64,000 nucleotides of DNA from Leptodesmis sichuanensis A121 (GTDB lineage: Bacteria; Cyanobacteriota; Cyanobacteriia; Leptolyngbyales; Leptolyngbyaceae): positions 1,240,001-1,304,000 of the forward strand of contig NZ_CP075171.1 in assembly GCF_021379005.1 (NCBI RefSeq), written 5' to 3'. The translations under genes and the position numbers were made by a program. How positions within the stretch are numbered: the first letter of the stretch is position 1; the number at the start of each line of letters is the position of its first letter. The notes under the pieces are model-generated. The model was not told where the DNA came from, did no database searches, and worked only from the letters and a program-made list of their open reading frames with translations. Positions 1-64,000 of this stretch are shown here, one piece after another.

Positions 1-1
1 G

Positions 2-337
2 AGTGACCTGGCGCGACGGTTCAAAAATTTGGAAGTGCTGCAAAAAGATGTCGCTGCCCAGAGTCGAAGTGGCTTTGAGGCGCGACGGTTGACGGTGACT
101 CGACCAGATGGCAGCGAAATTCACCGCATGGTCTGGATGGATCAGGAACAGCAGCAACGTCTCGATCCGCTAATTGAACGAGTTCTGGCAGAATGTCCTG
201 ACCCCCAATTACGCCAAGCTTTTCTAACCCTTCTCAGCGATCGCGTGCTGGCAGAAACCTCGCAGCCTCCGCTGCCAATCAACCAACCATCAGACAAGCC
301 ATCCAAAATCCAAAATCCAAAATCCAAAATGGCCTAA
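2..337 (+). CDS. C-terminal end of an unidentified protein, cut by the window edge
   Basis: The frame is open from base 2, so only about 111 C-terminal residues are visible and the real start lies upstream. The visible part is charged and probably helical, with a Glu/Gln-rich stretch before DPLIERVLAE. I recognise no domain. The last 13 or so residues are encoded by heptamer repeats (299-332), so the ancestral stop was probably earlier. It lies just upstream of a Uma2 gene and an SspD-type gene on the same strand. In Ssp phosphorothioation loci the missing partner is the ATPase SspC, so this could be its tail. That is inference from position only. Confidence 0.5.
   Translation, partial: SDLARRFKNLEVLQKDVAAQSRSGFEARRLTVTRPDGSEIHRMVWMDQEQQQRLDPLIERVLAECPDPQLRQAFLTLLSDRVLAETSQPPLPINQPSDKPSKIQNPKSKMA
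299..332 (+). repeat. Heptamer short tandem repeat (CCAAAAT units) in a 3' coding end
   Basis: Four to five copies of a 7-bp unit close to AATCCAA run through the end of the first reading frame and stop at its TAA. The same unit type recurs inside lysC and glmS in this window. Confidence 0.85.
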
Positions 338-381
338 CCTTGCCGATAATAGAGAGGCAATCAAGCAGACGCAAACGATCT

Positions 382-1026
382 ATGCTCTTGGAGTTAAGAC
401 GGTTAGAGGTTCCGCCAGGGCAACGGTTGTTGTTGCGGGATGTCACCTGGCAAGAATTTGAAACGATTCTGGACGAACTGGGGGAGCATCGCGGCGCACG
501 TCTCGCCTATGACCAGGGCACATTGGAGATGATGATGCCGTTGCCAGAACATGAAGACGATAAGGAGATCATTGGCGATTTAATCAAAGCCCTGCTGGAA
601 GAACTGGATATGGAATTTAGAAGCCTGGGTTCTACCACGTTTAAGAAGGCGCAGACTCAGGGTTTAGAGCCTGATCAATGTTTTTACATTCAACATGAAG
701 CGGTCATTCGCGGCAAACGACGGATTGATTTAGCGATTGATCCACCTCCAGACCTGGCGATCGAAATTGACGTTACCTCTCGCACCCACCCCAGTATTTA
801 TGCCGCACTCGGAGTCCCCGAACTCTGGCAATTCGATCGCGGTACGTTGCAAATCAACATCCTCCGGGGCGATCGCTATGAACTGGTCGCTGAAAGTCCC
901 AATTTTCCAGGATTGCCGTTGGCGGAGGTGCTACCCCACTATCTGGCGGAAAGTAAAACGATTGGGCGGAATCGCACCGTCAGAGCCTTTCGCCAGTGGG
1001 TCAGGGCACAGGGGGAAAGGGGCTGA
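382..1026 (+). CDS. Uma2 family PD-(D/E)XK nuclease-like protein
   Basis: The predicted protein has 214 residues and the Uma2 layout: an N-terminal part with YDQGTLEMMMP and a later core with PPPDLAIEID followed by GVPELWQFD. This corresponds to the PD-ExV and GVxEYW segments of the family. Uma2 proteins have a restriction-endonuclease fold and are greatly expanded in cyanobacteria; their biological role is unsettled. I chose the ATG at 382. A TTG at 340 would add 14 poorly conserved residues. The gene sits between the truncated first gene and the SspD-like gene, 52 bp ahead of the latter, and is likely co-transcribed with it. Confidence 0.85.
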   Translation: MLLELRRLEVPPGQRLLLRDVTWQEFETILDELGEHRGARLAYDQGTLEMMMPLPEHEDDKEIIGDLIKALLEELDMEFRSLGSTTFKKAQTQGLEPDQCFYIQHEAVIRGKRRIDLAIDPPPDLAIEIDVTSRTHPSIYAALGVPELWQFDRGTLQINILRGDRYELVAESPNFPGLPLAEVLPHYLAESKTIGRNRTVRAFRQWVRAQGERG

Positions 1027-1078
1027 GCGAGAGCCGGGAGTTTACCGTAATGAATGAATTTGTATCAATATAACCAGT

Positions 1079-1891
1079 ATGGAAAACACTAATACCAACA
1101 AACAACCACGACATATTTTAGGGCTGTCAGGGGGCAAAGACAGTACCGCCCTGGCAATTCTGCTGCATCAGGAAGTGCCGCAGATGGAATATTTCTTTTG
1201 TGACACCCACCGGGAACTGCCAGAAACCTACGAGTATCTGGAGCGAATTAAAGCACGCCTGGGCATCCAGATTCACTATTTGAGTGCAGAGCGAGGGTTC
1301 GATCACTGGTTAGACATCTATGGGGGGGCACTCCCTTCACCCCAGATGCGATGGTGTACGAAGCAGCTTAAAATCAAGCCCCTGGAAGCCTTTATCGGTG
1401 ACGACGCAGCGATTAGTTATGTTGGGATTCGAGCCGATGAGCATCGAGATGGCTATATTTCTACCAGGCCCAATATCAAAGCAGTGTACCCGTTTAAGGA
1501 GCGGGGGCTGGTGAAAGCAGATATTTTGCGACTGCTGGAAGAAAGCGGCATTGGGTTGCCCAAATACTACGAGTGGCGATCGCGCTCTGGTTGCTATTTT
1601 TGCTTCTTTCAGCGTAAGTATGAATGGGTGATGTTACAGGAAACCCACCCCGACCTGTTTGCCAGAGCCGTAGACTATGAAAGCCAGCACAAAGATGGCA
1701 GAACCTACACCTGGACGCAGGGCGAAACGTTGCTGGAGTTGCTAGAGCGGAAAGACCAGATCATTGCCGACCACCAGAAGGCTATGGCACGAGAGGCACA
1801 GCGCCAGCCCGATCGCCCCCTGGTGGAGAGCCTGGAAGCTATCCTGGATGAGGAGGACGACACCCTGCCCTGTTTGGCGTGTCATTTATAA
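1079..1891 (+). CDS. sspD: PAPS-reductase-family ATP pyrophosphatase, SspD/DndC-like
   Basis: This 270-residue protein has the PP-loop SGGKDS at residues 17-22, typical of PAPS reductases and of the DndC/SspD enzymes of DNA phosphorothioation. Those enzymes adenylate the DNA backbone and insert sulfur delivered by a cysteine desulfurase. Cys93, Cys172 and Cys175 (SGCYFC) could bind an Fe-S cluster as in DndC, and a second pair, Cys265 and Cys268, lies five and two residues before the C-terminus. The gene is upstream of a DUF4007 (SspB-type) gene and a cysteine desulfurase, and no assimilatory sulfate genes are adjacent. That context favours DNA modification over sulfate assimilation. Residues 247-261 resemble a segment in the DUF4007 protein. 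The symbol rests on family and context, not on a database match. Confidence 0.75.
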   Translation: MENTNTNKQPRHILGLSGGKDSTALAILLHQEVPQMEYFFCDTHRELPETYEYLERIKARLGIQIHYLSAERGFDHWLDIYGGALPSPQMRWCTKQLKIKPLEAFIGDDAAISYVGIRADEHRDGYISTRPNIKAVYPFKERGLVKADILRLLEESGIGLPKYYEWRSRSGCYFCFFQRKYEWVMLQETHPDLFARAVDYESQHKDGRTYTWTQGETLLELLERKDQIIADHQKAMAREAQRQPDRPLVESLEAILDEEDDTLPCLACHL

Positions 1892-1941
1892 GCTGAACTT
1901 AAGATATTTGATATGCTCCGAGATCCTATTCAGGAGGCTTG

Positions 1942-2535
1942 ATGATCACTACCGCCATCCAACCCACTCAAACCCCTCAACCTGTACGATTCACGGTGCA
2001 GGACTATCACCGTTTAGTGGAACTTGGCTTTCTGGGCGAAGACGACCACATCGAGCTAATTCGGGGAGAACTGATTCAAATGGCAGCAAAGGGAACAGCC
2101 CACGAAACCTGTCTTCGAAGGTTGTTGCGAATTTTACCTGGGATCATTGGCGATCGCGCCACTCTCCAGTGCCAGTCACCCATCACTATCGCCTTTGATG
2201 GAGAGCCAGAACCAGATTTGGCAATCTTGAGGAACCGCGAGGATGATTATGAATCAGCCCATCCAACCCCTGCGGACACGCTCCTGGTTATGGAAGTAGC
2301 GGATTCTTCGCTAGAGTACGATCGCACGGTGAAGCTGGCTCTCTATGCTGAGGCTGCCATTCCCCACTACTGGTTGTTTAATGTCATCGATCGCACGCTG
2401 GAAGCCTACAGCGAACCCGCTCAAATTACACCAGGGCAGTTTGGCTATCTGAATCGCCGGATGGTTACGTCATCTGGTGCGATCGCCCTGCCGATGGGAG
2501 AGCAGCCCCTTGCCCTTGCCCACGTTTTTCCTTGA
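1942..2535 (+). CDS. Uma2 family PD-(D/E)XK nuclease-like protein
   Basis: The 197-residue protein shows the common Uma2 pattern: an N-terminal FTVQDYHRLVELG, then DHIELIRGELI, EPDLAIL, LLVMEVADSS and AIPHYWLFNV. The Asp of EPDLAIL and the Glu of VMEV are the expected active-site acids, and Lys331-type positions follow in TVKLALY. ATG 1942 has AGGAGG six bases upstream, so it is preferred over the TTG immediately before it. The gene follows the SspD-like gene by 50 bp, and its stop is followed closely by another Uma2 gene. A nuclease fold is likely; its substrate is unknown. Confidence 0.9.
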   Translation: MITTAIQPTQTPQPVRFTVQDYHRLVELGFLGEDDHIELIRGELIQMAAKGTAHETCLRRLLRILPGIIGDRATLQCQSPITIAFDGEPEPDLAILRNREDDYESAHPTPADTLLVMEVADSSLEYDRTVKLALYAEAAIPHYWLFNVIDRTLEAYSEPAQITPGQFGYLNRRMVTSSGAIALPMGEQPLALAHVFP

Positions 2536-2658
2536 TTGACTTTTACAAAATGCTTCGAGTCCAGCCATGGTACAGGCCCAACCGCAACTTCTATCGTTTC
2601 GATAGGAGCTTATACAATGGAGGCACCGAGAATTGGTCTCAGCGGAGAGAGATCCATC

Positions 2659-3339
2659 ATGACCCTAACGGCTCAGGAATTGGCAGACTTAATGCCCGAT
2701 GCCCGTCAACTGGAGAGCGATGAACCGGAAATGGAAAGTTCGTTACACTATGCCCAGTTGGCGCTCCTGGTGGCCTGTCTGGAATGGCTGTGGCGCGATC
2801 GCACTGACTTTTTTATCGGGGCGAATCTCTCTATTTACTTCAGCCGCGACCAGCTTAAAAAGCGCGACTTTCGCGGCCCAGATTTCTTTCTCGTCACGCA
2901 CACAGAGCGCAAACCCCGAAAATCCTGGGTGGTGTGGGAAGAAGGCGGGCAGTATCCTGACTTGATTATTGAGTTGTTGTCTCCCGCGACGGCCCAAATC
3001 GATCGCAGTCTGAAAAAAGCCCTTTACCAGGATCGCTTCAGAACTCCAGAGTATTTCTGGTTTTCGCCAGACACCCTGGAGTTTGAGGGCTATCGGCTGG
3101 TGGGGCAACACTATGAGGCCATCGCCCCCAACGAGATAGGCTGGCGCTGGAGTGAGGTGCTGGGGTTGTTTTTGGGGGTGCAGGATGGGCAGTTGCGCTA
3201 TTTTACGGAATCAGGAGAGTTGGTGCCAACTCCGCAAGAGACTGCGGCTCAGGCAATGGCAGAAGCAGCTCAGGCAGAGGCGAGATCACAGCGATTAGCA
3301 GAGCAGTTGAGGGCGCTGGGGGTGGAGCCAGATGCTTAG
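2659..3339 (+). CDS. Uma2 family nuclease-like protein, long subtype with charged C-terminus
   Basis: This is the larger Uma2 subtype. It has LMPDARQLESDEPEMESS near the start, FRGPDFFLV, KSWVVWEEGGQYPDLIIELL in the core, RTPEYFWFSP, and an Ala/Glu-rich C-terminal helix that ends in a leucine-rich segment. From ATG 2659 it has 226 residues, with a GGAGAGAG ribosome site upstream. ATG 2617, preceded by AGGAG, would add 14 residues and is a real alternative. It is the second of two adjacent Uma2 genes between the SspD-like and DUF4007 genes. The two proteins belong to different subtypes, so they are not a recent tandem duplication. Confidence 0.88.
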   Translation: MTLTAQELADLMPDARQLESDEPEMESSLHYAQLALLVACLEWLWRDRTDFFIGANLSIYFSRDQLKKRDFRGPDFFLVTHTERKPRKSWVVWEEGGQYPDLIIELLSPATAQIDRSLKKALYQDRFRTPEYFWFSPDTLEFEGYRLVGQHYEAIAPNEIGWRWSEVLGLFLGVQDGQLRYFTESGELVPTPQETAAQAMAEAAQAEARSQRLAEQLRALGVEPDA

Positions 3340-3388
3340 GCGGTTGCAAACTAAGAACCACAGAGCCACAGAGGACACTGAGAATTTA

Positions 3389-3491
3389 CTCTGTGCGCTT
3401 TGTGCCTCTGTGGTTATTCCTACAGGCTATTGAAATCCTCTCTGTGCGCTCTGTGCCTCTGTGGTGATTTCTACAGGCTATTGAAATCCTC
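3389..3491 (+). repeat. Two tandem copies of a 51-bp intergenic repeat
   Basis: Copies start at 3389 and 3440. Both contain CTCTGTGCGCT, then GTGCCTCTGTGGT, then CTACAGGCTATTGAAATCCT, with a few mismatches. A reverse-oriented copy of the CCACAGAG part lies just before, at 3357-3375, so the transcript could fold into alternative hairpins. It fills the gap between the Uma2 and DUF4007 genes. Confidence 0.85.
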
Positions 3492-3548
3492 GCCCCAAAG
3501 TCACCCAAACGCAGACAATTGACTGACTACGCTGTTTCCTGACCCGTG

Positions 3549-4487
3549 ATGCCCACAAACCCACCCCCCACCCCCCTGAAAAAAGCAGCCCTGCGCCACC
3601 TGCTGGCCCCCAGCCCCACCGCCAAACCACCCTCGGCGGCAGCTCTTCGGAATGCGAGGCAGTGGGCGATCGCAGCTAACTTACTCAATGATCAGGGGGT
3701 AACGCTTGAAGGAAAGTTAGTTGCAACGAAAGATCCCTATCTGGAAGCAACAGTTACCGATTGGTTGATCCACTTTCATTTGAGTTCTGGCGATCGCAGT
3801 TTGTGGCAATCGTTTGTATTTGAGTTTCTGCCAGAGCATTCAGAATTTACTCAAGATGAATTGTTGAACTACTTCACGAACATATTCTCGTCAGAATCAT
3901 CTGATTCATTGCGTAAGGTCACTCAGTCAATTCTGAAAACCTACACAGATTCAGAGGCGATCGCCAGCAGTCAGTTTCTCACTCACACCCAGAAAAACTA
4001 TTCAATCGGTAATCCAGATCTGTCGAATCCTTACACGACTGGATATTTATTGGCAAAGATTTGGGAGCGAGATTTTAAGGCGCGATCAGCAGTTTTGGTG
4101 GATGACATCTTGAATGCAGAGATGGGATTAGCTAGCATTCTAGGGATTCAAAAAGACCAGTTGCGGCAGCAGTTAGATGTTCTGGCTAGATATGACGTAA
4201 TTGAGCAGCGATCGGCGAAGCCCCATCTCTCCGACACAAAACCACCGATAAAAGAGGAGGGTGAATCTTCTTATCAGGTGTATCGCTGCTGGGAGACTCC
4301 AGACGAATTACTGGAGAAAGCCTACGAAAACGATAGGGCAACACCCAACCAACCGCTGATTCAGTCTCTAAGCTCGATTTTGGACGATGATGAAGACGCG
4401 CCAGATTTTTCCAGTTTCCTGGAATGGGCAACGGGCTTTATTTCGCTGGATGGCGGGTCAAACACAATCACCAGATTAGCGTCCTGA
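3549..4487 (+). CDS. sspB: DUF4007 family protein, SspB-like
   Basis: This 312-residue protein carries the central part of DUF4007: an RQWA..ANLL segment, a DPYLEATVTDWLIHFHL block near residues 62-79, then LWQSFVFEF and FTQDELLNYF. SspB, the DNA-nicking subunit of SspABCD phosphorothioation, is a DUF4007 protein. The usual N-terminal signature of the family (HExF then WLxKG) is not visible; the first 35 residues are Pro/Ala-rich and C-rich at DNA level. The start is bounded by an in-frame TGA six bases before the GTG at 3546, so no longer start exists in this frame. Residues 269-283 resemble a segment in the SspD-like protein. The 3' end overlaps a small minus-strand gene. Length is normal for the family. 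Confidence 0.7.
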   Translation: MPTNPPPTPLKKAALRHLLAPSPTAKPPSAAALRNARQWAIAANLLNDQGVTLEGKLVATKDPYLEATVTDWLIHFHLSSGDRSLWQSFVFEFLPEHSEFTQDELLNYFTNIFSSESSDSLRKVTQSILKTYTDSEAIASSQFLTHTQKNYSIGNPDLSNPYTTGYLLAKIWERDFKARSAVLVDDILNAEMGLASILGIQKDQLRQQLDVLARYDVIEQRSAKPHLSDTKPPIKEEGESSYQVYRCWETPDELLEKAYENDRATPNQPLIQSLSSILDDDEDAPDFSSFLEWATGFISLDGGSNTITRLAS

Positions 4488-4609
4488 AGGTATCGCCGCA
4501 AAATGATCAGATAGTTCTCTGCATCGCCGCGACGACGAAACCGATTCATCACAACACGCTGCATATTGGGCAGTAGACACACCACTGCCCAGACATTGAG
4601 ATAACTCAT
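4361..4609 (-). CDS. Small conserved-looking protein of unknown function, antisense to the DUF4007 3' end
   Basis: The 82-residue frame starts MSYLNVWAVVCLLPNMQRVV, followed by NRFRRRGDAENYLIILRR and LVIVFDPP. That looks like a compact beta-alpha-beta unit of a small protein type I associate with cyanobacteria, though I cannot name the family. The recognisable part covers about the first 55 residues (4609 down to about 4445). The Ser-rich tail overlaps the DUF4007 gene by 127 bp on the opposite strand and may be a read-through extension. No strong ribosome site is seen. Confidence 0.45.
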   Translation of the reverse strand: MSYLNVWAVVCLLPNMQRVVMNRFRRRGDAENYLIILRRYLQDANLVIVFDPPSSEIKPVAHSRKLEKSGASSSSSKIELRD

Positions 4610-4701
4610 AGGGGTTGTTGAAATGCTTGAATTGAGGCAAAACCAGATGAGACACTAGAAACAGTGCCTGTTGGAACGCAAAGTTGCATTCCACTCAGAA
4701 G

Positions 4702-4728
4702 TTTTACTAGAACAATTTTCTAGAAAAA
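4702..4728. promoter_or_regulatory. Candidate operator: long inverted repeat upstream of the XRE gene
   Basis: Arms CTAGAA (4707-4712) and TTCTAG (4718-4723) are separated by 5 bp. They extend outward, after one mismatch, into TTTT on the left and AAAA on the right. The site is centred about 52 bp before the XRE start, where a self-regulating XRE protein would be expected to bind. Binding itself is inferred. Confidence 0.5.
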
Positions 4729-4766
4729 TATTTCGTTTGTCAAGCGATTAGAGGAAACGTCCAGGA

Positions 4767-5003
4767 ATGCAGATCCCACCCAGTTCAGAGCAGCAACCAA
4801 CCTTGAGAGAGCTAAGAGAACGAGTTGGATTGTCTCAAGAAGGGCTGGCGCGACTGATTGGTGTCAGCAGCAAAACCATTAGCAATTGGGAACGGGGAAT
4901 CGGTGCTGCCAGCCTGACTGTTCCCCAAATGAAAGCCCTTTGTGAAGCTTTGGGGGTGACGCTCAAGGAATTACCTGATGACTTTAGTTCAGAAAGGGAA
5001 TGA
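4767..5003 (+). CDS. XRE family helix-turn-helix regulator
   Basis: This 78-residue protein is essentially one Cro/C1-type HTH: LRELRERVGLSQEGLARLIG, then SSKTISNWERG as recognition helix, then a helix ending in LGVTLKEL. GAGGAA lies 10 bp before the ATG. The gene is 28 bp ahead of the nuclease-helicase gene on the same strand and downstream of a near-perfect inverted repeat. It probably represses or controls dosage of the helicase, as small XRE proteins do in restriction-modification and toxin loci. Confidence 0.88.
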   Translation: MQIPPSSEQQPTLRELRERVGLSQEGLARLIGVSSKTISNWERGIGAASLTVPQMKALCEALGVTLKELPDDFSSERE

Positions 5004-5031
5004 TAAGCAATAGACTTTATTCACTGCTCGT

Positions 5032-7320
5032 ATGAGTGTTCCTGCATATCCTTCACCTGTCAGTCAAGAGCGATCGGCGGAAAGCAGTTCCAGCGAAGAT
5101 TTGTTTGTCGAAATTTTTCAGGAAGTGCTGGGGTTTGAGGGGGCGCAACTACTGGTTCCCCAGTATCCTGTGAAAGATATTTATGACGGAGGACGCTTTA
5201 TTGATTTTGCCTTCATCTCTCGTCTTGGTAAGTATGCCTTCGAGATTGATGGCGAGGTGTGGCACGCTCCCGATGGTGCAATGGTCAGTGCTCATGCCTA
5301 TCGTGACCAGCTACTACGACAAAATAGCCTGATTTATCAGGGTTGGAAGGTTTACCGCTGGACGGATGTTCAACTGGCTACGGAGCGGGAACGTATTCAA
5401 GAACAACTTTTACTGTTTCTAGAACGAGAAATTAAACAGGGAACGCTTGACAGTTTTCTTCCCAGGCAGGAGGCTGGTGAGGTTTCCTTGAAAGAACATC
5501 AGGCAGATGCTTTGAAGCAACTAGAGGAGTTGCGCAGTCAGGGGAAGACAATCGCCCTACTGACCCATGCAACCGGAACCGGAAAAACGCACATTGCTAT
5601 CTCCGATGCCCACCGTTTAGGGCTTAGAACGCTTTACCTGGCACATCGAAAACCGTTAATTACTCAAACTCAGGAGCGATTTTTAGAGCTTTGGCCTGAT
5701 GCGACTACAGCAATTTTTCAAAAGAAAACAGGCAAGCCAGATACACAGGTTATATTGTCCACGATTCAGGCGATCGCAGATGCCCTGGATCAATTTGACG
5801 AACGTGAATTTGGATACATCATCATTGATGAAAGTCACCATGCTGCCGCAGAAACCTATCGTAAGGTGATTAGCCATTTTCGTGCAAAGTTCATTCTTGG
5901 ATTAACTGCGACTCCAGAACGCTACGATGGACAATCCCTGACAGAAATTTTCCAGAACTGTGCGCATCGTCTTGAACTGGAAGAAGCTATACAGCGGAGA
6001 TTACTGGTGCCCATTCGCTGTATTCGGGTTAGAACCAATGTGGATTTAACAAAGGTTCGATTTAATGGGGTTGATTATCGCAGTAGCGACCTTGGTAAAG
6101 CGTTGCAGGTGCCTGATCGCGATCGCCTGATTGTAGAAACCTATATGAATCACGCTTCTGGTAAACGAGCCGTTTGCTTTTGCATTGATGTGAATCATGC
6201 TGAACGAATGGCAGAGTTGTTTCAGCAGAACAATGTGGCAGCCGCTCATGTTTCTGGGCGGATGTCCGATAAGCAAAAAGACCAGATTTTAGCAAACTAT
6301 CGATCGGGCAAAATTCACGTCCTCTGTGCCTGTGACATTCTCAACGAAGGATGGGACTCACCCGAAACAGAAGTCCTATTAATGGCCCGTCCAACCCTGA
6401 GCAAAGTAGTGTATGTCCAGCAATTGGGACGGGGCACTCGCACGGCTCCGGGTAAAGAATACTTGCTTGTTTTTGACTTCATTGACAATACCAGCCGATA
6501 CACTCAATCCCTCAGTACTCATCGTCTGTTTAAAAAACCACACTATCGACCTGGAGGGCTGGTTGCCGCTCCCTCTGACCTTTTGGCAGAGGAGGAGTCC
6601 ACTTACGCGAGGGGAGAAAAGCCGACGGCGGTTTTAGGGTTACATCTCTGGGTTGATAAGTATGAGGCGATCGACATCTTCCGTTGGCAAGACGAAGTGA
6701 AAGAGATGTATCAAACTCGTGAGCTGGAGTCTGAATTAGGCGTTGGCGATAACGTGGTGAAGAACTGGGTGCAGACCGGAAAGTTAATCCCCGATCACAC
6801 CATTCCTATTGGGAATCAAATTTATTACTATTTCAGGAAGGATCGTTTAGATGACATTCGGAAACAGTTCAACATTACACCTGTAACCAAAGACAATATC
6901 AAAGAGAAGTTTATGGAATTTGTCCGCGAAATGGACATGAGATATTCCTATAAACCCGTTCTCCTGTTAGGTCTACTGCACCTGGCTGACTCCACCGGAA
7001 AAGTCAGGGTTCAGGATCTGCTCAACTTCTTCAAGTCCTTTTACCTGGAGCGTTTACAGGCAGGCAAGATCGTTGAAAAGCCTGGTAGTCGCATGGAGCG
7101 CATTGCAGACTTGAGCGATGCTGAAATTGAGTCGATCATGCTGGCCCATCCCTTTGAAAAATTCGAGCGGCGCAAGTTTGTGCGACGGCTCAAGGAACTG
7201 ACGTTGCTCAAGTTTGAGCCTGCCTTGTGGAAACGCCTGACAGTAGAAGACAAAGAAGCGCTGAGGGCGATCGCCCAGACTGCCCTGATAGAATACTATC
7301 AACGTTTAGAAGTTGGCTAA
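5032..7320 (+). CDS. Nuclease-helicase: DUF559/Vsr-like domain fused to SF2 DEAD/DEAH helicase
   Basis: Residues about 20-130 look like a DUF559/Vsr-type PD-(D/E)XK nuclease: Asp58 (FIDFA), then Glu71-x-Asp73 (FEIDGEVWH), then YRDQLLRQNSL and GWKVYRWT. Residues about 152-500 are an SF2 helicase, with Walker A TGTGKT 181-186, DESH 266-269, TATPER 292-297 and a C-lobe with QQLGRGTRT. The C-terminal third has a MerR-like DNA-binding stretch (ELESELGVGDNVVKNWV) and no recognised enzymatic domain. It resembles the motor subunit of restriction systems. It sits between SspB-like and SspA-like genes with an XRE gene 28 bp upstream. My reading is that it restricts unmodified DNA in this locus; it could also be an independent defence gene. 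Confidence 0.85.
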   Translation: MSVPAYPSPVSQERSAESSSSEDLFVEIFQEVLGFEGAQLLVPQYPVKDIYDGGRFIDFAFISRLGKYAFEIDGEVWHAPDGAMVSAHAYRDQLLRQNSLIYQGWKVYRWTDVQLATERERIQEQLLLFLEREIKQGTLDSFLPRQEAGEVSLKEHQADALKQLEELRSQGKTIALLTHATGTGKTHIAISDAHRLGLRTLYLAHRKPLITQTQERFLELWPDATTAIFQKKTGKPDTQVILSTIQAIADALDQFDEREFGYIIIDESHHAAAETYRKVISHFRAKFILGLTATPERYDGQSLTEIFQNCAHRLELEEAIQRRLLVPIRCIRVRTNVDLTKVRFNGVDYRSSDLGKALQVPDRDRLIVETYMNHASGKRAVCFCIDVNHAERMAELFQQNNVAAAHVSGRMSDKQKDQILANYRSGKIHVLCACDILNEGWDSPETEVLLMARPTLSKVVYVQQLGRGTRTAPGKEYLLVFDFIDNTSRYTQSLSTHRLFKKPHYRPGGLVAAPSDLLAEEESTYARGEKPTAVLGLHLWVDKYEAIDIFRWQDEVKEMYQTRELESELGVGDNVVKNWVQTGKLIPDHTIPIGNQIYYYFRKDRLDDIRKQFNITPVTKDNIKEKFMEFVREMDMRYSYKPVLLLGLLHLADSTGKVRVQDLLNFFKSFYLERLQAGKIVEKPGSRMERIADLSDAEIESIMLAHPFEKFERRKFVRRLKELTLLKFEPALWKRLTVEDKEALRAIAQTALIEYYQRLEVG
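7279..7302 (+). repeat. Left copy of a 24-bp direct repeat flanking the xisH/vapC scar
   Basis: The first 18 bases, ACTGCCCTGATAGAATAC, are identical to those at 7939-7956, and five of the following six also match. The left copy lies inside the 3' end of the helicase gene. The two copies are exactly 660 bp apart. Confidence 0.8.
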
Positions 7321-7376
7321 CAGCATAGTTCTCTTGCAAAATTCTCAAAGATCTTCCTCAATCTCAAGCCCTGCCG

Positions 7377-7700
7377 ATGCCTGCTAAAGATTTCTACCAT
7401 GACACGGTAAAAACTGCCCTGATTAAAGACGGTTGGGCTATTACCGACGATCGTTGCTGGGTGCGTGTCACTTTTGCCCTCACCCTAAATCCCTCTCCCA
7501 ATTTGGGAGAGGGACTTTGAGATGGCTCGGCTGCCCTTCTCCCAGGTTGGGAGAAGGGGCTGGGGGATGAGGGTCTGCAAAGGTGATATGCTCTCTCGTT
7601 GCTGCTCAGAATCGGACTGCGCTCCGTATTTGTAGATTTAGGCGCTGAGAGACTCATTGCTGCCGAGCGGGGAACTGAAAAAATCGCCGTCGAAATCAAA
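7377..7700 (+). pseudogene. xisH: xisH-like (fdxN excision controlling factor) pseudogene, interrupted
   Basis: The 5' fragment from ATG 7377 reads MPAKDFYHDTVKTALIKDGW, the typical XisH start, and runs about 33 codons. It then enters a palindromic element and stops at 7520. A second fragment (7626-7700) resumes XisH with VFVDLGAERLIAAERG and EKIAVEIK. Codons between the fragments and the whole C-terminal half are missing. No xisI follows. XisH acts with XisI in fdxN-element excision in heterocystous species, but xisH/xisI homologues are widespread without the element. The gene is dead here. Confidence 0.8.
7477..7573. mobile_element. MITE-like double-hairpin palindromic element in the xisH remnant
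   Basis: About 97 bp containing two near-perfect hairpins: CCCTCTCCCAA with TTGGGAGAGGG, and CCCTTCTCCCA with TGGGAGAAGGG. Outer ends CCCTCA and TGAGGG are inverted. It interrupts xisH. A shorter member of the same family sits inside the cysteine desulfurase gene at 9518-9568. No transposase is encoded. Confidence 0.65.
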
Positions 7701-7870
7701 CGTATAGCCTCGTTTACGCCCCTTTTCCACCATCCGTCGCCATATCAAAACCACATCCTCACTGATGCCTAAAATGCGATCGCTAAACCAGGGACGCAGG
7801 GTGCCATCTAGCCATTCAATCAACTCCCGACGAAACTCTTCATCCTGAACCTGCTCAATGCCAAAATGAC
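7701..7870 (-). pseudogene. vapC-like PIN toxin fragment
   Basis: Read on the minus strand, the segment gives FRRELIEWLDGTLRPWF followed by DRILGISEDVVLIWRRM and KGRKRGYTF, the middle of a VapC-type PIN protein. The N-terminal LLDTN-type start and the C-terminal part with the last acidic residues are absent. The fragment joins the xisH fragment directly at about 7700, so a deletion or recombination created the junction. No antitoxin gene is beside it. Confidence 0.65.
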
Positions 7871-7938
7871 TCAGGAACTGGCTGTGCGATCGCTGTTCGC
7901 TATAGTGCGATCGCGGCACTGGTCTACTGAAGGCTGAA

Positions 7939-7962
7939 ACTGCCCTGATAGAATACGATCAA
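7939..7962 (+). repeat. Right copy of a 24-bp direct repeat flanking the xisH/vapC scar
   Basis: Matches 7279-7302 (ACTGCCCTGATAGAATAC plus most of the next six bases). Together the copies bracket the decayed xisH/vapC segment, as expected if that segment was added or rearranged through this repeat. Confidence 0.8.
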
Positions 7963-8001
7963 TGCCCGGAATCCCATTAAACTTGAGGGTCGCCCGCCAT
8001 C

Positions 8002-8601
8002 ATGATCACCACTGCTCATCCGCCCCACCTCACCCCCGACGACTACCTCCAGCTTGAAGCCCGCAGCCCCGTCAAGCATGAATACATCAACGGGCAAATC
8101 GTGGCGATGGCTGGAGCCAGTGATGCCCATGTGACGATCGCCCTTAACGTCGCAGCCTTACTCCGCTCCCACCTGCGGGGAACCGGATGCCGGGTCTACA
8201 TCTCGGATATGAAAGTCCGCCTCGATGCCTGCAATTGTTTCTACTATCCTGATGTCTTCGTCACCTGCGACCCGCGCGACCAGGAAACTTCGACCTATAA
8301 GCGCTTTCCCTGTTTGATTGTGGAAGTGCTGTCTGACTCTACCGAAGCCTTTGACCGGGGCGACAAATTTATCCACTATCAAACCCTTGACAGCTTGCAA
8401 GAATACGTTTTGATTAACAGTCGCCAGCAACGAGTCGAAACCTTCCGCCGCAACTCATCGGGTCTGTGGGTTTTACAATCCTACACCGCCGACCAACCCG
8501 CCCTGCAACTAACCAGCATCGATTGGAGAGGCACCCTCACCGACCTCTACGAAGATGTTACCCTGGAAACCCAGTCCCCTCCTGCCCCACCAACCTCATG
8601 A
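8002..8601 (+). CDS. Uma2 family PD-(D/E)XK nuclease-like protein
   Basis: The 199-residue protein follows the commonest Uma2 pattern: LTPDDYLQLE, HEYINGQIVAMAGAS, AHVTIALNVAALLRSHLRG, YYPDVFVTC, CLIVEVLSDSTEAFDRGDKF and LQEYVLINS. The Asp of YPDV, the Glu of VEVL and the downstream Lys (DKF) fit the PD-(D/E)XK active site. Its stop overlaps the ATG of the next Uma2 gene by 4 bp (ATGA). It is the first gene of a tightly coupled trio that ends with the cysteine desulfurase. Confidence 0.93.
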   Translation: MITTAHPPHLTPDDYLQLEARSPVKHEYINGQIVAMAGASDAHVTIALNVAALLRSHLRGTGCRVYISDMKVRLDACNCFYYPDVFVTCDPRDQETSTYKRFPCLIVEVLSDSTEAFDRGDKFIHYQTLDSLQEYVLINSRQQRVETFRRNSSGLWVLQSYTADQPALQLTSIDWRGTLTDLYEDVTLETQSPPAPPTS

Positions 8602-9278
8602 CCTCAGAACGACTCCTGCAATTACCTCCACTAGAGAGTGGCGATCGCCTCACCCGCGACGAATTTGAGCGACGGTACAATGCCATGCCCCAGGTCAAAA
8701 AAGCCGAACTAATCGAAGGAGTTGTTTACGTGGCCTCTCCCCTCCGCTATCGTAGTCACGGTCAACCCCACCTGCTGGTCACCACCTGGCTCGGAACCTA
8801 TTGTGCGACCACCCCTGGCGTTGAAGCGGCTGATGCTCCAACCATTCGCCTGGATGCAGACAACGAACCCCAACCGGATGCCATCCTGCGACTGACCCAA
8901 GGCGGCAGATCTACCATTAGCCCAGACGACTACATCGAAGGGGCACCCGAACTGATTGTGGAAATTGCCGCCAGTAGCGCCTCCTACGACCTGCACGACA
9001 AACTGCGAGTCTATCGCCGCAACGGCGTGCAGGAATACATCGTGTGGAGCACCTACGAGCCGCAAATCGATTGGTTCTACCTGGACGAGGGCGAGTACCG
9101 CACCTTGGCTCCTGATGCGGATAGGATTCTTCGCAGTCGTCAATTTCCAGGGCTGTGGCTGGCGGGCGATCGCCTCCTGTCCAACGATCTCGCCACTGTC
9201 CTCGCGGTGTTGCAGCAAGGCACTGCGACGCCAGCGCACCGGGCGTTTGTCGCATCGCTCCAGCTAACCCTCCCGTGA
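8598..9278 (+). CDS. Uma2 family nuclease-like protein, coupled to the cysteine desulfurase
   Basis: From ATG 8598 it has 226 residues, with FERRYNAMPQVKKAELIEG, NEPQPDAILRL, APELIVEIAASSASYDLHDK and GVQEYIVWST. This is a complete Uma2 domain with QPDA, VEIA and DK as likely catalytic positions. The start lies within the stop of the preceding Uma2 gene (ATGA). Its own stop TGA overlaps the GTG start of the cysteine desulfurase (GTGA). Double overlap of this kind usually means one mRNA and coupled translation, which ties this Uma2 to the desulfurase more firmly than mere proximity. Confidence 0.92.
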   Translation: MTSERLLQLPPLESGDRLTRDEFERRYNAMPQVKKAELIEGVVYVASPLRYRSHGQPHLLVTTWLGTYCATTPGVEAADAPTIRLDADNEPQPDAILRLTQGGRSTISPDDYIEGAPELIVEIAASSASYDLHDKLRVYRRNGVQEYIVWSTYEPQIDWFYLDEGEYRTLAPDADRILRSRQFPGLWLAGDRLLSNDLATVLAVLQQGTATPAHRAFVASLQLTLP

Positions 9279-10456
9279 TTTACCTCGACTATCACGCCAC
9301 TACACCCGTTGACCCGCGCGTTGCCGATCGCGTCTATCACTTCATGACGCAAGAGTTTGGCAATGCCAGTAGTGTGGATCACGAGTGGGGCGATCGCGCT
9401 GAAGCTGCGGTCAAGCAAGCGGCCAAACAGGTTGCAGACCTGATCGGAGCTTCACCGAGGGAAATCGTTTGGACATCCGGTGCGACCGAGAGCATCAATC
9501 TCGCAATTCAGGGGAGCCTTCTTGATCCCCTCGCCCCGCTTGGGAGAGGGGGTGGGGGTGAGGGCAAACATCGCATTGGCTTAATGCCGATCGAACACAA
9601 AGCTGTCCTTGATACCTGCCGCGCTTTAGAGAAACGAGGTTGGGCTGAGTTGGTTTATCTCCAAGTAGATCCCAAAGGTAGGCTTAACCTGAACCATTTG
9701 GAAGAAGTCTGTGCCAGGGGGCTGTCCCTGCTCTGTGTCATGGCAGCCAACAACGAGATTGGCAACATCTACCCGATGCAAACGATTGGGCAGATTGCTC
9801 AACACTACGGCATTCCTTTTCTATGTGACGGTGCTCAGGCTGTTGGTAAAATTCCGCTTCAGTTTGAGGACTGGGGCATGACTTATCTGGCCATTTCTGC
9901 CCACAAGTTCTACGGGCCTAAAGGGGTGGGAGCCTTGGTGGTGCGTCGGGGCTATTCTTTGGAGCCGATGATATTTGGCGGCGGGCATCAGCGCGGACTG
10001 CGATCGGGCACCCTCAATGTGCCAGGAATTGTCGGGTTAGGGGAGGCGTGTCGGTTGCGATCGCTGGAGATGGAAGAAGATGAGCGGGCGATCGCAATAA
10101 AACGCGACAAACTGCAAACATTGCTCCTAGAAAAAATTTCTGGATTAGTCGTGAATGGTGACACCGACCATCGATTAGCAGGTAATCTTCATCTATCGAT
10201 TCCTGATATTCCCAATAGTGCAATTATTGCTCGAGTTCGTCATCAACTTGCAATATCTACTGGCTCAGCCTGTTCATCTGGGGTTGAAGCTCCTTCTCAT
10301 GTCTTGCCAGCCCTGAATTTACCGGAAAACACCGTAGATGGGGCTTTGCGAATTGGGCTGGGCAAATTCACAACTGCTGAAGAGATCGAACAGGCCGCGA
10401 CTATTCTTTCCATAGCGGCCTATCAAGTTCGCGAATCTCTTGCTATTTCCTGTTGA
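9275..10456 (+). CDS. sspA: Cysteine desulfurase, SspA/DndA/IscS-like
   Basis: This 393-residue class-V aminotransferase fold protein begins IYLDYHATTPVDP. Lys211 in SAHKFYG should bind PLP, and Cys333 in GSACSSG is the persulfide cysteine. GTG 9275 is chosen because homology begins exactly there; longer starts would read back through the Uma2 gene. The enzyme frees sulfur from cysteine. Here it is probably the sulfur donor to the SspD-like enzyme, as DndA/SspA are in phosphorothioation, though a housekeeping IscS role is possible. Residues about 82-98 (Pro/Gly-rich, GRGGGGEG) are an in-frame insertion made by a G-rich palindromic repeat, in a surface region before IEHKAVLD. Confidence 0.85.
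   Translation: MIYLDYHATTPVDPRVADRVYHFMTQEFGNASSVDHEWGDRAEAAVKQAAKQVADLIGASPREIVWTSGATESINLAIQGSLLDPLAPLGRGGGGEGKHRIGLMPIEHKAVLDTCRALEKRGWAELVYLQVDPKGRLNLNHLEEVCARGLSLLCVMAANNEIGNIYPMQTIGQIAQHYGIPFLCDGAQAVGKIPLQFEDWGMTYLAISAHKFYGPKGVGALVVRRGYSLEPMIFGGGHQRGLRSGTLNVPGIVGLGEACRLRSLEMEEDERAIAIKRDKLQTLLLEKISGLVVNGDTDHRLAGNLHLSIPDIPNSAIIARVRHQLAISTGSACSSGVEAPSHVLPALNLPENTVDGALRIGLGKFTTAEEIEQAATILSIAAYQVRESLAISC
9518..9568. repeat. G-rich palindromic repeat inserted in frame in the desulfurase gene
   Basis: CCCTCGCCCC on the left is inverted relative to GGGGGTGAGGG on the right, and TTGGGAGAGGG lies in between, as in the element at 7477-7573. It is 51 bp long, a multiple of three, so the reading frame is kept. 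Confidence 0.7.
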
Positions 10457-10517
10457 CTACGTATTTGCTGGGGTAAGGCCGCTTGAGGAATTGGGTGCAA
10501 ACACCCCGACTGAACGA

Positions 10518-11375
10518 TTACCTAAAACTAAAGCCGCCCATCTCCTGTTCCAGACGCATTAACCGTTCAATTCGGGCTTCTGTGGAAGGATGGGTTGAGA
10601 ATAAGTTAGCAAACGCCTGTCCAGACATGGAATTGATAATTAGCAGCGGTGAAAAGGCGGGATTGCCTTCCATCGGTAACTGACGGGCACCCATTTCCAA
10701 CCGTTGCAGCGCATTGGCTAACCCACGAGGATTGCCAGTCAGTCTTGCCGCTCCTGCATCGGCCTCAAATTCGCGTGTACGAGAAATGGTCATCTGGATC
10801 ACTGTCGCGGCGATCGGAGCCAGAATGGTCATCAACAACAGGGCGATCGGGTTAGGCCGATTGCGATCGTCGCCAGCAAATGCTCCAAACCAGTAAGCCA
10901 TTTGAGCCAGGTAAGAAATGGCTCCCCCGATCGTGGCCGCTACCGCCTGAGTGAGTGTATCCCGGTGAAGAATGTGGCTCAGTTCGTGGGCAATCACTCC
11001 TTCCAACTCATCGGCTGGCATCATTTGCAAAATGCCCTGAGTTACAGCTACAGCCGCATGTTGGGGATCTCTTCCCGTCGCAAAAGCATTGGCAGACAGA
11101 GTGGGGATGATATAAACAGCAGGGGTTGGGATTCCCGCTTTTTGCGCCAGTCTGTCCACCATCCGATAGAGTTCAGGGGCTTCAGCCGGACTCACAGGTT
11201 GAGCATTATAGGCAGCCAGAGCAATTTTGTCTGAGAAAAACCAGGAGCCTAAATTCATCACTGCTCCCAAAATCAGCCCGATTAACAGGCCCGTTTTGCC
11301 CCCGATCGCTCCTCCAAGGAACACCAACAAACCCGTTAAGAGGGCTAACAGGGCAACCGTTTTGATTTGATTCAT
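10518..11375 (-). CDS. htpX: HtpX-like M48 zinc metalloprotease
   Basis: The 285-residue protein has two N-terminal membrane segments (about 7-25 and 28-45), the zinc motif His130-Glu131-x-x-His134 (HELSH), two further hydrophobic segments (about 143-162 and 176-197) and the third-ligand region EFEADAGA. This is the normal HtpX plan and length. HtpX degrades misfolded membrane proteins at the cytoplasmic membrane. It converges with the cysteine desulfurase gene, 61 bp away. The dispersed repeat at 11441-11509 lies in its upstream region. Confidence 0.93.
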   Translation of the reverse strand: MNQIKTVALLALLTGLLVFLGGAIGGKTGLLIGLILGAVMNLGSWFFSDKIALAAYNAQPVSPAEAPELYRMVDRLAQKAGIPTPAVYIIPTLSANAFATGRDPQHAAVAVTQGILQMMPADELEGVIAHELSHILHRDTLTQAVAATIGGAISYLAQMAYWFGAFAGDDRNRPNPIALLLMTILAPIAATVIQMTISRTREFEADAGAARLTGNPRGLANALQRLEMGARQLPMEGNPAFSPLLIINSMSGQAFANLFSTHPSTEARIERLMRLEQEMGGFSFR

Positions 11376-11440
11376 ACCCTTTTCTCCTGATCAACAGTCC
11401 AGTATTAGAGATGTCTACGATCGTGGGAATTCATGTAAGC

Positions 11441-11509
11441 CAAGTCCAACGAGAGAACGGTCGTTTTCCGATCAGAGAAACTCCGATTCTGGACTTGGAC
11501 AAGGTTTAA
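11441..11509 (+). repeat. Dispersed ~65-bp intergenic repeat, copy A
   Basis: Contains GAGAACGGTCGTTTTCCG, ATCAGAGAAACTCCGATTCT and GGACAAGGTTT. It matches the reverse complement of 18790-18858 over nearly its full length and 26901-26961 over most of it. It lies upstream of htpX. Confidence 0.75.
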
Positions 11510-11637
11510 TTTTTCTTTACTCTTATTATCTCAATCGCTTGCCCCCTATCGGAAGGGAGGAAAACTCGACTGGGACGGTACGGGAGGGAGGGAGTTAAAA
11601 ATTGGACAGAAGCCGGAGTTATTGATTCCGGTGCCGA

Positions 11638-12639
11638 TTAATGACCCAGTACTTCAATGGCAAAGAGTTGCTGCATTGAGTCCAGGTAGGGTTTGAAGAG
11701 TTTGACTTGGTGAAGCTCCAGGCACTGATTCATCGCTTGTTCCAGTAACTCGACCAGAGAGCGTACCAGCCACCATTCTACTTTCAGGGGTGGATAGAGC
11801 ATCATACACAATGGAAACAGTTCTTCCTGAAAGGCGGCAATGCTATTTTCCAAAGTGCAGACGCAGAGATAAATCTGAAACATTTCCACATCTCGAATGC
11901 TAGAAACCTGAACTGTGGGGGACGACAGGGAACCACTGAAGGACTGGTAGTTGCCCACATCTTGAATCACTTGCTGACACACTTCTTGGGCAATGCGACC
12001 ACTCTGAGGCAACAGGGCTTGCACTGCAGCAAGTGGGGCAGAATGTTCAGGATGATTAGCAGCCACTTCGTAAGCCCGCTGCAGAGGCATATACAGGTGA
12101 TCATCGAGTACCTTAAAGTAGTCCTCAATCAGAATCCGCTCAGCATCAGAGAGTGGTTCCAGTAATTTTTGCCCAGTATAGTGAATTTGCATACTCACAA
12201 ACCCCAGGATGCGAGGGTCGGCAGTTGATACTGATTTGCGAACTCGACCACACTCTGGGCCAATGACGGTCGCCAGACTTTGAGGCGCTTTGCCCTGATG
12301 GTAGACCTCTAATACTTTTTCAAACAGTCGATGAGAGTCGCGGGCAATTTGCCAGGGGTCAATATAGTGGGGGTTGATCCCATGCCGTTGCACCTCCGCG
12401 GTTAACAAAGACTCCGTTTTACTCCACGCCTGAGCACTGGCAAAGTTAAGAGACTTCAGCAATTTTGCTACCGTTTGTGCCCGTCCTTCCAGAGAAGAGA
12501 CTTCACTGAATCGATCCCGATCGCGGTTACTCAGCGCATGGGAGTAACTTAGTAAGCTCTGGACATACCGTTTTCCCCACAATTTTGCCAACGCAGGAAA
12601 ATCTTCTCGATCGCCAGGATCAGACTCAGGATTAGGCAT
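11638..12639 (-). CDS. Conserved-looking cyanobacterial protein of unknown function
   Basis: The 333-residue protein is soluble, has no membrane segment or signal peptide, and appears mostly alpha-helical. I recognise no catalytic motif. Landmarks are an acidic N-terminus, RYVQSLLSYSHALSNRDRDR, DPWQIARDSHRLFEKVLEVY, and a C-terminal helical part with WWLVRSLVELLEQAMNQCLE. It stands alone, 153 bp from the end of lysC on the same strand. Codon use and HIP1 sites match the core genes, so it looks resident, not recently acquired. Confidence 0.8.
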   Translation of the reverse strand: MPNPESDPGDREDFPALAKLWGKRYVQSLLSYSHALSNRDRDRFSEVSSLEGRAQTVAKLLKSLNFASAQAWSKTESLLTAEVQRHGINPHYIDPWQIARDSHRLFEKVLEVYHQGKAPQSLATVIGPECGRVRKSVSTADPRILGFVSMQIHYTGQKLLEPLSDAERILIEDYFKVLDDHLYMPLQRAYEVAANHPEHSAPLAAVQALLPQSGRIAQEVCQQVIQDVGNYQSFSGSLSSPTVQVSSIRDVEMFQIYLCVCTLENSIAAFQEELFPLCMMLYPPLKVEWWLVRSLVELLEQAMNQCLELHQVKLFKPYLDSMQQLFAIEVLGH

Positions 12640-12792
12640 AACTCTTGATCAAATAAGTACACACCCCAAAATTATGATTCCCCAGAACCGACTTAAACAA
12701 GTAAACGAAAAGAAACGCTAAAGAAATCCTTTAGGTATTGCGACAGACGTAATTCAGCATTGATTTTTTATTTATCAGAGAGTTGCTGTCAG

Positions 12793-14625
12793 CTAAGCAG
12801 GCACCTGAATTTTTTGATTGCCAGAGAGTTCAAAGGCATCGTGAATGACTTGTAATGCCTTCACTCCATCCGCTTCAGACACGACGCAACTGACCTTAAT
12901 CTCAGAGGTCGCAATCATTTGAATATTGATCTGATGCTGGGCCAGTGCCGCAAACATCCGCGCTGCCACTCCGGGTTGGTTCACCATCCCTGCTCCCACA
13001 ATGCTGACTTTGGCGATCGCCGGATCCACCACCACCTCACCGCATCCTAAATCAGAAGACGCGGCTACAATCACCTGACGCGCAGATTCGGCATCCATTT
13101 GGGCGACAGTAAAGGCAATGTCACGAGTGGTTTCACCGTTGGCTAGGCGGCATCGCTGGGATTGAATGATCATGTCTACACTGACATTATGATCGGCCAG
13201 TAGCTGGAAAATCCGAGCCGCCATCCCCGGTCGATCGGGAACATGACGAATCGCCAGACGCGCTTGCTTTTGATCCAGGGCTACACCGCGAACGGGAGGG
13301 AGGGGGGAATTTTGGATTGCGGATTTCGAATTTTGGATGGGGGCGGCTTCTTGATCGACGGGAGAAGTGTTGACATCGAAAGCCAGACAAAGAGCCGCGA
13401 TCGCCCGATCACAATCTTCCTCAGCAATCACGCAACTGACTTTCACCTCTGAGGTAGAAATCATGCGGATATTCACTCCTGCTGCGGCCAGGGTGGAAAA
13501 CATTTGCGCGGCCACACCGGGGCGACCAATCATGCCTGCACCCGCGATCGAGACTTTGGCAATTTGCTGCTCGACCATCACTTCTGCATCCGTCGCCGCT
13601 GGCACTCCACCACATAGAGCGGGAATAATGGCATTGGCAACCGCTTCCGCCCGGTTCAAAGAGTCTTTGGCCACGGTGAAGGCAATGTCATTGGAATTAC
13701 CCTCATGGATGGATTGAATAATCAGGTCTACATTCAAATCCTGAGTGGCAATCTCGCCAAACAAGCGGGCAGCGACACCAGGACGATCGGGGACACGCAG
13801 CAGCGAAACTTTCGCCTGATCGGTATCAAATTCCACGGCATCGACGGCACGAGTCAGTTCCAACCCTTCCAGCGATCGTCCACTTGGCGCGTGGGAGATC
13901 ACCCAGGTTCCCGGATCCTCCGTCCAACTAGAGCGCACCACCAGTGGCACCCCAAAATTACGGGCAATTTCCACAGCACGGGGATGTAACACTTTTGCTC
14001 CCAGGCTTGCCAGTTCCAGCATTTCATCACTGGTAATTTCCGTCATCAGTTGGGCATCGGGCACCAGCCGGGGATCTGTAGTCAGAATTCCTGGCACATC
14101 GGTATAAATCTCACAGTAATCCGCATGCAGGGCGGCAGCTAAAGCTACGGCTGAAGTATCGGATCCCCCCCGCCCCAGGGTTGTAATTTCCAGTTCATCG
14201 GTGCTGCTAATTCCCTGAAATCCCGCTACAACGACCACTTCTCCCTGAGCCAGGTGGCGATTCAGGCGATCGGTTTCAATCCGCAGGATCCGGGCACGAC
14301 TATATTCTGCCTCCGTGACAATTCCTACCTGAGCGCCTGTGAGCGAGATTGCGGGTTGCCCCAATTCCTGCAAGGCCATACTCAGGAGAGCGATCGACAC
14401 CTGCTCCCCAGTAGACAGCAGCATATCCATTTCTCGACGGCTGGGGTTAGCAGAAATTTCACTGGCCAGTTTGACCAGGCCATCGGTGGTTTTGCCCATC
14501 GCTGATACCACCACGACTACAGCATTGCCAGCCTCTACGGTACGTTTAACTCGCTGAGCCACAGCCTGAATCCGCTCTACCGTACCAACCGACGTACCCC
14601 CATACTTCTGAACCACTAATGTCAT
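12793..14625 (-). CDS. lysC: Aspartate kinase with four ACT domains
   Basis: The 610-residue protein starts [11 protein letters not shown], the amino-acid-kinase signature, and has [19 protein letters not shown] and [10 protein letters not shown]. It phosphorylates aspartate, the first step to Lys, Thr and Met. Two ACT pairs follow, recognisable from [17 protein letters not shown] and [18 protein letters not shown]. That is the long form usual in cyanobacteria and allows feedback control by end products. A heptamer-repeat insertion ([11 protein letters not shown] in protein) falls in the linker between the ACT pairs. rnpB lies immediately upstream on the same strand. Confidence 0.96.
13306..13340. 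repeat. Heptamer repeat inserted in frame in lysC
   Basis: Units close to ATTTTGGATT and GGATTTCGA encode about 12 residues between the two ACT pairs, a linker that can tolerate extra length. Confidence 0.8.
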
Positions 14626-14730
14626 AGCCGCTTCACCAACCCAATATATGAGCCTGCTAAACCCCAGGTATCATTAACCAGTATTCATTAAACCTCAAGA
14701 TCAGCCTCTCGACCGTTAAACCTTTGATAT

Positions 14731-15133
14731 GAGAAGAGCAGGACGTAAGCCGGGTTCTGTTCTCCCAATTGCGGGGCAATCAGGGGACGGTTATCTATCT
14801 GGATCATCTGTTGCCAGATGCCTCAAGCGGACTCGTAAAGATGCAGGACATCCTTACCGGAGCGGGAAAAAGACCAACCGTTGCTCCTGCTGCCTTGCTT
14901 CCAACCGGGGTTTACCGAGCCAGCACCTCTCGATGCTGCTGGTGCGCTCTTACCGCACCTTTGCACCCTTACCAGAGGAATTCATAATTATGAATTCCCC
15001 AGGCGGTATGTTTCTGTGGCACTATCCTCACGATCGCTCGCACTGGGCGTTACCCAGCAGGTTTGGTCTTTCGGAAGCCCGGACTTTCCTCGGACTGTTG
15101 GCACAATCCGCAACCGTCTCGCCTACTCTTCTC
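14731..15133 (-). ncRNA. rnpB: RNase P RNA
   Basis: On the minus strand the RNA starts near 15133 with GAGAAGAG, which pairs with CTCTTCTC at its 3' end near 14731 (helix P1). Conserved blocks include GAGGAAAGTCCGGGCTTCC (15066-15095 region) and the 3' block ending AACCCGGCTTACGTCCTGC. About 403 nt, as expected for cyanobacterial type A RNase P RNA, which cleaves tRNA leaders. A 22-bp perfect palindrome centred near 14987 forms an extra hairpin in a variable arm. Confidence 0.95.
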
Positions 15134-15147
15134 AATTTCAGTTTAAT

Positions 15148-15293
15148 CGGGAATGGGGATTATGGAGTTGGGGATTGGGGATCAGGGATCGGGGGGTGGA
15201 GAGAAGCAGGCACAGAACAACCTTGCAGTTCGGAGTTCACTCAAAACTTAAAACTCAAAACTCAAAACTTTTAACTCTCAACTTTCAACTTCC
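15148..15293. repeat. Intergenic heptamer repeat tracts
   Basis: Two tracts lie between rnpB and the next gene: GGGGATT-type units at 15148-15196 and AAAACTC-type units at 15238-15293. Neither encodes anything convincing. Confidence 0.75.
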
Positions 15294-16085
15294 TTACTTT
15301 GGATTCCACGGCAAGCCAGCTTTCCAGGGTAGTTTTTTCAGTTCCAGGCGGCAGCGAATTTGGGTACGATCGCCATCTATAAGGGACGTTGGGCCGATGA
15401 AACGCAGGGCCAGATCTAAAAAAATCTCCAGGGGATCCACTTGTTTATCAAACCGGGTGTAGCGTTTTTTTTCTGGATCTTTGCCTTTTGTAAGAGCTAC
15501 AAAGTCCAGTAACGCTTTATTAACTTCTATCTTCAAGGCCACAGGAGAATCTTTCGACTCGTTGCGTTTCAGGACATCCTCAGCGGTGATGATTTCTTTT
15601 AAGGTGGTTTTTGGAGCAATGCTGCTAAAGGGTTGAACTTGAAACAGATCCAGGGTGCTGCCGGGTACGAGGCGAGTCACTCGGCGCGATCGTCCCATTA
15701 AATCCGTTAATGCACAATAATCCCAATCAACATAAATAGAGTGAGTGCTGGATTTATTCTCAATATTGATATCAAATTGTTTGAATTTATCATTGTCATC
15801 TTTCTCTTTTTTATTCATTTCATATCGTTTCTCAAACTTACAACTGATACCAATCACATCTTGCAGCTTCTGAGCTTCTAGTTGTGCTTTGAGATGGTCT
15901 TCATCTAACTTGACGGTATATTCATCATTAAAGCTATCAGCTATTTTAAATAGGGCAACGCCAATCAGAACCAGATAAGTCGTTAATAAAATCGCATCGG
16001 GGAGTTCTAACGGAATCCATTTAGTCTGTTTCTCCTCCTCGCAACAGACCAAATAAATCATCCATAGAGTAGGGTCAAGCAACAT
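15294..16085 (-). CDS. Membrane-anchored protein of unknown function, coupled to corA
   Basis: About 263 residues. A hydrophobic segment near residues 28-47 (AILLTTYLVLIGVALFKIA) follows a short N-terminus; the rest is hydrophilic, Lys/Asp-rich and probably cytoplasmic. ATG 16085 shares its A with the stop of corA (TGATG), and a GTG three bases earlier would overlap by 4 bp. Coupled translation with corA is therefore likely, and the two products may act together. I do not recognise the family. The gene is somewhat more A/T-rich around 15740-15840 than its neighbours. Confidence 0.75.
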   Translation of the reverse strand: MLLDPTLWMIYLVCCEEEKQTKWIPLELPDAILLTTYLVLIGVALFKIADSFNDEYTVKLDEDHLKAQLEAQKLQDVIGISCKFEKRYEMNKKEKDDNDKFKQFDINIENKSSTHSIYVDWDYCALTDLMGRSRRVTRLVPGSTLDLFQVQPFSSIAPKTTLKEIITAEDVLKRNESKDSPVALKIEVNKALLDFVALTKGKDPEKKRYTRFDKQVDPLEIFLDLALRFIGPTSLIDGDRTQIRCRLELKKLPWKAGLPWNPK

Positions 16086-17296
16086 CACCGGCGACCTAGT
16101 GGAAATACAATTCTTTTCGCAGAGGCAGCAGGACTACCCTGAAGGCTGGAAAAGTCTTCAAACCAACCTTTTTGGCGGAAGAAACCAATCAGGGCAGTGG
16201 CAATGCCAAACATCGCCGCAAGACACACGGGATATCCCCAGTACCAGTTCAGTTCTGGCATATTGAAGGGCGATTTCTCCGGGTTGAAGTTCATGCCATA
16301 GACTCCGGCGATAAAGGTGAGGGGAATAAAGATAGAGGACATGACGGTTAGAAATTTCATGACTTCATTCATTTTATTACTAACGGAGGATAAATACACA
16401 TCCATCAAACTGGAAGCCAGCTCGCGGTAGGTTTCCACCATGTCCAGAACTTGCACGGTGTGATCATAACAATCTCGCAGGTAGATCCTGACTTCATCAC
16501 TAATCAGATGACTGCCATCTCGAATCAGCGAGTTGATGGCATCCCGCTGAGGCCAGATGGCTCGTCGCAGGGTTAGCAGTTCCCGTTTCAGATCATGGAT
16601 TTTCTGCAAGGTCTGGCGGGTTGGGCTGCCAACTACTTCGTCTTCCAGTTCTTCCAGTTGCTCCCCGTAGACCTCCAATACGGGAAAGAAACCATCAATG
16701 ATGGAGTCGATCAGAGCATAGGCGAGATAGTCGGGGCCATTTTTCCGAATTGCTCCTTTACTGGTACGGATCCGATCGCGGATCGGGCCAAAACAGTCAT
16801 ATCGGGGTTCTTCTTGCACGCTGAGCAAGTAATGTTTACCCAGGATAAAACTCACCTGCTCGCTTTCAAAACTTTTGTCATCATCCCGCAGTGTCACCAT
16901 TCGGGCAATGATCAACAACTGATCTTCGTGTTCTTCCACTTTGGGCCGCTGAGGCACATTCACCACATCTTCCAGCACCAGGGGATGTAAGGAGAAGACA
17001 TCACCCAGGCGTTGCAATATCTCTTCGCTCCCCAAGCCTTTCACATCCACCCAGGAGACAGATGTACTGTCTAGATAGGGAGCGATTTCTTCGGGAGTTT
17101 CTAATTCCCGGCGGGTCGCGTGAGTTTCGTTGTAATCGATCAGCACAATGACGGGAGGAGGGGCCTCAGGATCAATGTCGAGGGTGCCAGGAACATCCCC
17201 TGGATTGTCATAAAAATAATCCACGTAGGATTCATCCTCATCCAGTTCGCTGTTGACCACTGGCAAGCCAAAGGAGCGCGGGCGATTGTCCACCAT
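16085..17296 (-). CDS. corA: CorA-type magnesium/cobalt transporter
   Basis: The 403-residue protein has a long acidic cytoplasmic N-terminal domain and two C-terminal membrane segments. The CorA signature YGMNF directly follows the first (IFIPLTFIAGVYGMNF). VVGSPTRQTLQKIHDLKREL belongs to the long stalk helix. CorA forms pentameric channels for Mg2+ entry. It lies 31 bp downstream of the DUF3084 gene and overlaps the next unknown gene, so a three-gene operon is likely. Confidence 0.95.
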   Translation of the reverse strand: MVDNRPRSFGLPVVNSELDEDESYVDYFYDNPGDVPGTLDIDPEAPPPVIVLIDYNETHATRRELETPEEIAPYLDSTSVSWVDVKGLGSEEILQRLGDVFSLHPLVLEDVVNVPQRPKVEEHEDQLLIIARMVTLRDDDKSFESEQVSFILGKHYLLSVQEEPRYDCFGPIRDRIRTSKGAIRKNGPDYLAYALIDSIIDGFFPVLEVYGEQLEELEDEVVGSPTRQTLQKIHDLKRELLTLRRAIWPQRDAINSLIRDGSHLISDEVRIYLRDCYDHTVQVLDMVETYRELASSLMDVYLSSVSNKMNEVMKFLTVMSSIFIPLTFIAGVYGMNFNPEKSPFNMPELNWYWGYPVCLAAMFGIATALIGFFRQKGWFEDFSSLQGSPAASAKRIVFPLGRR

Positions 17297-17327
17297 ACGG
17301 TTTCACCTCAAAGTTGTCAGGTTTGAA

Positions 17328-18668
17328 TTAGTTCTGTGGTTGTGATCTGTCCTGTGATCGCAGTAAGACTTTGCCATTGTCAGCCGCCACAAATTCAACT
17401 TTCAAAGGGCCAGACGTAAAGGTCTTTTCTGCCGCCACAGCGCGGAGTTCAATCATCTGATTGTACTCTCGAATTTTCTCGATAAAAGCGATCAGATTCT
17501 GCACCCGGCCAATCTGTACCGTATCGGCCACAATCCCCAACCGTTGTGCCCGAAATCCCGCCGCGGCCAGTAAAAGATTAATCCGTTGCTGAATTTGGGC
17601 ATCGCTCATCGTAGCAGGATTCAGGGAGGTAGCAGCCACTACATCCCCAGGCTGGAACACAACCTGGTTAGGAATCGCTTCTGCAAACACTTGAATTGGA
17701 GCTTCCCCAATCAAGTAGTTGGCTGCCGCAGAAATCCGCACCAGATAATCCTGACCATTATCAATCTGCCTTACCAGTTGCTCGACTTCGGCTTTGGTAA
17801 TTTGAATGATTTGTTGCTGTTCCTGCGTGCCTGGTCGCGCCAGTTGGATGGCATTACGGTTCGCTTCCCGTAAGAGTTGATCAACTGCCACTTGAGACAT
17901 GGCTGGATCTACAATCCGCACGACGGCTGAAGCCAGTACCTGTCCCCGCTGAACGGCCACATTGCCCCGCCGCAGTCCTTCTGCTTCCCGTTCCAAGCGG
18001 GCAATTTCCTGTACCAGATAATCCTGCTGGGCTTCCAGGCTCTTCAGCCGTTCCTCTCGCTCCCGAATCACGGCATTTTTGGCTTTAATTTCTTCCTCCC
18101 CTTCCGCAATCACCCGCAGGCGTTCGGCCTTCAGTTGCTCAATATCCGAGCGAAACCGCAGCACCTGATCGGAGACAGTCGCCAGTTGTCGCTGGTTGCG
18201 CTCGAGTTCAGCCTGGGTTTGCAGACGGCTGGAGGTGGCCTTGTTACGTTCCGCGATCGCCCCCTGCAGGGATTGGTTCGTTTCCTGGAGTTGCTGCTCA
18301 GCCGTCTGTCGCTGAGACCGTGCCTTACTCAGTTCCGTTTCAATCTGCCGCTTCTGGTTGTTGACTGCATCCAATTGCTCTCTGGCCGTATCCAGATCAC
18401 CTCGTGTTTTTCTCAGTCGCCGTTGAATCGATTCCAGTTCAAAGATGCCCGTTCTCAAGGGGCCACTGAAGCCCAGCAGAATTCCCAGTGTAGAAGCAGC
18501 GACGACCGTTCCTGTCAGGATCGTTATCAGTGTTGCCGTTCTCCGAGGGCGCATATTAAACAAACTGAGGCGAGCTTTGCCCACCCTGGTGCCAATGCGA
18601 TCACCGATCGTGGCAATCACTCCACCTAGAACTAAAATCGCCAGAATTAGAATTAGCCCGCTGGACAT
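17328..18668 (-). CDS. DUF3084 domain protein (membrane-anchored coiled coil)
   Basis: This 446-residue protein starts with two hydrophobic segments (about 3-20 and 45-68, with MRPRRTATLITILTGTVVA between and into the second). A long coiled coil follows from about residue 75 to 225, rich in Gln, Arg and Glu. The C-terminal globular half contains the DUF3084 region, with AVVRIVDPAMSQVAVDQLL and GDVVAATSLNPATMSDAQIQ. The family is widespread in cyanobacteria and of unknown function. It is the first gene of the probable DUF3084-corA-unknown operon. Confidence 0.9.
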   Translation of the reverse strand: MSSGLILILAILVLGGVIATIGDRIGTRVGKARLSLFNMRPRRTATLITILTGTVVAASTLGILLGFSGPLRTGIFELESIQRRLRKTRGDLDTAREQLDAVNNQKRQIETELSKARSQRQTAEQQLQETNQSLQGAIAERNKATSSRLQTQAELERNQRQLATVSDQVLRFRSDIEQLKAERLRVIAEGEEEIKAKNAVIREREERLKSLEAQQDYLVQEIARLEREAEGLRRGNVAVQRGQVLASAVVRIVDPAMSQVAVDQLLREANRNAIQLARPGTQEQQQIIQITKAEVEQLVRQIDNGQDYLVRISAAANYLIGEAPIQVFAEAIPNQVVFQPGDVVAATSLNPATMSDAQIQQRINLLLAAAGFRAQRLGIVADTVQIGRVQNLIAFIEKIREYNQMIELRAVAAEKTFTSGPLKVEFVAADNGKVLLRSQDRSQPQN

Positions 18669-18789
18669 TTACGCTCCCAACACCTGCTGCACCTGACAAA
18701 ACATCCAGTCTGGGGCAGTGTATCTACAGCCTACCCTACTGTGAATTCAGTTGGTTTGAACATGAAACGGGGAGCGAAGATCAAGAACT

Positions 18790-18858
18790 AAAACCTTGTC
18801 CCAGGCTAGAACCGGAGTTTCTCTGAGCGGAAAACGACTGTTCTCTAGCTAGACCTGG
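18790..18858 (-). repeat. Dispersed ~65-bp intergenic repeat, copy B (reverse orientation)
   Basis: Read on the minus strand it has AGAGAACAGTCGTTTTCCGC, TCAGAGAAACTCCGGTTCT and GGGACAAGGTTTT, nearly identical to copy A. It starts 1 bp after the ntcA stop codon and may serve as a 3' hairpin of ntcA mRNA. Confidence 0.75.
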
Positions 18859-18859
18859 T

Positions 18860-19531
18860 TTAAGTAAACTGCTGGCTTAAGGTTACTGGATTATGGACTG
18901 TGATTTTCTTTTTATGGATGGAGATCATATTGTCCTGACGGAGATCACCCAGAAGGCGAGTAACGGTAACGCGGGTAGAGCCGATCGCTTCTGCGATCGC
19001 CTGGTGAGATAACTTAAGGTCGATCGTGATGCCTTCCTTACTGGGAACCCCAAAATCGCGGCACAGGATCAGCAAAAAGCTGACCAGGCGAGATCCCATA
19101 TCCCGGTGAGCCAGCGTTTCGATCATCATCTCGGTTTGTAAAATCCGGGACGACAACCCCTGCAACAGCAACATGGAAAGCTCCGGATTGTCTTTCAGCG
19201 ATTTTTCCACCTGCTCAATGGGAACGGACAGCAACTCGACGGGGGTAAACGCTACAGCGTGATAAAAGCGATCCGATCGATGCCCTGTAATCAGGGACAA
19301 CACCCCAAACACACTGTTTTCACGGAGCAAGGCTACAGTAATCTCTTCCCCAGCCTCATAAACCCGTGACAGTTTCACCGCTCCCTTCTGGAGGAAATAA
19401 ACCCGTTCCGCTGGATCGCCCGGAAAAAAGATTGTCTTTCCACGCTCAAAGGCTTCGACGACTGGCGGAAAAGCTCCACCTCCCATCTGACGGAATACCG
19501 ATGCCAATGGTCTATCTTGCGTCACAACCAT
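18860..19531 (-). CDS. ntcA: Global nitrogen regulator NtcA
   Basis: The 223-residue CRP-family protein matches NtcA closely: a cNMP-binding-like beta roll that binds 2-oxoglutarate in this family ([19 protein letters not shown]), a dimer helix, and a C-terminal helix-turn-helix ([20 protein letters not shown], about residues 174-193). NtcA activates nitrogen-assimilation genes at GTA-N8-TAC sites. One such site (19590-19603) lies 59 bp upstream of its own start, which fits the known autoregulation. Confidence 0.98.
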
Positions 19532-19923
19532 GATCCCCTACTCGGAGCGTCCTATTGCTCACAACTGTTGACTCGTTTAATAAAACTCTGTAGTTTAGAA
19601 TACTTAAACTTACTCCAGAACCGTTTTTTGTACTCCTTGTTACAGATTTGAGCGTTTTGGCTCTTTTTCAAACGGCTAAAGCCTTTAATATTCAAGGCTG
19701 AGGCGGATCAAACGCAATGTGAGCCGTAACCAGAGTAAAGCATTTGCCATCAAGGTCAGGCTGTTTGCGATCGCGCTGCCACCGGTTCAGGAGTAGCCCT
19801 ACTGCCTGAGAGAAGCTGAGTGCCTCAAGGTTAACAGTATATTAACCGAAAACGATTGGTTTGACCGTTGTGTCCCATCTTTGAGTATTCTCTTAATGGC
19901 TCCTAACTTAACACTAGGTATCT
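19532..19923. promoter_or_regulatory. Divergent ntcA/fabI intergenic region
   Basis: This 392-bp region separates the two divergent genes and must hold both promoters. Apart from the NtcA box I see an AT-rich TTAACAGTATATTAACC stretch near 19830-19847 upstream of fabI, and no open frame. Confidence 0.6.
19590..19603. promoter_or_regulatory. NtcA-binding box (GTA-N8-TAC)
   Basis: The sequence GTAGTTTAGAATAC is a perfect palindromic consensus site upstream of ntcA. I could not find a well-placed -10 hexamer with certainty. Confidence 0.8.
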
Positions 19924-20700
19924 ATGCTGGACTTGACAGGAAAAAATGCCCTCGTAACGGGGATCGCTAACAACCGCTCGATCGCTTGGGGGATCGCCCA
20001 GCAATTGCATAAGGCCGGAGCGAACATTGGGATTACCTACTTACCAGATGAAGAACGGCGGGTGAACAAAATTGCCGAACTGGTAGAACCCGTCCAACCC
20101 AGTCTATTCCTGCCTTGCAACGTGCAGGATGATGCTCAAATTCAAGACACCTTCGACACAATTCAGGACAAATGGGGCCGACTGGACATTTTGATCCATT
20201 GCCTCGCCTTTGCCAATAAAGAAGATTTAACAGGTAGTTTTTCAGACACCTCGCGCCAGGGATTTGCCACCGCGCTGGATGTCAGTACCTATTCCCTGGT
20301 GAAACTCTGCGGAGTCGCTAAGCCTTTAATGACGGAAGGTGGTAGCGTTGTCACCCTCACCTACTTGGGCGGTGTGCGTGTGATCCCCAACTACAACCTG
20401 ATGGGTATTGCCAAAGCTGGACTGGAAATGAGTGTGCGTTATCTGGCGGCTGACCTTGGCCCCCAAAATATCCGGGTGAACGGTATCTCCGCTGGCCCCA
20501 TTCGGACTCTCGCCTCTTCTGCCGTCGGTGGCATTCTCGATATGATTCGTCGCGTGGAAGAAGTGGCTCCCCTGCGCCGTACCGTCACTCAAACTGAAGT
20601 GGGCAATACCGCCGCCTTCCTCTGCAGCGATCTCTCCAGCGGCATCACTGGCCAGATTATTTACGTCGATGCTGGATACGAAATTTTAGGTATGGCCTGA
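19924..20700 (+). CDS. fabI: Enoyl-[acyl-carrier-protein] reductase (NADH)
   Basis: The 258-residue short-chain dehydrogenase-like protein has the FabI cofactor motif GIANNRSIAWGIA and the active-site Tyr/Lys pair in YNLMGIAKAGLE, plus RVNGISAGPIRTLA. It catalyses the last step of each fatty-acid elongation cycle. Length and layout are normal. It is transcribed divergently from ntcA. Confidence 0.97.
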   Translation: MLDLTGKNALVTGIANNRSIAWGIAQQLHKAGANIGITYLPDEERRVNKIAELVEPVQPSLFLPCNVQDDAQIQDTFDTIQDKWGRLDILIHCLAFANKEDLTGSFSDTSRQGFATALDVSTYSLVKLCGVAKPLMTEGGSVVTLTYLGGVRVIPNYNLMGIAKAGLEMSVRYLAADLGPQNIRVNGISAGPIRTLASSAVGGILDMIRRVEEVAPLRRTVTQTEVGNTAAFLCSDLSSGITGQIIYVDAGYEILGMA

Positions 20701-20757
20701 GTGCTATAGAAACTGGGTTTCTGGTAGTCGAGCTTGAAAACTTCGCCTTCTAGGTCA

Positions 20758-21966
20758 TCACAACAGATGAGACGCTAACCCGATCGCTCCTCCGGCCAGC
20801 ACTAGCCAGACGGAGCTAATTTTGAAACGAAATACGGCGATCGCACTCAAAATAGCCACAACCAGAGTTAATCCATCCACTAAGGCGGCTCGTCCCAGGG
20901 TATAGGTAACTCCGGCCATCAGTCCTAAAGAAGCTGCATTCAGGCCATCCAGAAAGCCGCTGGCCCAGGAAGATTGACGCAACCTGGGTACCCAGGGATT
21001 GACCACGCCCACCAGCACAAACGCCGGCAGAAAAATGCCGATCGTTCCGGCGATCGCTCCCCCATTTCCAGCCAGCAAATAGCCAATAAAGGTCGCCGTG
21101 GTGAAGACAGGCCCAGGAGTCATCTGGCCGATCGCCACGGCATCCAACAGTTGTTGAGAGGTGAGCCACTGGTTGCGTTCCACCAGTTCCTGTTGCAAAA
21201 AGGCCAGCAACACATAGCCACTGCCATAAAGCACACTCCCGATTTTGAGAAAGAACAGGAACACGCTCACCCAACTCACAACTGTCCCAGTAGCTGCCGT
21301 ACTTCCTGCTTGAGCCAGCATCCCGGAAACCGGCCATAGGATAGAGTGAAGGCTGGAGTGGCGGATCTGCCAATTTTTGACCAGCATGACAGCAAGCCCC
21401 AGCAACATCAAAGCCAGAATTTCATTTGTTCGAATGAAATAGGCGGCGATCGCGGCCACACCTGCCAGCAGCGTAGGCCCATCCTTGATCGCTTTCTTGC
21501 CCAAACTCCACACAGCTTGAACCACAATCACAATGATCACAGGCTTGATCCCATACAGCAGCCATCCTACTTGCGGCAGACTTTGATACTGCTGGTAAAG
21601 CCCAGCCAACCCCCAAACAAGCAGCATGGCAGGCAGAATAAAGCAGCTTCCGGCAATCACTAAGCCACGCCATCCCCCCCGTTCGTAGCCGATATGAATG
21701 GCCAGTTCCGTGGAATTTGGCCCTGGAATCAGTTGAGTAATGCCCAACAAATCCAACAACTTCTCCTGACTCATCCAGCGGCGGCGATCGACCACCTCCT
21801 GATGAATCATGGCAATGTGAGCGGGTGGGCCACCAAAGGCGATCGTTCCCAATCGCAAAAATAGAGTTGCCAGTTCTATGAGCCGCTGCCGCTGCTCTCG
21901 GTGAGACAACGTGGAGTAGGCAATGGGTTCTGACCCTTCCTGGGGGGTTCGGATATCCTCAGACAT
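20758..21966 (-). CDS. chrA: Chromate transporter, two-domain ChrA
   Basis: This 402-residue integral membrane protein has the two homologous halves of long-form ChrA. The first holds FGGPPAHIAMIHQEVVDRR and LIPGPNSTELAIHIGYERGG, and the second a variant with YGSGYVLLAFLQQELVER and GQMTPGPVFTTATFIGYLLA. About 10-12 membrane segments are expected. ChrA exports chromate, and many members probably move other oxyanions. It stands alone, divergent from ssrA. Confidence 0.95.
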   Translation of the reverse strand: MSEDIRTPQEGSEPIAYSTLSHREQRQRLIELATLFLRLGTIAFGGPPAHIAMIHQEVVDRRRWMSQEKLLDLLGITQLIPGPNSTELAIHIGYERGGWRGLVIAGSCFILPAMLLVWGLAGLYQQYQSLPQVGWLLYGIKPVIIVIVVQAVWSLGKKAIKDGPTLLAGVAAIAAYFIRTNEILALMLLGLAVMLVKNWQIRHSSLHSILWPVSGMLAQAGSTAATGTVVSWVSVFLFFLKIGSVLYGSGYVLLAFLQQELVERNQWLTSQQLLDAVAIGQMTPGPVFTTATFIGYLLAGNGGAIAGTIGIFLPAFVLVGVVNPWVPRLRQSSWASGFLDGLNAASLGLMAGVTYTLGRAALVDGLTLVVAILSAIAVFRFKISSVWLVLAGGAIGLASHLL

Positions 21967-22016
21967 GGGGTTCTCCTAGTCTTTTGTGTTTTGTGTAATA
22001 TGGAGATAGCCACCAC

Positions 22017-22399
22017 GGGGCTGTAACGGTTTCGACGTTTTGGCGAACGCTACATCGTGATGCAGGTCGAGAGCGAGCTACCTCTCGTAAATCAATGGCT
22101 CAAACAACGTACATGCGAACAACATCGTACCTTTTGCTCGTAAGCAAGCACTCGTTGCTGCCTAAACACCTCTAACGGTTCGAGCGTCCGTCATTTGACT
22201 CCGTTAAGGATGATGGACCAACCCCAACGGATGCGCTAGATCACCGCCTCTGGTCGGTATCTGGCTAAGACCTCACCAGAGCATCCCATCGTCCGGGATA
22301 AGGGACGATTCCTGCGCTGAGGGTTAGAGGCGCTAAACCTGTGAATGAACGGTGTACTAATACCCAAGGCGGACACGGGTTCGACTCCCGTCAGCTCCA
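22017..22399 (+). ncRNA. ssrA: Transfer-messenger RNA (tmRNA)
   Basis: GGGGCTG at the 5' end pairs with CAGCTCC at the 3' end, and the terminal A of an encoded CCA follows. The T-arm GGGTTCGACTCCCG is present. The 383-nt RNA carries an open tag frame. It rescues stalled ribosomes with SmpB. Confidence 0.97.
22115..22165 (+). other. tmRNA tag-peptide reading frame
   Basis: Resume codon GCG at 22115 is followed by codons giving ANNIVPFARKQALVAA and a TAA at 22163. The ending ALVAA is a typical proteolysis signal, and the ANNIVPFAR start is the usual cyanobacterial form. Confidence 0.93.
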
Positions 22400-22513
22400 T
22401 TGCTGATCCTCATTCATTAACCACGCCAACCACAGGGATGGAAGTTAAGAATGTTCTGAAAGCACGCTTTCCGGGCTGAATAGGTCAGTGGCAGTCGGCA
22501 GGCGGAATCATTT

Positions 22514-23596
22514 ATGGCGCAATCCAACCTGGTGAGGTTAGCAAAGCGAGGAGACACGATCGCGATCGCAACGCTGTTAAATCGAGCTTTTCACAAGCAC
22601 AAGGTGACCGTGCGGGTGCAATTGCAGGGTTCCTGTTTAAAGATTTTGCTGGAAGGAAGCCCCCTGCCAGAACAGAGTCAGGCGATCGCCCTGATTCATC
22701 AGGGAATGCAGCGATTACAACCAGAGCGGATTCATTCAATTCAGGTCTATGGGCGGCGACCAGGAGCGACCAGGCCCCTCTGGACAGAAGCACTACTCCT
22801 GGAAGGGCCAGACTCCCCTGCCGACCGTGAACCCGAATTGTCCCTGCAACCCAGGGCGATCGAGGCAAAAGGCATGGGCGCTCTGTTGACAGGCTGCGTG
22901 CTGGCGCTGATTCTATTTGCTCTGGGGCCGCTGAGAGTACTCTTTCACGGATTTTTGATCCTGGTACATGAAATAGGTCATGCCGTGACTCATTGGCTGT
23001 TTGGTCGTCCGGCCATTCCCAGTGTGAATATTCTCTTTGGTGGAGGGATTACCCTGGTGTTCGGTCAATCGCTGTGGCTGATTGTCCTGATTTACCTGGG
23101 AATTGCCTTTCTAATTTACCTGTGCCGCTCCTACCCACGATTGCAGGGAATCCTGGTATTGCTCACCCTGGTTTATACGGTCTGTCTGCTCACACGCACT
23201 AACACCATGCTGTCTACCTTGATGGGCCATGGCATGGAATTGGTGGCGATCGCAGTCTGCCTTTACTGCTCTACCAGTGGCTACTTCTGTCGCATTCCTG
23301 GCGATCGGGCTATCTATGCCATGCTGGGCTGCTTCACCCTGTTCAGTGATGTGCAGTTTTCCTGGCAACTCAGCCACGATGCCGACTTTCGAGCCTGGTA
23401 TGAGGGCGGCATTGGCGGCATGATTGATAACGATTTTGTCATTCTCGCTAATGAATACTTTGGGGTGGATCTATCAGCGATCGCCAATGTGTTTCTGATA
23501 GGTTGCTTACTGGCTCCCACGATCGCCTTCCTGGCCTTCCGCTATGAAGCCTGGTGGATACGGGGAATCAGCCAATTATTGAAAAAGCAGGGTTAA
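22514..23596 (+). CDS. Integral membrane protein with HEIGH metalloprotease-like motif
   Basis: This 360-residue protein has a soluble N-terminal part of about 115 residues, then 6-7 membrane segments. The first segment is followed by LVHEIGHAVTHWLFG, with His152, Glu153 and His156 forming an HExxH zinc motif. GMELVAIAVCL lies in a later segment. The pattern suggests a membrane metalloprotease of the M50 kind or a relative, but the family is not certain and the second conserved M50 Asp motif is not clear to me. It sits 114 bp after ssrA on the same strand. Confidence 0.75.
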   Translation: MAQSNLVRLAKRGDTIAIATLLNRAFHKHKVTVRVQLQGSCLKILLEGSPLPEQSQAIALIHQGMQRLQPERIHSIQVYGRRPGATRPLWTEALLLEGPDSPADREPELSLQPRAIEAKGMGALLTGCVLALILFALGPLRVLFHGFLILVHEIGHAVTHWLFGRPAIPSVNILFGGGITLVFGQSLWLIVLIYLGIAFLIYLCRSYPRLQGILVLLTLVYTVCLLTRTNTMLSTLMGHGMELVAIAVCLYCSTSGYFCRIPGDRAIYAMLGCFTLFSDVQFSWQLSHDADFRAWYEGGIGGMIDNDFVILANEYFGVDLSAIANVFLIGCLLAPTIAFLAFRYEAWWIRGISQLLKKQG

Positions 23597-23618
23597 CTTC
23601 CCACCCCAATCTGCGGCC

Positions 23619-24623
23619 TTAAAGCTGCACAACCACTTTTCCACAATTTCGGCCCTGCAACAGGTAATTGACGGCTGAGGGAATGGCCTCCAGTCCTCGA
23701 AACTCTGTTGGATCTACAGCAACTTTGAGATTTCCGCTGTAAAACAGTTCCAGCAGCCGATCGCAGGCACTGGCAAAATGTTCCCGATAGTGGGGCATGA
23801 GAAATCCCCGTACTGAGGCAGCTTTCCAGAAGAGTTTTTGATAAATCCGGGGTTGGGTCACTATTTCAAAGGAACTGGTGTACTCAGAAATGAACCCCAC
23901 GATCACCAGTCGTCCCCGAACTGCCAAATGCTCCACACAGGTATCAAACACTTGTCTACCCACACAATCAAACACCAGATCAACACCGTTGGGATACTCT
24001 TGCTGTAACACTTCACCCAGATTTTCCTCGCGATAACGAATCACCCGATCGCATCCCAAAGCCTTCAACAATGTGGCCTTTGCCTCCGACCCACAGGTGC
24101 CAATGACATGATTTCCAGCGCGTTTAGCCAGTTGTACGGCAATATGGCCTGTTCCTCCTGCCGCTGCTGTCACCAGGACTGTTTCACCACTCGTCATTTC
24201 GCCCACCTGTTCCAGGGCAACCAGAGCTGAAACCCCGGTTGGCAATAGAGTGAGTACTTGCGGTGTCGCAGCTCGCACTTTAATCGCTTGTTCCACCAGA
24301 ACAGTCTGATATTCCCGGTAGCCGCCTCCCCGGTGAATTGTGGCAACCGCATCCCCAACCTGAACGGTAGACACCGCCTGCCCAACCGCAACGACTTCTC
24401 CCACGGCTTCCACTCCCAGATCAAATGGAGGATTCAGGTTGACATAGGGAATTGCGCCTCGACAGACGAGCGTATCAAAGCCGCCATTTACCCCTGCAAA
24501 CCGATTGCGAATCAACAACTCATGGGGTGACAGAACGGGAATTGGACACTCCGCGATCGCAATCGCCGATTGAAAATCCTGGCTTAACTTCCTGGCAACC
24601 AGCTTCCGGTAAGTGGTCATCAT
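23619..24623 (-). CDS. Zinc-type alcohol dehydrogenase / quinone oxidoreductase-like protein
   Basis: This 334-residue medium-chain dehydrogenase has FAGVNGGFDTLVCRGAIPY near the start, LGVEAVGEVVAVG, the Rossmann stretch TAAAGGTGHIAVQLAKRAG, and VRGFLMPHYREHF. It lacks the structural-zinc cysteine cluster, so it belongs to the zinc-free quinone reductase / prostaglandin reductase-3-like branch. It should reduce activated double bonds or quinones with NADPH. It ends the probable ruvC operon, 12 bp downstream of ruvC. Confidence 0.9.
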   Translation of the reverse strand: MMTTYRKLVARKLSQDFQSAIAIAECPIPVLSPHELLIRNRFAGVNGGFDTLVCRGAIPYVNLNPPFDLGVEAVGEVVAVGQAVSTVQVGDAVATIHRGGGYREYQTVLVEQAIKVRAATPQVLTLLPTGVSALVALEQVGEMTSGETVLVTAAAGGTGHIAVQLAKRAGNHVIGTCGSEAKATLLKALGCDRVIRYREENLGEVLQQEYPNGVDLVFDCVGRQVFDTCVEHLAVRGRLVIVGFISEYTSSFEIVTQPRIYQKLFWKAASVRGFLMPHYREHFASACDRLLELFYSGNLKVAVDPTEFRGLEAIPSAVNYLLQGRNCGKVVVQL

Positions 24624-24635
24624 AGAGTCCTCACT

Positions 24636-25133
24636 TCAGGCGACGTTAGCCCGTGCGCCACATTGAGCGGCATAGGCGATCGCCAGTCCATCTGCACTGT
24701 CATCTGGCGAAGGCGGTTCTGGTAAGCCAAAGATCTGCATGACCGCCTGTTTCATCTCAAATTTGCTGGCTCCATACTGAGCGACCGCTGCCTTCACTTG
24801 AGACTGATGCAGAAAGATCGGCTCTCTTAACCCACAGTCACCGAGAGCCAGTTCAATCACTCCCATTGCCCGCAATACTTTATTCGCATTGGTATTTTCT
24901 CGCCCAAAAAACGGCATCTCCAGAGCGGCCACTTGAGGCGTAAACAGTTTGCATAAATCCTGGATATCAGCCCGAATTTGAGCTAGACGTTCATACATTG
25001 GCGCATTGGCAACGGTGGTGATCACACCATATTCCAGTGCTCGATCGCCCTGAATGATGCCAAAGCCAATGCTGGCGATCGCTGGATCAATCCCCAAAAT
25101 GATGCAACTGTTTAAATCCTCGAAAAGATTCAT
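24636..25133 (-). CDS. ruvC: Crossover junction endodeoxyribonuclease RuvC
   Basis: This 165-residue protein has the RuvC acids in order: the Asp of ILGIDPAIASIGFG, the Glu of ALEMPFFG, and Asp residues in SPDDSADGLAIAYA. It cleaves Holliday junctions resolved after RuvAB branch migration. Length is normal. It is the first gene before the quinone-oxidoreductase gene (12-bp gap), and a 655-bp noncoding stretch lies upstream. Confidence 0.94.
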   Translation of the reverse strand: MNLFEDLNSCIILGIDPAIASIGFGIIQGDRALEYGVITTVANAPMYERLAQIRADIQDLCKLFTPQVAALEMPFFGRENTNANKVLRAMGVIELALGDCGLREPIFLHQSQVKAAVAQYGASKFEMKQAVMQIFGLPEPPSPDDSADGLAIAYAAQCGARANVA

Positions 25134-25788
25134 GGAGCTTCTGTGAAATAAACCTTTCTGGCAATCTGGTTATAGAGCAATGGTACTACTGGTTCCAGAG
25201 ATTGTCTGATAAGATTTCGTGATATTAAAGGTTAAGGCTGGACAGCCATAAAACTGGTCTAACCTATCCTGGACTCGCAAAACTCTCCGATGTAATCTTT
25301 TCAGAAGTTTCTTGTAGCACGTCTAATAGCTGAAATAAGTTGGCTACAAGTTTCCTAAGATAGGTGCTGAAACCATGACTTGTAATAGCTGAAGTGCTTT
25401 GCTTCTGGCTATATCAGTCAAACCAAATCAATCAGAAAAAAGAAGAGCATTGAGCGCTTAAATTCAAAAAACCAATCACGTTAACCTTGCTCTTCGGGGA
25501 TCTACCAATTCTGTCGCATTACCATAACCAGGTGCATTGAGAAAACTGAGTTTCCCCTTAAGCGAAACTACGGTTTTGCAGACAATTGGTTGTAAAAACA
25601 CGTTGAAATGCAATGCGTGTGCAACAGGAATGCAACACAGGTAAAGCAAGATGATGATTAACCATTTTGAACATCATCGACTTTGACATCAGTAAAGCTA
25701 CCAAGTCGTTGCAATCAAAGCATCAAAGGGCATTCTGGATCTGAACTGTAGAGCAATTAACTAGAGCAGATTAGCAAAGGTATTAGTC
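25134..25788. other. 655-bp stretch without a recognised gene
   Basis: I see no convincing frame and no known RNA. It contains a partial copy of the dispersed repeat (GAAACTACGGTTTTGCAGACA, 25563-25584) and loosely repeated TAATAGCTGAA motifs near 25323 and 25385. It must include the ruvC promoter and the promoter of the small gene at 25789. A small RNA is possible but unsupported. Confidence 0.6.
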
Positions 25789-26106
25789 ATGGTAAGTGGA
25801 TGCGCGATCGACATTAGACAAAATAGTTGGGTTCATTGGCTACCTCGAATCAGCGATATGAAGCCCAGACCAGCCAGAACTTATGACTACAGCCGTGCAG
25901 TTCCTGGAGTGGACTACAGTTTTGACAAACTGGGCGAAACCGACCATAGAGGGTATATGACGGCTCAAAGAAGCGGCGTTAAGGTGGGGGACTATATCTT
26001 GCTCGCGCCAGCAGGTGTCATTAAAAAGTATCGAATCCAGCAACTAGACTATTATTCGTCTCCCCATGATATGTGGATTGCTTTCCTGAGCAAGGTAGAC
26101 AAGTAG
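25789..26106 (+). CDS. Small protein of unknown function
   Basis: 105 residues from ATG 25789, or 82 from ATG 25858, which gives a more natural start before RPARTYDYSRAVPGVDY. The core includes GETDHRGYMTAQRSGVKVGD and a compact beta-rich end (DYILLAPAGVIKKYRIQQL). I recognise no family. It could be a small KOW- or beta-barrel-like protein, but that is a guess. It is isolated between two noncoding stretches. Confidence 0.55.
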   Translation: MVSGCAIDIRQNSWVHWLPRISDMKPRPARTYDYSRAVPGVDYSFDKLGETDHRGYMTAQRSGVKVGDYILLAPAGVIKKYRIQQLDYYSSPHDMWIAFLSKVDK

Positions 26107-26354
26107 TTGCCATGCTACCTCAGTTTGTTTTGTAATATTCCGGCTGATTTTCGTTCCTCAATCCGTATGGCTATTAGCCACCTATAAGCATCCAGGAGAG
26201 TTTGATTCTCAGACGGGTGAACAGCTTGGAGAAGCAAATTCTGATTATGAGGTAGAACCATAATAGTGTGATGCGGTTCAAGGAAGTTAATTCCACTCAA
26301 GCTTAGGTTAAGGTATATGAAGAAATAGTTCTTCATAGAAAACTTCCTGTTCCT

Positions 26355-26891
26355 ATGCTGACCTCAACGGACTTCAGTGGGCTAATTAACGATCGCTTCT
26401 TCAAAAACCTCTTCCCCATTCCGCCCAGTAATACTCTGAGCTATGGGAAGACTACCCCAGACTTTGTGCTGCCCAATATTACCCAGGGTGGCACCGTTCG
26501 GTTATCCAGCTATCAGCAGCAGCAACCCGTGATTCTGGCGTTCACACGCATTTTTACAGAGAAGCAGTACTGTCCTTTCTGCTTTCCTCATATCAAAGCC
26601 CTGAATGAGCATTATCAAGAATTCCGCGATCGCAACATTGAACTGCTGATGATCACCAGCACCGATGAGCAGCAGAGCCAGATTGTCGTGCGCGATTTAG
26701 GCTTGCAAATGCCCCTCCTCAGTGATCCCGGTTGTCAGGTATTTCGGGCTTACCAAACCGGTCAGGCATTAGGCGCACCGCTGCCGGCCCAATTTGTTCT
26801 CGATCGCCAGGGTCAACTCCGTTACAAGCATTTGTTTTCATTCTTAGACCATAATGCCAGTGTGGAAACCTTGCTAGCTGTTCAGGTATAA
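26355..26891 (+). CDS. Peroxiredoxin-like (AhpC/TSA, redoxin) protein
   Basis: This 178-residue thioredoxin-fold protein has TTPDFVLPNITQGG and LSSYQQQQPVILAFTR leading to Cys73-Pro-Phe-Cys76 (CPFCFPH). A peroxiredoxin normally has a TxxC active site; here a CxxC replaces it, as in several AhpC/TSA-family disulfide proteins. It probably reduces peroxides or disulfides in the cytoplasm. No signal peptide is seen. A dispersed repeat follows its stop. Confidence 0.85.
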   Translation: MLTSTDFSGLINDRFFKNLFPIPPSNTLSYGKTTPDFVLPNITQGGTVRLSSYQQQQPVILAFTRIFTEKQYCPFCFPHIKALNEHYQEFRDRNIELLMITSTDEQQSQIVVRDLGLQMPLLSDPGCQVFRAYQTGQALGAPLPAQFVLDRQGQLRYKHLFSFLDHNASVETLLAVQV

Positions 26892-26900
26892 ACCAGAGCC

Positions 26901-26961
26901 AGCTAGAGCACCGGAGTTGTCCTATCAGAAAAACTACGGTTCTGGGTTGAGACAAGGTTTA
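26901..26961 (+). repeat. Dispersed ~65-bp intergenic repeat, copy C
   Basis: Contains CTAGAGCACCGGAGTTGTCC, TATCAGAAAAACTACGGTTC and GAGACAAGGTTTA, aligning with copies A and B. It begins 9 bp after the peroxiredoxin-like gene. Confidence 0.7.
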
Positions 26962-27158
26962 AATTGAGTCTGAAAAAACAGGCAGAATCTGACCGGGGAT
27001 GGATATGATTATTTTCCGGGATGTAGAAAATGATGAAGACGTTTTCGTATCGAGCGTAACATCATTCTCAAAATCCTTCAGGAAGCGGTAGAACAATTAG
27101 TCATGCCTACCGCGTTGATTTTGGGTGATGTCAACCGTAACTGTAGCAGCAGGGATCT

Positions 27159-28226
27159 ATGAGTCCAATTTCTTCTAAAACCCCTCCTTCCCCTCCCGTT
27201 TTGTCTACCCAACTCCAGTTCACCCGGCAACCACTGCTCTGGCTGCGTGCCTTCTGGAAATTCTCTCGTCCTCACACCATCATTGGCACCAGTCTTAGCG
27301 TCCTTGGCCTCTATCTGATCACCCTCTCCACCAGCGAATTATGGCCCGGAACCAGTGCCACCCTCCTCCCCGATCCCCAATCCCTCCTCCCCACCCTCCT
27401 GGCCTGCCTCTGCGGCAACGTTTATATCGTCGGCTTGAATCAACTGGAAGATGTGGACATCGATCGCATCAACAAACCCCATCTTCCCCTGGCATCGGGT
27501 GAATTTTCTCGTCCACTCGCGATTGCGATCGTGCTGGTGATGGGAATGCTGGCGATGGGACTGGCCTGGTTACAGGGGCCGTATCTACTGGCAATGGTGA
27601 GTATCAGCTTGCTCCTGGGAACGGCCTACTCCTTACCACCTGTGCGCCTGAAACGGTTTCCCTTTTTAGCCTCATTATGCATTTTTACCGTGCGGGGTCT
27701 GGTGGTAAATCTGGGATTGTTCCTGCATTTCAATTCCGTTAGGAATCGGGGATGGGAAATTGGGGATTGGGGAGCAGGGAGCAGGGAGCAGGGATTGGAA
27801 GGGTTCTCGTCCTGGGGAGACCTTTCTTTCTCGTTGCCGCCTGTGGTATTGGCGTTGACCTTGTTTATTCTGGTGTTTACATTTGCGATCGCCATTTTCA
27901 AAGATATTCCTGATGCAGAGGGCGATCGCAAGTACCAGATCAGCACCTTTACCCTCAGACTGGGTCAACAGAAAGTTTTTAATCTGGCTTGCTGGGTATT
28001 GACGGTAGCCTACGGCGGCATGATCCTGGCGGGATTAGTTGGGCTACCAGGAGCCAATTCCTGGGTGCTGATCATCACTCATGTACTGGCGCTGGGATTA
28101 TTTTGGTATCGTAGTTTTGGAGTAAACTTACAGGATAAAGCATCGATCAGTCATTTCTATCAATTCATCTGGAAGCTGTTTTTTATCGAGTATTTAATAT
28201 TTCCAATTGCTTGCTTATTGCAGTGA
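27159..28226 (+). CDS. hpt: Homogentisate phytyltransferase (UbiA family)
   Basis: This 355-residue UbiA-family prenyltransferase has FSRPHTIIGTSLSVLGLYL and NQLEDVDIDRINKPHLPLAS, the aspartate-rich prenyl-diphosphate site beginning at Asn94, and a second DIPDAEGDRKY motif. About 8 membrane segments. It joins phytyl diphosphate to homogentisate, the committed step of tocopherol synthesis. Residues about 195-214 (RGWEIGDWGAGSREQG) come from a heptamer repeat inserted in frame in a loop between membrane segments. Confidence 0.92.
   Translation: MSPISSKTPPSPPVLSTQLQFTRQPLLWLRAFWKFSRPHTIIGTSLSVLGLYLITLSTSELWPGTSATLLPDPQSLLPTLLACLCGNVYIVGLNQLEDVDIDRINKPHLPLASGEFSRPLAIAIVLVMGMLAMGLAWLQGPYLLAMVSISLLLGTAYSLPPVRLKRFPFLASLCIFTVRGLVVNLGLFLHFNSVRNRGWEIGDWGAGSREQGLEGFSSWGDLSFSLPPVVLALTLFILVFTFAIAIFKDIPDAEGDRKYQISTFTLRLGQQKVFNLACWVLTVAYGGMILAGLVGLPGANSWVLIITHVLALGLFWYRSFGVNLQDKASISHFYQFIWKLFFIEYLIFPIACLLQ
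27741..27800. repeat. Heptamer repeat inserted in frame in hpt
   Basis: Units GGGGATT and GGAGCAG repeat over about 60 bp (a multiple of three) and lengthen a loop of the prenyltransferase. Confidence 0.82.
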
Positions 28227-28231
28227 TCCTT

Positions 28232-28621
28232 TTATTGCCGTCCTAATAAACCATTGCAATACTGAATCAGGAGCAGGAGGCGATCGCTGGCTTGCTGTTT
28301 ACGTTGTTTAACTGTATTTTCTTGTCGAGCAGCCTGTAAAAACAGACCATCCATATTCAGCAGTCTAAGTTGTTTATCAATTTCTACATTAATGGATTGC
28401 ACTTGATGTTCCAGGTTGGGGTCTAAATTCTGCAAGCTCAAGTTCCAGATTTCAGTTTGAAAGAAAGTTTGTAATGCTGCGATCGCTATTTTTAGTGTAG
28501 AGAAGTCTGTACTGCGGATCAGAGTTTCCTGCAGATCTTCCACACGCTGCTTTAATTGCTGATAGGGCTGTTGGTATTCAGGAGGTAGCATCTCAAGCTG
28601 ATCAATGGGTATCTCAACCAT
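28232..28621 (-). CDS. patD: PatD-like protein (heterocyst-frequency control family)
   Basis: The 129-residue helical protein has a C-terminal part with EIDKQLRLLNMDGLFLQAAR, followed by a Gln/Arg-rich helix and LLLLIQYCNGLL. I associate this layout with PatD, a small cyanobacterial protein that in Anabaena lowers heterocyst frequency and interacts with FtsZ. Homologues occur in species that make no heterocysts. The assignment is from recall of the family, not a search. It converges with hpt, 5 bp apart. Confidence 0.6.
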   Translation of the reverse strand: MVEIPIDQLEMLPPEYQQPYQQLKQRVEDLQETLIRSTDFSTLKIAIAALQTFFQTEIWNLSLQNLDPNLEHQVQSINVEIDKQLRLLNMDGLFLQAARQENTVKQRKQQASDRLLLLIQYCNGLLGRQ

Positions 28622-28806
28622 ACCCTGTTGTGGACTACCCGATTTTTCTTATGGCATACCGGATTCCTGCCGAGTAACCCCCAGGGGCTATTGGAAACCG
28701 GATTTATCATAAAGATGGCCGTCTCCATAGCAGCCCTGCAGATGGCTGAGATTCATTTGCCGCAAATCATTCTGACCGATTCAAGGGCAGCAGCTACTCA
28801 CCCAAC

Positions 28807-29754
28807 TCAATAACTACCTGGTACCAGCTGCTCACTTCCCTGTGTAACTGCTTGCCTGGATTGCAGAAACTCTCGGACAACCTCTTTAACATCTCGCAAT
28901 TCTCCTTCCACTGCGTAATTCAGGCGGCGCATTTCATCGGCGGTAATTAAGTTTTTCAGTCCCGCGATCGCTGGAGCCAGGGTGGGATAGCGCTTCAAGG
29001 TTTCCTCTCGCACGATCGGCACGGCTTCATAAGGCGGGAAATAGCGTTTGTCATCCTGTAAAACTACGAAGCCCAGACGCGCAATTTGACCATCCGTGGA
29101 GTTGCCTGCCGTGAGATCAATTTGCTTTTGCAATAGTGCCCGGTAGATCAAACCCAGATCCATAATTTGCGGCGGTTTAGCAAAGGTAAGATTGTAGGTT
29201 TTTGCCAAACCCGGTAATCCGTCTTGCCGCTCTGAAAACTCGTAGCCAAATCCGGCCCGCCATTGGGGAGTATATTGAGCCGCCTGAGATAGGGTCTGCA
29301 GGTTATATCGTTTGGCTTCGTCCCCCCGAATCACGATCGCAAAGGTATTTTCAAAGCCCAATCCCGGCATTACAGCCAGCTTGAAGTTTTTGGCATAGCC
29401 CTGCTGCAATTGCTGAAATAACACTTTGGGATCGGAGGGAATCTTTTGATTTTCAAACAGCTTACTAACGGTTGCTGCCGTCCCTGTGTACTCGATATAG
29501 GCATCAATCTTGCCCGCCAGGATCGCCTGATGACACACATAGGAACCACCCAACCGGGGTTTGCGATCGACTTTCAGCCCCGTCTTGTTCTCAATTTGCT
29601 GCGCCAGTAGCTCGCCCAGGATATCCTGCTCTGTAAAGTCCTTGGAGGCCACGATAATGTCAACGTTGCCTGCTGTAGGGGAATGAGAGTAACAGGCCGC
29701 GATCGCCAGGATCACAGTAACGGACAACAAGCCAAAAGCAACAAATCGGTTCAC
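28807..29754 (-). CDS. Glycine betaine/choline-type ABC transporter substrate-binding lipoprotein (OpuAC/ProX-like)
   Basis: This 315-residue protein has a lipoprotein signal with the lipidated Cys21 in LAIAACYS. The OpuAC fold follows: IIVASKDFTEQDILGELLAQ, KPRLGGSYVCHQAILAGKID and AYIEYTGTA. The protein would be anchored outside the membrane and feed an osmolyte importer. No permease or ATPase gene is next to it in the window, which is unusual for this class. Confidence 0.92.
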   Translation of the reverse strand: MNRFVAFGLLSVTVILAIAACYSHSPTAGNVDIIVASKDFTEQDILGELLAQQIENKTGLKVDRKPRLGGSYVCHQAILAGKIDAYIEYTGTAATVSKLFENQKIPSDPKVLFQQLQQGYAKNFKLAVMPGLGFENTFAIVIRGDEAKRYNLQTLSQAAQYTPQWRAGFGYEFSERQDGLPGLAKTYNLTFAKPPQIMDLGLIYRALLQKQIDLTAGNSTDGQIARLGFVVLQDDKRYFPPYEAVPIVREETLKRYPTLAPAIAGLKNLITADEMRRLNYAVEGELRDVKEVVREFLQSRQAVTQGSEQLVPGSY

Positions 29755-29855
29755 GATCGTCTGTTCTACTCAGTGATTACTCCTGGTGATAACAAAGCAT
29801 AGCCCAAAACGCTAAGGTTGAAATATATCAATATAGCCGTTTGCATGGGAGCGTG

Positions 29856-30686
29856 ATGGGTTTGACCAAGCTGGAACAAAAACTAGAACAACTGAGAGCA
29901 CTGTTTGCTGAAATGGATCGGGCACTCATTGCTTACTCCGGAGGAATTGATAGTACGCTGGTAGCCAAGGTCGCCTGGGATGTATTGGGCGATCGTGCCT
30001 TAGCCGTTACCGCGGTTTCTCCCTCCCTGCTACCAGAGGATTTGCAGGAAGCCTGCATTCAGGCGCAAGAAATTGGGATTGCTCACGAACTGGTGGAAAC
30101 CCACGAGCTAGAAAATCCCAATTACGCCGCAAATCCCATCAATCGCTGCTATTTCTGTAAAAGTGAATTGCACGACACCCTGAAGCCCTTAGCGTTAGAG
30201 CGAGGATATCCCTATGTCGTGGATGGCGTGAATGCAGACGATTTAACCGATTACCGACCGGGGATCCAGGCCGCGAAGGAACGGGGAGCACGATCGCCCC
30301 TGGCTGAAGTCGGGATTTCCAAGCTAGAAGTTCGGGAGATCGCCAAACATTTGGGCTTATCTTGTTGGGATAAACCTGCCCAACCTTGTCTCAGTTCCCG
30401 ATTTCCCTACGGTGAGACGATCACCATCGCCAAACTGCAGCGAGTCGGAAGAGCCGAAGCCTACCTACGTAAATTGGGGCTGAAAACGCTGCGAGTCCGT
30501 TCAGAAGGCGACACCGCCCGCATCGAGTTGCCCCCAGAACAAATTAAAGAGTTCGTCCTCACGATCGACCTCCCCCAACTGGTCGCCCAATTCCAAGCTC
30601 TCGGCTTCCTGTATGTGACGCTGGATCTGGAAGGTTTCCGCAGCGGCAAACTCAACCAGGTTCTGCAAATGGCCAATGCAGGCTAA
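29856..30686 (+). CDS. larE: ATP-dependent sacrificial sulfur transferase LarE-like
   Basis: This 276-residue PP-loop ATPase has SGGIDS at 28-33, CYFCKSEL near residue 98, DGVNADDLTDYRPG, and CWDKPAQPCLSSRFPYG with Cys170 and Cys178. In LarE a cysteine in the PxxxCLxSRF region donates its own sulfur to the nickel-pincer cofactor; Cys178 is the candidate. ATG 29856 is preferred over 29841 because GGGAG precedes it at good spacing. No larB or larC is nearby, so the product may serve another sulfur-insertion reaction. Confidence 0.9.
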   Translation: MGLTKLEQKLEQLRALFAEMDRALIAYSGGIDSTLVAKVAWDVLGDRALAVTAVSPSLLPEDLQEACIQAQEIGIAHELVETHELENPNYAANPINRCYFCKSELHDTLKPLALERGYPYVVDGVNADDLTDYRPGIQAAKERGARSPLAEVGISKLEVREIAKHLGLSCWDKPAQPCLSSRFPYGETITIAKLQRVGRAEAYLRKLGLKTLRVRSEGDTARIELPPEQIKEFVLTIDLPQLVAQFQALGFLYVTLDLEGFRSGKLNQVLQMANAG

Positions 30687-30822
30687 TCTGGACAGTGTTA
30701 CTAGATTGGTAGAAATGGACACTTAAGCAGACTGTTCTTTGTCATTTGTCATTTGTAAACAGCTAATTGATGACCAATGACCAATAACGGCCTTCATAGC
30801 TAATCATGCTCAACTACTGACT

Positions 30823-31470
30823 ATGCCCCAATCTCCATCCCTGAAATCAGAAATTATTTATCCCGAAAGCGATGGGCAACCAATGGCCGATAACACGCAG
30901 CAGTTCAATTGGATTGTCTACATCAAGTTGGGTTGTGAGGCTCTGTTTCAAAAGGATCCCCTGGTCTTTGTGGCTGGGGATCTGCTCTGGTATCCCGTAG
31001 AAGGCAACAACAGCATCAGCACTGCTCCTGACATCATGGTCGTCTTTGGGCGTCCCAAAGGAGATCGAAGTTCCTACCAACAATGGCAGGAGGACAATAT
31101 TCCGCCTCAAGTGGTGTTTGAAGTCCTTTCTCCCAGCAACCGATTGGTCGAGATGGCGAAGAAATTCCGCTTCTACGAACGCTACGGAGTAGAAGAGTAT
31201 TACCTGTATGACCCGGAAAAAGCGGACTTCAGCGGCTGGTTACGATCGCAAGATTTCCTGGAAGTGATCGAAAATCCCCTGGGTTGGGTCAGTCCCCGCT
31301 TACAAGTCCGCTTTGAAGTCACGGATGGCCAGTTAGAAATCTACCGTCCAGACGGAGAGCGCTTTGCCACCTACCTGGAACTGGTACAGCAAGTAGAGCA
31401 GGAGCGCCAACGAGCTAACAAATTAGCAGCCAAATTGAAAGAGTTAGGCGTGAATCCAGAGGACTTGTAA
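30823..31470 (+). CDS. Uma2 family PD-(D/E)XK nuclease-like protein
   Basis: This 215-residue Uma2 protein has GQPMADNTQQFNWIVYIKL, TAPDIMVVFGRPKGDR, PPQVVFEVLSPSNRLVEMAK and GVEEYYLYDPE. The PD, FEVL and downstream Lys positions fit the nuclease fold. The C-terminal helix is Glu/Gln/Arg-rich and ends KELGVNPEDL, like other long Uma2 proteins. Heptamer-type TCATTTG repeats lie in the upstream gap. It is a solitary Uma2 outside the defence region. Confidence 0.93.
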   Translation: MPQSPSLKSEIIYPESDGQPMADNTQQFNWIVYIKLGCEALFQKDPLVFVAGDLLWYPVEGNNSISTAPDIMVVFGRPKGDRSSYQQWQEDNIPPQVVFEVLSPSNRLVEMAKKFRFYERYGVEEYYLYDPEKADFSGWLRSQDFLEVIENPLGWVSPRLQVRFEVTDGQLEIYRPDGERFATYLELVQQVEQERQRANKLAAKLKELGVNPEDL

Positions 31471-31473
31471 TGG

Positions 31474-32652
31474 TCACCGGACGTAGAAAACTCTGGCATC
31501 CATGCCATTCGATTGCAGGAGTTTACTCATCGCTTCTGCTTCCCTCACTTGCGCATAAGGGCCAACAACAACATGAGGGCCACGGGGTTTCTCTCTACCC
31601 TGAATTGCCGCAGGGCTAACTCCCATACTCATCAGACGATTGGCGATCGCATTAAAATCCTCCGTCCGTGCCGGGATCACAACCTCATAACGAGCCGCCA
31701 GATTAGCATTCCCCGGTATAGCTGTGGTTGGTGGAGTTACCGTCGCCGCTCCCAGCGGCGGACTTCCCATCGGGGCATTCATCGGCATCCCTGGCGGTGG
31801 CGCAACAACCGATTCATCCATGGGAGCGTTCGGCAAGGAATTTGTTGGCCCTGGCGGCGGCAATGGCGTTATGGAGGAATTGATAGAAGCCTCTGGAAAA
31901 GCATTGGCTGGCATTCCTGGTGGGGTTACTGCCATTGGAGCCGTTACAGAGGCTCCAGGGAAAACACTGGCTGGCATTCCTGGTGGGGCAGGTGCTACTG
32001 GCACAGTCCCAAAAGCCGTTGGAGCCGCATTAGGAAATAGATTGGGAGGTGTATCTGCGGTTGGCGCGATCGGTGATGAATTGATGGGATTCCCTGTAGG
32101 AGCGGCCATCCCATTACTCATCGGAAATGACATCCCAGCCATCTGTTGTCCGCTACCTCCCATATTGGCAGAAATGGCCTGCGCTCCAACTCCATAATCT
32201 GAGAGTGCCAAAACCCGCTGTTGAGCCGCTGCCGGATTATCAAATGTACCCGCTAGAATCACCTGTCGTCCCTGATACATCTGCATGGAAGCATTGGGTT
32301 CCAGAAACTTGATTTGCCGCAGCAGGTATGGGCTGGCTCCGTAGACAATCACTTGATAAGCTCCTCCATAATAGCCAGTAGTCCCCTGCCCCCCGATAGG
32401 ATAGGCTGCTGGAGCAGAAGATGCAGGAAGGGCCGGCATCGGTTGAGCCATTGATGGGAAAGGAGCCGAATTGGTATCGGGTGGAGGGAAATTACTGGGC
32501 GCTGAAGGTGGCGGCGGCAGTGCCTGCATTTGGGCATAACTCACAGTTGGCACCAATAGCAAACTGGCGATCGCCAGTCCCACGCTCCAACCCGACCGAC
32601 TGGATCCTCGAACCCTTGAATCTAGACGATTTTCGCTTTGCGCCGCTGACAT
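31474..32652 (-). CDS. Secreted proline-rich protein with C-terminal SPOR-like segment
   Basis: From the ATG at 32652 it has 392 residues. A signal peptide is likely (SVGLAIASLLLVPTVSYAQ). The middle is low-complexity, rich in Pro, Ala, Met and Asn, with imperfect repeats around the core PPGMPANAFP. Two regions look like SPOR-type sugar-binding modules: YQVIVYGASPYLLRQIKFLE after the N-terminal linker, and YEVVIPARTEDFNAIANRL with VVVGPYAQVREAEAM at the C-terminus. SPOR domains bind denuded peptidoglycan at division sites. The assignment to that fold is moderate. Confidence 0.75.
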   Translation of the reverse strand: MSAAQSENRLDSRVRGSSRSGWSVGLAIASLLLVPTVSYAQMQALPPPPSAPSNFPPPDTNSAPFPSMAQPMPALPASSAPAAYPIGGQGTTGYYGGAYQVIVYGASPYLLRQIKFLEPNASMQMYQGRQVILAGTFDNPAAAQQRVLALSDYGVGAQAISANMGGSGQQMAGMSFPMSNGMAAPTGNPINSSPIAPTADTPPNLFPNAAPTAFGTVPVAPAPPGMPASVFPGASVTAPMAVTPPGMPANAFPEASINSSITPLPPPGPTNSLPNAPMDESVVAPPPGMPMNAPMGSPPLGAATVTPPTTAIPGNANLAARYEVVIPARTEDFNAIANRLMSMGVSPAAIQGREKPRGPHVVVGPYAQVREAEAMSKLLQSNGMDARVFYVR

Positions 32653-33191
32653 AGTAACCCCCTCATGGTTTTCTCTGGCAGCCATGTTACACGCAGAATC
32701 TGCGATCGACGCATTTGATTATCTGCTTACGGGATTCACGGAGAAACTGCACCTGCTTAAACAAAACTTCATCAATTCCAATAAATTTATGTGAATTAGA
32801 AGAAAAAGGGTTCCTGATGTTTTTACGGACTCACCTCGATTGATATTTTATTTAAGGATGGGCAAACGCATTCTGGTTTGAGGCAGCATATATGGCTTTT
32901 GAAAAAAAACTCACGCAATCTCTAAACTGTACAATCCCCTGAGTGCCATAGCCTTCCGCTCATCTAGGAATGCTGCGATCGCTGCGTTTTTTACCTCTGG
33001 TGCAACAAAAATCCAGAAAAGCACTGATGTTGCCACCATAACTCAGACAACGTGGTGCAGCAGTGAAAGACCCAAAATCACCCGCTTAGGGAATTTATAG
33101 CTCCCTTTTAACCCTGATTCTGCGTTCGGGCTAATTGCTGACGCTTTGCAAATGCTGTTTTGACTGCTAGCCAGAGTTCTTGAATCGTTAC
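32653..33191. other. Divergent intergenic region, no gene seen
   Basis: 539 bp between the proline-rich secreted protein and the adenylation-acyltransferase gene. It should carry both promoters. It is A/T-rich near 32760-32930. I see no RNA gene and no reading frame I trust. Confidence 0.6.
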
Positions 33192-35798
33192 ATGATGAAT
33201 ATGTTTGAATCTTTTTCTCATTTTCACGATCGCCTGGCCATTCTGACTGAAGACGGGCTACGTATTTCTTACGAGGAACTAGACCGGTTAATTGAAGAAT
33301 TTAAATCCCGTTTTTCAGCAGGCCGAGGAGTTGCTCTGATTGAATGTGAAAATTCATTAAATTCGATTGTTGCTTATCTGAGCGCCCTTCGTGCTGGTTG
33401 TCCAGCGCTGCTAGTCGCCTCAAAACAGCCTGAAGTTAACCAGAAACTGCGGACTCAATTTTCCGCTTTATATTACGTTGATCCCGTCGCCAATCAGGTA
33501 ACCATCCATCCATCAGGAGCGGCAATTCAGTTACATCCTGATTTAGCGGTTATCCTCTCAACCTCTGGCTCAACTGGAACGGCAAAGTCGATTCGGTTGT
33601 CGTACAAAGCGCTTGAAGCTAATGCGAGATCGATCGTCGAATATCTTACTATCCATGCAGACGATCGGGCACCCACAACCCTGCCCATGTATTATTCCTA
33701 CGGGCTTTCAGTGATCAACTCGCATTTATTAGCGGGGGCAACGCTAGTCGTAACGCAGAAGTCCGTCGCTGAACCAGAGTTTTGGCAACTCTTTGATGAA
33801 AATCGTTGTACAAGTTTTGCAGGTGTCCCTCATAGCTATGCCTTGATTGAAAAAAGTGGTGTAAAAACAGCCGATCGCAAGACTTTACGGTATGCAACGC
33901 AAGCAGGCGGACGACTGGAACCCAATCGTGTCAAAGCGTTAGCTGAGCAAAGTCAGAAAGAAGGCTGGCAATTTTTTGTCATGTACGGCCAAACTGAGGC
34001 AACAGCCCGGATGGCTTATCTACCACCAGACCAGGCATTGGCCAATCCCCACTGTATTGGTATTCCTATTCCAGGGGGTAAATTTCGGCTAATCAATGAT
34101 CAGGGAGATGAAATCGAGAACCCAGACGAAACTGGCGAACTGGTCTATACAGGCGACAACGTGATGATGGGCTATGCGCTCAGTGCTGAAGACCTATCAC
34201 GCGGCTATGATCTCACAGAATTACGAACAGGAGACCTGGCGCGTCGAACCAGCAATGGACTTTACTATATTGTTGGCCGGAAAAAGCGCTTTGTGAAGCT
34301 ATACGGATTGCGCATCAGTCTGGATGAGGTTGATGGCTGGTTACTTGATCATGGCTACAGTGCCGTCAGCACAGGTCGCAATGATACCTTGTGGATCCTG
34401 ACTACCACGGCGACCAGTGTACCCCTCATTCGCGAGTCGGTTGCAGATTGGTTGGGTTTACCTGCAGCTTCAATTCATGTTGGTGTGATAGAAGCGATCC
34501 CCCGGAAAGCAAATGGCAAGATTGATTTCAGGGAAGTCAGCCGTTTGGCTGACCAGGAGGCTCAAAAACTGGATGCGGCGATCGTGGCTCAGGCTAGAAA
34601 AGCGCCCCAAAATACCGTTCGAGATATCTTTGCTGCACGTTTCCCCAACCAGGAGATTACACCAGGGTCGTCTTTCATCACCCTTGGCGGTACATCCTTA
34701 GACTATATCGACATGATGATCGAACTGGAAAAGCGTGTCAGTAACTTGCCGCCAAACTGGTATGAGCTAAGCCTTCGTGACCTGGAGCAGCAGCAAGGGA
34801 AGAGTCGTTTCTGGCAAAAAATTGAGCCACAAATCTTCCTGCGATGCCTTGCAATTTCGCTGATCGTGATCGGGCACCTCACGGACTTCGATTACGGGGG
34901 AACAGGTGCTGTCCTATTGTTGATGATTGCGGGCTTTAATTTTTCCCGATTCCAACTTCCCAATATTATCGCCACAGGATCACCTCGACCAGTGTTAGCA
35001 CTAGCTGCAACCATTGCAATTCCAACTATTGCCTATCTGCTGATCGAGCAGACAGTGTTCCATAAGCTGCATTTTCCATCCCTACTCCTATTCTCTAATC
35101 TGATTCAGGCCAATGCCAATCAGGGTCTTTCCTATTGGTTTATTGAAGTCTATATACAAATCCTATTGATTGGGGCATTGGCAATCAGCTTAATCCCTAA
35201 GAAGTACATATCTAATACCCGTCAGGAAACTATTGTTCTTGGCCTGATAGTACTTTCCCTATTGCTGAACCAGCTTGGCCCTGTAGTTTGGGATACTACG
35301 CTATTGTATAACCGAGTACCTCACAGCTTGTTTTGGTTCTTTGCCTTCGGCATCGGTGCTCAGACGTTTAGAGATCCATTGTCCAAATTAATTTTATCAG
35401 TAACTTTTCTTGCTGCGGTCACACTCAACTTTGGCATGGAAACTCCCTATCGAATTCTCACCTATGGTGGTTTATTGCTGATCTGGCTCCCCTGGATCAA
35501 GGTGCCAACCATGTTGAAATCGCCCATCTCTCAGGTTGCCAGCGCCTCCTTGTTCATCTATCTGTCTCACTTCCAGTTCCATTCACTGAGTGAGAAAATT
35601 TTTGGCAACCATACCTGGATAGGTGTAATTTTTGCTCTTGTTGGCGGGGCTATTACCTGGAAACTTTATCTTGTCTGCTGGTCTCACTTAGTAAGCATCC
35701 AACCGAGACGCATTGGTACTAAACCAAGAACACAGACAAAAGTTACTTCAGCAGTTGAGCAACCGCAGGAACGGGAGAAAGTTTTGATCAACAAATAA
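33192..35798 (+). CDS. Adenylation domain + carrier domain + membrane acyltransferase-3 fusion
   Basis: The 868-residue protein has three parts. Residues about 10-460 form an AMP-binding adenylation domain (STSGSTGTAKS 124-134, YGQTEA 265-270, TGDLARR, GRKKRFVKLYG, and the catalytic Lys443 in PRKANGKIDF). Residues about 470-540 form a carrier domain with Ser502 in LGGTSLDY as the phosphopantetheine site. From about 545 on lies a 10-segment membrane domain with the acyltransferase-3 signature R-x10-H (Arg551, His562). It should activate a carboxylic acid, load it on its own carrier and pass it to a membrane acyltransferase. The acid and acceptor are unknown. Logic is like DltA-DltC plus DltB. 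ATG 33192 is preferred to TTG 33180. An acyltransferase-3 gene follows. Confidence 0.85.
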   Translation: MMNMFESFSHFHDRLAILTEDGLRISYEELDRLIEEFKSRFSAGRGVALIECENSLNSIVAYLSALRAGCPALLVASKQPEVNQKLRTQFSALYYVDPVANQVTIHPSGAAIQLHPDLAVILSTSGSTGTAKSIRLSYKALEANARSIVEYLTIHADDRAPTTLPMYYSYGLSVINSHLLAGATLVVTQKSVAEPEFWQLFDENRCTSFAGVPHSYALIEKSGVKTADRKTLRYATQAGGRLEPNRVKALAEQSQKEGWQFFVMYGQTEATARMAYLPPDQALANPHCIGIPIPGGKFRLINDQGDEIENPDETGELVYTGDNVMMGYALSAEDLSRGYDLTELRTGDLARRTSNGLYYIVGRKKRFVKLYGLRISLDEVDGWLLDHGYSAVSTGRNDTLWILTTTATSVPLIRESVADWLGLPAASIHVGVIEAIPRKANGKIDFREVSRLADQEAQKLDAAIVAQARKAPQNTVRDIFAARFPNQEITPGSSFITLGGTSLDYIDMMIELEKRVSNLPPNWYELSLRDLEQQQGKSRFWQKIEPQIFLRCLAISLIVIGHLTDFDYGGTGAVLLLMIAGFNFSRFQLPNIIATGSPRPVLALAATIAIPTIAYLLIEQTVFHKLHFPSLLLFSNLIQANANQGLSYWFIEVYIQILLIGALAISLIPKKYISNTRQETIVLGLIVLSLLLNQLGPVVWDTTLLYNRVPHSLFWFFAFGIGAQTFRDPLSKLILSVTFLAAVTLNFGMETPYRILTYGGLLLIWLPWIKVPTMLKSPISQVASASLFIYLSHFQFHSLSEKIFGNHTWIGVIFALVGGAITWKLYLVCWSHLVSIQPRRIGTKPRTQTKVTSAVEQPQEREKVLINK

Positions 35799-35902
35799 GC
35801 CATTAAAGCCTTCATGAACTATAGCGACATGAGTTTGCATCTGGAGTTAAATTTGTAGTCTTTTGGTAAATCCATAATGAAATTCCTGAATCAGGTTTAT
35901 TT

Positions 35903-37066
35903 ATGACAACAACACCTAGTATCCAAACACATGCCGCTATAAACGTATGCAAAAAGGCCAATTTTCTCTACTACATTCACAACTTTCGTGGCTTTGCAAT
36001 TTTAGCGATCGTCGCTCATCATGTAATTATTTCTCTAGAGTGGAAGAATTCAGGCATCGAAGATATCGTTTTGCTCTTGATTGGCAATGGCTCTGTTTAC
36101 TTTGTCTTTATTGCGGGCTTCTTATTCCAGTTTCTTTCCTCAAAATATGAATACAAGAGCTATAGCAGCCCTAAATCAGTCGTGAGAGAAGAGGAAGTTG
36201 TGAGAGGCTTTCCCTGCGGAAAATCTCTCACAATCCAGATAGGATTGCTATATTTATTCAAAAAACTCCAATATGTCATAGCCCCTTATATTCTTGTCTC
36301 TCTCCCTGCAATTCTATTAACAGTCTTGGAAAGTTCTTTATTTAGCGCCCCAGACTGGTTTATCACGAAATTTTCTGGTTGGCCGCTTGCTGGCCAAATT
36401 GTGATGTATCTTCTGACAGGCTCATTACTGAGCCAGTTCTGGTTCATTCCCATGATCACAATTTTTTATCTAGTTTCACCATTGCTGATCTGGGTTGATA
36501 GACATCCGCGATTTTATTGGATCCTGCCGGCATTGCTCGTGATAACAGCGATCGTGCCTCGCCCTGAAGAGAGCAACGCGATTCAATCGTTCCTTCACTT
36601 TGCCTCTATCTATGTAGGAGGTATGTTTTGTTCACACTATCGAGAAAAACTGCTTCCCCTGATTCAAAAAAGGTACTTACTATTTCTCAGTTTAGTTGTG
36701 CTGCTGAGTGGCCTTCAATACTGGTTCAAGCCTGATTTAGAAACGTTCAATTCGCTCGCTAAACTGGTACTTTCTCTACTGATTATGTGTTTCTTATGGG
36801 CTAAAGAATCTCAGCTACCACAAATTTTTAACCGCTCTATGGGGTTTGTCGCAGAGCTAAGTTTTGGAATTTATTTCTTACATGAGTACTTCATCGTCCT
36901 ACTTCCTGGCGTTGAAAAAAGATTAGGGCTAAACAACTTCCCTACTAAGGCTAATTTATTGAGCTTTTTACTGAATTATCTGGTGGTACTCGGTGCCAGT
37001 ATCGGTACTATTTTAATTATCAAAAAAATTCTGGGGAAAAATAGCCGTTTCCTGGTGGGTTGTTAG
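35903..37066 (+). CDS. Acyltransferase-3 (OafA/YrhL type) membrane protein
   Basis: This 387-residue protein has about 10 membrane segments. The signature is near the start: HNFRGFAILAIVAHH, where Arg is followed ten residues later by the second His. The family moves acyl groups onto sugars or lipids across the membrane. The gene is visibly more A/T-rich than its neighbours and lies 104 bp after the adenylation-carrier-acyltransferase gene on the same strand. It may supply a second acylation step or take acyl groups from the same carrier. It may have been acquired by transfer. Confidence 0.9.
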   Translation: MTTTPSIQTHAAINVCKKANFLYYIHNFRGFAILAIVAHHVIISLEWKNSGIEDIVLLLIGNGSVYFVFIAGFLFQFLSSKYEYKSYSSPKSVVREEEVVRGFPCGKSLTIQIGLLYLFKKLQYVIAPYILVSLPAILLTVLESSLFSAPDWFITKFSGWPLAGQIVMYLLTGSLLSQFWFIPMITIFYLVSPLLIWVDRHPRFYWILPALLVITAIVPRPEESNAIQSFLHFASIYVGGMFCSHYREKLLPLIQKRYLLFLSLVVLLSGLQYWFKPDLETFNSLAKLVLSLLIMCFLWAKESQLPQIFNRSMGFVAELSFGIYFLHEYFIVLLPGVEKRLGLNNFPTKANLLSFLLNYLVVLGASIGTILIIKKILGKNSRFLVGC

Positions 37067-37100
37067 AGCAATCCATCATTTCCATCAGCCGACCAGCAAT

Positions 37101-38078
37101 TTACACCGCTGGTAATAATCCCCGTTCTGCTAACCATTGCCGATTGAATAGCTTGGATTGATAGCGGCTGCCACCATCACACAAGACGGTGACGATCGTA
37201 TGGCCGGGGCCTAATTGCTTGGCAAGGGCGATCGCGGCCCCGACATTAATGCCCACCGAGCCGCCCATAAATAACCCATCTTTTTTCAGGAGTTGATAGA
37301 CCACCCGCACGGCTTCATGATCATCTACCCGAATAGCATCATCTGCTGGGGCACCCTGCATATTGCTGGTAATCCGACTGCTGCCAATTCCTTCTGTAAT
37401 CGAGCTTCCTTCCAGGACAATGTTGCCCGTTTTGACATAGCTATACAGGCCACTTCCCATCGGATCCGCGACGACACAGCGGATATTGGGATTTTTGGAC
37501 TTGAGAAACAGAGCAACCCCGGCATAAGTGCCTCCAGTTCCCGTAGCCGTCACCCAGGCATCAATTTTGCCATCAGTTTGTGCCCAAATTTCAGGACCAG
37601 TGGTTTCATAGTGGGCACGGCGATTTGAAAGATTATCGAACTGGTTGGCCCAGATGGCATTCTCCATTTCTGAGGCAATCCGTCCAGAAAGTTTCACGTA
37701 GTTGTTGGGATCCTTGTAGGGTACTGCCGGAACTGTGCGAACTTCTGCTCCCAGCGTTTTCAACAAATCAATTTTCTCCTGAGATTGTGTCTCTGGAATA
37801 ATGATCAAACACTTATAGCCCTTGGCATTGCAAATGTGGGTCAGGCCAATGCCGGTATTGCCTGCCGTTCCTTCGACAACGGTGCCTCCGGGTTTCAATA
37901 GTCCTTGAGTTTCCGCATCCTGGATAATGTAGAGCGCTGCCCGGTCTTTGACAGAACCACCGGGATTCATAAATTCGGCTTTTCCCAGAATTTCACACCC
38001 TGTCTCGTCACTGAAGCTATTGAGCCGAATCAAGGGAGTATTGCCAACCGCTCCTACAAATCCATTTTTAATGTCCAT
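37101..38078 (-). CDS. cysK: Cysteine synthase (O-acetylserine sulfhydrylase family)
   Basis: From the ATG at 38078 it has 325 residues. A GGGGAG ribosome site precedes that ATG, and homology begins with GAVGNTPLIRLNSFS. PLP binds to the Lys of NPGGSVKDRAA, and VEGTAGNTGIGLTHIC, TGTGGTYAGVALFLKS and GGSVGINVGAAIALA complete the PLP pocket. It makes cysteine from O-acetylserine and sulfide. A longer start at 38141 is possible but lacks support. Convergent with the acyltransferase gene. Confidence 0.93.
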   Translation of the reverse strand: MDIKNGFVGAVGNTPLIRLNSFSDETGCEILGKAEFMNPGGSVKDRAALYIIQDAETQGLLKPGGTVVEGTAGNTGIGLTHICNAKGYKCLIIIPETQSQEKIDLLKTLGAEVRTVPAVPYKDPNNYVKLSGRIASEMENAIWANQFDNLSNRRAHYETTGPEIWAQTDGKIDAWVTATGTGGTYAGVALFLKSKNPNIRCVVADPMGSGLYSYVKTGNIVLEGSSITEGIGSSRITSNMQGAPADDAIRVDDHEAVRVVYQLLKKDGLFMGGSVGINVGAAIALAKQLGPGHTIVTVLCDGGSRYQSKLFNRQWLAERGLLPAV

Positions 38079-38288
38079 CGCAACTCCCCTACTCAAATCT
38101 GACTCAAATCTGACAGATAATCTGCCCAGAATTCTGTTCACTGCTTCTGCCTTCTGTATCCAGGCATAACAGCTATAGAGCTAAATAACAGAGTAAGCTG
38201 TAACAGGATATTTGCAAAAATTTGCGTAGGCTCTATTTCTTTCACCTTTCTTAATCTTTTCAGCTTCCCCTACCCTCACAACTCTTCG

Positions 38289-38900
38289 ATGCAACCCACT
38301 GACACCGATCGCACCTTACGTACTTCTGAAGACTATCCCATTCATGTGGACTTTTTACCGAAACGGGTCGTGCCCCTCTCTGGTCTACTGGGGATGACGA
38401 TCGCCCCTGGAAAATGCAACCAGGGAATGCGCTTTCATTGGTGCCGGAATCTATCTCTGGATCTGGCACGGTTGCGGCATGATTACGGCACGAATTTGCT
38501 GGTGACGCTATTAGAAGCGGAAGAAATGGTAGACCTGCAAATTGCCAATTTGCTACAAGCCGTTCCCACTTATGGCATGAAATCCCGCTGGTTCCCTATT
38601 CCTGATTTTGGAACTCCCGCCTCGATGACTGGCTTGAGCCAACTGGTCGAGGATATTTTGGCCACCCTGGAGGGAGGACGAACAACGGTAGTTCACTGTC
38701 GTGCGGGTCTGGGTCGGACTGGCTTAGTTGTTGCATCCTGTCTGGTGGCACTGGGTTATTCTCCGGAGGAGGCATTTGCCCAAGTACGCAGTGCTCGCCC
38801 TGGCAGTGTGGAAACCCTGGAGCAGGAAGCCTATGTGCATCAGTTTGCGACAGCCTGGAAGCGGGATAGAAACTTTTCCCAGCCCCCCAAGTCACGCTAA
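38289..38900 (+). CDS. Dual-specificity / tyrosine protein phosphatase (CDKN3-like)
   Basis: This 203-residue protein carries the phosphatase signature VVHCRAGLGRTG, with nucleophile Cys137 and Arg143, and an upstream loop with SRWFPIPDFGTP that supplies the general acid Asp. It resembles the CDKN3-like phosphatase group found in many cyanobacteria. It should remove phosphate from Tyr or Ser/Thr of an unknown protein in the cytoplasm. It lies 72 bp before lgt with a repeat fragment between. Confidence 0.9.
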   Translation: MQPTDTDRTLRTSEDYPIHVDFLPKRVVPLSGLLGMTIAPGKCNQGMRFHWCRNLSLDLARLRHDYGTNLLVTLLEAEEMVDLQIANLLQAVPTYGMKSRWFPIPDFGTPASMTGLSQLVEDILATLEGGRTTVVHCRAGLGRTGLVVASCLVALGYSPEEAFAQVRSARPGSVETLEQEAYVHQFATAWKRDRNFSQPPKSR

Positions 38901-38935
38901 AGCGAAACTACGGTTCTGATCTGAAACAAGGTTTA
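38899..38935 (+). repeat. Dispersed intergenic repeat, partial copy D
   Basis: GCGAAACTACGGTTCTGATC and GAAACAAGGTTTA match the right half of copies A-C. It sits directly at the stop of the phosphatase gene. Confidence 0.6.
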
Positions 38936-38972
38936 GAATCAAGTCTGTGGCATTTCTGATGTAAAGCCAGTG

Positions 38973-39875
38973 ATGAACTTCCTTTCTTCTCTCCTGATCC
39001 CGGCCTTTCAGTTTACCTCCCCTGGCCCGGAAATCCCCTTCCTGCAATGGGGATCGTTTTCGATCCGCTGGTATGGGTTCTTGATTGCCTCGGCGGTGCT
39101 AATTGGCGTGACGCTCTCCCAATACCTGGCCCGTCAACGGCGAGTCAATCCTGAGTTGGTCAGTGATCTGGCGATCTGGATGGTGATCGGGGCAATTCCT
39201 TTAGCCAGACTGTACTACGTCGCGTTCCAGTGGCAGGAGTACGCTCAGCACCCAGATCAAATTATCGCGATCTGGAGGGGAGGAATTGCCATCCACGGGG
39301 CAATTATCGGTGGCTTGATTGCAGCCTTAATTTTCTGCCGTTTACAGCGAGTGTCCTTCTGGCAAATGGCCGATCTGGTTGCTCCTGCGTTGATTCTGGG
39401 TCAGGCGATCGGGCGCTGGGGCAATTTCTTCAATTCCGAAGCCTTTGGTCGTCCTACGGATTTGCCCTGGAAGCTTTACATTCCCCCCAACCGCCGTCCT
39501 CCTGGCTATGAAGGCTTTGAGTATTTCCATCCCACCTTCTTATATGAGTCGCTATGGAATTTGATGGTGTTTGCCATTCTCATGGTGCTGTTCTTCCGCG
39601 ATCGCTCCGGCAAAATGCGCCTGCAAACGGGCACGATTTTTCTGGTTTACCTGGTGGCTTATAGCTGTGGACGCTTCTGGATTGAAGGCTTGCGAACCGA
39701 TAGCTTGATGCTGGGGTCGCTGCGAATTGCTCAGGTCGTCAGTCTGGTTGAGATCGCGATCGGTATGACTGGACTGGCATGGTTGTACTTGTGGCACCGT
39801 CCTCTTCCCGATGTAGTGCCTCCCCAAAGAGGGGAAAATTCAGCGGACGTAGCCAGTTCCAACAAACAGCCCTAA
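38973..39875 (+). CDS. lgt: Prolipoprotein diacylglyceryl transferase
   Basis: This 300-residue membrane protein has 7 likely membrane segments and the Lgt signature [16 protein letters not shown]. Other family features are [17 protein letters not shown] at the first segment, [16 protein letters not shown], and [16 protein letters not shown]. It transfers diacylglycerol from phosphatidylglycerol to the lipobox Cys of prolipoproteins in the cytoplasmic membrane. The ATG at 38973 directly follows a GTG, and either may be used. The C-terminal tail is slightly long and polar. Confidence 0.96.
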
Positions 39876-39903
39876 AAAAATAACCCCGGAGCCAAAACTC
39901 CGG
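39873..39903 (-). terminator. Likely factor-independent terminator for the minus strand
   Basis: On the minus strand CCGGAG and CTCCGG (39898-39903 and 39886-39891) form a 6-bp stem with a six-base loop, followed by GGTTATTTTTTT. It would end transcripts coming from the Coq4-like gene, about 230 bp upstream. Confidence 0.6.
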
Positions 39904-40133
39904 AGTCTCAATCAGGGTGCATCTACCACTTCATTCTTCCCAGGTAAGAGAGGCCATCCGGAAACTTTGAGAAAGTGATTAAACTCAGTAGATAGGTCGC
40001 CCTACCTGCTGGTCTTCAAAACCGGACGTGCAGTCATCAGTAGGATGGGCAAAGCTTGGCGTGCCCATTCAAATCAGCCAGAATGACAGGATGGAACGTT
40101 TCCCTTTGCCCATCCGACGTTTTTTCTGTCTTT

Positions 40134-40649
40134 TCACTTCATTAGAGGTAGTAGATCGAAGTCCTGGCGAATTTCCAGCAGGGGACGATCGAGCAGTGGT
40201 TCAAACTCCATAAACGGAACCCAGCGTTGGCGTTGGCGAGTCTTCAGCCACAAAAACACTAATTCTGGCAACAACTGGAGTAGCACGAACCCGATCGAGA
40301 CATACAGCCAGAGCGCTCCCCGTGCTTCAAGGAAATCTTTGTACATACCCCGCACCGCCAAACCGATCGTTGGATCCTGAATCGTTTTCAGGTGTTTCCC
40401 GAACGTGTAGTCACTGGTCCACCAGATCAAGGGCAGAATTTTGAGTTCGTTATACAGGGTGGTGTCACATCCGTACACAACATGGGACACATCATGAGCT
40501 AGCAAGACCTTGCCAAATTCGGTGGGTAACTCTCTGGGATCTGCCACATGTGAGTTCATCGCATAGTACTCCTCTAACCCCTCCCGCAAGGTTTGAGTAC
40601 TGGCTTTATCTACATAGTGAGCACGATAGTGAGCACGTTGCTTGTTCAT
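40134..40649 (-). CDS. Coq4-like protein with a C-terminal membrane segment
   Basis: This 171-residue protein contains a perfect Coq4-type metal motif HDxxHx(11)E: His52, Asp53, His56 and Glu68 (AHDVSHVVYG then CDTTLYNEL). It also has one membrane segment near residues 112-135 (LWLYVSIGFVLLQLLPELVF). Coq4 organises ubiquinone synthesis in eukaryotes and some bacteria and has been proposed to bind the quinone intermediate. Cyanobacteria make plastoquinone, so the partner here is unknown. It follows a truncated DUF29 gene by 31 bp on the same strand. Confidence 0.75.
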   Translation of the reverse strand: MNKQRAHYRAHYVDKASTQTLREGLEEYYAMNSHVADPRELPTEFGKVLLAHDVSHVVYGCDTTLYNELKILPLIWWTSDYTFGKHLKTIQDPTIGLAVRGMYKDFLEARGALWLYVSIGFVLLQLLPELVFLWLKTRQRQRWVPFMEFEPLLDRPLLEIRQDFDLLPLMK

Positions 40650-40680
40650 TGCTCCACCTACTCAAGGCAGAAAATCTGAA

Positions 40681-40896
40681 TCAAGAATCTGCTTTATCCG
40701 GTAAGCACTTCAGGAGATGCATCCACAGCACTTGCAGATAGCTGCCTAATTCCTGCTGTTCGCTGCGCCTCAAGGCTTCTAGTTCCTCAACCAAATGATC
40801 AACATCTAAGCCTGCCCAATATCCTTTCCGCAGATAGTCGGCCTGCTGTTGGGTCCATTGCAGGAAATCTTGGTCATAAAGCGTGGCTTTATGCAT
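40681..40896 (-). pseudogene. DUF29 family protein, C-terminally truncated
   Basis: The 71-residue frame has the DUF29 N-terminal half (LYDQDFLQWTQQQADYLRKG, VDHLVEELEALRRSEQQEL, VLWMHLLKC). It then ends abruptly, while family members run to about 140-150 residues. No continuation is seen in other frames before the Coq4-like gene. It is probably a remnant, though a short functional form cannot be excluded. DUF29 function is unknown. Confidence 0.75.
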
Positions 40897-40975
40897 GTGC
40901 CGTAGCTCCTAAGCAGCCGCCAGAGAATTTTTAGTAAAACTGTATACCTGATCCTAACAAGTTGAAATCAAATCA

Positions 40976-41545
40976 CTATCGGGTATGGTGAATGATCTGC
41001 TCAACGGTTTGGGCATAGGTGCGATCGTCCAGCACAGGATGACTATCGTTTAGAGCGAAGGATTGGTGTACATCAATCCAGGACTTGCAGCCTCCATAAG
41101 CTTCTGAGTAGGGGATTCGTGTGGCAAACGGAAACTGGTAAACCCGCAACAGAAGGATGTAAAGCGGTTGACTAGGTTGCCAGCGCAGGCGATCGCGGAC
41201 AAACTGTTCATTCCAGATGTGAAAGGGAAACAGCGCGGCAACCCCCTCTGCCCTGTCAATTTGCACAATATCGGTAATCTCTGCCCAGGAACCAATTCGT
41301 ACCTGCTCTGGGTGCCATCCCGAAGCAACTGGTTGAATCTGATCGGCATAAGCGGTTTTTACCAATTCCGGCTTTTGATGCTCCACAGTGGGATACAGCA
41401 AAACGCGATCGTGCTGTACCCGAAACCGCCCCCCTTCTTCCCGAATTCCGCCCTTTCGTAACAGGACGATCGTCTCTCCCCGTTCCAGAGCATGAACGGC
41501 AACCTGCCATTCCTTTAGTGCATTGGTCAATAGGTCATGCGTCAT
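40976..41545 (-). CDS. DUF1802 family protein
   Basis: This 189-residue protein starts with LTNALKEWQVAVHALERGE and TIVLLRKGGIREEGGRF, the DUF1802 start. It continues with LLYPTVEHQKPELVK and a C-terminal part with YILLLRVYQFPFATRIPYSE and GGCKSWIDV. The family is common in cyanobacteria and of unknown function. It has no membrane segment or signal. Confidence 0.88.
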   Translation of the reverse strand: MTHDLLTNALKEWQVAVHALERGETIVLLRKGGIREEGGRFRVQHDRVLLYPTVEHQKPELVKTAYADQIQPVASGWHPEQVRIGSWAEITDIVQIDRAEGVAALFPFHIWNEQFVRDRLRWQPSQPLYILLLRVYQFPFATRIPYSEAYGGCKSWIDVHQSFALNDSHPVLDDRTYAQTVEQIIHHTR

Positions 41546-41660
41546 TCGTCACTGGTTTGAATCTTCAGCTTTTTTCAAGGGTTGGGGAATTCACAGAGTC
41601 ATTCCTCCCCACTAGCATGAAACAAGAACACTCTGATCGCAATTGAGCCAAAGGAAGTCT

Positions 41661-41756
41661 ATGACCCTACACGACTTATTGATGCTAATTTTGATGCTCT
41701 CTCCCGGAATTCTGCTCTCCATCATCATTATGGGGACTTTCGCCTTTGGAGGATGA
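41661..41756 (+). CDS. 31-residue single-span membrane protein
   Basis: ATG 41661 to TGA 41756 encodes a short N-terminus MTLHDLL, a hydrophobic span through LMLSPGILLSIIIMGTFAF, and Gly-Gly at the end. GGAAG lies 5-9 bases upstream of the start. The size and shape are those of small subunits of photosynthetic or NDH complexes, but I cannot match it to a named one. It is 8 bp from the convergent 2OG-oxygenase stop. Confidence 0.6.
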   Translation: MTLHDLLMLILMLSPGILLSIIIMGTFAFGG

Positions 41757-41764
41757 GAGAAGTT

Positions 41765-42715
41765 TTACTCAGCTAAGCCAATTTCCCGTAATCGCTGCAT
41801 CAGATACTCGCCTGCGGTGATGGCGGGAAATTGCTGTTCCCCGACTTTGGCAATGCAGCCAGGAAGGGGAGTGAGATCAATTTCCTTCCGCGGATGAACG
41901 AAGCAGGGCATCGAGAAGCGACGGCAGCGATCGCCTGTGGGATTCACCACCCGATGAGTAGTGCTTTTCAACACTCCGTTGGTCAGTTGTTGCAGCATAT
42001 CGCCGCTGTCCACAATGATCTGTCCCGGCAGGGCTGGAATAGGCAACCAGGAACCATCTCGTTGCAGTAACTCCAGACCATCGTCCGTGGCTTCACAGAG
42101 CAGGGTAATTAGATTGATGTCTTCATGGGGGGCCGATCGCAGACTGGCTGGATGGGCATCTGCGGGAATGGGAGGATAGTGAATGATGCGAAGGATCGTG
42201 TCGCTCTCCTGAATCATGTCAGACAACAGGGTTTCTGGTTCTCCCAGGTACAAGGCACAGGCCTTTAGCAATTCGGCAGCACAGACTTCTAACTGAGCAT
42301 AAAGTTGGGTCATCACCGGATGAAATTGGGGCACTTCGGCAACCTGCAGGTTAGCTGCATAATGTTCCGTGAGGGGATGTCCGGCTAGTAAATCCCGCCC
42401 CACATGCCAGAACTCTTTCAAGTCAGGGTAGGGATGGTCTTTGGCGTGTTCCTGCCCAAAAGAGGTGAATCCCCGCTGTCCATGCAATTCGGGAACTTCA
42501 TACTGTTGTTTGATCGCTTCTGGTAATTCAAAAAACTGTTCCGCAACCTGATAAGCCTGCTGGATCAGGGCTGAATCCACGCCATGATGGGTAATGGCAA
42601 AAAAGCCAGTTTTTTCTAATGCCTGCCCCAGTTGGATGATGAAGTTAGTGCGGCGATCGCCACTGGCATGAAAGTCCCGTAAATCCAGAACGGGAATGCT
42701 TTGGGTTAAAACCAT
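41765..42715 (-). CDS. 2-oxoglutarate/Fe(II) oxygenase, isopenicillin-N-synthase-like
   Basis: The 316-residue protein has an N-terminal DIOX_N-type part (IPVLDLRDF, GFFAITHHGVD) and a C-terminal jelly-roll core. Iron ligands are in HEDINLITLL (HxD) and STTHRVVNP (distal His), and the 2-oxoglutarate site is RRFSMP. The branch includes gibberellin- and flavonoid-type hydroxylases; the bacterial substrates are mostly unknown. It is divergent from the TMEM14 gene. Confidence 0.92.
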   Translation of the reverse strand: MVLTQSIPVLDLRDFHASGDRRTNFIIQLGQALEKTGFFAITHHGVDSALIQQAYQVAEQFFELPEAIKQQYEVPELHGQRGFTSFGQEHAKDHPYPDLKEFWHVGRDLLAGHPLTEHYAANLQVAEVPQFHPVMTQLYAQLEVCAAELLKACALYLGEPETLLSDMIQESDTILRIIHYPPIPADAHPASLRSAPHEDINLITLLCEATDDGLELLQRDGSWLPIPALPGQIIVDSGDMLQQLTNGVLKSTTHRVVNPTGDRCRRFSMPCFVHPRKEIDLTPLPGCIAKVGEQQFPAITAGEYLMQRLREIGLAE

Positions 42716-42787
42716 AAGATGTATCTGTGGGATGCTAAAGGTATCTCATTCACAGCAATCTCATTCACAGCAGTTGAGAGATACATA

Positions 42788-43093
42788 ATGACTGGCTTGA
42801 TTTTAGTGTATGCATTGCTAGTCGCTATTGGCGGCATCGTTGGATATATCAAGGCAAGCAGCCAGCAATCCTTAATTTCTGGCTTAGTGAGCGGAATTGC
42901 CCTGGCGATCGCCTGGTTCCTCAGTTTGCAAAACCCCTCTGCTGGATTTGCCCTGGCAACTTTTCTGGCACTGGGTCTGTTGATCGTTTTCGCGATCCGC
43001 TTCCGTAAAACAGGGAAGTTGATGCCTGCGGGGTTAATGGCAGCATTGAGTTTAGTCGCTATGGTGATATTTGCAGTGAGTTGGTTGGGTTAA
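42788..43093 (+). CDS. TMEM14 family small membrane protein
   Basis: This 101-residue protein has four membrane segments and the TMEM14 pattern: ALLVAIGGIVGYIKASSQQS, SLISGLVSGIALAIAWFL, ALGLLIVFAIRFRKTGKLMP and AGLMAALSLVAMVIF. Plant FAX proteins of this family export fatty acids from chloroplasts. The cyanobacterial role is likely related but unproven. ATG 42788 is used. It ends 7 bp before nnr, so the two are probably in one operon. Confidence 0.9.
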   Translation: MTGLILVYALLVAIGGIVGYIKASSQQSLISGLVSGIALAIAWFLSLQNPSAGFALATFLALGLLIVFAIRFRKTGKLMPAGLMAALSLVAMVIFAVSWLG

Positions 43094-43100
43094 CCCGGTT

Positions 43101-44699
43101 ATGGCAGTCAAGAACCAATTGCGATCGCTTCAACACATCGTCGTCACGGCTGACCAGATGCGCCAGATTGAGGAGCGGGTGTTTGCCGCCGGAATGCCCG
43201 TACCCGCGCTGATGGAAAAGGTTGCTGGGCGAATTACCCAGCGGATTGCAGCGTTATTTTTGCCGCAGCCCGGATTGCGGGTGGGAATACTGGTCGGACC
43301 AGGGCACAACGGCGGTGATGCGCTGGTCGTTGCCCGTGAACTACATTTTCAGGGCTGTCAAGTCGTTATCTATCAACCATTTACCAAACTGAAAGAGTTG
43401 ACCGGACATCACGCTCAATATTGCAGCAGTCTGGGGATTCCAACCATTGAACAGGTAGCAGCTTTGCAGGAGTGTGACCTGTTGGTTGACGGACTGTTTG
43501 GCTTTGGTCTGGAGCGATCGCTCTCTGGCGACATTGCCAGTGCAGTTGAGCAAATCAATCAATGGCACAAACCCATCGTCAGCATCGATCTCCCATCCGG
43601 ACTCCATACCGATACGGGACAGGCATTAGGCACCGCCATTCAAGCCACGCATACCCTTTGCCTGGGACTCTGGAAACAGGGATTACTCCAGGATCAGGCA
43701 CTGGCTTACGTGGGACAGGCTGAACTGGTAGATTTTGATCTTCCCCTGGCAGATATTCATGCCGTCCTGGGAGACACTCCTCCCGTGCAACGGATTACCT
43801 CAGAAAGCGCGATCGCCCACCTGCCGTTGCCCCGATCGTTAACCGCGCACAAATACACTGCCGGCCATCTGCTGTTGATCTGTGGTTCCCGTCGCTATGC
43901 CGGAGCCGCGATTTTGAGTGGCCTGGGAGCACGAGCCAGTGGAGTAGGAATGCTGTCGATCGCTGTTCCCGCCTCTCTCCAACCCGTGCTCATGGCCCAG
44001 TTGCCAGAAGCCCTGGTCGTCGGTTGTCCAGAAACCCCATCCGGTGCGATTTTGTGCTTACCAGATGAGGTGCAGTTGGATAAATATTCTGCGATCGCCT
44101 GTGGCCCCGGACTCACGATGGAAGCCAAGCCTGTCGTGCGATCCGTGCTAGGTAGTTCTCTGCCCGTAGTGCTCGATGCAGATGGATTGAACATGGTGGC
44201 TGAATGGGGCACCTCCATGCTGGAACCTCGCACCGCTCCCACGATTCTGACTCCGCATCTGGGCGAGTTTAAGCGCCTGTTCCCCCATTTAGCCGAAACT
44301 CTGCCATGTCGAGTCACAGCAGTTCGGGAAGCCGCCGCCCAAACCGGAGCGATCGTCCTCCTGAAAGGCGCACGAGTCACCATCTCAGATTCTCACACCG
44401 TCTGGATCAACCCCGCCAGTACACCCGCCCTCGCACGCGGCGGCAGCGGCGATGTCTTAACCGGATTAATCGGCGGCCTCCTGGCCCAACCACTCGCCCA
44501 GCAGCAGACCCCGTCCCCCATCCCGCATTCCCCATCCCCCATCCCCAACCTCGTCCAATCCGCTGTCTGGTGGCATTCTCAGGCCGGCATCCTGGCCGCT
44601 CAGGAACGCACCGAATTAGGGGTTGATGCTCATACCCTGGCCCACTACCTCATTCCTGCACTCAAAACAATCTGTAAGAGCGATCGGTCATTCCTGTAG
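43101..44699 (+). CDS. nnr: Bifunctional NAD(P)H-hydrate epimerase / ADP-dependent dehydratase
   Basis: The 532-residue protein has an N-terminal epimerase (YjeF_N; GPGHNGGDALVVARELHFQG, VDGLFGFGLERSLSGD) and a C-terminal dehydratase (ADPLHSH-type core with GHLLLICGSRRYAGAAIL and ARGGSGDVLTGLIGGLL). It repairs hydrated NADH and NADPH. Residues about 470-483 (TPSPIPHSPSPIPN) come from an in-frame heptamer repeat near the end of the dehydratase domain. It faces nadB, so two NAD-related genes converge. Confidence 0.95.
   Translation: MAVKNQLRSLQHIVVTADQMRQIEERVFAAGMPVPALMEKVAGRITQRIAALFLPQPGLRVGILVGPGHNGGDALVVARELHFQGCQVVIYQPFTKLKELTGHHAQYCSSLGIPTIEQVAALQECDLLVDGLFGFGLERSLSGDIASAVEQINQWHKPIVSIDLPSGLHTDTGQALGTAIQATHTLCLGLWKQGLLQDQALAYVGQAELVDFDLPLADIHAVLGDTPPVQRITSESAIAHLPLPRSLTAHKYTAGHLLLICGSRRYAGAAILSGLGARASGVGMLSIAVPASLQPVLMAQLPEALVVGCPETPSGAILCLPDEVQLDKYSAIACGPGLTMEAKPVVRSVLGSSLPVVLDADGLNMVAEWGTSMLEPRTAPTILTPHLGEFKRLFPHLAETLPCRVTAVREAAAQTGAIVLLKGARVTISDSHTVWINPASTPALARGGSGDVLTGLIGGLLAQPLAQQQTPSPIPHSPSPIPNLVQSAVWWHSQAGILAAQERTELGVDAHTLAHYLIPALKTICKSDRSFL
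44509..44550. repeat. Heptamer repeat inserted in frame in nnr
   Basis: CCCCATC-type units encode alternating Ser, Pro and Ile residues in a surface region close to the C-terminus. Confidence 0.8.
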
Positions 44700-44768
44700 G
44701 GGGCATCAGTCATTCAGCATCAGTTCATTTCCCATCCACTCACCCACGCATCCACTCCCCACTCCCTC

Positions 44769-46487
44769 CTATTGGTCAACTGCTGCTGTCCACAAATGCG
44801 GAGTTTGAGAACGGAGATCCTGCTGCACCAGCGTATGTACCTGCCAGCCTGGATCGGTTTGAGGATAGTCCGATCGAAAGTGACCCCCGCGGCTTTCGGT
44901 ACGAAAATTCGCACTTTTCAGGATCAGCAAGGCAATATCCAGAAGATTGCGGGTTTCTGCCCAGGCTCGCAGCGATCGCTCCTCCTCTGCCGTCTGCAAG
45001 CAAAGGGATTGCTCTGGAACCAGAGTCTGGAGTATTTGACTGATCGGTAAGCAAGCAAACTCTTCCCGCCACTGCTCAACCTGAGCGATCGCCATTTCCA
45101 TCTGGGCAGCCTCCCGACAAATTCCAGCACTCTGCCACACCAGACGGGGTAACTCCTGGCGTAATTTTTTAATGCGGGTAATTTCCTCTAAGGAGCAGGA
45201 AATTTCAAGTTTTTGATTGACTGTAGATTGGGAATTGGGAATTGGGGATTGGGAATTGGAGATTACACCTGCATTTTGAACGTTGAATTTTGCACTATCC
45301 CCGAACTGTGCCCCAAACACCAGACATTCCAGGAGTGAGTTGCTGGCCAGACGATTGGCACCGTGAACTCCCGTACTGGCAGTTTCGCCCACAGCATAAA
45401 GACCGGGGATGGATGTGCGATTACCCAAATCCGTGGCAATTCCGCCCATCCAGTAGTGGGCCGCTGGAGTCACGGGAATCGGTTCCTGAAACACATCAAT
45501 GCCCCATCGGTGACAGACTTGAATAATGTTAGGAAATCGATGTTGAATGGTGGCCTGGGGAATCGAACGCAAATCCAGCCAGACGTGAGCATGGGCCGGA
45601 TCAGCACTGGTCTTTTGCAGATGATTAAAAATGGCCCGACTGACGACATCCCGGGGAGCCAGTTCTCCAGCCGGATGGTAGTCAAAGGCAAACCGATATC
45701 CCCGATCGTCCACTAAATGCGCTCCCTCCCCCCGTACTGCTTCACTGATCAAAAAATGGGGCGCACCAGGTTTTGTTAGAGCCGTTGGATGGAACTGTAC
45801 GAATTCCAGATCGCGCAGGATTGCTCCAGCCCGATAGGCGATCGCAACTCCATCTCCCGTACTCAAGGCTGGATTAGTCGTTTGGGCGAAGACTTGTCCC
45901 CCTCCCCCTGTTGCCAAAATCACCGCTCCCGCCTTTACCCAGAAAACCTGATTTTCGTAAAGTAAACTCACCCCCCGGCAGTGGCCATCAGATGAATCAA
46001 GCCATAAATCCAGGGTAAATGCCTGAATCACCTGAATATTATCCCGCTGCAAAACACGGGCAGCCAGGGTACTGACTACCGCCCTGCCTGTGGTGTCTGC
46101 CGCGTGTAGCACCCGCCGTCGCGAATGAGCAGCTTCCAGGGTCAGGGCAAGTTGTCCGTCGTGGCGATCGAAGCCGACTCCCAGATCCACCAGATTTTTG
46201 ATGCAGGACGAGGCATTTTCGACTAAAAATTGCACCGCCGCCCGATCGCAAAGTCCGGCTCCCGCCTGCAGAGTATCTTGAACGTGCAAATTGATAGAGT
46301 CCTGGGGATCAATGACGGCAGCAATTCCCCCCTGTGCCCAATCACTGGCGGAGAGAGACAGGGGTTCCTTGGTAATCAATCCCACCTGCAGAGATGGAGG
46401 AAGACATAGGGCCGTATACAGTCCGGCGGCTCCGGCTCCAATGACCAAAACATCAAAGGGTTGGGACAAGGAGAAGGCTGAAGACAT
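44769..46487 (-). CDS. nadB: L-aspartate oxidase
   Basis: From the ATG at 46487 it has 572 residues. It starts with the FAD-binding motif VLVIGAGAAGLYTALCL and has SASDWAQGGIAAVIDPQD, GFDRHDGQLALTLEAAHSRR and STGVHGANRLASNSLLE. It oxidises aspartate to iminoaspartate, the first step of NAD synthesis. Residues about 410-422 (SNSQSPIPNSQS) are an in-frame heptamer-repeat insertion between the FAD domain and the C-terminal helical domain. An earlier ATG at 46547 is unlikely. Confidence 0.96.
   Translation of the reverse strand: MSSAFSLSQPFDVLVIGAGAAGLYTALCLPPSLQVGLITKEPLSLSASDWAQGGIAAVIDPQDSINLHVQDTLQAGAGLCDRAAVQFLVENASSCIKNLVDLGVGFDRHDGQLALTLEAAHSRRRVLHAADTTGRAVVSTLAARVLQRDNIQVIQAFTLDLWLDSSDGHCRGVSLLYENQVFWVKAGAVILATGGGGQVFAQTTNPALSTGDGVAIAYRAGAILRDLEFVQFHPTALTKPGAPHFLISEAVRGEGAHLVDDRGYRFAFDYHPAGELAPRDVVSRAIFNHLQKTSADPAHAHVWLDLRSIPQATIQHRFPNIIQVCHRWGIDVFQEPIPVTPAAHYWMGGIATDLGNRTSIPGLYAVGETASTGVHGANRLASNSLLECLVFGAQFGDSAKFNVQNAGVISNSQSPIPNSQSTVNQKLEISCSLEEITRIKKLRQELPRLVWQSAGICREAAQMEMAIAQVEQWREEFACLPISQILQTLVPEQSLCLQTAEEERSLRAWAETRNLLDIALLILKSANFRTESRGGHFRSDYPQTDPGWQVHTLVQQDLRSQTPHLWTAAVDQ
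45226..45263. repeat. Heptamer repeat inserted in frame in nadB
   Basis: Repeated GGGAATT and GGGGATT units lengthen the linker before the C-terminal helical domain. Confidence 0.82.
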
Positions 46488-46573
46488 GCAATTAAAGCCG
46501 TAAACAGAAAAAAATTGCTCTCTGTCCTGGAATCGGGCATCGAGCAATTCAGAAAATTAATATTAAGTGTAGA

Positions 46574-47029
46574 TTAACGGTAAATTCCGTTATTGATTCG
46601 ATCGGCACCTTCCACCAGAGCAGATTCCACAGAGGTGACTGTAAAGTTGCTCAGATTGTTTTTGAGAACTTCCTTTTGCTGTTGAGTCAGGCCAGGAATA
46701 TCCAGAACATCATCAACATTCTCATAGGGAGCATTCTTAACAATGATGCCAGCAAGGGTTGGGTATAGCCCTTGATACTGTCTGAATGCGCGAACGTTAG
46801 TATTATTAAGATCTAATTTTTGACCAAACTCACTGGCTAGTTTCTCACTCACGGCATCGCGCACCTTTTCCTCAGCAGCCGCAATCAACGTTGAGTTGCC
46901 AGTCTGCCAGGTGAGTTGAGCCAGGGTATTAGCGTCAGAACTCAAAGCAGCCGCGATCGCGGATTCAGACACTCCAAACCAGCCGAGTAAGCCAACCAAC
47001 AGGGTTAGCAGACACAGGACTCGTCTCAT
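46574..47029 (-). CDS. psbU: Photosystem II extrinsic protein U (12 kDa)
   Basis: The 151-residue precursor has a thylakoid signal peptide ([24 protein letters not shown] cleavage region) and a PsbU core: [39 protein letters not shown] and [17 protein letters not shown]. PsbU stabilises the manganese cluster on the lumenal side of photosystem II. I chose ATG 47029, with AGAGG about 10 bases upstream. ATG 47047 would add six residues. Confidence 0.96.
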
Positions 47030-47136
47030 AAAATTTATACCTCTCATTTCATTCCCACGGAGTCTATATATGCATTTATTAGAGCCTATCATTTCCTGGT
47101 CACTATCTGCTGGCAGATTCTCAGGAAGACTTTTTC

Positions 47137-48198
47137 TCAAGACACATCAGGCTTGTGCTCCAGTTGGCCTTCTTTCTTTTTAAGAAAGGCATCCAGTTCT
47201 GCAAAGGAGCAGGCATAGGCAATGGCGGGAGCATCATATCCCCGCAGGTTGACCGTGTACTGACCAAATAGAGTCTCGTCAGCACCCAGAGTCGATAAAC
47301 ATTGGAACGTCGTTTTTCCAACGGCTACATCCTTACCGATCTGCTTCGTAGAGGTTTCTAGCCGGAAGGCGGCATTCACCGTGTCACCCAACGCGGTGTA
47401 GTCGGGGCGATCGCCGCTGCCCGTATTTCCTACCATCGCATAGCCCGTATTAATCCCGGCACCAATTCTCAGTGGGAAGGGCAGCGGATAGAGGTTATAG
47501 AGATCGGTAGTCATTTTGTGTAAGGCGCTGAGAGCGTGGAGAATTTTCAGCATTTCATCATCGCCTACTTCCTGAGCACCGTGGATCCACACGGCCATCA
47601 CCGCATCTCCAATGTATTTATCAACCCAACTGTCGTATTGTCGAATAATATCTCCGGCGTGTCGAAACCAGGTGCCAATCATTTCAGAAAGAATCTTTTC
47701 ATCTAACTGGCGAGTCAGCCCCGTAAAGTTGCGAATATCAACAACCAGAACAGAAATCAAGCGTCGGACATGCAGGGTTGCCGTTGCCGTAAATTCCCTG
47801 GAATCCATTCCAGCACTGTCCTCGTCTTCCTCGGGCTTAGGATGGGTAGGGATCGGGCAGTAAAATTCCAGTTCCGTCTGGCCAAAGGTGAGACGATCGC
47901 CATTGTTTAGGGTAACAGGAATGCTGACCCGCCGACCATTGACAAACGAGCCATTGCGGCTTCCCAGATCAATTAAGTAAAACTCTCCCGTTTCCATGTA
48001 CTGCAACATCGCATGGTTACGAGAGATCCAGCGATCGGGCAGGACAAAGTTATTATCCTCACTACGACCGATTGTCCAGCAATTACTTCCTGTCAGGAGT
48101 AAGCGCCGGTAACCAGAATCGGTCCGCAGAAGCAGATGGGGTGTGGGTTGGGTTGTCACCACAGACTGTGAAAAACGTAATTCTTCCCTATGATGCAT
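47137..48198 (-). CDS. FHA domain + adenylate/guanylate cyclase
   Basis: The 353-residue protein has an N-terminal FHA domain ([34 protein letters not shown]) that binds phosphothreonine. It also has a class III cyclase domain ([47 protein letters not shown]). The first and second Asp are the metal ligands. It should make cAMP or cGMP in response to a phosphoprotein. It lies between psbU and the DUF3120 gene on the same strand, about 108 bp upstream of psbU. Confidence 0.93.
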
Positions 48199-48326
48199 CC
48201 TGACACATCCATTAGGGTCAGTGTAAGAGCTTAAACCAGATTTGCCCGAATTTTTTTTACTCGAACTTACTCCAGCCTAACAGCCAGTTAGCCAGTTGTC
48301 CCACTTCAAATTCAGGTCGTTCCGAA

Positions 48327-49058
48327 CTAGGCCAAACAAGCAGCCACCCAGAACAAGCCATCAACCAGAAGGGTACTCACAACTGCGCCACCAAAGGCCC
48401 ACCAGTGGATTTTCTGAGAAGCCAGAGGCAACAGACTGAGAGCCAGCAGCAGACTAGCCAGTATGATAGCCCAAGCAATTCCCCAAGGGGTCTGTATTTG
48501 AGCGATCGCACTTTGGAAGATGGGTCGAGCAGACATTTCGCCCACCTGCATTAGAGTGCGCCAATGAGGGATGAGATCTACCAAGTAAAAGTAAATATCT
48601 GTGACAACGGTTCCCAGCAAGGATCCGAGATAAAAGAAATTGCCAACTTTATTCTCTCTTCGGGAAATTCCCCAAAGCGCAAAGGGTAAGCCGATCGCCT
48701 CAACTGGCAGATGGTACAGCGGTTCCCAACGCAGCCAGCCCCAATACAGAGAGCCTGCCAGCCACGTCCAGGTAAACCCAATGAGTAAATCTCCCCACAC
48801 CTGAGTTTGGCGATCAGCCTGGAGCCAGCGCCCCAATCCCAACCAACCTACAGTAAAAAACAGGCTGACCCAGGGAAGCGATCGCACCAGAGGGGCCTGG
48901 ATAAACACGGGAACAGAAACTAAGAAGATGGCAGCGGCAAACAACAGCCATTGCTTTCGTTGTATAGCCTGAGCAGAGGCAACAGGCAATGCATCTAAAT
49001 CTGGCAGACAGACGAGAGCTGGAGCAACGTAACTGGATGATGGCGTAGAGGAAATCAA
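48327..49058 (-). CDS. DUF3120 family membrane protein
   Basis: This 243-residue protein has about 6-7 membrane segments, with WLLFAAAIFLVSVPVFIQAP, FTWTWLAGSLYWGWLRWEPL and NFFYLGSLLGTVVTDIYFY. The family is confined largely to cyanobacteria and its function is unknown. The gene is 128 bp upstream of the FHA-cyclase on the same strand. Confidence 0.85.
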   Translation of the reverse strand: MISSTPSSSYVAPALVCLPDLDALPVASAQAIQRKQWLLFAAAIFLVSVPVFIQAPLVRSLPWVSLFFTVGWLGLGRWLQADRQTQVWGDLLIGFTWTWLAGSLYWGWLRWEPLYHLPVEAIGLPFALWGISRRENKVGNFFYLGSLLGTVVTDIYFYLVDLIPHWRTLMQVGEMSARPIFQSAIAQIQTPWGIAWAIILASLLLALSLLPLASQKIHWWAFGGAVVSTLLVDGLFWVAACLA

Positions 49059-49488
49059 GGGCTTATGAAAAATGAGTGGACAATATACAATCGTTAATAC
49101 TTCTTATTTACTTTACTTTATTTAATATATCAAGCTAAACAACTTAATCTATTGCTTCACCATATCCCCCCCAGGGGCATACGTTTATCTTACACAGAAT
49201 CTCTCAGTTCTGGAATCTCTCTATATTTGTAATGGCTATGGGAATACTCAGAAAGATCTAAACTGACGGCTTGTCCTAACGTTAAAGATTTGGTAGGGTT
49301 CCAGTCGAACTACAGACAGCGCGGATATCTTTTGAGATAGTTGCAAGCAGTTTCATTCACCGTTTTTGCCACGATGTGGTCGGCCCCTGGGCACCTGTTC
49401 TCTCAATTCGGATGATTGAACCGAACAATACAGGAGTGAGTCATTCGATAGAGATCTTCTGATAAAAACGTTGAAACCGAGGAGTTAA
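49059..49488. other. Divergent intergenic region, no gene seen
   Basis: 430 bp between the DUF3120 gene and uppP. It has an A/T-rich block at 49095-49145 (promoter material) and no frame or RNA I can support. Confidence 0.6.
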
Positions 49489-50442
49489 ATGCAAGTACTC
49501 AACTTACATCCGGCATTAGCATTCAGTCATAACAGTGGGGTGAGCCATCTGGCCTCCTGGTTGGCAGTGGCCGAGCCTGCCACAACGGCTGCTCCGTCAG
49601 TTGGCTTTTTTGAAGGCATCTTTCAGGCGATCGTGTTGGGACTGGTGCAGGGCATTACAGAATTTCTACCCATCAGCAGCACCGCACACCTGTTAGTCTT
49701 TACCCAGGCATTTGGTTGGAGCCTGCTGGGAGAAAAGTACTTTGTCGATGCAATCCAGTTTGGTAGTGTGGTTGCCGTTGTTCTGTACTTCTGGAAAGAT
49801 ATTCGCCAAATTTTGTCAGGATCCTGGCACGCCTATCAAGACAAAGACTGGCAACGGGAAGAATGGAAGATTCTGGTTGGTATCGCCGTGGGAACCCTGC
49901 CGGCCCTGATAGGGGGATTAATTATTAAGAAGGTGTTACCGGAAGCAACTCAGGCATTTCTGAATGGAGCGCTGGTGATCGCCGTTATGTCCATCATTAT
50001 GGCGTTGCTGTTGGGATTGGCGGAGAAGATTGGTAGCCGCAAACGAGACTTTGACTCCTTAGAAATTAAGGATGGAATTTTGGTTGGCCTCGGTCAAATG
50101 ATTGCGCTGATTCCTGGAGCCTCCCGATCGGGTTCCACCCTGACTACCGCCATGTTTTTGGGTCTGGAGCGACAAACCGCTGCCCGCTTTTCTTTCCTGC
50201 TGGGCATCCCCACCCTGACGATCGCCACCCTCTACGAAGCTAAAGAAGCTCTGCATCACCCCGAACTAGGCACTCCTTTACTGGTTGGTATCGTCTCCTC
50301 CTTCATCTTTTCCTACCTGGCGATCGCCTGGTTACTCCAATTCCTGCAACGGCAAAGCACCTGGGTTTTCGTCTGGTATCGCCTCGCCTTTGGAGCCACC
50401 TTACTGACCGCCATCGCGATCGGCTGGCTCAAGAGCGCGTAA
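49489..50442 (+). CDS. uppP: Undecaprenyl-diphosphate phosphatase
   Basis: The 317-residue protein has the BacA/UppP motifs GITEFLPISSTAHL and PGASRSGSTLTTAMFLG and about 8 membrane segments. It recycles the lipid carrier of peptidoglycan and polysaccharide synthesis. GAGGAG six bases upstream supports ATG 49489, although this gives about 38 extra N-terminal residues before homology begins at FFEGIFQAIVLGLVQ. Confidence 0.96.
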   Translation: MQVLNLHPALAFSHNSGVSHLASWLAVAEPATTAAPSVGFFEGIFQAIVLGLVQGITEFLPISSTAHLLVFTQAFGWSLLGEKYFVDAIQFGSVVAVVLYFWKDIRQILSGSWHAYQDKDWQREEWKILVGIAVGTLPALIGGLIIKKVLPEATQAFLNGALVIAVMSIIMALLLGLAEKIGSRKRDFDSLEIKDGILVGLGQMIALIPGASRSGSTLTTAMFLGLERQTAARFSFLLGIPTLTIATLYEAKEALHHPELGTPLLVGIVSSFIFSYLAIAWLLQFLQRQSTWVFVWYRLAFGATLLTAIAIGWLKSA

Positions 50443-50447
50443 GAATA

Positions 50448-50496
50448 GAGTTATGAGTTTTAAGTTCTAAGTTCATTAACTTAAGACTCATAACTC
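50448..50496. repeat. Inverted repeat made of heptamer-type units after uppP
   Basis: GAGTTATGAGT and ACTCATAACTC are inverted around a core with TTAAGTT and AACTTAA, so a long A/T-rich hairpin can form just after the uppP stop. It may stabilise or end the transcript. Confidence 0.6.
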
Positions 50497-50518
50497 AAAA
50501 CTTAAAACTTCTCACGCT

Positions 50519-51853
50519 ATGAGCGCTTCCACTCTCCGTCCTGCCCTGATTACTGCTGTATTGCCAGATTCGATCGCCGCAGAGGTGGGGTTTGAGGCGG
50601 GCGATCGCTTGGTGGCCATCAATGGTCAGCGTCCCAGAGATTTAATTGATTACCGCTTTCTCTGTGCGGATGAGGTGCTGGAACTGGAAGTTCTGGATGC
50701 CAGTGGTAAAACTCATCACGTCGAGATTGAAAAGGACTACGACGAGGATCTGGGACTGGAGTTTGAGTCAGCGCTATTCGATAACCTGATTCAGTGCAAC
50801 AACCGCTGTCCGTTTTGCTTTATTGATCAGCAGCCTCCTGGAAAGCGAGACACCCTCTACCTGAAAGATGATGACTATCGCCTGAGTTTCCTCTACGGCA
50901 GCTATCTCACGCTTACCAATCTGACTCAGCGCGAGTGGGAGCGGATTGAGCAGATGCACCTGTCCCCGTTGTTTGTCTCGGTTCACGCTACAGAGCCAGA
51001 GGTACGTATACGTTTACTGAAAAATCCCCGTGCTGGTCAGCTATTAGAGCAATTGGCCTGGTTCCAGGAGCGTGGCCTGCAAATCCATGCTCAGGTGGTT
51101 CTCTGCCCTGGGATTAATGATCGGGAACATCTCACCCGTACCCTGCTGGATCTGGCTCATTTTCATCAAGGAGACATTCCTGCCGTCGCTTCTGTGGCTG
51201 TTGTTCCTGTCGGTCTGACGCGCTTTCGTCCCAGTGAAGATGAACTGATGCCAGTGACACCGGACAAAGCCAGGGAAGTAATTGCTCAGGTACAGGAACT
51301 GCAAGCCAAATTTCGCCAACAGTTAGGCTCTACCTTTGCCTGGTTAGCCGATGAGTGGTTTCTGATTGCAGGCCAGGAATTGCCCCCAGAATCCCACTAT
51401 GAAGACTATCCGCAAATCGGCAATGGAGTCGGTTCTATTCGCCAGTTCCTCAAGGCATTTCAGAAAGCGGCGAAGAAGTTACCCAAGAAATTACCTGCGC
51501 CCCGTCACTATACCTGGATTGTTGGCAATGCCGTCGAGCAAGCCTTTCAGCCGATCGTAAAACGACTAAATCAGGTGGCAGGCTTGCAGGTACGGATGGT
51601 GGCGATCGCCAGCCAGTACTGGGGCCAGGAAATCTCCGTCACAGGTTTGATTACAGGCCAAGACATTCTGCAAACACTCCAGGGGCAGGATCTTGGTGAT
51701 GCCGTCCTGATACCCTCCGTCATGCTCAAACACGACGATCCCCGGTTTTTAGATGACATGACAGTTGAGGAATTAAGCAGTCATCTCAAGGCTAAGATTT
51801 TATCTGTTGGGGATGTTGAAGAATTAGTAGAAATATTCAGAGATAAAAATTAA
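50519..51853 (+). CDS. TIGR03279 family radical SAM protein
   Basis: The 444-residue protein starts with a PDZ-like stretch (IAAEVGFEAGDRLVAING). A radical-SAM core follows with Cys93, Cys97 and Cys100 (CNNRCPFCF) for the 4Fe-4S cluster. The C-terminal part, with GNAVEQAFQPIVKRLNQVAG and GLITGQDILQTLQGQ, is the DUF512-type domain. This combination is a cyanobacterial family of unknown reaction. It follows uppP by 76 bp. Confidence 0.93.
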   Translation: MSASTLRPALITAVLPDSIAAEVGFEAGDRLVAINGQRPRDLIDYRFLCADEVLELEVLDASGKTHHVEIEKDYDEDLGLEFESALFDNLIQCNNRCPFCFIDQQPPGKRDTLYLKDDDYRLSFLYGSYLTLTNLTQREWERIEQMHLSPLFVSVHATEPEVRIRLLKNPRAGQLLEQLAWFQERGLQIHAQVVLCPGINDREHLTRTLLDLAHFHQGDIPAVASVAVVPVGLTRFRPSEDELMPVTPDKAREVIAQVQELQAKFRQQLGSTFAWLADEWFLIAGQELPPESHYEDYPQIGNGVGSIRQFLKAFQKAAKKLPKKLPAPRHYTWIVGNAVEQAFQPIVKRLNQVAGLQVRMVAIASQYWGQEISVTGLITGQDILQTLQGQDLGDAVLIPSVMLKHDDPRFLDDMTVEELSSHLKAKILSVGDVEELVEIFRDKN

Positions 51854-52294
51854 TACTCAGGGCAATTGCACCTAACTTGTATCAATTGTACTTAACAGAC
51901 CTGTGGGTTAGTGGGCCTGTTCAGAGCTAGAGCACCGGTACAGAATTGGGACAAGCCGATACGGCCTTCACCCTCGACTGAGCGCAAAACACGATTTGCT
52001 GTCCCCATCGTGTCTCTATTCCTTATCCTGGCAGGAGGTCTAGACATGGTAGTTGGCTGAGATCATCTCAGACCTCTATCTTCAAGGTCAGGGTTAGGAA
52101 TCCTGATATTCAAAAGGGCAAAAGCGAAGGCTATCGCATTCTCTACCAGTTGGTTATTATATGGGCGATCGCAACCTTACGAAGTATGTCATTCATTGTT
52201 TAGACGGGCTAAAAGTGGGCCACAGTGAAGAGGGGAAGGATGCGTCTTGGCTGATTGCTCCTAACCTTTGAGCCTGATTGGTTCAATCCTGCCT
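51854..52294. other. Leader region upstream of chlD with inverted repeats
   Basis: 441 bp. It contains a degenerate dispersed-repeat copy (CTAGAGCACCGGTACAGAAT, 51927-51946) and nested inverted repeats at 52035-52076 (GAGGTCT with AGACCTC; CTGAGAT-C-ATCTCAG). No convincing gene. The nested hairpins could influence chlD expression. Confidence 0.6.
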
Positions 52295-54313
52295 ATGACC
52301 GTTACATCTGAGCAAACTTGCATCTCCACTCTTTCCACCTTTCCCTTAGTGGCGATCGTGGGACAGGATGCCATTAAACTAGCGCTGTTGCTGCTGGCCG
52401 TCGATCCAGGATTGGGGGGCGTGATCATTGCCGGACGACGGGGAACGGCAAAATCGGTTATGGCGCGTGCCCTTCATGCCCTCTTACCGCCCATTGAGGT
52501 GATCCAGGGTTCGTGCTGCAACTGTGACCCTGAACATCCAGAGGAGTGGGACGATGCCACACTGGCGAGAAGCCAGGAGGCAATGCTTTTGCAACTGATT
52601 CCCACCCCCTTCATCCAGGTACCGATCGGTGTGACCGAAGACCGCCTGCTCGGTTCCGTCGATGTCAGCCAGTCCATCCAGCGCGGAGAACCCGTTTTCC
52701 AACCCGGGCTGCTGGCAGAAGCCCACCGGGGTCTACTTTACGTAGATGAAATTAACCTGCTAGACGAATACATCACCAACCTGCTACTGACCATTCTGGC
52801 CGAAGGGTATAACCGGATTGAGCGGGAAGGCATCAGTTTTCAACATCCTTGCAAGCCGTTGTTTATTGCCACCTACAATCCGGCAGAGGGCGATCTGCGG
52901 GCACACTTGATGGATCGATTTGCCATGGTGCTCAGTGCTGATGAGGAAATGGAAGTCGCAGATCGGGTCGAAGCCGTAGACCGGGCTATCCACTATATGG
53001 AGTCTCCCAGGGATTTTCTCAGCCAGTATGCGGATGAGATAGATAGCCTCAAAATCCAGATCGTGCTGGCGCGGGAATGGCTGAAGCAGGTGCAGATCAC
53101 CACTGAGCAAATTACCTATCTGGTAAACGAAGCCATTCGCGGACAGGTGGAAGGGCATCGGGCTGAATTGTTTGCCGCTCGAATTGCCAAAGCCCATGCG
53201 GCTCTGAATGGACGATTAGCGGTGAATGCTGAGGATCTGCGCTGCGGTGTGGAGTTGGCGATCGTGCCTCGGGCGATCGTGCCGGAAATTCCCCCCGAAT
53301 CGCCACCGCCGCCACCCCCCAGTCCGCAATTGCCCCCCGAAGCAGCACCGCCGGATCAGGCTGAACAGCCGCAACCTCCAGAGTCATCGGAGCTGGAATC
53401 GGCTGAGATTCCTGAGGAGTTTATCTTTGCCCCAGAAGGAGTCATTCTCGATCCGTCTGTCCTTTCTTTTACGCACCTGGCTCACCGTCGGCACGGCAAG
53501 GCAGGGGGGCGCGGAGTGATCTTCTCCCAGGATCGGGGACGTTACGTCAAACCGATGTTCCCCAAAGGTAAGGTGAAGCGGGTGGCGGTTGATGCTACCT
53601 TGCGGGCTGCTGCTCCCTACCAAAAGGCGCGTCGTCAACGGCAGCCCGGTCGGCGGGTGCTGATTGAGGAAAGTGACCTTCGCGTCAAACGACTGGCTCG
53701 TAAAGCCGGAGCCCTGGTCATTTTCGTAGTGGATGCTTCCGGGTCGATGGCCCTGAATCGTATGCAGTCAGCCAAAGGGGCCGTTCTGCAACTGTTGGCA
53801 GAAGCTTACCGCAGCCGTGACCAGATTGCCCTAATTGTGTTTCGCGGTGAGCAGGCAGAAGTCTTGTTGCCGCCCACGCGATCGATCACCGCCGCTCGTC
53901 GCCGCCTGGATCGCTTGCCCTGTGGGGGAGGCTCCCCCTTATCCCATGCCCTGGCACAAGCAGTACGAATGGGACAAAATGCCAGACAATCCAAGGATAT
54001 TGGGCAAGTGGTGATTACTCTGATCACCGATGGCAGAGCCAATATCCCCTTATCACGCTCCCTGGGGCAACCGCTGTGGGGCACTGAGAAACCCAATATC
54101 AAAGCAGAACTCTTGCAGATTGCAACGGCCATTCGCAGCTTGGGGATGCAACTGCTAGTGATTGATACCGAAAATAAATTTATTTCCGCTGGCTTAGCCA
54201 AGGATCTGGCTCAACACGCCGCAGGTAAATACTATTACCTTCCTCAAGCGACAGATCGGGCGATCGCAACGATGACCAGAAGCGCTCTACACGCTGTTGT
54301 GTCGGGGAAATAG
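52295..54313 (+). CDS. chlD: Magnesium chelatase subunit D
   Basis: The 672-residue protein has an N-terminal AAA module ([37 protein letters not shown]), an acidic Pro-rich linker (about 345-385), and a C-terminal integrin-I domain with MIDAS motif [14 protein letters not shown]. With ChlI and ChlH it inserts Mg2+ into protoporphyrin IX. ATG 52295 is chosen over 52268. Its 3' end overlaps the end of a convergent pseudogene by 27 bp. Confidence 0.96.
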
Positions 54314-55406
54314 CAGAAGGTGGAATCGCACCGGTAAGTTGTAGCGTTTGGCCCGTTTAGCCACTTCTCCAGGAATTTTGCCCAAAGGCGTTTGAAAATC
54401 TAGACAGCCCTCGGCGGTAATCACGTTGAGATTCAGGGTCGTGGCTAAAGAAATCAAAGCTGGCACCAGAGCCACCGCACGAGCCGCATGGGAGGTCATA
54501 TACAGGTGAGATGTTATCGCCACGGTCGCTAGTCTTAGCCCATGCATACGCTCCGTCAACCACAGTAGCAGCATTCCCATAGAAATGGCCAAGGTCATCC
54601 ACTCCGACCGACTCCAGGGGGTTTTCGTGGTATTCCCGATCTGCAAATGAATCGCTTGCTTGAGTCGGTTACGATCGAGAAATAGCCGCATAATCACCCA
54701 ACAGGACAGGAGGCTGGCCACCACCCCAAAGGGCAGCCCATACAAGGCCCACTGCGCGAAGGAAACCTGCTGTTGTGCCATTTGTAGCAAGAACTCATTG
54801 GCAATTAAATGTGACCCAGCCCCTACAAGAGAGACGATCGTCGAAACGAGGATCACCGTTGGAATCAGTAAGGCCAAGGCCCGGATAATTTTGGGATCGC
54901 GCAGTTCACTGGTTACACTGCGAAACACCGGGAGGGTCACCGCAGCCCGTCCGGAGGTCGAAGGGATGAGAAATGACAGCGGAATCATGAGTAAGGTCAT
55001 GAGCCAAAACAAACCCGCGACTGTTCTGACACGACCAACTACAAACTGCGTCAGTCGAGTCGCAAGCCCTGTCTCCTGAATGGCGGCTCCCAATACAAAG
55101 GCTCCGATCATCATCCAAATAATTTCATCCCCTAGGGCGTGAAACATTTGGGTTTGCGGCACCGCGCCAGTGACTACCAAAAGTAAGGCTGCCGATATCG
55201 CAATATAACTCACATTGAATCGGGTCAATGTCCAAATACTCACTGTTGTACCAAAGATTAGCAGTGACAATCGTCCTGTTATCGCTAAATCCGAAATCAG
55301 ACTAACTCCGATCGCAACACTGACTACTGCAAAAAAAAAGCAATAGAGGTTTCAATCGCATCAGTCCTTGTCGGATCCCAACGGAACCCGTGGTGACAAC
55401 ATTCAT
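54287..55406 (-). pseudogene. Decayed SLC13-type anion transporter joined to a glycerate kinase fragment
   Basis: On the minus strand an SLC13-like transporter starts at ATG 55406. It is frameshifted in a run of nine T at 55331-55339 (eight would restore the frame) and continues as IGAFVLGAAIQETGLATRL and FLIPSTSGRAAVTLPVF. After HGLRLATVAI roughly a hundred residues are missing, then SHAARAVALVPALISLA resumes. At about 54440 the frame passes into VITAEGCLDFQTPLGKIPGE and VAKRAKRYNLPV, the C-terminal motif of glycerate kinase. Neither protein is complete, so at least two deletions and one frameshift have occurred. Confidence 0.75.
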
Positions 55407-55754
55407 TGGTTATGACCTCATACAAATCACGGCATTTGTTTGACAACACAACAGCAGAAACTTTGGAATAGGACTGGAAAATGAGTTAAAGGTTCCTAAA
55501 AGCCCTGCCAGATAAATTGTTCACCAGAAACAAATTACGCTCCGAGGCAAAATTGAATCGCTAACAAAAAGGGTGCTGATAGACCTTACCGAGAGGCCCG
55601 ACACGCTTGCACTCAATACTCCAACACCGAACGATTTTGGACACGCAAAGACGTAGCGACAGTGAGTATGCGGAAGACGAACAAACTGCCTGCCTCACTC
55701 TGGGAACCAAAACTATTTTTGCGCCATAGCACCTTTAAGAACAGGCCAGAAAAG
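55407..55754. other. Stretch of 348 bp without a recognised gene
   Basis: Between the pseudogene and the 3' end of glmS. I see no frame, RNA or repeat in it. Confidence 0.55.
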
Positions 55755-57818
55755 TTACTCGACTGTAACGCTTTTCGCCAGGTTGCGCGGTTGATCCACA
55801 TCTAAGCCGCGTCGAGCGGCAATATGATAAGCCAGCAGTTGCATCGGAATCACCGTTACCAGGGGAGACAGAATTTCATCCACATGCGGCACCGGAATCA
55901 GCGTATCAAACGTATCCTCCGCCTCCTGTTCATCCATTGGAGTCACGCCAATCAACCGGGCATCCCTGGCTCTCGCTTCCTGGGCATTAGAGAGGACTTT
56001 TTCAAACACGGTTCCCGGCATCGCGATCGTCACTACGGGAACTTTCGCATCCAACAAGGCGATCGGCCCATGTTTCATTTCTCCAGCGGGATAACCCTCG
56101 GCATGGATATAGCTGATTTCCTTGAGCTTGAGCGCACCTTCAAGGGCGATCGGGAAGTTAATGCCGCGTCCCAAAAAGATGAAATCTTGAGTCTCGGCAA
56201 AGTCATGCGCCAGTTCTTCGATATAGCGTTCCTGACTTTCCAGAATCATTTCAATTTCAGCAGGCAACTGACGCAACCCATCGAGAATCTTGTTGAACTG
56301 ATCCGGTGATAGAGTTTGACGCTGATAGGCCAGATCCAGAGCCAACAGGTAAAAGGCAACCAGTTGAGCCACAAATGTTTTCGTGGCTGCCACGCCAATT
56401 TCAATCCCAGCACGAGTATCAATAATCTGGGGAATCAGTTGTCCCAGGGTGCTTTCGGGGCGGTTGGTAATTCCCAGCAGACGAGGTTGATATTCTTTCG
56501 CTAACCCCGATCGCCGCTGAATTTCCATTTCCAGGGCGGCTAAGGTATCTGCCGTTTCTCCAGATTGAGTGACCCCGATCGTCAATGTATGTGGGGTTAC
56601 AGGTGCAGGTGCATAGCGAAATTCAGAAGCATATTGTACCTGGGTGGGAATCCCTGCCAGTTGTTCCAGCAAATATTTACCGACCAATGCCGCATGCCAA
56701 CTGGTGCCACAGGCCACAATTTGAATCTGTTGCAAATCCTGATAGAAATCGGCAGGCAAATTGAGGCAAATCGGAGAATTTTGAATTTCGGACTTTGGAT
56801 TTTGGATTTTGGATTGTCCTTTGGCCGCGGTCGATCGACTTTCAGAGTTTTCTTGACTTTCCCTAATCCCCAATCCCAGATCCCTAATCCCTAATTCCTG
56901 ATCGCTGCTCTCCGCTCCCCACTCCTGGTTCAAATACGTTTCCAAACACTCCCTGACCACACCCGGCTGCTCATAGATTTCCTTGAGCATGAAGTGTTTG
57001 AAGCCCTGCTTTTCCACCATGACGGGATTCCAGTTGAGGGTACGGGGGGCTTTTCGCAGGCGTTGTCCTTCAAAGGAATAGACTTCAACTCCCAGGGGTG
57101 TCAGGCGGGCCAGTTCACCATTTTCCAGGGGCAGAACAGCACGAGTGTAAGGCACCAGGGCGGGGGTATCGGAGGCGCAGTAAAACTCACCCTGACCAAA
57201 GCCAAGTACCAGAGGAGCCTGCTGACGAGCCACGATCAGTTCATCGGGATAGTCAGCGTTGATGACGGCGATCGCAAACGCTCCCTGCAACTTATTGACA
57301 GCTTGCCGAACGGCTTCCAGGAATTTTGAATTTTGAATTTTGAATTTTGAATTTTGAATTGTCCCATCCCGCTCCCCGCTCCCCGATTCCTGATCCCTGA
57401 TTCCCTGCAAACACTCGGCAATTAAATGAGGAATCGTCTCGGTATCGGTGTCAGAACGGAACTCATGGCCTAAGGCTTTCAACTCGTCTCGCAGTTCGCG
57501 GTAATTTTCGATGATGCCATTTTGCACAACAGCGATGCGCCGGTGAGTATCCGTATGAGGATGGGCATTGTATTCTTCAGGTTTGCCGTGAGTCGCCCAG
57601 CGGGTGTGACCAATGCCAATTTGAGCGGGATTTTCCTCTCCAGCTAATTTCTCCTGCAAATGATGGAGCTTGCCTTTGGCCCGAACGCAGTGGATCTGAT
57701 CGTTTAATACGGTGGCGATGCCTGCTGAGTCATACCCCCGATACTCCAGTTTCCGCAGTCCTTCAAGCAAAATATGACTGGCGGGCTGAGTTCCGATATA
57801 GCCGACAATTCCACACAT
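55755..57818 (-). CDS. glmS: Glutamine-fructose-6-phosphate aminotransferase
   Basis: The 687-residue protein starts MCGIVGYIG with catalytic Cys2 of the glutaminase domain, and has RWATHGKPEEYNAHPHTD. Two SIS domains follow (CGTSWHAALVGKYLLEQLAG, TQSGETADTLAALE, GRGINFPIALEGALKLKE). It makes glucosamine-6-phosphate for cell-wall synthesis. Family members are about 610-630 residues. The excess comes from two in-frame heptamer-repeat insertions, one in the glutaminase domain after HLIAECLQ and one in the linker to the SIS domains. Confidence 0.97.
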   Translation of the reverse strand: MCGIVGYIGTQPASHILLEGLRKLEYRGYDSAGIATVLNDQIHCVRAKGKLHHLQEKLAGEENPAQIGIGHTRWATHGKPEEYNAHPHTDTHRRIAVVQNGIIENYRELRDELKALGHEFRSDTDTETIPHLIAECLQGIRDQESGSGERDGTIQNSKFKIQNSKFLEAVRQAVNKLQGAFAIAVINADYPDELIVARQQAPLVLGFGQGEFYCASDTPALVPYTRAVLPLENGELARLTPLGVEVYSFEGQRLRKAPRTLNWNPVMVEKQGFKHFMLKEIYEQPGVVRECLETYLNQEWGAESSDQELGIRDLGLGIRESQENSESRSTAAKGQSKIQNPKSEIQNSPICLNLPADFYQDLQQIQIVACGTSWHAALVGKYLLEQLAGIPTQVQYASEFRYAPAPVTPHTLTIGVTQSGETADTLAALEMEIQRRSGLAKEYQPRLLGITNRPESTLGQLIPQIIDTRAGIEIGVAATKTFVAQLVAFYLLALDLAYQRQTLSPDQFNKILDGLRQLPAEIEMILESQERYIEELAHDFAETQDFIFLGRGINFPIALEGALKLKEISYIHAEGYPAGEMKHGPIALLDAKVPVVTIAMPGTVFEKVLSNAQEARARDARLIGVTPMDEQEAEDTFDTLIPVPHVDEILSPLVTVIPMQLLAYHIAARRGLDVDQPRNLAKSVTVE
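56775..56927. repeat. Heptamer repeats in the glmS interdomain linker
   Basis: TTTGGAT-type units at 56775-56818 and CCCTAAT/CCCCAAT-type units at 56859-56927 encode about 45 extra residues between the glutaminase and SIS domains. Confidence 0.85.
57321..57408. repeat. Heptamer repeats in the glmS glutaminase domain
   Basis: Five copies of TTTTGAA-type units followed by CCCCGCT/CCCTGAT-type units encode about 28 extra residues in a loop, keeping the frame. Confidence 0.87.
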
Positions 57819-58021
57819 AATTTAAGACCTCACTGATACCACTGGACAAGGGCAGAACACTCATTTGCCTGATCAACCGTGGCAATTAGGTACATATATC
57901 CTGCCTGTTTTAAGATATTTAGGGAATTTTGGCAAGTGGGATTGGGGGAAGAAAGTCGGTGGGCGATCGCGCCAGGAATTAGAATAGAAGCATAATTCTG
58001 TAAAGAAATGTAAGGGTTTTC

Positions 58022-58918
58022 ATGGCAGATCAGCTAATTCGAGCAACGGCAGCAGATGGAGGTATCCGGGCCGTCAGTGTGATTACGACTCGCCTCACGG
58101 AGGAAGCCAGACAGCGCCACAAATTGTCCTATGTGGCAACGGCTGCACTGGGACGAACGATGGCGGCTGGGCTGTTATTTGCGTCCAGCATGAAGCGGCC
58201 CCAATCGCGGGTCAATATCCGAATTCGGGGAGATGGCCCGTTGGGTGGAATTCTCGTAGATGCTGGGTTGAATGGGACGGTACGGGGCTACGTGGATTAT
58301 CCTGATGTCGAACTTCCCCCCAAACCCAACGGCAAGCTAGATGTAGGGGGAGCCGTTGGTGAGAATGGCTATGTCTATGTGGTACGAGATGTGGGCTATG
58401 GTTATCCCTACTCCAGCACCGTAGAACTGGTATCCGGTGAAATTGGGGATGACCTGACCCACTACCTGGCGACCTCCGAGCAAACGCCATCCGCTCTGAT
58501 GGTGGGCGTGTTCACTGACATTACTGGCGTGACTGCTGCCGGAGGTTTACTGGTACAAATTCTGCCTAAAGCAGCCAGAGATGAAGCGTTGGTTCGTTTA
58601 TTAGAATCCCGGTTGGCCGCTTTTCAAGGATTTACGCCGCTGCTGCAGGCAGGCAAATCTTTGCACGACATCTTTGAGGAGTTGCTGGGCGATATGGGCC
58701 TGGAAATTCTGCCAGAGGTGCAAATGGTGCGTTTCCACTGTGGCTGTTCTCATCAACGGGTACTGGGAGCCTTGAAACTGTTCAGTCAGGCGGAGCTAGA
58801 AGACATGATTGAAAAGGACAAAGGAGCAGAAGCCACCTGCGACTTCTGTGGCACAGTGTATCAAGCCAGTGAGAGCGAGTTGATTGATTTGCTGGCCGAG
58901 CTGCGGGCAGAAGGGTGA
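58022..58918 (+). CDS. hslO: Redox-regulated chaperone Hsp33
   Basis: The 298-residue protein has the Hsp33 N-terminal domain (RATAADGGIRAVSVITT, IRIRGDGPLGGILVDAG, GEIGDDLTHYLATSEQTPSA). The C-terminal zinc switch uses Cys240, Cys242 (CGC), Cys273 and Cys276 (CDFC). Oxidation of these cysteines turns on holdase activity in the cytoplasm. Length is normal. The unknown membrane protein gene follows by 77 bp. Confidence 0.96.
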   Translation: MADQLIRATAADGGIRAVSVITTRLTEEARQRHKLSYVATAALGRTMAAGLLFASSMKRPQSRVNIRIRGDGPLGGILVDAGLNGTVRGYVDYPDVELPPKPNGKLDVGGAVGENGYVYVVRDVGYGYPYSSTVELVSGEIGDDLTHYLATSEQTPSALMVGVFTDITGVTAAGGLLVQILPKAARDEALVRLLESRLAAFQGFTPLLQAGKSLHDIFEELLGDMGLEILPEVQMVRFHCGCSHQRVLGALKLFSQAELEDMIEKDKGAEATCDFCGTVYQASESELIDLLAELRAEG

Positions 58919-58995
58919 TCTTTTTTGTCATTTTCCAGCTTGGGGAGTAGGATGGCTTCTGTGATGTGAGGAGGGGTGCTGCGCTCCTGTGGCCT

Positions 58996-61011
58996 ATGAC
59001 TAGAGAACAACGACTTCCCAACTCGAAGCAACCGTTGCGGCGATCGCTCCCTCAACGGGATGGCAGGTCGCGGGCTGAATCCTCCTTTACAGAAGCTGGC
59101 GATCGTCCAGGGAAGCGACTCCGACGACGCCCCCAGGGATTTTTGCAACGGCTCTACCTCTCGTTGATCCAGCTGATCAGACGGATACGAGAGTTCCTGA
59201 CCCGCCTGTTTACCAACTGGAAGTTTTTGATCTTTCTGGGGCTGTCTACCACGCTGGCAGCAGGGGGGTTGGCGACAGCTTTTATTTTTCAACTGCCAGC
59301 CTTACCCAACTGTCCGGCAGTCTTCTGGCCACTGGCTTCCGCTTCCATGCGGTTTGAGTGCGCCCGGATTGCCGCCAGTAAACAAACAGCCGATGATTTA
59401 CTAGAAGCGATCGCCCTGGTGGATGGATTGCCACCGGATCATGCCATGCGAGCAGAAGCTGATCGCATGATTGAGTTGTGGTCGCAGGAAGTCCTGAAAC
59501 TGGCAGAAGAACTATTTCAGAAGGGAAAATTGCAGGATGCCATCACTGCTGCCCGCAAGATTCCTGCCAAAGTAACCGCTTACCGGTTGGTGGAAGAGCG
59601 GGTGAAGCGCTGGGAAACGATCTGGGCAAAGGCGGAGGAGATTTATCGGAAAGTAGAGGCAGCCCTCCGCAAGCGAGACTGGCGAGAAGCCTTTCATACA
59701 GCAACCCGCCTGCTAGATGTAGATAACCGCTTCTGGCAGACCACCCAATATGACGACCTGAATCGCCGCATTAATACGGCTCGTGATGAAGGAAACAAGC
59801 TCTACAAGGCTGAAAATCTGGCGGATGCAGGAGGATTGGACAATATCCTGGCCGCTCTGAAGCTGGCAGAAGAAATTCCCAAGGGCAGCTATGTCTATGA
59901 ATTGGCACAACAAAAAATTCAGGGCTTTGGTCGCAAGTTGCTGGAGTTGGCTCAAGCGGCAGTCGATCGCCGGAACTTGCAAGAAGCCCTGGAGATTGCC
60001 AATAAGATTCCTAAAAGTGCCCGGTTAGAACAGCAGGTTAAGGATTTCACCGTCCTCGCTAATGCTCAGTCCCAAACCTGGCAGGATACGGTAGTTGGCC
60101 TGGAAGAAGCGATCGCCCAGGCCCAGCGATTGCGCCCGGATCGGCCGCTGTACCAGAAAGCGCAGCAAATGATAGCTCGCTGGCAGTATGAAATTGAAGG
60201 GTTAGCGCAGATTGAACGGGCACGCACTGTAGCGCGGGGTGGCACCGTGGATTCCTTGATGATGGCGATCGCCACTGCGTCTCAGGTGTCTTCTGCCAAT
60301 CCTCGCTGGGGGGAAGCCCAGAAACAAATTCAACAGTGGCGTTCCCAGGTGGAGACGATTCAAGATCAACCGTTACTGGATCAAGCAGATCAGTATGCCA
60401 GTGTGGGAGATTTGAATTCGTTGCAAGCGGCGATCGCTCAGGCCAGCCAGATTAGTTCGGGTCGGGCACTCTATGGTCAAGCGCAATCGAGAATCCGGCA
60501 ATGGACGAATCAAATTGAAACGGCACAAGACCAGCCTTATCTCGATCAGGCTCAGGCGTATGCCAGTATGGGGAACGTGAGAGCGGCGATCAACACGGCG
60601 CAACAGGTTCGCCCTGGACGGGCACTGTATGACCAGGCGCAAAAGGATGTGGCTCAATGGCAGAGCCAGATTCAGGCAGAGGAAACCAGAGCTAAGGCGC
60701 AACTGGCGGAGGCTCAGGCCCAACAAACCCTACAACAAGCGCGACAGTTAGCCAGTCCCGGAAATCCCACGGCGATCGCCAATGCGGTGAGGATAGCAAG
60801 TCAGATTTCTGGGGCAGGGACGGTGCAAACGGAAGTGAATGCGGCAATTAATGAGTGGAGCTGGCAACTGCTGACGATCGCTAAAGAACAGGCGGCGGGA
60901 TTGAATGTGGAAGGAGCGATTGCGATCGCCCAAACCATTCCCTCCCGTGCGGAAGCCTACAAGGAAGCTCAGGCTCAGATCGAAACCTGGAAAAAGGCCA
61001 AATCCCTGTAG
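58996..61011 (+). CDS. Membrane-anchored protein with tandem helical repeats, unknown function
   Basis: From ATG 58996 it has 671 residues: a basic cytoplasmic N-terminus of about 65 residues, one membrane segment (about 75-100, FLIFLGLSTTLAAGGLATAF), then a long helical region. That region is made of repeats of roughly 35 residues with a pattern like LLDQADQYASVGDLNSLQAA, followed by QISSGRALYGQAQSRIRQW. The repeats resemble TPR-like hairpins. The region after the membrane would be periplasmic or lumenal. I recognise no catalytic motif. A scaffold role is plausible but inferred. Confidence 0.82.
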   Translation: MTREQRLPNSKQPLRRSLPQRDGRSRAESSFTEAGDRPGKRLRRRPQGFLQRLYLSLIQLIRRIREFLTRLFTNWKFLIFLGLSTTLAAGGLATAFIFQLPALPNCPAVFWPLASASMRFECARIAASKQTADDLLEAIALVDGLPPDHAMRAEADRMIELWSQEVLKLAEELFQKGKLQDAITAARKIPAKVTAYRLVEERVKRWETIWAKAEEIYRKVEAALRKRDWREAFHTATRLLDVDNRFWQTTQYDDLNRRINTARDEGNKLYKAENLADAGGLDNILAALKLAEEIPKGSYVYELAQQKIQGFGRKLLELAQAAVDRRNLQEALEIANKIPKSARLEQQVKDFTVLANAQSQTWQDTVVGLEEAIAQAQRLRPDRPLYQKAQQMIARWQYEIEGLAQIERARTVARGGTVDSLMMAIATASQVSSANPRWGEAQKQIQQWRSQVETIQDQPLLDQADQYASVGDLNSLQAAIAQASQISSGRALYGQAQSRIRQWTNQIETAQDQPYLDQAQAYASMGNVRAAINTAQQVRPGRALYDQAQKDVAQWQSQIQAEETRAKAQLAEAQAQQTLQQARQLASPGNPTAIANAVRIASQISGAGTVQTEVNAAINEWSWQLLTIAKEQAAGLNVEGAIAIAQTIPSRAEAYKEAQAQIETWKKAKSL

Positions 61012-61125
61012 GGACGGGTTTTATTGTTCAGTTAACGCCAAGACAGAAAGTTTGGCTGCTAAACTCGCTCCTACCAACCCGTATCTTTGGCCTGAAAGCC
61101 GTTTACATCGGTATCAGAACTTGCC

Positions 61126-61662
61126 TCAGGCTTTCTTGCTGAGCCAGATAACCAGATCGCTGGTATGGAGTTGAATTTCACTCCCAAAGGTCTGCACGAA
61201 CAAAATACCATCGCTCAAACCGAGATTGCGGATCGGGTACCAGGTATTGCGAGTGCGAATTAACAAGTCTTTGGGTAAAGTGACCTGAACAATCCGCTGA
61301 CGGTATTTCCACCACGATCGCCATAACATGACTGACTCCGTACAGTGCGGTTGATACCCCTGGGGAATTTTGTCGTATTGAAAAGTATAGAAGTGGCGTT
61401 GATCCGGCTCTCCTACCATTAAAAAACTTTGTTCAACCAGTGCTGCAGCCAGTTCATTCCAGTGGCTGGAACTGCACTTAGCAGAGAACTGCAGGGATGC
61501 GGCCACTAGCCGAGAAGTGAGAATTAGACCTTCACCTTTAGCAAATAGTTGATTGGCTCCACAAACACTTTCGGCTCTTAATTCTGGATTTGCTAATAAA
61601 ACTTCCTGCTGCTCACATGATTGCCGCACAAATGTTTGAATTAGCTCAGAATTAGACAGCAT
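61126..61662 (-). CDS. Protein of unknown function
   Basis: From the ATG at 61662 it has 178 residues (199 from 61725). It begins LSNSELIQTFVRQSCEQQEV and contains NQLFAKGEGLILTSRLVAAS, ESVMLWRSWWKYRQRIVQVT and a beta-rich end with FGSEIQLHTSDLVIWLS. There is no signal peptide or membrane segment. I do not recognise the family. It is solitary and has typical base composition, so it looks resident. Confidence 0.72.
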   Translation of the reverse strand: MLSNSELIQTFVRQSCEQQEVLLANPELRAESVCGANQLFAKGEGLILTSRLVAASLQFSAKCSSSHWNELAAALVEQSFLMVGEPDQRHFYTFQYDKIPQGYQPHCTESVMLWRSWWKYRQRIVQVTLPKDLLIRTRNTWYPIRNLGLSDGILFVQTFGSEIQLHTSDLVIWLSKKA

Positions 61663-61837
61663 GGTGAGATAGATAAACTCAGGTGACTGGGGATGACTTC
61701 CGTTAAAGTTAGTCTTCCCCAGCACTTACCCCACTTCCCACTCAGCTAAGGGAAGTAATACAGGGTTTCAGATGAGTGAGCTACAGCCCTGGGATGGGGG
61801 AATAGGGGGTAGGAGATGGGGTGTAGTGAAGCCGGAG

Positions 61838-62596
61838 TTATATGTCCTCCCCTAACTGCCGCAATCGTTCTGCAAGCCGCTCTGCCCGTTGCCGTTCTGC
61901 TTCTGCCCGTTGCCGTTCTGCTTCTGCCCGTTGCCGTTCTGCTTCTGCCCGTTGCCGTTCTGCTTCTGCCCGTTGCCGTTCTGCTTCTGCTTCACTAATG
62001 TAGCGATCGCCGTGGGCATCATACCAACTCAACACTTCTCGGCCCAGGGGATCATCAACCAGAGGACAACGACCTATACCCAGGCCAACTTCCGGCATCC
62101 AAAATGGCTCCCCAATTTGCAGTTCATAAGTACCATTGACTAATTTGTAGACTGCAAACGGTAATTGCCCATCCCGTTGCCAAAACAGTGGGTTGTAAAC
62201 CACGTAATAGAGTACGCCTAACCTGGCATAAATCTCCATCTTTTCCTCATATTCTCCCCCCGGCGTTTGCGACACCACCTCCAGGGTCAGAATCGGTGGG
62301 ATATTTGCTTCTTCCCACATCACATAGCTTTTGCGGGCCTTGCCTCCCTTGCGCCGTTCCACCCCCAAACTCAAAAAAGCATCTGGAATCACAGGGACTC
62401 TGGGATTGGCTCCTGTGGTGTGATAAATCCCCATATCTACGGCAAAGAACCAATCCTGCCGCTGTTTCCAAATGTATTCCAACAGAAACAGCAACACATT
62501 AGGAACGAAATTTTGCTCTTCATTATCCACAGGCGTATCATCCGAATCGGGTAATTCGTCGCTGGTGGGTAGTCGTTCCAGGTCTGGCTGAAGCAT
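61838..62596 (-). CDS. Uma2 family nuclease-like protein with a 21-bp minisatellite tail
   Basis: The 252-residue Uma2 protein has PRVPVIPDAFLSLGVERR, KSYVMWEEANIPPILTLEVV and RLGVLYYVVYNPLFWQR, the usual nuclease-fold positions. Its C-terminal helix consists of five exact repeats AEAERQR, encoded by perfect 21-bp DNA repeats, and ends RLAERLRQLGEDI. The repeats should form a highly charged single helix or coiled coil. Their perfect identity implies recent expansion or copy-number change. It is the seventh Uma2 gene in the window. Confidence 0.92.
   Translation of the reverse strand: MLQPDLERLPTSDELPDSDDTPVDNEEQNFVPNVLLFLLEYIWKQRQDWFFAVDMGIYHTTGANPRVPVIPDAFLSLGVERRKGGKARKSYVMWEEANIPPILTLEVVSQTPGGEYEEKMEIYARLGVLYYVVYNPLFWQRDGQLPFAVYKLVNGTYELQIGEPFWMPEVGLGIGRCPLVDDPLGREVLSWYDAHGDRYISEAEAERQRAEAERQRAEAERQRAEAERQRAEAERQRAERLAERLRQLGEDI
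61885..61989. repeat. Five perfect tandem copies of a 21-bp unit
   Basis: The unit CCCGTTGCCGTTCTGCTTCT(G) starts at 61885, 61906, 61927, 61948 and 61969 without mismatch. It lies inside the Uma2 gene and encodes AEAERQR on the minus strand. Confidence 0.95.
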
Positions 62597-62649
62597 GGCA
62601 CAACCTCAAGCGTCCTAGGATATGCTCTATTCTAGAATTTCCTTAAGGC

Positions 62650-63123
62650 ATGAACACCAACCTTCTTCCCTGGCAACAAGCTCCGATCATTCGTCACAGT
62701 CTGCGGCTGCTACACAGCTTTCACCACTGGACTGGTAAGCCATTGTTGGCGGTGGAGGGAGAACCAGCCGCGATCGCTGAGGCTTTATTTCACGCTCCTT
62801 TTGTGGTGGTTTCCCATGGCACCGAGGCAGACCCCGTACTGAACTATGGCAACCAAATGGCTCTCAAACTGTGGGAAATGGACTGGCCCCAATTCACCCA
62901 AACGCCGTCCCGGTATACCGCAGAACCGATAGAACAGGAAGAGCGTGCCCGCCTGTTGCAACGAGCCAGGGAGCAAGGCTTGATTGATGACTATGAAGGG
63001 ATTCGTATTTCCAGCAGCGGTCGGCGGTTTCAAATCAGCCAGGTGGTGTTGTGGGATGTGCTGGATGAAGCGGGCCAGTGCTGCGGACAGGCAGCCACGT
63101 TCGATCGCTGGGCTTTTCTTTGA
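62650..63123 (+). CDS. MEKHLA domain protein
   Basis: The 157-residue protein matches the MEKHLA (PAS-like) family: IIRHSLRLLHSFHHWTGKPL, VVVSHGTEADPVLNYGNQMA, LKLWEMDWPQFTQTPSRYTA and GIRISSSGRRFQISQVVLWD. In plants this domain follows the START domain of HD-ZIP III factors. Bacterial single-domain forms are of unknown function and may bind a small ligand or flavin. The gene stands alone, divergent from a Uma2 gene. Confidence 0.9.
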   Translation: MNTNLLPWQQAPIIRHSLRLLHSFHHWTGKPLLAVEGEPAAIAEALFHAPFVVVSHGTEADPVLNYGNQMALKLWEMDWPQFTQTPSRYTAEPIEQEERARLLQRAREQGLIDDYEGIRISSSGRRFQISQVVLWDVLDEAGQCCGQAATFDRWAFL

Positions 63124-63264
63124 TCCACTCCCGGTCGCTTCAGCACGGGGAATCAGGACTCAGGCAAAGTTTGGAGGTGGCTCTAGCTTGTAAAGAGCCA
63201 GATTCCCCCTTTGGCTGGGAAGCGGTTCATACCACATTAATTGCTGTAAGGATTCAAGCTTTCA

Positions 63265-64000
63265 TTACTTCAACAGTTCCAGCAGACTTGTGTAGAGCGT
63301 GAAAAAACGAGATTCATCCAGTATCACTGTGTTGTTCCAGGTGGCAGAAACGCAGTATTGCTTGCCATCTTTCGCCTTCAACCCGGTGGTCAGATTGAGT
63401 ACGCCTGCTTCAGAGCCTCCCTTATAGGCCACCTGCTGCCAATGCTGAGGTTGGGCCACGCCGGGATTAATACTCATCAATGGCAAATCCTTTACCTGTG
63501 CCATCAGATTACAAAGCTCAGTCGTCGTAAAGAACCACTCAACATCAAGTGCAACTGGCTCTGCTGTAAATTCGTCAGCAGTAGGTAAGGGTTTTTGAAC
63601 AAGGGTTTGTAGAAGCTGACGACGAGCCGCTTCATCTCCCAGCCGGTACTGCTGCAACAGGTCAAAATTCTTCCGGCTTTTGAGAACGAAAGCCTCACGA
63701 GTACTCAGGAAAGGGCGATTGCGCAGTGTGACGGCTTCGATCGCTTCTCGTCCTACCAGATGCATCAGATGGTCGGTGGCCGTATTGTCACTTTGCGAGA
63801 TCATCAGGGCTGCCAGGGATTGAACCGTCAGCAAGGAGGCATCTGGCCAGGTTTGCAGGACACCAGAGGGTAAACTTTTCCACTGGCCTTGTAGAGATAC
63901 AACCTCTTCCCAGGAATGCTGACCGGATTGAATCTGCTGGATTAAGGTAGCAAGCACCGCAAGCTTAAAGGTGGAGCCAACGGCAAGGGGTTGATGAGCA
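63265..64000 (-). CDS. Serine hydrolase, class A beta-lactamase-like, 5' end beyond the window
   Basis: The frame is open to the last base, so the N-terminus lies outside. The visible 245 or so residues include the active-site GSTFKLAV (SxxK, near 63978-63989), the SDN motif in ISQSDNTATDHL and the KGGSEAG box that replaces KTG. This is the layout of class A beta-lactamases and related D,D-peptidase-like hydrolases. Whether it hydrolyses beta-lactams is unknown. The 3' end at 63265 is complete. Confidence 0.88.
   Translation of the reverse strand, partial: AHQPLAVGSTFKLAVLATLIQQIQSGQHSWEEVVSLQGQWKSLPSGVLQTWPDASLLTVQSLAALMISQSDNTATDHLMHLVGREAIEAVTLRNRPFLSTREAFVLKSRKNFDLLQQYRLGDEAARRQLLQTLVQKPLPTADEFTAEPVALDVEWFFTTTELCNLMAQVKDLPLMSINPGVAQPQHWQQVAYKGGSEAGVLNLTTGLKAKDGKQYCVSATWNNTVILDESRFFTLYTSLLELLK

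Follow-up and report, generated by a model that had tools for sequence, protein, structure and literature searches.

The closest described relatives of the locus analyzed here are the phosphorothioation defense systems SspABCD-SspE and SspABCD-SspFGH, as outlined in PMC8092258, and Type-4 BREX, which the account of PMC12839542 presents as a set of DUF4007, PAPS reductase, BrxC, PglZ and BrxL. The locus, from the cyanobacterium Leptodesmis sichuanensis A121 (G000 below), resembles the SspE and SspFGH systems in that outline in the sspB-sspC-sspD order, in the presence of sspA and in an adjoining effector module, and one member of its clade, G022, encodes SspFGH itself; unlike in those systems as outlined, the effector of G000 is composed of a second protein with a predicted SspB fold, an XRE regulator and a REase-helicase, and Uma2 genes flank the slot that holds it. 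With Type-4 BREX as presented in that account, the locus has SspB, SspC and SspD homologs in common, but PglZ and BrxL are absent from it (neither was matched in the ten locus ORFs scanned), and its second DUF4007 gene, denoted DUF4007b, departs from the BREX set in its shorter N-terminal part and in an additional C-tail that resembles SspD. Overall, we consider it fairly probable that SspABCD marking is combined here with an exchangeable slot, an effector built of the second SspB-fold protein, XRE regulator and helicase, and a set of maintained Uma2 genes.

Gene content of the ssp locus

The window is a stretch of 64,000 nucleotides of contig NZ_CP075171.1, and coordinates are window positions unless prefixed with G000:C1. 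The initial annotation had proposed an Ssp phosphorothioation locus at 2-10456, with an SspD-type ATP pyrophosphatase, a DUF4007 protein and a cysteine desulfurase encoded on one strand, and with five Uma2 proteins and a nuclease-helicase; family scans recovered all of these genes in that interval, all on the + strand, and profile matches to SspB, SspC, SspD and SspA bore out the identity of the locus. The truncated gene at the left edge, which had been suggested to be sspC (2..337, +; positions 1046-1104 of the 1104 of the PADLOC SspC model), indeed encodes, in frame, the C-terminal end of an SspC of 1174 aa that, on leftward extension, scores 1485 bits against the same model over its full length and starts outside the window, at G000:C1:1236813. 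Just upstream of sspC, also outside the window, and overlapping it by 4 nt, lies sspB (G000:C1:1235878-1236816, +; SspB, 405 bits), the product of which scores 332.7 bits against DUF4007 and matches the solved SspB structure PDB 6juf with an E-value of 3e-60. The order sspB, sspC, sspD is kept on one strand, with one Uma2 gene separating sspC from sspD (1079..1891, +; PADLOC SspD, 382 bits), which encodes an ATP pyrophosphatase of the PAPS-reductase family. The cysteine desulfurase gene sspA (9275..10456, +) has a GTG start; the SspA and DndA models score alike on its product, 447 bits each, so that the name SspA rests on context.

By gene content, as established by the profile scans, the locus is thus a complete SspABCD DNA-phosphorothioation system, the marking itself being predicted. 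By homology, SspA and SspD would supply activated sulfur, and SspB and SspC would choose and nick the DNA, one strand of which would then be marked.

The exchangeable effector slot between sspD and sspA

The interval that separates sspD from sspA serves as a slot for exchangeable effectors, and in G000 it contains a REase-SF2 helicase preceded by DUF4007b and an XRE regulator. DUF4007b (3546..4487, +; PF13182, 47.9 bits) had initially been annotated as SspB type, which holds for its fold, as modeled, but not for its place in the gene set: it is a second copy, with an ordinary sspB upstream, and was rejected as the SspB of the set because the upstream SspB scores far higher. In an AlphaFold2 model (pLDDT 81), DUF4007b has an SspB-like fold, with the SspB structures 6lb9 and 6juf as the best PDB matches (E about 3e-7), at a sequence identity to SspB of 29% across 110 aa only. 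Its C-tail has the pattern PxxPLxxSLxxILD in common with SspD; the match, first spotted by eye and subjected to a shuffle test afterwards, was reproduced in 0 of 5000 shuffles, and the pattern is also present in 18 of 35 SspD ORFs and in one unrelated ORF (L165). In the related loci L031, L039 and L084, a kinase-NERD/PglZ-like protein comes after DUF4007b, and the slot also contains BrxL.

The effector is bordered on its left by a gene for a 78-aa XRE/HTH_3 regulator (4767..5003, +) that was absent from the initial annotation and that has a similar frame in G025, G015 and G064. The effector gene (5032..7320, +) encodes a REase-like N-terminal domain (a weak MTES_1575 match of 21.7 bits, under the cut-off of 38.2), an SF2 helicase (ResIII, 122.9 bits; Helicase_C, 56.8 bits) and a possible C-terminal HTH (HTH_17, 15.3 bits, under the cut-off of 27); the AlphaFold2 model of the N-terminus has a low pLDDT, 42.3. 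The combination of a REase-like domain with an SF2 helicase is that of the Dnd/Pbe restriction helicases (TIGR04095, PbeA) and of type IV-like helicase-nucleases, and PADLOC models for PbeA and mREase_IV score 104 and 183.5 bits, respectively, but the matches are partial and the scanned locus proteins include no DndFGH or Pbe partners. Likewise, SspF, SspG and SspH had no match in the ten locus ORFs scanned (for the helicase, among the best 25 of 26 families), and one PADLOC model of SspE, PDLC02785, had 0 matches in the G000 genome. We infer that DUF4007b may read target sites and use its SspD-like tail to dock on a marking-complex partner; the helicase-nuclease would restrict DNA without the mark, and the XRE protein would hold effector expression down until the host is marked.

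Among the clade relatives, the slot contains SspFGH in G022, HNH_4 in G025 and G015, a DndB-like gene in G078 and, in G064, the same helicase, broken by insertions. The exchange of effectors is demonstrated by the scars it has left. The helicase 3' end with its flank (7148..7459, +) recurs, 95-96% identical, in G025 and G078, and helicase-end scars lie behind other effectors in four genomes; in G025 and G078 the helicase body is absent, and the pieces in G022 and G026 are shorter and more diverged. In G025, an HNH gene stands in place of the helicase body and 312 bp of the helicase end are kept at 95%, so that, with a DNA identity between G000 and G025 of 92-100% over the compared part of sspC through DUF4007b, this pair has nearly the same backbone and differing effectors.

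Uma2 genes around the slot

All five Uma2 proteins of the locus exceed the PF05685 gathering cut-off of 27 (74.6-141 bits) and in this respect are ordinary members of the Uma2 family (PF05685; PADLOC PDC-S03 and PDC-S17); unlike most Uma2 genes in the genome, they adjoin or overlap ssp genes. U1 (340..1026, +; start uncertain; PF05685, 77.1 bits; PDC-S17, 137 bits), between sspC and sspD, has the same position in G025. On the 3' side of sspD lies U2 (1942..2535, +; 97.9 bits), with orthologs likewise 3' of sspD in G025 (93%), G078 (92%), G015 (84%), G064 (77%) and G022 (73%), and next to it U3 (2536..3339, +; start uncertain, with an ATG at 2617; 74.6 bits), in place in G025, G078 and G015. 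On the other side of the slot, U4 (8002..8601, +; 141 bits), found before sspA in G078 and G022 at 90% identity, overlaps by 4 nt U5 (8598..9278, +; 109.6 bits), which precedes sspA in G078, G064, G022 and G026. The stop codon of U5 and the GTG start of sspA form a 4-nt GTGA overlap in all five genomes that hold both genes (G000, G078, G064, G022 and G026), and the two are probably co-translated in the clade. Uma2 orthologs stay in position while effectors change; the slot is flanked on both sides in four genomes only (G000, G022, G064 and G078), with the two locus halves on separate contigs in G078, the contig end reached in G015, and no sspB, sspA or right-hand Uma2 within the stretches examined in G025.

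The dN/dS of U2-U5 against their own orthologs is 0.09-0.26, compared with 0.06-0.15 for the core ssp genes, values that were measured on locus copies alone and are not locus-specific; pairs of 0.000 with infinite dS were treated as saturated and left out, and several U5 pairs, with dS > 1.7, are near saturation. Among near-identical pairs, U3 against G025 has a dN/dS of 0.026, and U1 is without an amino-acid difference from its G025 counterpart. The Uma2 genes of the locus are under purifying selection, and we hold that they encode maintained proteins.

Uma2 genes are common in these genomes. The G000 genome has 85 matches, 82 of them over the cut-off and 80 outside the ssp locus, and 32 of the 33 other genomes searched have 7 to 76 each, the exception being G099, without Uma2. 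The ssp locus, with 5 in 14.6 kb, is the densest Uma2 spot of the G000 genome; under random uniform placement of 85 genes, some 14.6-kb stretch with 5 appeared in 22 of 2000 simulations, a model that ignores Uma2 clustering, of which G000 has 10 neighboring pairs < 1.5 kb apart. Across 28 cyanobacterial ssp loci outside the clade, 3 Uma2 genes were observed against 2.62 expected, that is, no enrichment over the genome background. In one clade of ssp loci from six related genomes, 21 were observed against 0.78 expected, a count that is not independent evidence because the six genomes have one ancestral locus in common; U2 is 3' of sspD in all six, preceded in G015 by another Uma2 gene. The conservation of Uma2 near ssp genes across cyanobacteria, which the initial annotation had put forward for checking, is thus seen in this clade only among the loci counted, and Uma2 as a general Ssp component was rejected on the count in the other 28 loci.

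These estimates combine locus genes found with a purpose-built HMM (> 40 bits outside the clade, a 1e-5 limit within it) and genome counts from PF05685 at 1e-10; the own-genome Uma2 number was entered as 77 vs 75 at E <= 1e-10, which shifts the expected value by < 0.01. For loci in which sspA was not seen, the count took in 6 kb beyond the 3' end of the last core gene. Of 39 genomes with SspD, 4 + 19 were taken in and 16 weaker ones (< 300 bits) left out, and G026, with an eroded locus, 2 Uma2 genes and no SspD found, was excluded from both groups. It was its Uma2 genes that first drew attention to the clade, which was afterwards checked on the SspB tree; G025, with no sspB in the stretches examined, was assigned to it by DNA identity. 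A separate contig scan, capped at its 80 best loci, found Uma2 anywhere in the stretch for 8 of them and, given this cap and its overlap with the genome search (L138 duplicates G015 and L143 duplicates G282), was kept out of the rate estimates. The SspB tree comprises 44 rows, after dropping the repeats L138, L143, L131 and L139 and rows < 250 aa or < 250 bits; the label changes twice at G064 because L127 and L029 are one and the same gene of that genome. In the U2 tree (12 rows, with a usable ORF from 2 of 7 outgroup loci), linked and solo copies are not separated.

Readings of the Uma2 genes and the meaning of effector exchange

The initial annotation had suggested that Uma2 proteins could be restriction or accessory components of Ssp systems, which fails as a general rule, given the background-level count outside the clade; within the clade, Uma2 is fixed, positionally conserved and probably co-translated with sspA, and a role there is therefore possible. 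Given the abundance of the family, the copies could be passengers that ended up in an ssp operon, one clade of loci then inheriting them, as the background level in the 28 other loci would also suggest; U2 and U5 relatives occur alone elsewhere, close U2 relatives are solo in G046, G096 and G352, and no Uma2 gene is present in the examined stretch of L076, a sister locus. We regard such an origin as plausible though short of probable, as it has to accommodate five distinct copies whose orthologs stay put through effector changes, a dN/dS that resembles that of core genes (in locus copies alone) and the recurrent start-stop overlap with sspA. Another of the three readings, in our judgment an unlikely one, is that the Uma2 proteins of this Ssp clade assist the main effector as accessory nucleases and restrict DNA that is either unmarked or marked. 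PADLOC includes Uma2 families as phage-defense candidates (PDC-S03, PDC-S17), the genes remain with the marking genes across effector changes, and PD-(D/E)xK-type residues, which we take to be the catalytic motif of these copies, appear intact in the alignment of U2-U5; against this, U1, judged by eye in the same alignment, is without a lysine where other copies have one, other ssp loci are not enriched in Uma2, and the literature collection searched contained no paper linking Uma2 to phosphorothioation.

The Uma2 genes might also bracket recombination, as conserved arms or as nucleases promoting the exchange of effector cassettes. Compared with G078, DNA identity rises inward from both ends (sspD 75%, U2 90%, U3 93%, helicase tail 96%, U4 89%, U5 82%, sspA 80%), breakpoints fall between the Uma2 brackets, and G022 has a second U5 plus an sspA fragment. 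The breakpoints, however, are variable and map within DUF4007b, sspA and the helicase end rather than within Uma2 genes, and the rise is clear against G078 only (against G022, U4 is 90% identical, but U2 67%, and U5 and the helicase tail 71% each). Moreover, other clades, which have no Uma2 there, also swap effectors at this slot, and any conserved flank could act as an arm; we consider a role as recombination brackets improbable. Somewhat unlikely, too, in our estimate is the broader proposition that the Uma2 pairs are structural parts of Ssp in this one clade, translated with the marking enzymes and serving as backup nucleases or drivers of effector exchange.

For the SspABCD system with its exchangeable slot, the scars show effector replacement underway, with related backbones carrying a different predicted weapon between sspD and sspA, and through the scarred loci the swap of a restriction module under a constant epigenetic mark becomes testable. 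Uma2, a common family of unassigned role, gains a defined genomic context and, if the Uma2 pairs do belong to the system, one marking system would have been rearmed again and again with different weapons.

Layout of the ssp locus

The genome consists of one contig of 5,348,817 bp, in which the window spans 1240001-1304000, and the flank to the left of the window contains complete genes for SspB (312 aa) and SspC (1174 aa) that overlap by 4 nt. The ORF at the left edge, which the initial annotation suspected to be a truncated sspC, is the C-terminal end of this SspC, and ORF and family scans of the window confirmed that the named genes are real and all lie on one strand. The gene order is sspB, sspC, U1, sspD, U2, U3, DUF4007b, xre, helicase, U4, U5, sspA, where U1-U5 are Uma2 genes and DUF4007b (3546-4487) is a second DUF4007 gene. 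Two more Uma2 genes (30943-31254 and 62111-62494) are distant from this locus, and the window also encodes RNase P RNA (14731-15129), tmRNA (22017-22402), and the nitrogen-stress RNA NsiR1 (39875-39928).

Upstream of sspB, the stretch L009 carries, on the minus strand, a divergent TIGR04096 'DNA phosphorothioation-associated putative methyltransferase' (7353-9650; 894 bits), a gene type that occupies this position in further loci as well, among them those of G078, G015, and G022. It is separated from sspB by an HSDR_N-like gene (9461-10093, minus strand), which adjoins the methyltransferase in G022 too, and by a gene for a dynamin-like GTPase (10935-12773, minus strand), both surrounded by IS66, Mutator, and one more transposase. 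The first part of SspC is 84% identical to its counterpart in G015 and 78% in G064, but the end is only 52 and 48% identical, respectively, which gives the sspC-sspD junction the look of a recombination mosaic.

Effector replacement between sspD and sspA

For comparison, 14 more ssp loci were annotated in 13 of the 96 other related genomes, along with 19 loci from a phylum sample, in which SspD was detected in 39 of 386 genomes (23 of these 39 were covered). What lies in the slot between sspD and sspA depends on the locus: SspFGH in L028, for example; DUF4007, a kinase-NERD/PglZ-like protein, and BrxL in, for example, L039; a DndB-like protein in L033 (30.9 bits, cut-off 29.1); a PbeA-like helicase in L035, accompanied by an HATPase protein and another that is weakly PLD-like; and an HNH_4 protein in L026 and L032. 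Three to six SspD matches each were found in the small genomes (1.7-2.2 Mb) G148, G300, G098, G112, and G119, which belong to another class of the phylum. SspD relatives (E <= 1e-40) occur on 61 of 72,556 plasmid records, the best seven (>70% identity) all being cyanobacterial.

The loci of G000 (the genome under study), G025, G078, G015, G064, and G022 are closely related to each other, and the five that have sspB are united in one supported SspB clade (100/96). At the DNA level, G025 is 96% identical to our locus in sspC (the part available), 100% in U1, 95% in sspD, 92% in U2, 98% in U3, 97% in DUF4007b, and 72% around xre. An HNH gene takes the place of the helicase body, and 173 bp from the 3' end of the helicase gene are retained at 96% (312 bp at 95% with the flank). 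This locus is incomplete: neither sspB nor sspA, nor a Uma2 gene on the right-hand side, was found in the stretches covered. The slot of G078 holds the start of DUF4007b, a DndB-like gene (29.2 bits, just over the cut-off of 29.1), and the helicase end (96%), followed by U4, U5, and sspA; the two halves sit on separate contigs, each with an end that matches our locus around 3644-3698, so that the join is inferred. G022 combines SspFGH with a shorter helicase-end piece (128 bp, 85%), and in G026 (L241), where SspD was not found, sspA is accompanied by two Uma2 genes, a helicase end (205 bp, 70%), and pieces of SspF, SspG, and SspH; in both genomes, the helicase piece comes after a 5' fragment of an sspA. 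The helicase body itself, searched for in 97 genomes (E <= 1e-100), was recovered from G000, G050, and G064, where it is broken, and not from G025, G078, G022, or G026. We conclude that the slot holds what successive replacements have left behind.

In the joined stretch of G022, 19548-20460 comprises a second U5, an sspA 5' fragment, and, by eye, an apparent further helicase-end piece. In G050 (L230), where SspD was not found, a transposase separates an 89% identical helicase from a nearby partial SspC.

Uma2 genes bracketing the slot

The initial annotation considered the Uma2 proteins as possible Ssp components. Across cyanobacterial ssp loci, this is not supported outside the clade, where Uma2 genes occur at the background level (3 seen, 2.62 expected, 28 loci); moreover, U2 relatives (71-85%) are found in G046, G096, and G352 without Ssp genes nearby, and U5-like genes are present in 66 of 97 genomes (E <= 1e-60), all of which speaks against Uma2 as a working part. 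Within the six clade genomes, in contrast, 21 Uma2 genes were seen against 0.78 expected. Each of the six has U2 on the 3' side of sspD (73-93% identity to the copy in G000), separated from it by one more Uma2 gene in G015; U3 is present in three other genomes of the clade, U4 has 90% identical counterparts in G078 and G022, and U5 precedes sspA in G078, G064, and G022, as does a relative in G026. From the placement of left and right copies, Uma2 genes flank the slot on both sides in G000, G022, G064, and G078 (across two contigs). The U5 stop and the sspA start overlap as GTGA in all five genomes having both. Compared with the G000 copies, the dN/dS of U2-U5 is 0.09-0.26, leaving out the saturated U2 pair with G022, with the nearly identical U3 of G025 outside this range at 0.026; core ssp genes show 0.06-0.15 where measurable. 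The kept position, the GTGA overlap, and the dN/dS values are signs of a working part. DNA identity to G078 rises inside the Uma2 brackets, less clearly so for other relatives, which fits an exchange of a block that would have included U2-U4.

A second SspB-like protein and the predicted activities

The window's DUF4007 gene had been taken for sspB; the predicted fold agrees, but this is a second DUF4007 gene beside the complete sspB of the left flank. DUF4007b is 29% identical to SspB across 110 aa, and its AlphaFold2 model (17-row alignment as input; pLDDT 81, pTM 0.77) retrieved solved SspB structures first in a PDB search (6lb9, 6juf; E 2.7e-7 to 8.7e-7; TM-scores 0.51-0.59). The long form is present in G000, G025, G015, and G064, and in all four its C-terminal tail matches the SspD C-terminus (PxxPLxxSLxxILD; BLOSUM62 score 60, a value not reached when the 60 C-terminal residues were shuffled 5000 times); the remaining 13 alignment rows stop before this tail (L038 at a contig end). 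The resemblance suggests a docking site shared with SspD, although a piece of sspD copied into the neighbouring gene would account for it equally well. DUF4007b also accompanies PglWZ-like genes in L095, L096, and L098, the second loci of G419, G449, and G318; no SspD was seen in these stretches, and in G419 and G449 a TIGR04096-type methyltransferase is nearby.

Ssp systems with alternative effectors are already known. A limited literature search, without subscription papers and preprints, yielded no publication linking Uma2 with phosphorothioation and no report of an additional SspB-fold protein that carries an SspD-like tail, of a REase-helicase as an Ssp effector, of direct scars of effector exchange, or of Uma2 brackets in one ssp clade. 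Judging from the gene families, as described in PMC8092258, SspABCD would mark the DNA. By its architecture, the helicase-nuclease, whose nuclease domain gave a match under the threshold and a failed structure model, would restrict DNA, and the XRE protein would exert control.

Follow-up and report, generated by a model that had tools for sequence, protein, structure and literature searches.

The 64,000-nucleotide window that was analysed, from the cyanobacterium Leptodesmis sichuanensis A121, contains a gene encoding an adenylation domain, a carrier domain and a membrane acyltransferase domain in a single chain (Table 1). The open frame extends over 33180-35798 (+) and has candidate starts at TTG 33180, ATG 33192 and ATG 33201. 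Orthologues from Leptolyngbya sp. FACHB-8 (L021; 78% identity to the window protein) and Leptolyngbyaceae MO_188.B28 (L022; 71% identity) both begin with MFESF, which favours ATG 33201 as the start over 33192 and the TTG codon. Residue numbers (Lys443, Ser502, Arg551, His562) are counted from ATG 33192, the numbering with which the initial annotation had placed them correctly. It had also described activation, thiotemplate loading and membrane transfer in one protein with intact key residues, and both parts hold: the domains were found, and the four residues occur without variation in 51/51 aligned sequences. Profile scans of the window protein and its relatives gave only these three domains, and no condensation or release domain. 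The PF00550 phosphopantetheine-binding match is under the Pfam cut-off in the window protein (E 0.003), reaches 2e-7 in relatives and is over the cut-off in most relatives scanned. This architecture is far from a chance arrangement, as full-length relatives occur in cyanobacteria, actinobacteria and proteobacteria.

Table 1. Features of the fusion gene and of the acyltransferase gene that follows it (positions within the window).
Feature	Position	Strand	Details
A-T-AT3 single-chain acylation enzyme	33201..35798	+	865 aa from likely start ATG 33201; alternative starts 33192, 33180
Adenylation (AMP-binding) domain	33228..34556	+	PF00501 E 6e-41; catalytic Lys443 at 34518-34520
Carrier (thiolation) domain	34623..34796	+	PF00550; phosphopantetheine-accepting Ser502 at 34695-34697 within LGGTSL
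AT3/TmAT-type membrane acyltransferase domain	34824..35687	+	10 TM helices (model), R-x10-H, SxxxY; PF01757 in relatives
P0002, stand-alone acyltransferase-3 gene	35903..37066	+	PF01757 E 1.5e-21; neighbour of fusion
Dispersed repeat, ~92 bp, in frame within P0002	36158..36252	+	11 further full or largely complete copies elsewhere in genome, 83-100% identical
Hairpin inside dispersed repeat of P0002	36198-36233

The A/T-rich gene that follows, P0002, is a genuine stand-alone acyltransferase-3, as first described, and its region has 41% G+C versus ~51% in the window. It is adjacent to the fusion gene on the same strand, 104 bp away, an arrangement that would suit the earlier proposal that the two act together in one pathway. 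This pairing was not borne out by the comparison of genomes and we regard it as very improbable: P0002 has no counterpart in the genomes of the orthologues L021 and L022 (G390/G391) and a match in just 1 of 57 other relatives, its base composition differs, and it carries a dispersed repeat.

The membrane domain resembles the AT3/TmAT acyltransferases (OafB, OatA, HGSNAT). An AlphaFold2 model of this domain (20 sequences) has 10 transmembrane helices, the ninth of them bent, with a mean pLDDT of 88.9. Like those enzymes, the fusion has an R-x10-H motif in TM1, composed of Arg551 (34842-34844) and His562 (34875-34877), and an SxxxY motif in TM9 (Ser786/Tyr790), which is retained in 50/51 sequences with one gap. 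The spacing of Arg551 and His562 is that of Arg14 and His25 in OafB, both of which are essential (PMC9833829). Two further motifs reported for AT3/TmAT proteins beside TM1 R-x10-H and TM9 SxxxY, namely DxxR and RxxR (PMC12423673), are incomplete in the fusion family. Among the aligned sequences, position 548 is Val, Ile or Ala instead of the DxxR Asp, a residue reported to be dispensable in OacB (PMC12423673), and in the RxxR motif of TM3 the first Arg (Arg586) is invariant and the second is replaced by Leu589. The top PDB matches of this domain by Foldseek probability were HGSNAT structures (probability 0.97, TM 0.45), which is support rather than proof because the E value of 0.14 is non-significant. 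The Acyl_transf_3 profile (PF01757) does not match the window protein and matches relatives with E values down to 7e-12 and 6e-11, several of them reaching the cut-off.

The best Foldseek match of the full-length model in the PDB is PltF, an adenylating enzyme (E 3.7e-26). In the adenylation domain, the pocket residues are Ser169, Thr236, Gln237, Met264 and Arg273; Thr236, Met264 and Arg273 are found in 51/51 aligned sequences and Gln237 in 50/51. The Asp by which amino acid-activating enzymes bind the amino group maps by eye, against GrsA-PheA, to Ser169 of the window protein, and across the 51 rows this position is Cys in 37, Val in nine and Ser in four, with one gap. Since this Asp is replaced by Ser, Cys or Val, an alpha-amino acid is an unlikely substrate, and the activated acid is probably a non-amino one, possibly a hydroxy, dicarboxylic, aryl or fatty acid. 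The amino, hydroxy or fatty acid initially suggested is thus narrowed, the amino acid being disfavoured and the other two kept as candidates. We tried to assign the substrate from the pocket, by eye only, and rejected the attempt: the amino-acid Asp is clearly lost, and the invariant Arg273 does not point to a particular acid. DltA models score the adenylation domain far under their cut-offs. Its best NCBIfam match is the exosortase-A-associated acyl-CoA ligase family TIGR03098 (E 5e-47), under the cut-off (160 bits versus 592). Stand-alone ligase relatives that are 35-43% identical to it occur in glycan clusters. Unlike the fusion, the TIGR03098 and polysaccharide-cluster carrier-protein ligases are not joined to a carrier or an acyltransferase, and no iron link is apparent for them.

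When the carrier-AT3 portion was searched against a collection of named genomes, cyanobacteria, actinobacteria, one betaproteobacterium and Parabeggiatoa were recovered. Of the 395 Actinomycetes genomes sampled, 71 contain a match at E <= 1e-100, and in about 66 (~17%) it spans the full length. The fusion is also present in plasmid records of Rhodococcus, Mycolicibacterium, Pseudarthrobacter, Rhizobium, Sinorhizobium, Shinella, Leisingera and others. The tree places the three cyanobacterial proteins (window, L021 and L022) in a branch of their own, beside a proteobacterial and an actinobacterial branch. Horizontal acquisition of the window gene from actinobacteria was considered and found unsupported, as this separate branch does not indicate a recent transfer. 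A survey of genomes for the same fusion and its neighbours, which the initial annotation had proposed as a check, found the fusion to be widespread and its homologues to be linked to iron by their neighbours and by three kinds of regulator box.

The neighbour survey comprised 48 actinobacterial loci (40 regions chosen by match score and eight from the named search), in which all ORFs were clustered. One family of substrate-binding proteins (SBP) and one permease/ATPase group of an Fe(III) ABC importer each occur near the fusion in 35/48 loci, and the next commonest non-ABC family in 8/48. A representative binding protein matches the ferric-binding protein structure 7w3w with an E value of 1.6e-71. 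Importer and fusion vary in relative orientation, and the gaps between them range from overlap to ~6 kb, indicating a recurrent association and not a single inherited operon. In independently annotated genomes, iron ABC transporter genes lie directly after the fusion (Rhodococcus pseudokoreensis R79 and R. fascians D188) or directly before it (Mycolicibacterium chubuense NBB4). Candidate iron ABC transporters next to the Phyllobacterium and Rhodobacter members were rejected, their binding proteins being of sugar type and pyrimidine-precursor type, not ferric.

Iron regulation of the family is predicted from IdeR/DtxR, RirA-type and Fur boxes. The DtxR/IdeR consensus TTAGGTTAG(G/C)CTAACCTAA has been experimentally verified in Corynebacterium (PMC1382209). 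Counting boxes that match it at 14/19 positions or better, we found 58 in the 23,570 positions of the start zones (from 250 bp before the start to 60 bp within the fusion or ferric SBP gene) versus two in the 777,675 positions elsewhere in the same loci. Such a box lies near these starts in 39/48 actinobacterial loci, and in the importer-less loci L109, L129, L134, L144 and L034 it directly precedes the fusion gene itself. At 15/19 or better there are 28 boxes across the loci and none in shuffled sequence. In rhizobia the fusion gene stands alone, and the RirA motif TGA-N9-TCA (PMC8822346) occurs 39-79 bp upstream of it in 8/10 loci, versus a background of 0.07 per 200 bp; these loci are partly related, and thus a nominal probability would overstate the case. 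The RirA-type motif is missing in the Rhodobacterales and Phyllobacterium members, a point against an iron role of the family.

Plasmid pB218 of Metabacillus sp. B2-18 carries a split version of the system, a row of genes for an acyl carrier protein, an AMP-binding protein, an MBOAT transferase, a 304-residue protein and an Fe(3+) ABC transporter, arranged in this sequence. The AMP-binding protein is 40% identical to the adenylation domain of the window protein and has the same pocket motifs. The transferase matches the DltB structure 6bug (E 9.4e-27) and TIGR04091 (E 2.5e-48). The 304-residue protein, for which a PDB search returned nothing useful, is a probable SGNH protein, judging from the motifs GASHS and DHLN recognized by eye. 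Two Fur boxes scoring 17/19 precede the acylation genes as well as the transporter, where 0.28 sites scoring at least 15 would be expected per locus. In this single example of a carrier-ligase-MBOAT-SGNH-importer locus, the same iron-linked chemistry apparently employs another kind of membrane transferase, and this speaks for transfer to the cell exterior.

The Dlt system of teichoic-acid D-alanylation (DltA, DltC, DltB and DltD) shares with the fusion the adenylation, carrier loading and membrane acyltransferase. The Dlt-like logic initially ascribed to the one-chain design is supported, also by the DltB-like MBOAT of the split version, and the chemistry that was proposed is right in outline. 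In contrast to Dlt, the fusion is one chain, has an AT3/TmAT domain in place of an MBOAT, is linked to iron in homologues and lacks the D-Ala Asp235-type residue (Ser169 position, by eye). Its membrane domain is AT3-like rather than of the MBOAT-type DltB, and a DltB-like MBOAT was seen only in the Metabacillus version. Compared with AT3/TmAT enzymes, the fusion lacks the DxxR Asp and the second Arg of RxxR, and its donor would be the fused acyl carrier instead of acyl-CoA. The AT3 literature that we examined names fusions to SGNH and alanine-racemase domains, and adenylation-carrier fusions are not among them. We found no description of the fusion, its iron link or a Dlt-like iron system in the open-licence papers that were searched, where coverage of rhizobial regulons was partial. 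The fusion is a real, widespread, one-chain transmembrane acylation enzyme that is apparently undescribed.

The reading that we favour builds on the computed domain order, residue retention, fold, importer linkage and iron-box enrichment. The cytosolic adenylation domain would activate a carboxylic acid, probably not an alpha-amino acid, and load it onto the phosphopantetheine of the carrier domain next to it. From there, we infer, the acyl group would cross the membrane by way of the fused 10-helix AT3-type domain (Arg551/His562) and reach an acceptor outside the cytoplasm. In the family at large, such acylation would form part of the iron-starvation response, probably serving to produce or present an acylated iron ligand outside the cell, from which an FbpABC-type importer would receive Fe(III). 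That the biology of the family concerns iron acquisition is the most likely interpretation, and the explanation as a whole, a transmembrane acylation machine with a family-level role in iron starvation and a likely extracellular iron ligand, seems to us reasonably probable. More tentatively, such machines in several phyla, either one-chain (adenylation-carrier-AT3) or split (ligase, carrier, MBOAT and probable SGNH), might assemble an acyl ligand outside the cell to capture Fe(III) and pass it to FbpABC, which would constitute a siderophore-free route for iron.

Iron regulation and linkage to an Fe(III) importer could also be expected of a siderophore-type synthesis, in which the acyl group would be transferred to a small amine or polyol, the product would be a secreted metallophore, and the membrane domain would couple synthesis to export. 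Petrobactin (AsbC/AsbD/AsbE) and mycobactin (MbtM/MbtL/MbtK) biosynthesis employ iron-regulated trios of ligase, carrier and acyltransferase, and the adenylation domain is generally similar to siderophore ligases (e.g., MbtM, E 3.7e-20). The transferases of these trios are soluble and part of full siderophore clusters, whereas the fusion has a membrane domain as its transferase, and the 48 actinobacterial loci show no further conserved gene for siderophore biosynthesis, export or reception near it. The partner SBP belongs to the FbpA type and not to a siderophore-binding type, and in the Bacillota version a DltB-like MBOAT is paired with a probable SGNH protein, as is usual for acylation of extracytoplasmic polymers. 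We therefore consider a secreted metallophore unlikely.

The cyanobacterial branch might have another job, decorating an envelope glycan or lipid in a manner unrelated to iron, a possibility that we take seriously and yet lean against. It would agree with the separate position of the branch in the tree and with the solo gene, which has no iron importer beside it in the window, L021 or L022. The best Fur box upstream of the window gene scores 12/19, a value attained by 52% of shuffles, and none of the three cyanobacterial loci has Fur boxes above chance. Related ligases with separate carriers are encoded in polysaccharide clusters of Parabacteroides and Deinococcus. Against this, the pocket motifs YSYGLS, TQAGG and MYGQTEATARM are near-identical to those of iron-linked members, suggesting the same acid, although the closest glycan-cluster ligases share them too. 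With neither box nor importer beside the cyanobacterial copies, we base an inferred iron role of the window gene on its homology and its conserved pocket.

How bare Fe(III) is delivered to FbpA-type importers without a siderophore in Gram-positives is poorly understood. If the iron-ligand reading is true, an iron-regulated extracellular acylation, encoded with the importer in most of the sampled actinobacteria, would give a concrete answer. Transmembrane acylation would then serve nutrition besides envelope protection, and a large family currently annotated merely as "AMP-binding protein" would gain a function. Two FutA-like proteins are encoded elsewhere in the host genome of the window.

The carrier-AT3 didomain of the fusion looks like a reusable module, since in other cyanobacteria the same part is fused to two other adenylation-domain lineages. 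In Candidatus Parabeggiatoa, two adenylation-carrier-membrane fusions lie in tandem, the first of which has a different polytopic membrane domain that by eye is like an HGSNAT-type acyltransferase.

Related ligases are accompanied by carrier, SDR, LuxE-like and LuxC-like genes in Deinococcus, Ponticoccus and Rhizobium beringeri, which suggests that a carrier-bound acyl group is reduced to an aldehyde at these loci.

P0002, the AT3 gene directly after the fusion, is lengthened by ~30-40 residues by an in-frame repeat of ~92 bp, of which 11 further copies or large parts are scattered in the genome (identity 83-100%). This repeat, which has an internal hairpin, resembles the Rickettsia palindromic elements.

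Locations of the repeat and of the related loci (L-numbers, loci in other genomes)
Feature	Location	Remarks
Dispersed repeat, ~92 bp	window 36158-36252	within P0002; internal hairpin
Related-ligase loci with carrier, SDR and Lux-like genes	L162 5383-10771, L175 3894-10792, L163 8098-14145	
Cyanobacterial fusions, other adenylation lineages	L002, L023, L031, L032; L003-L006, L025-L028, L037	
Parabeggiatoa tandem fusions	L030 1157-6498
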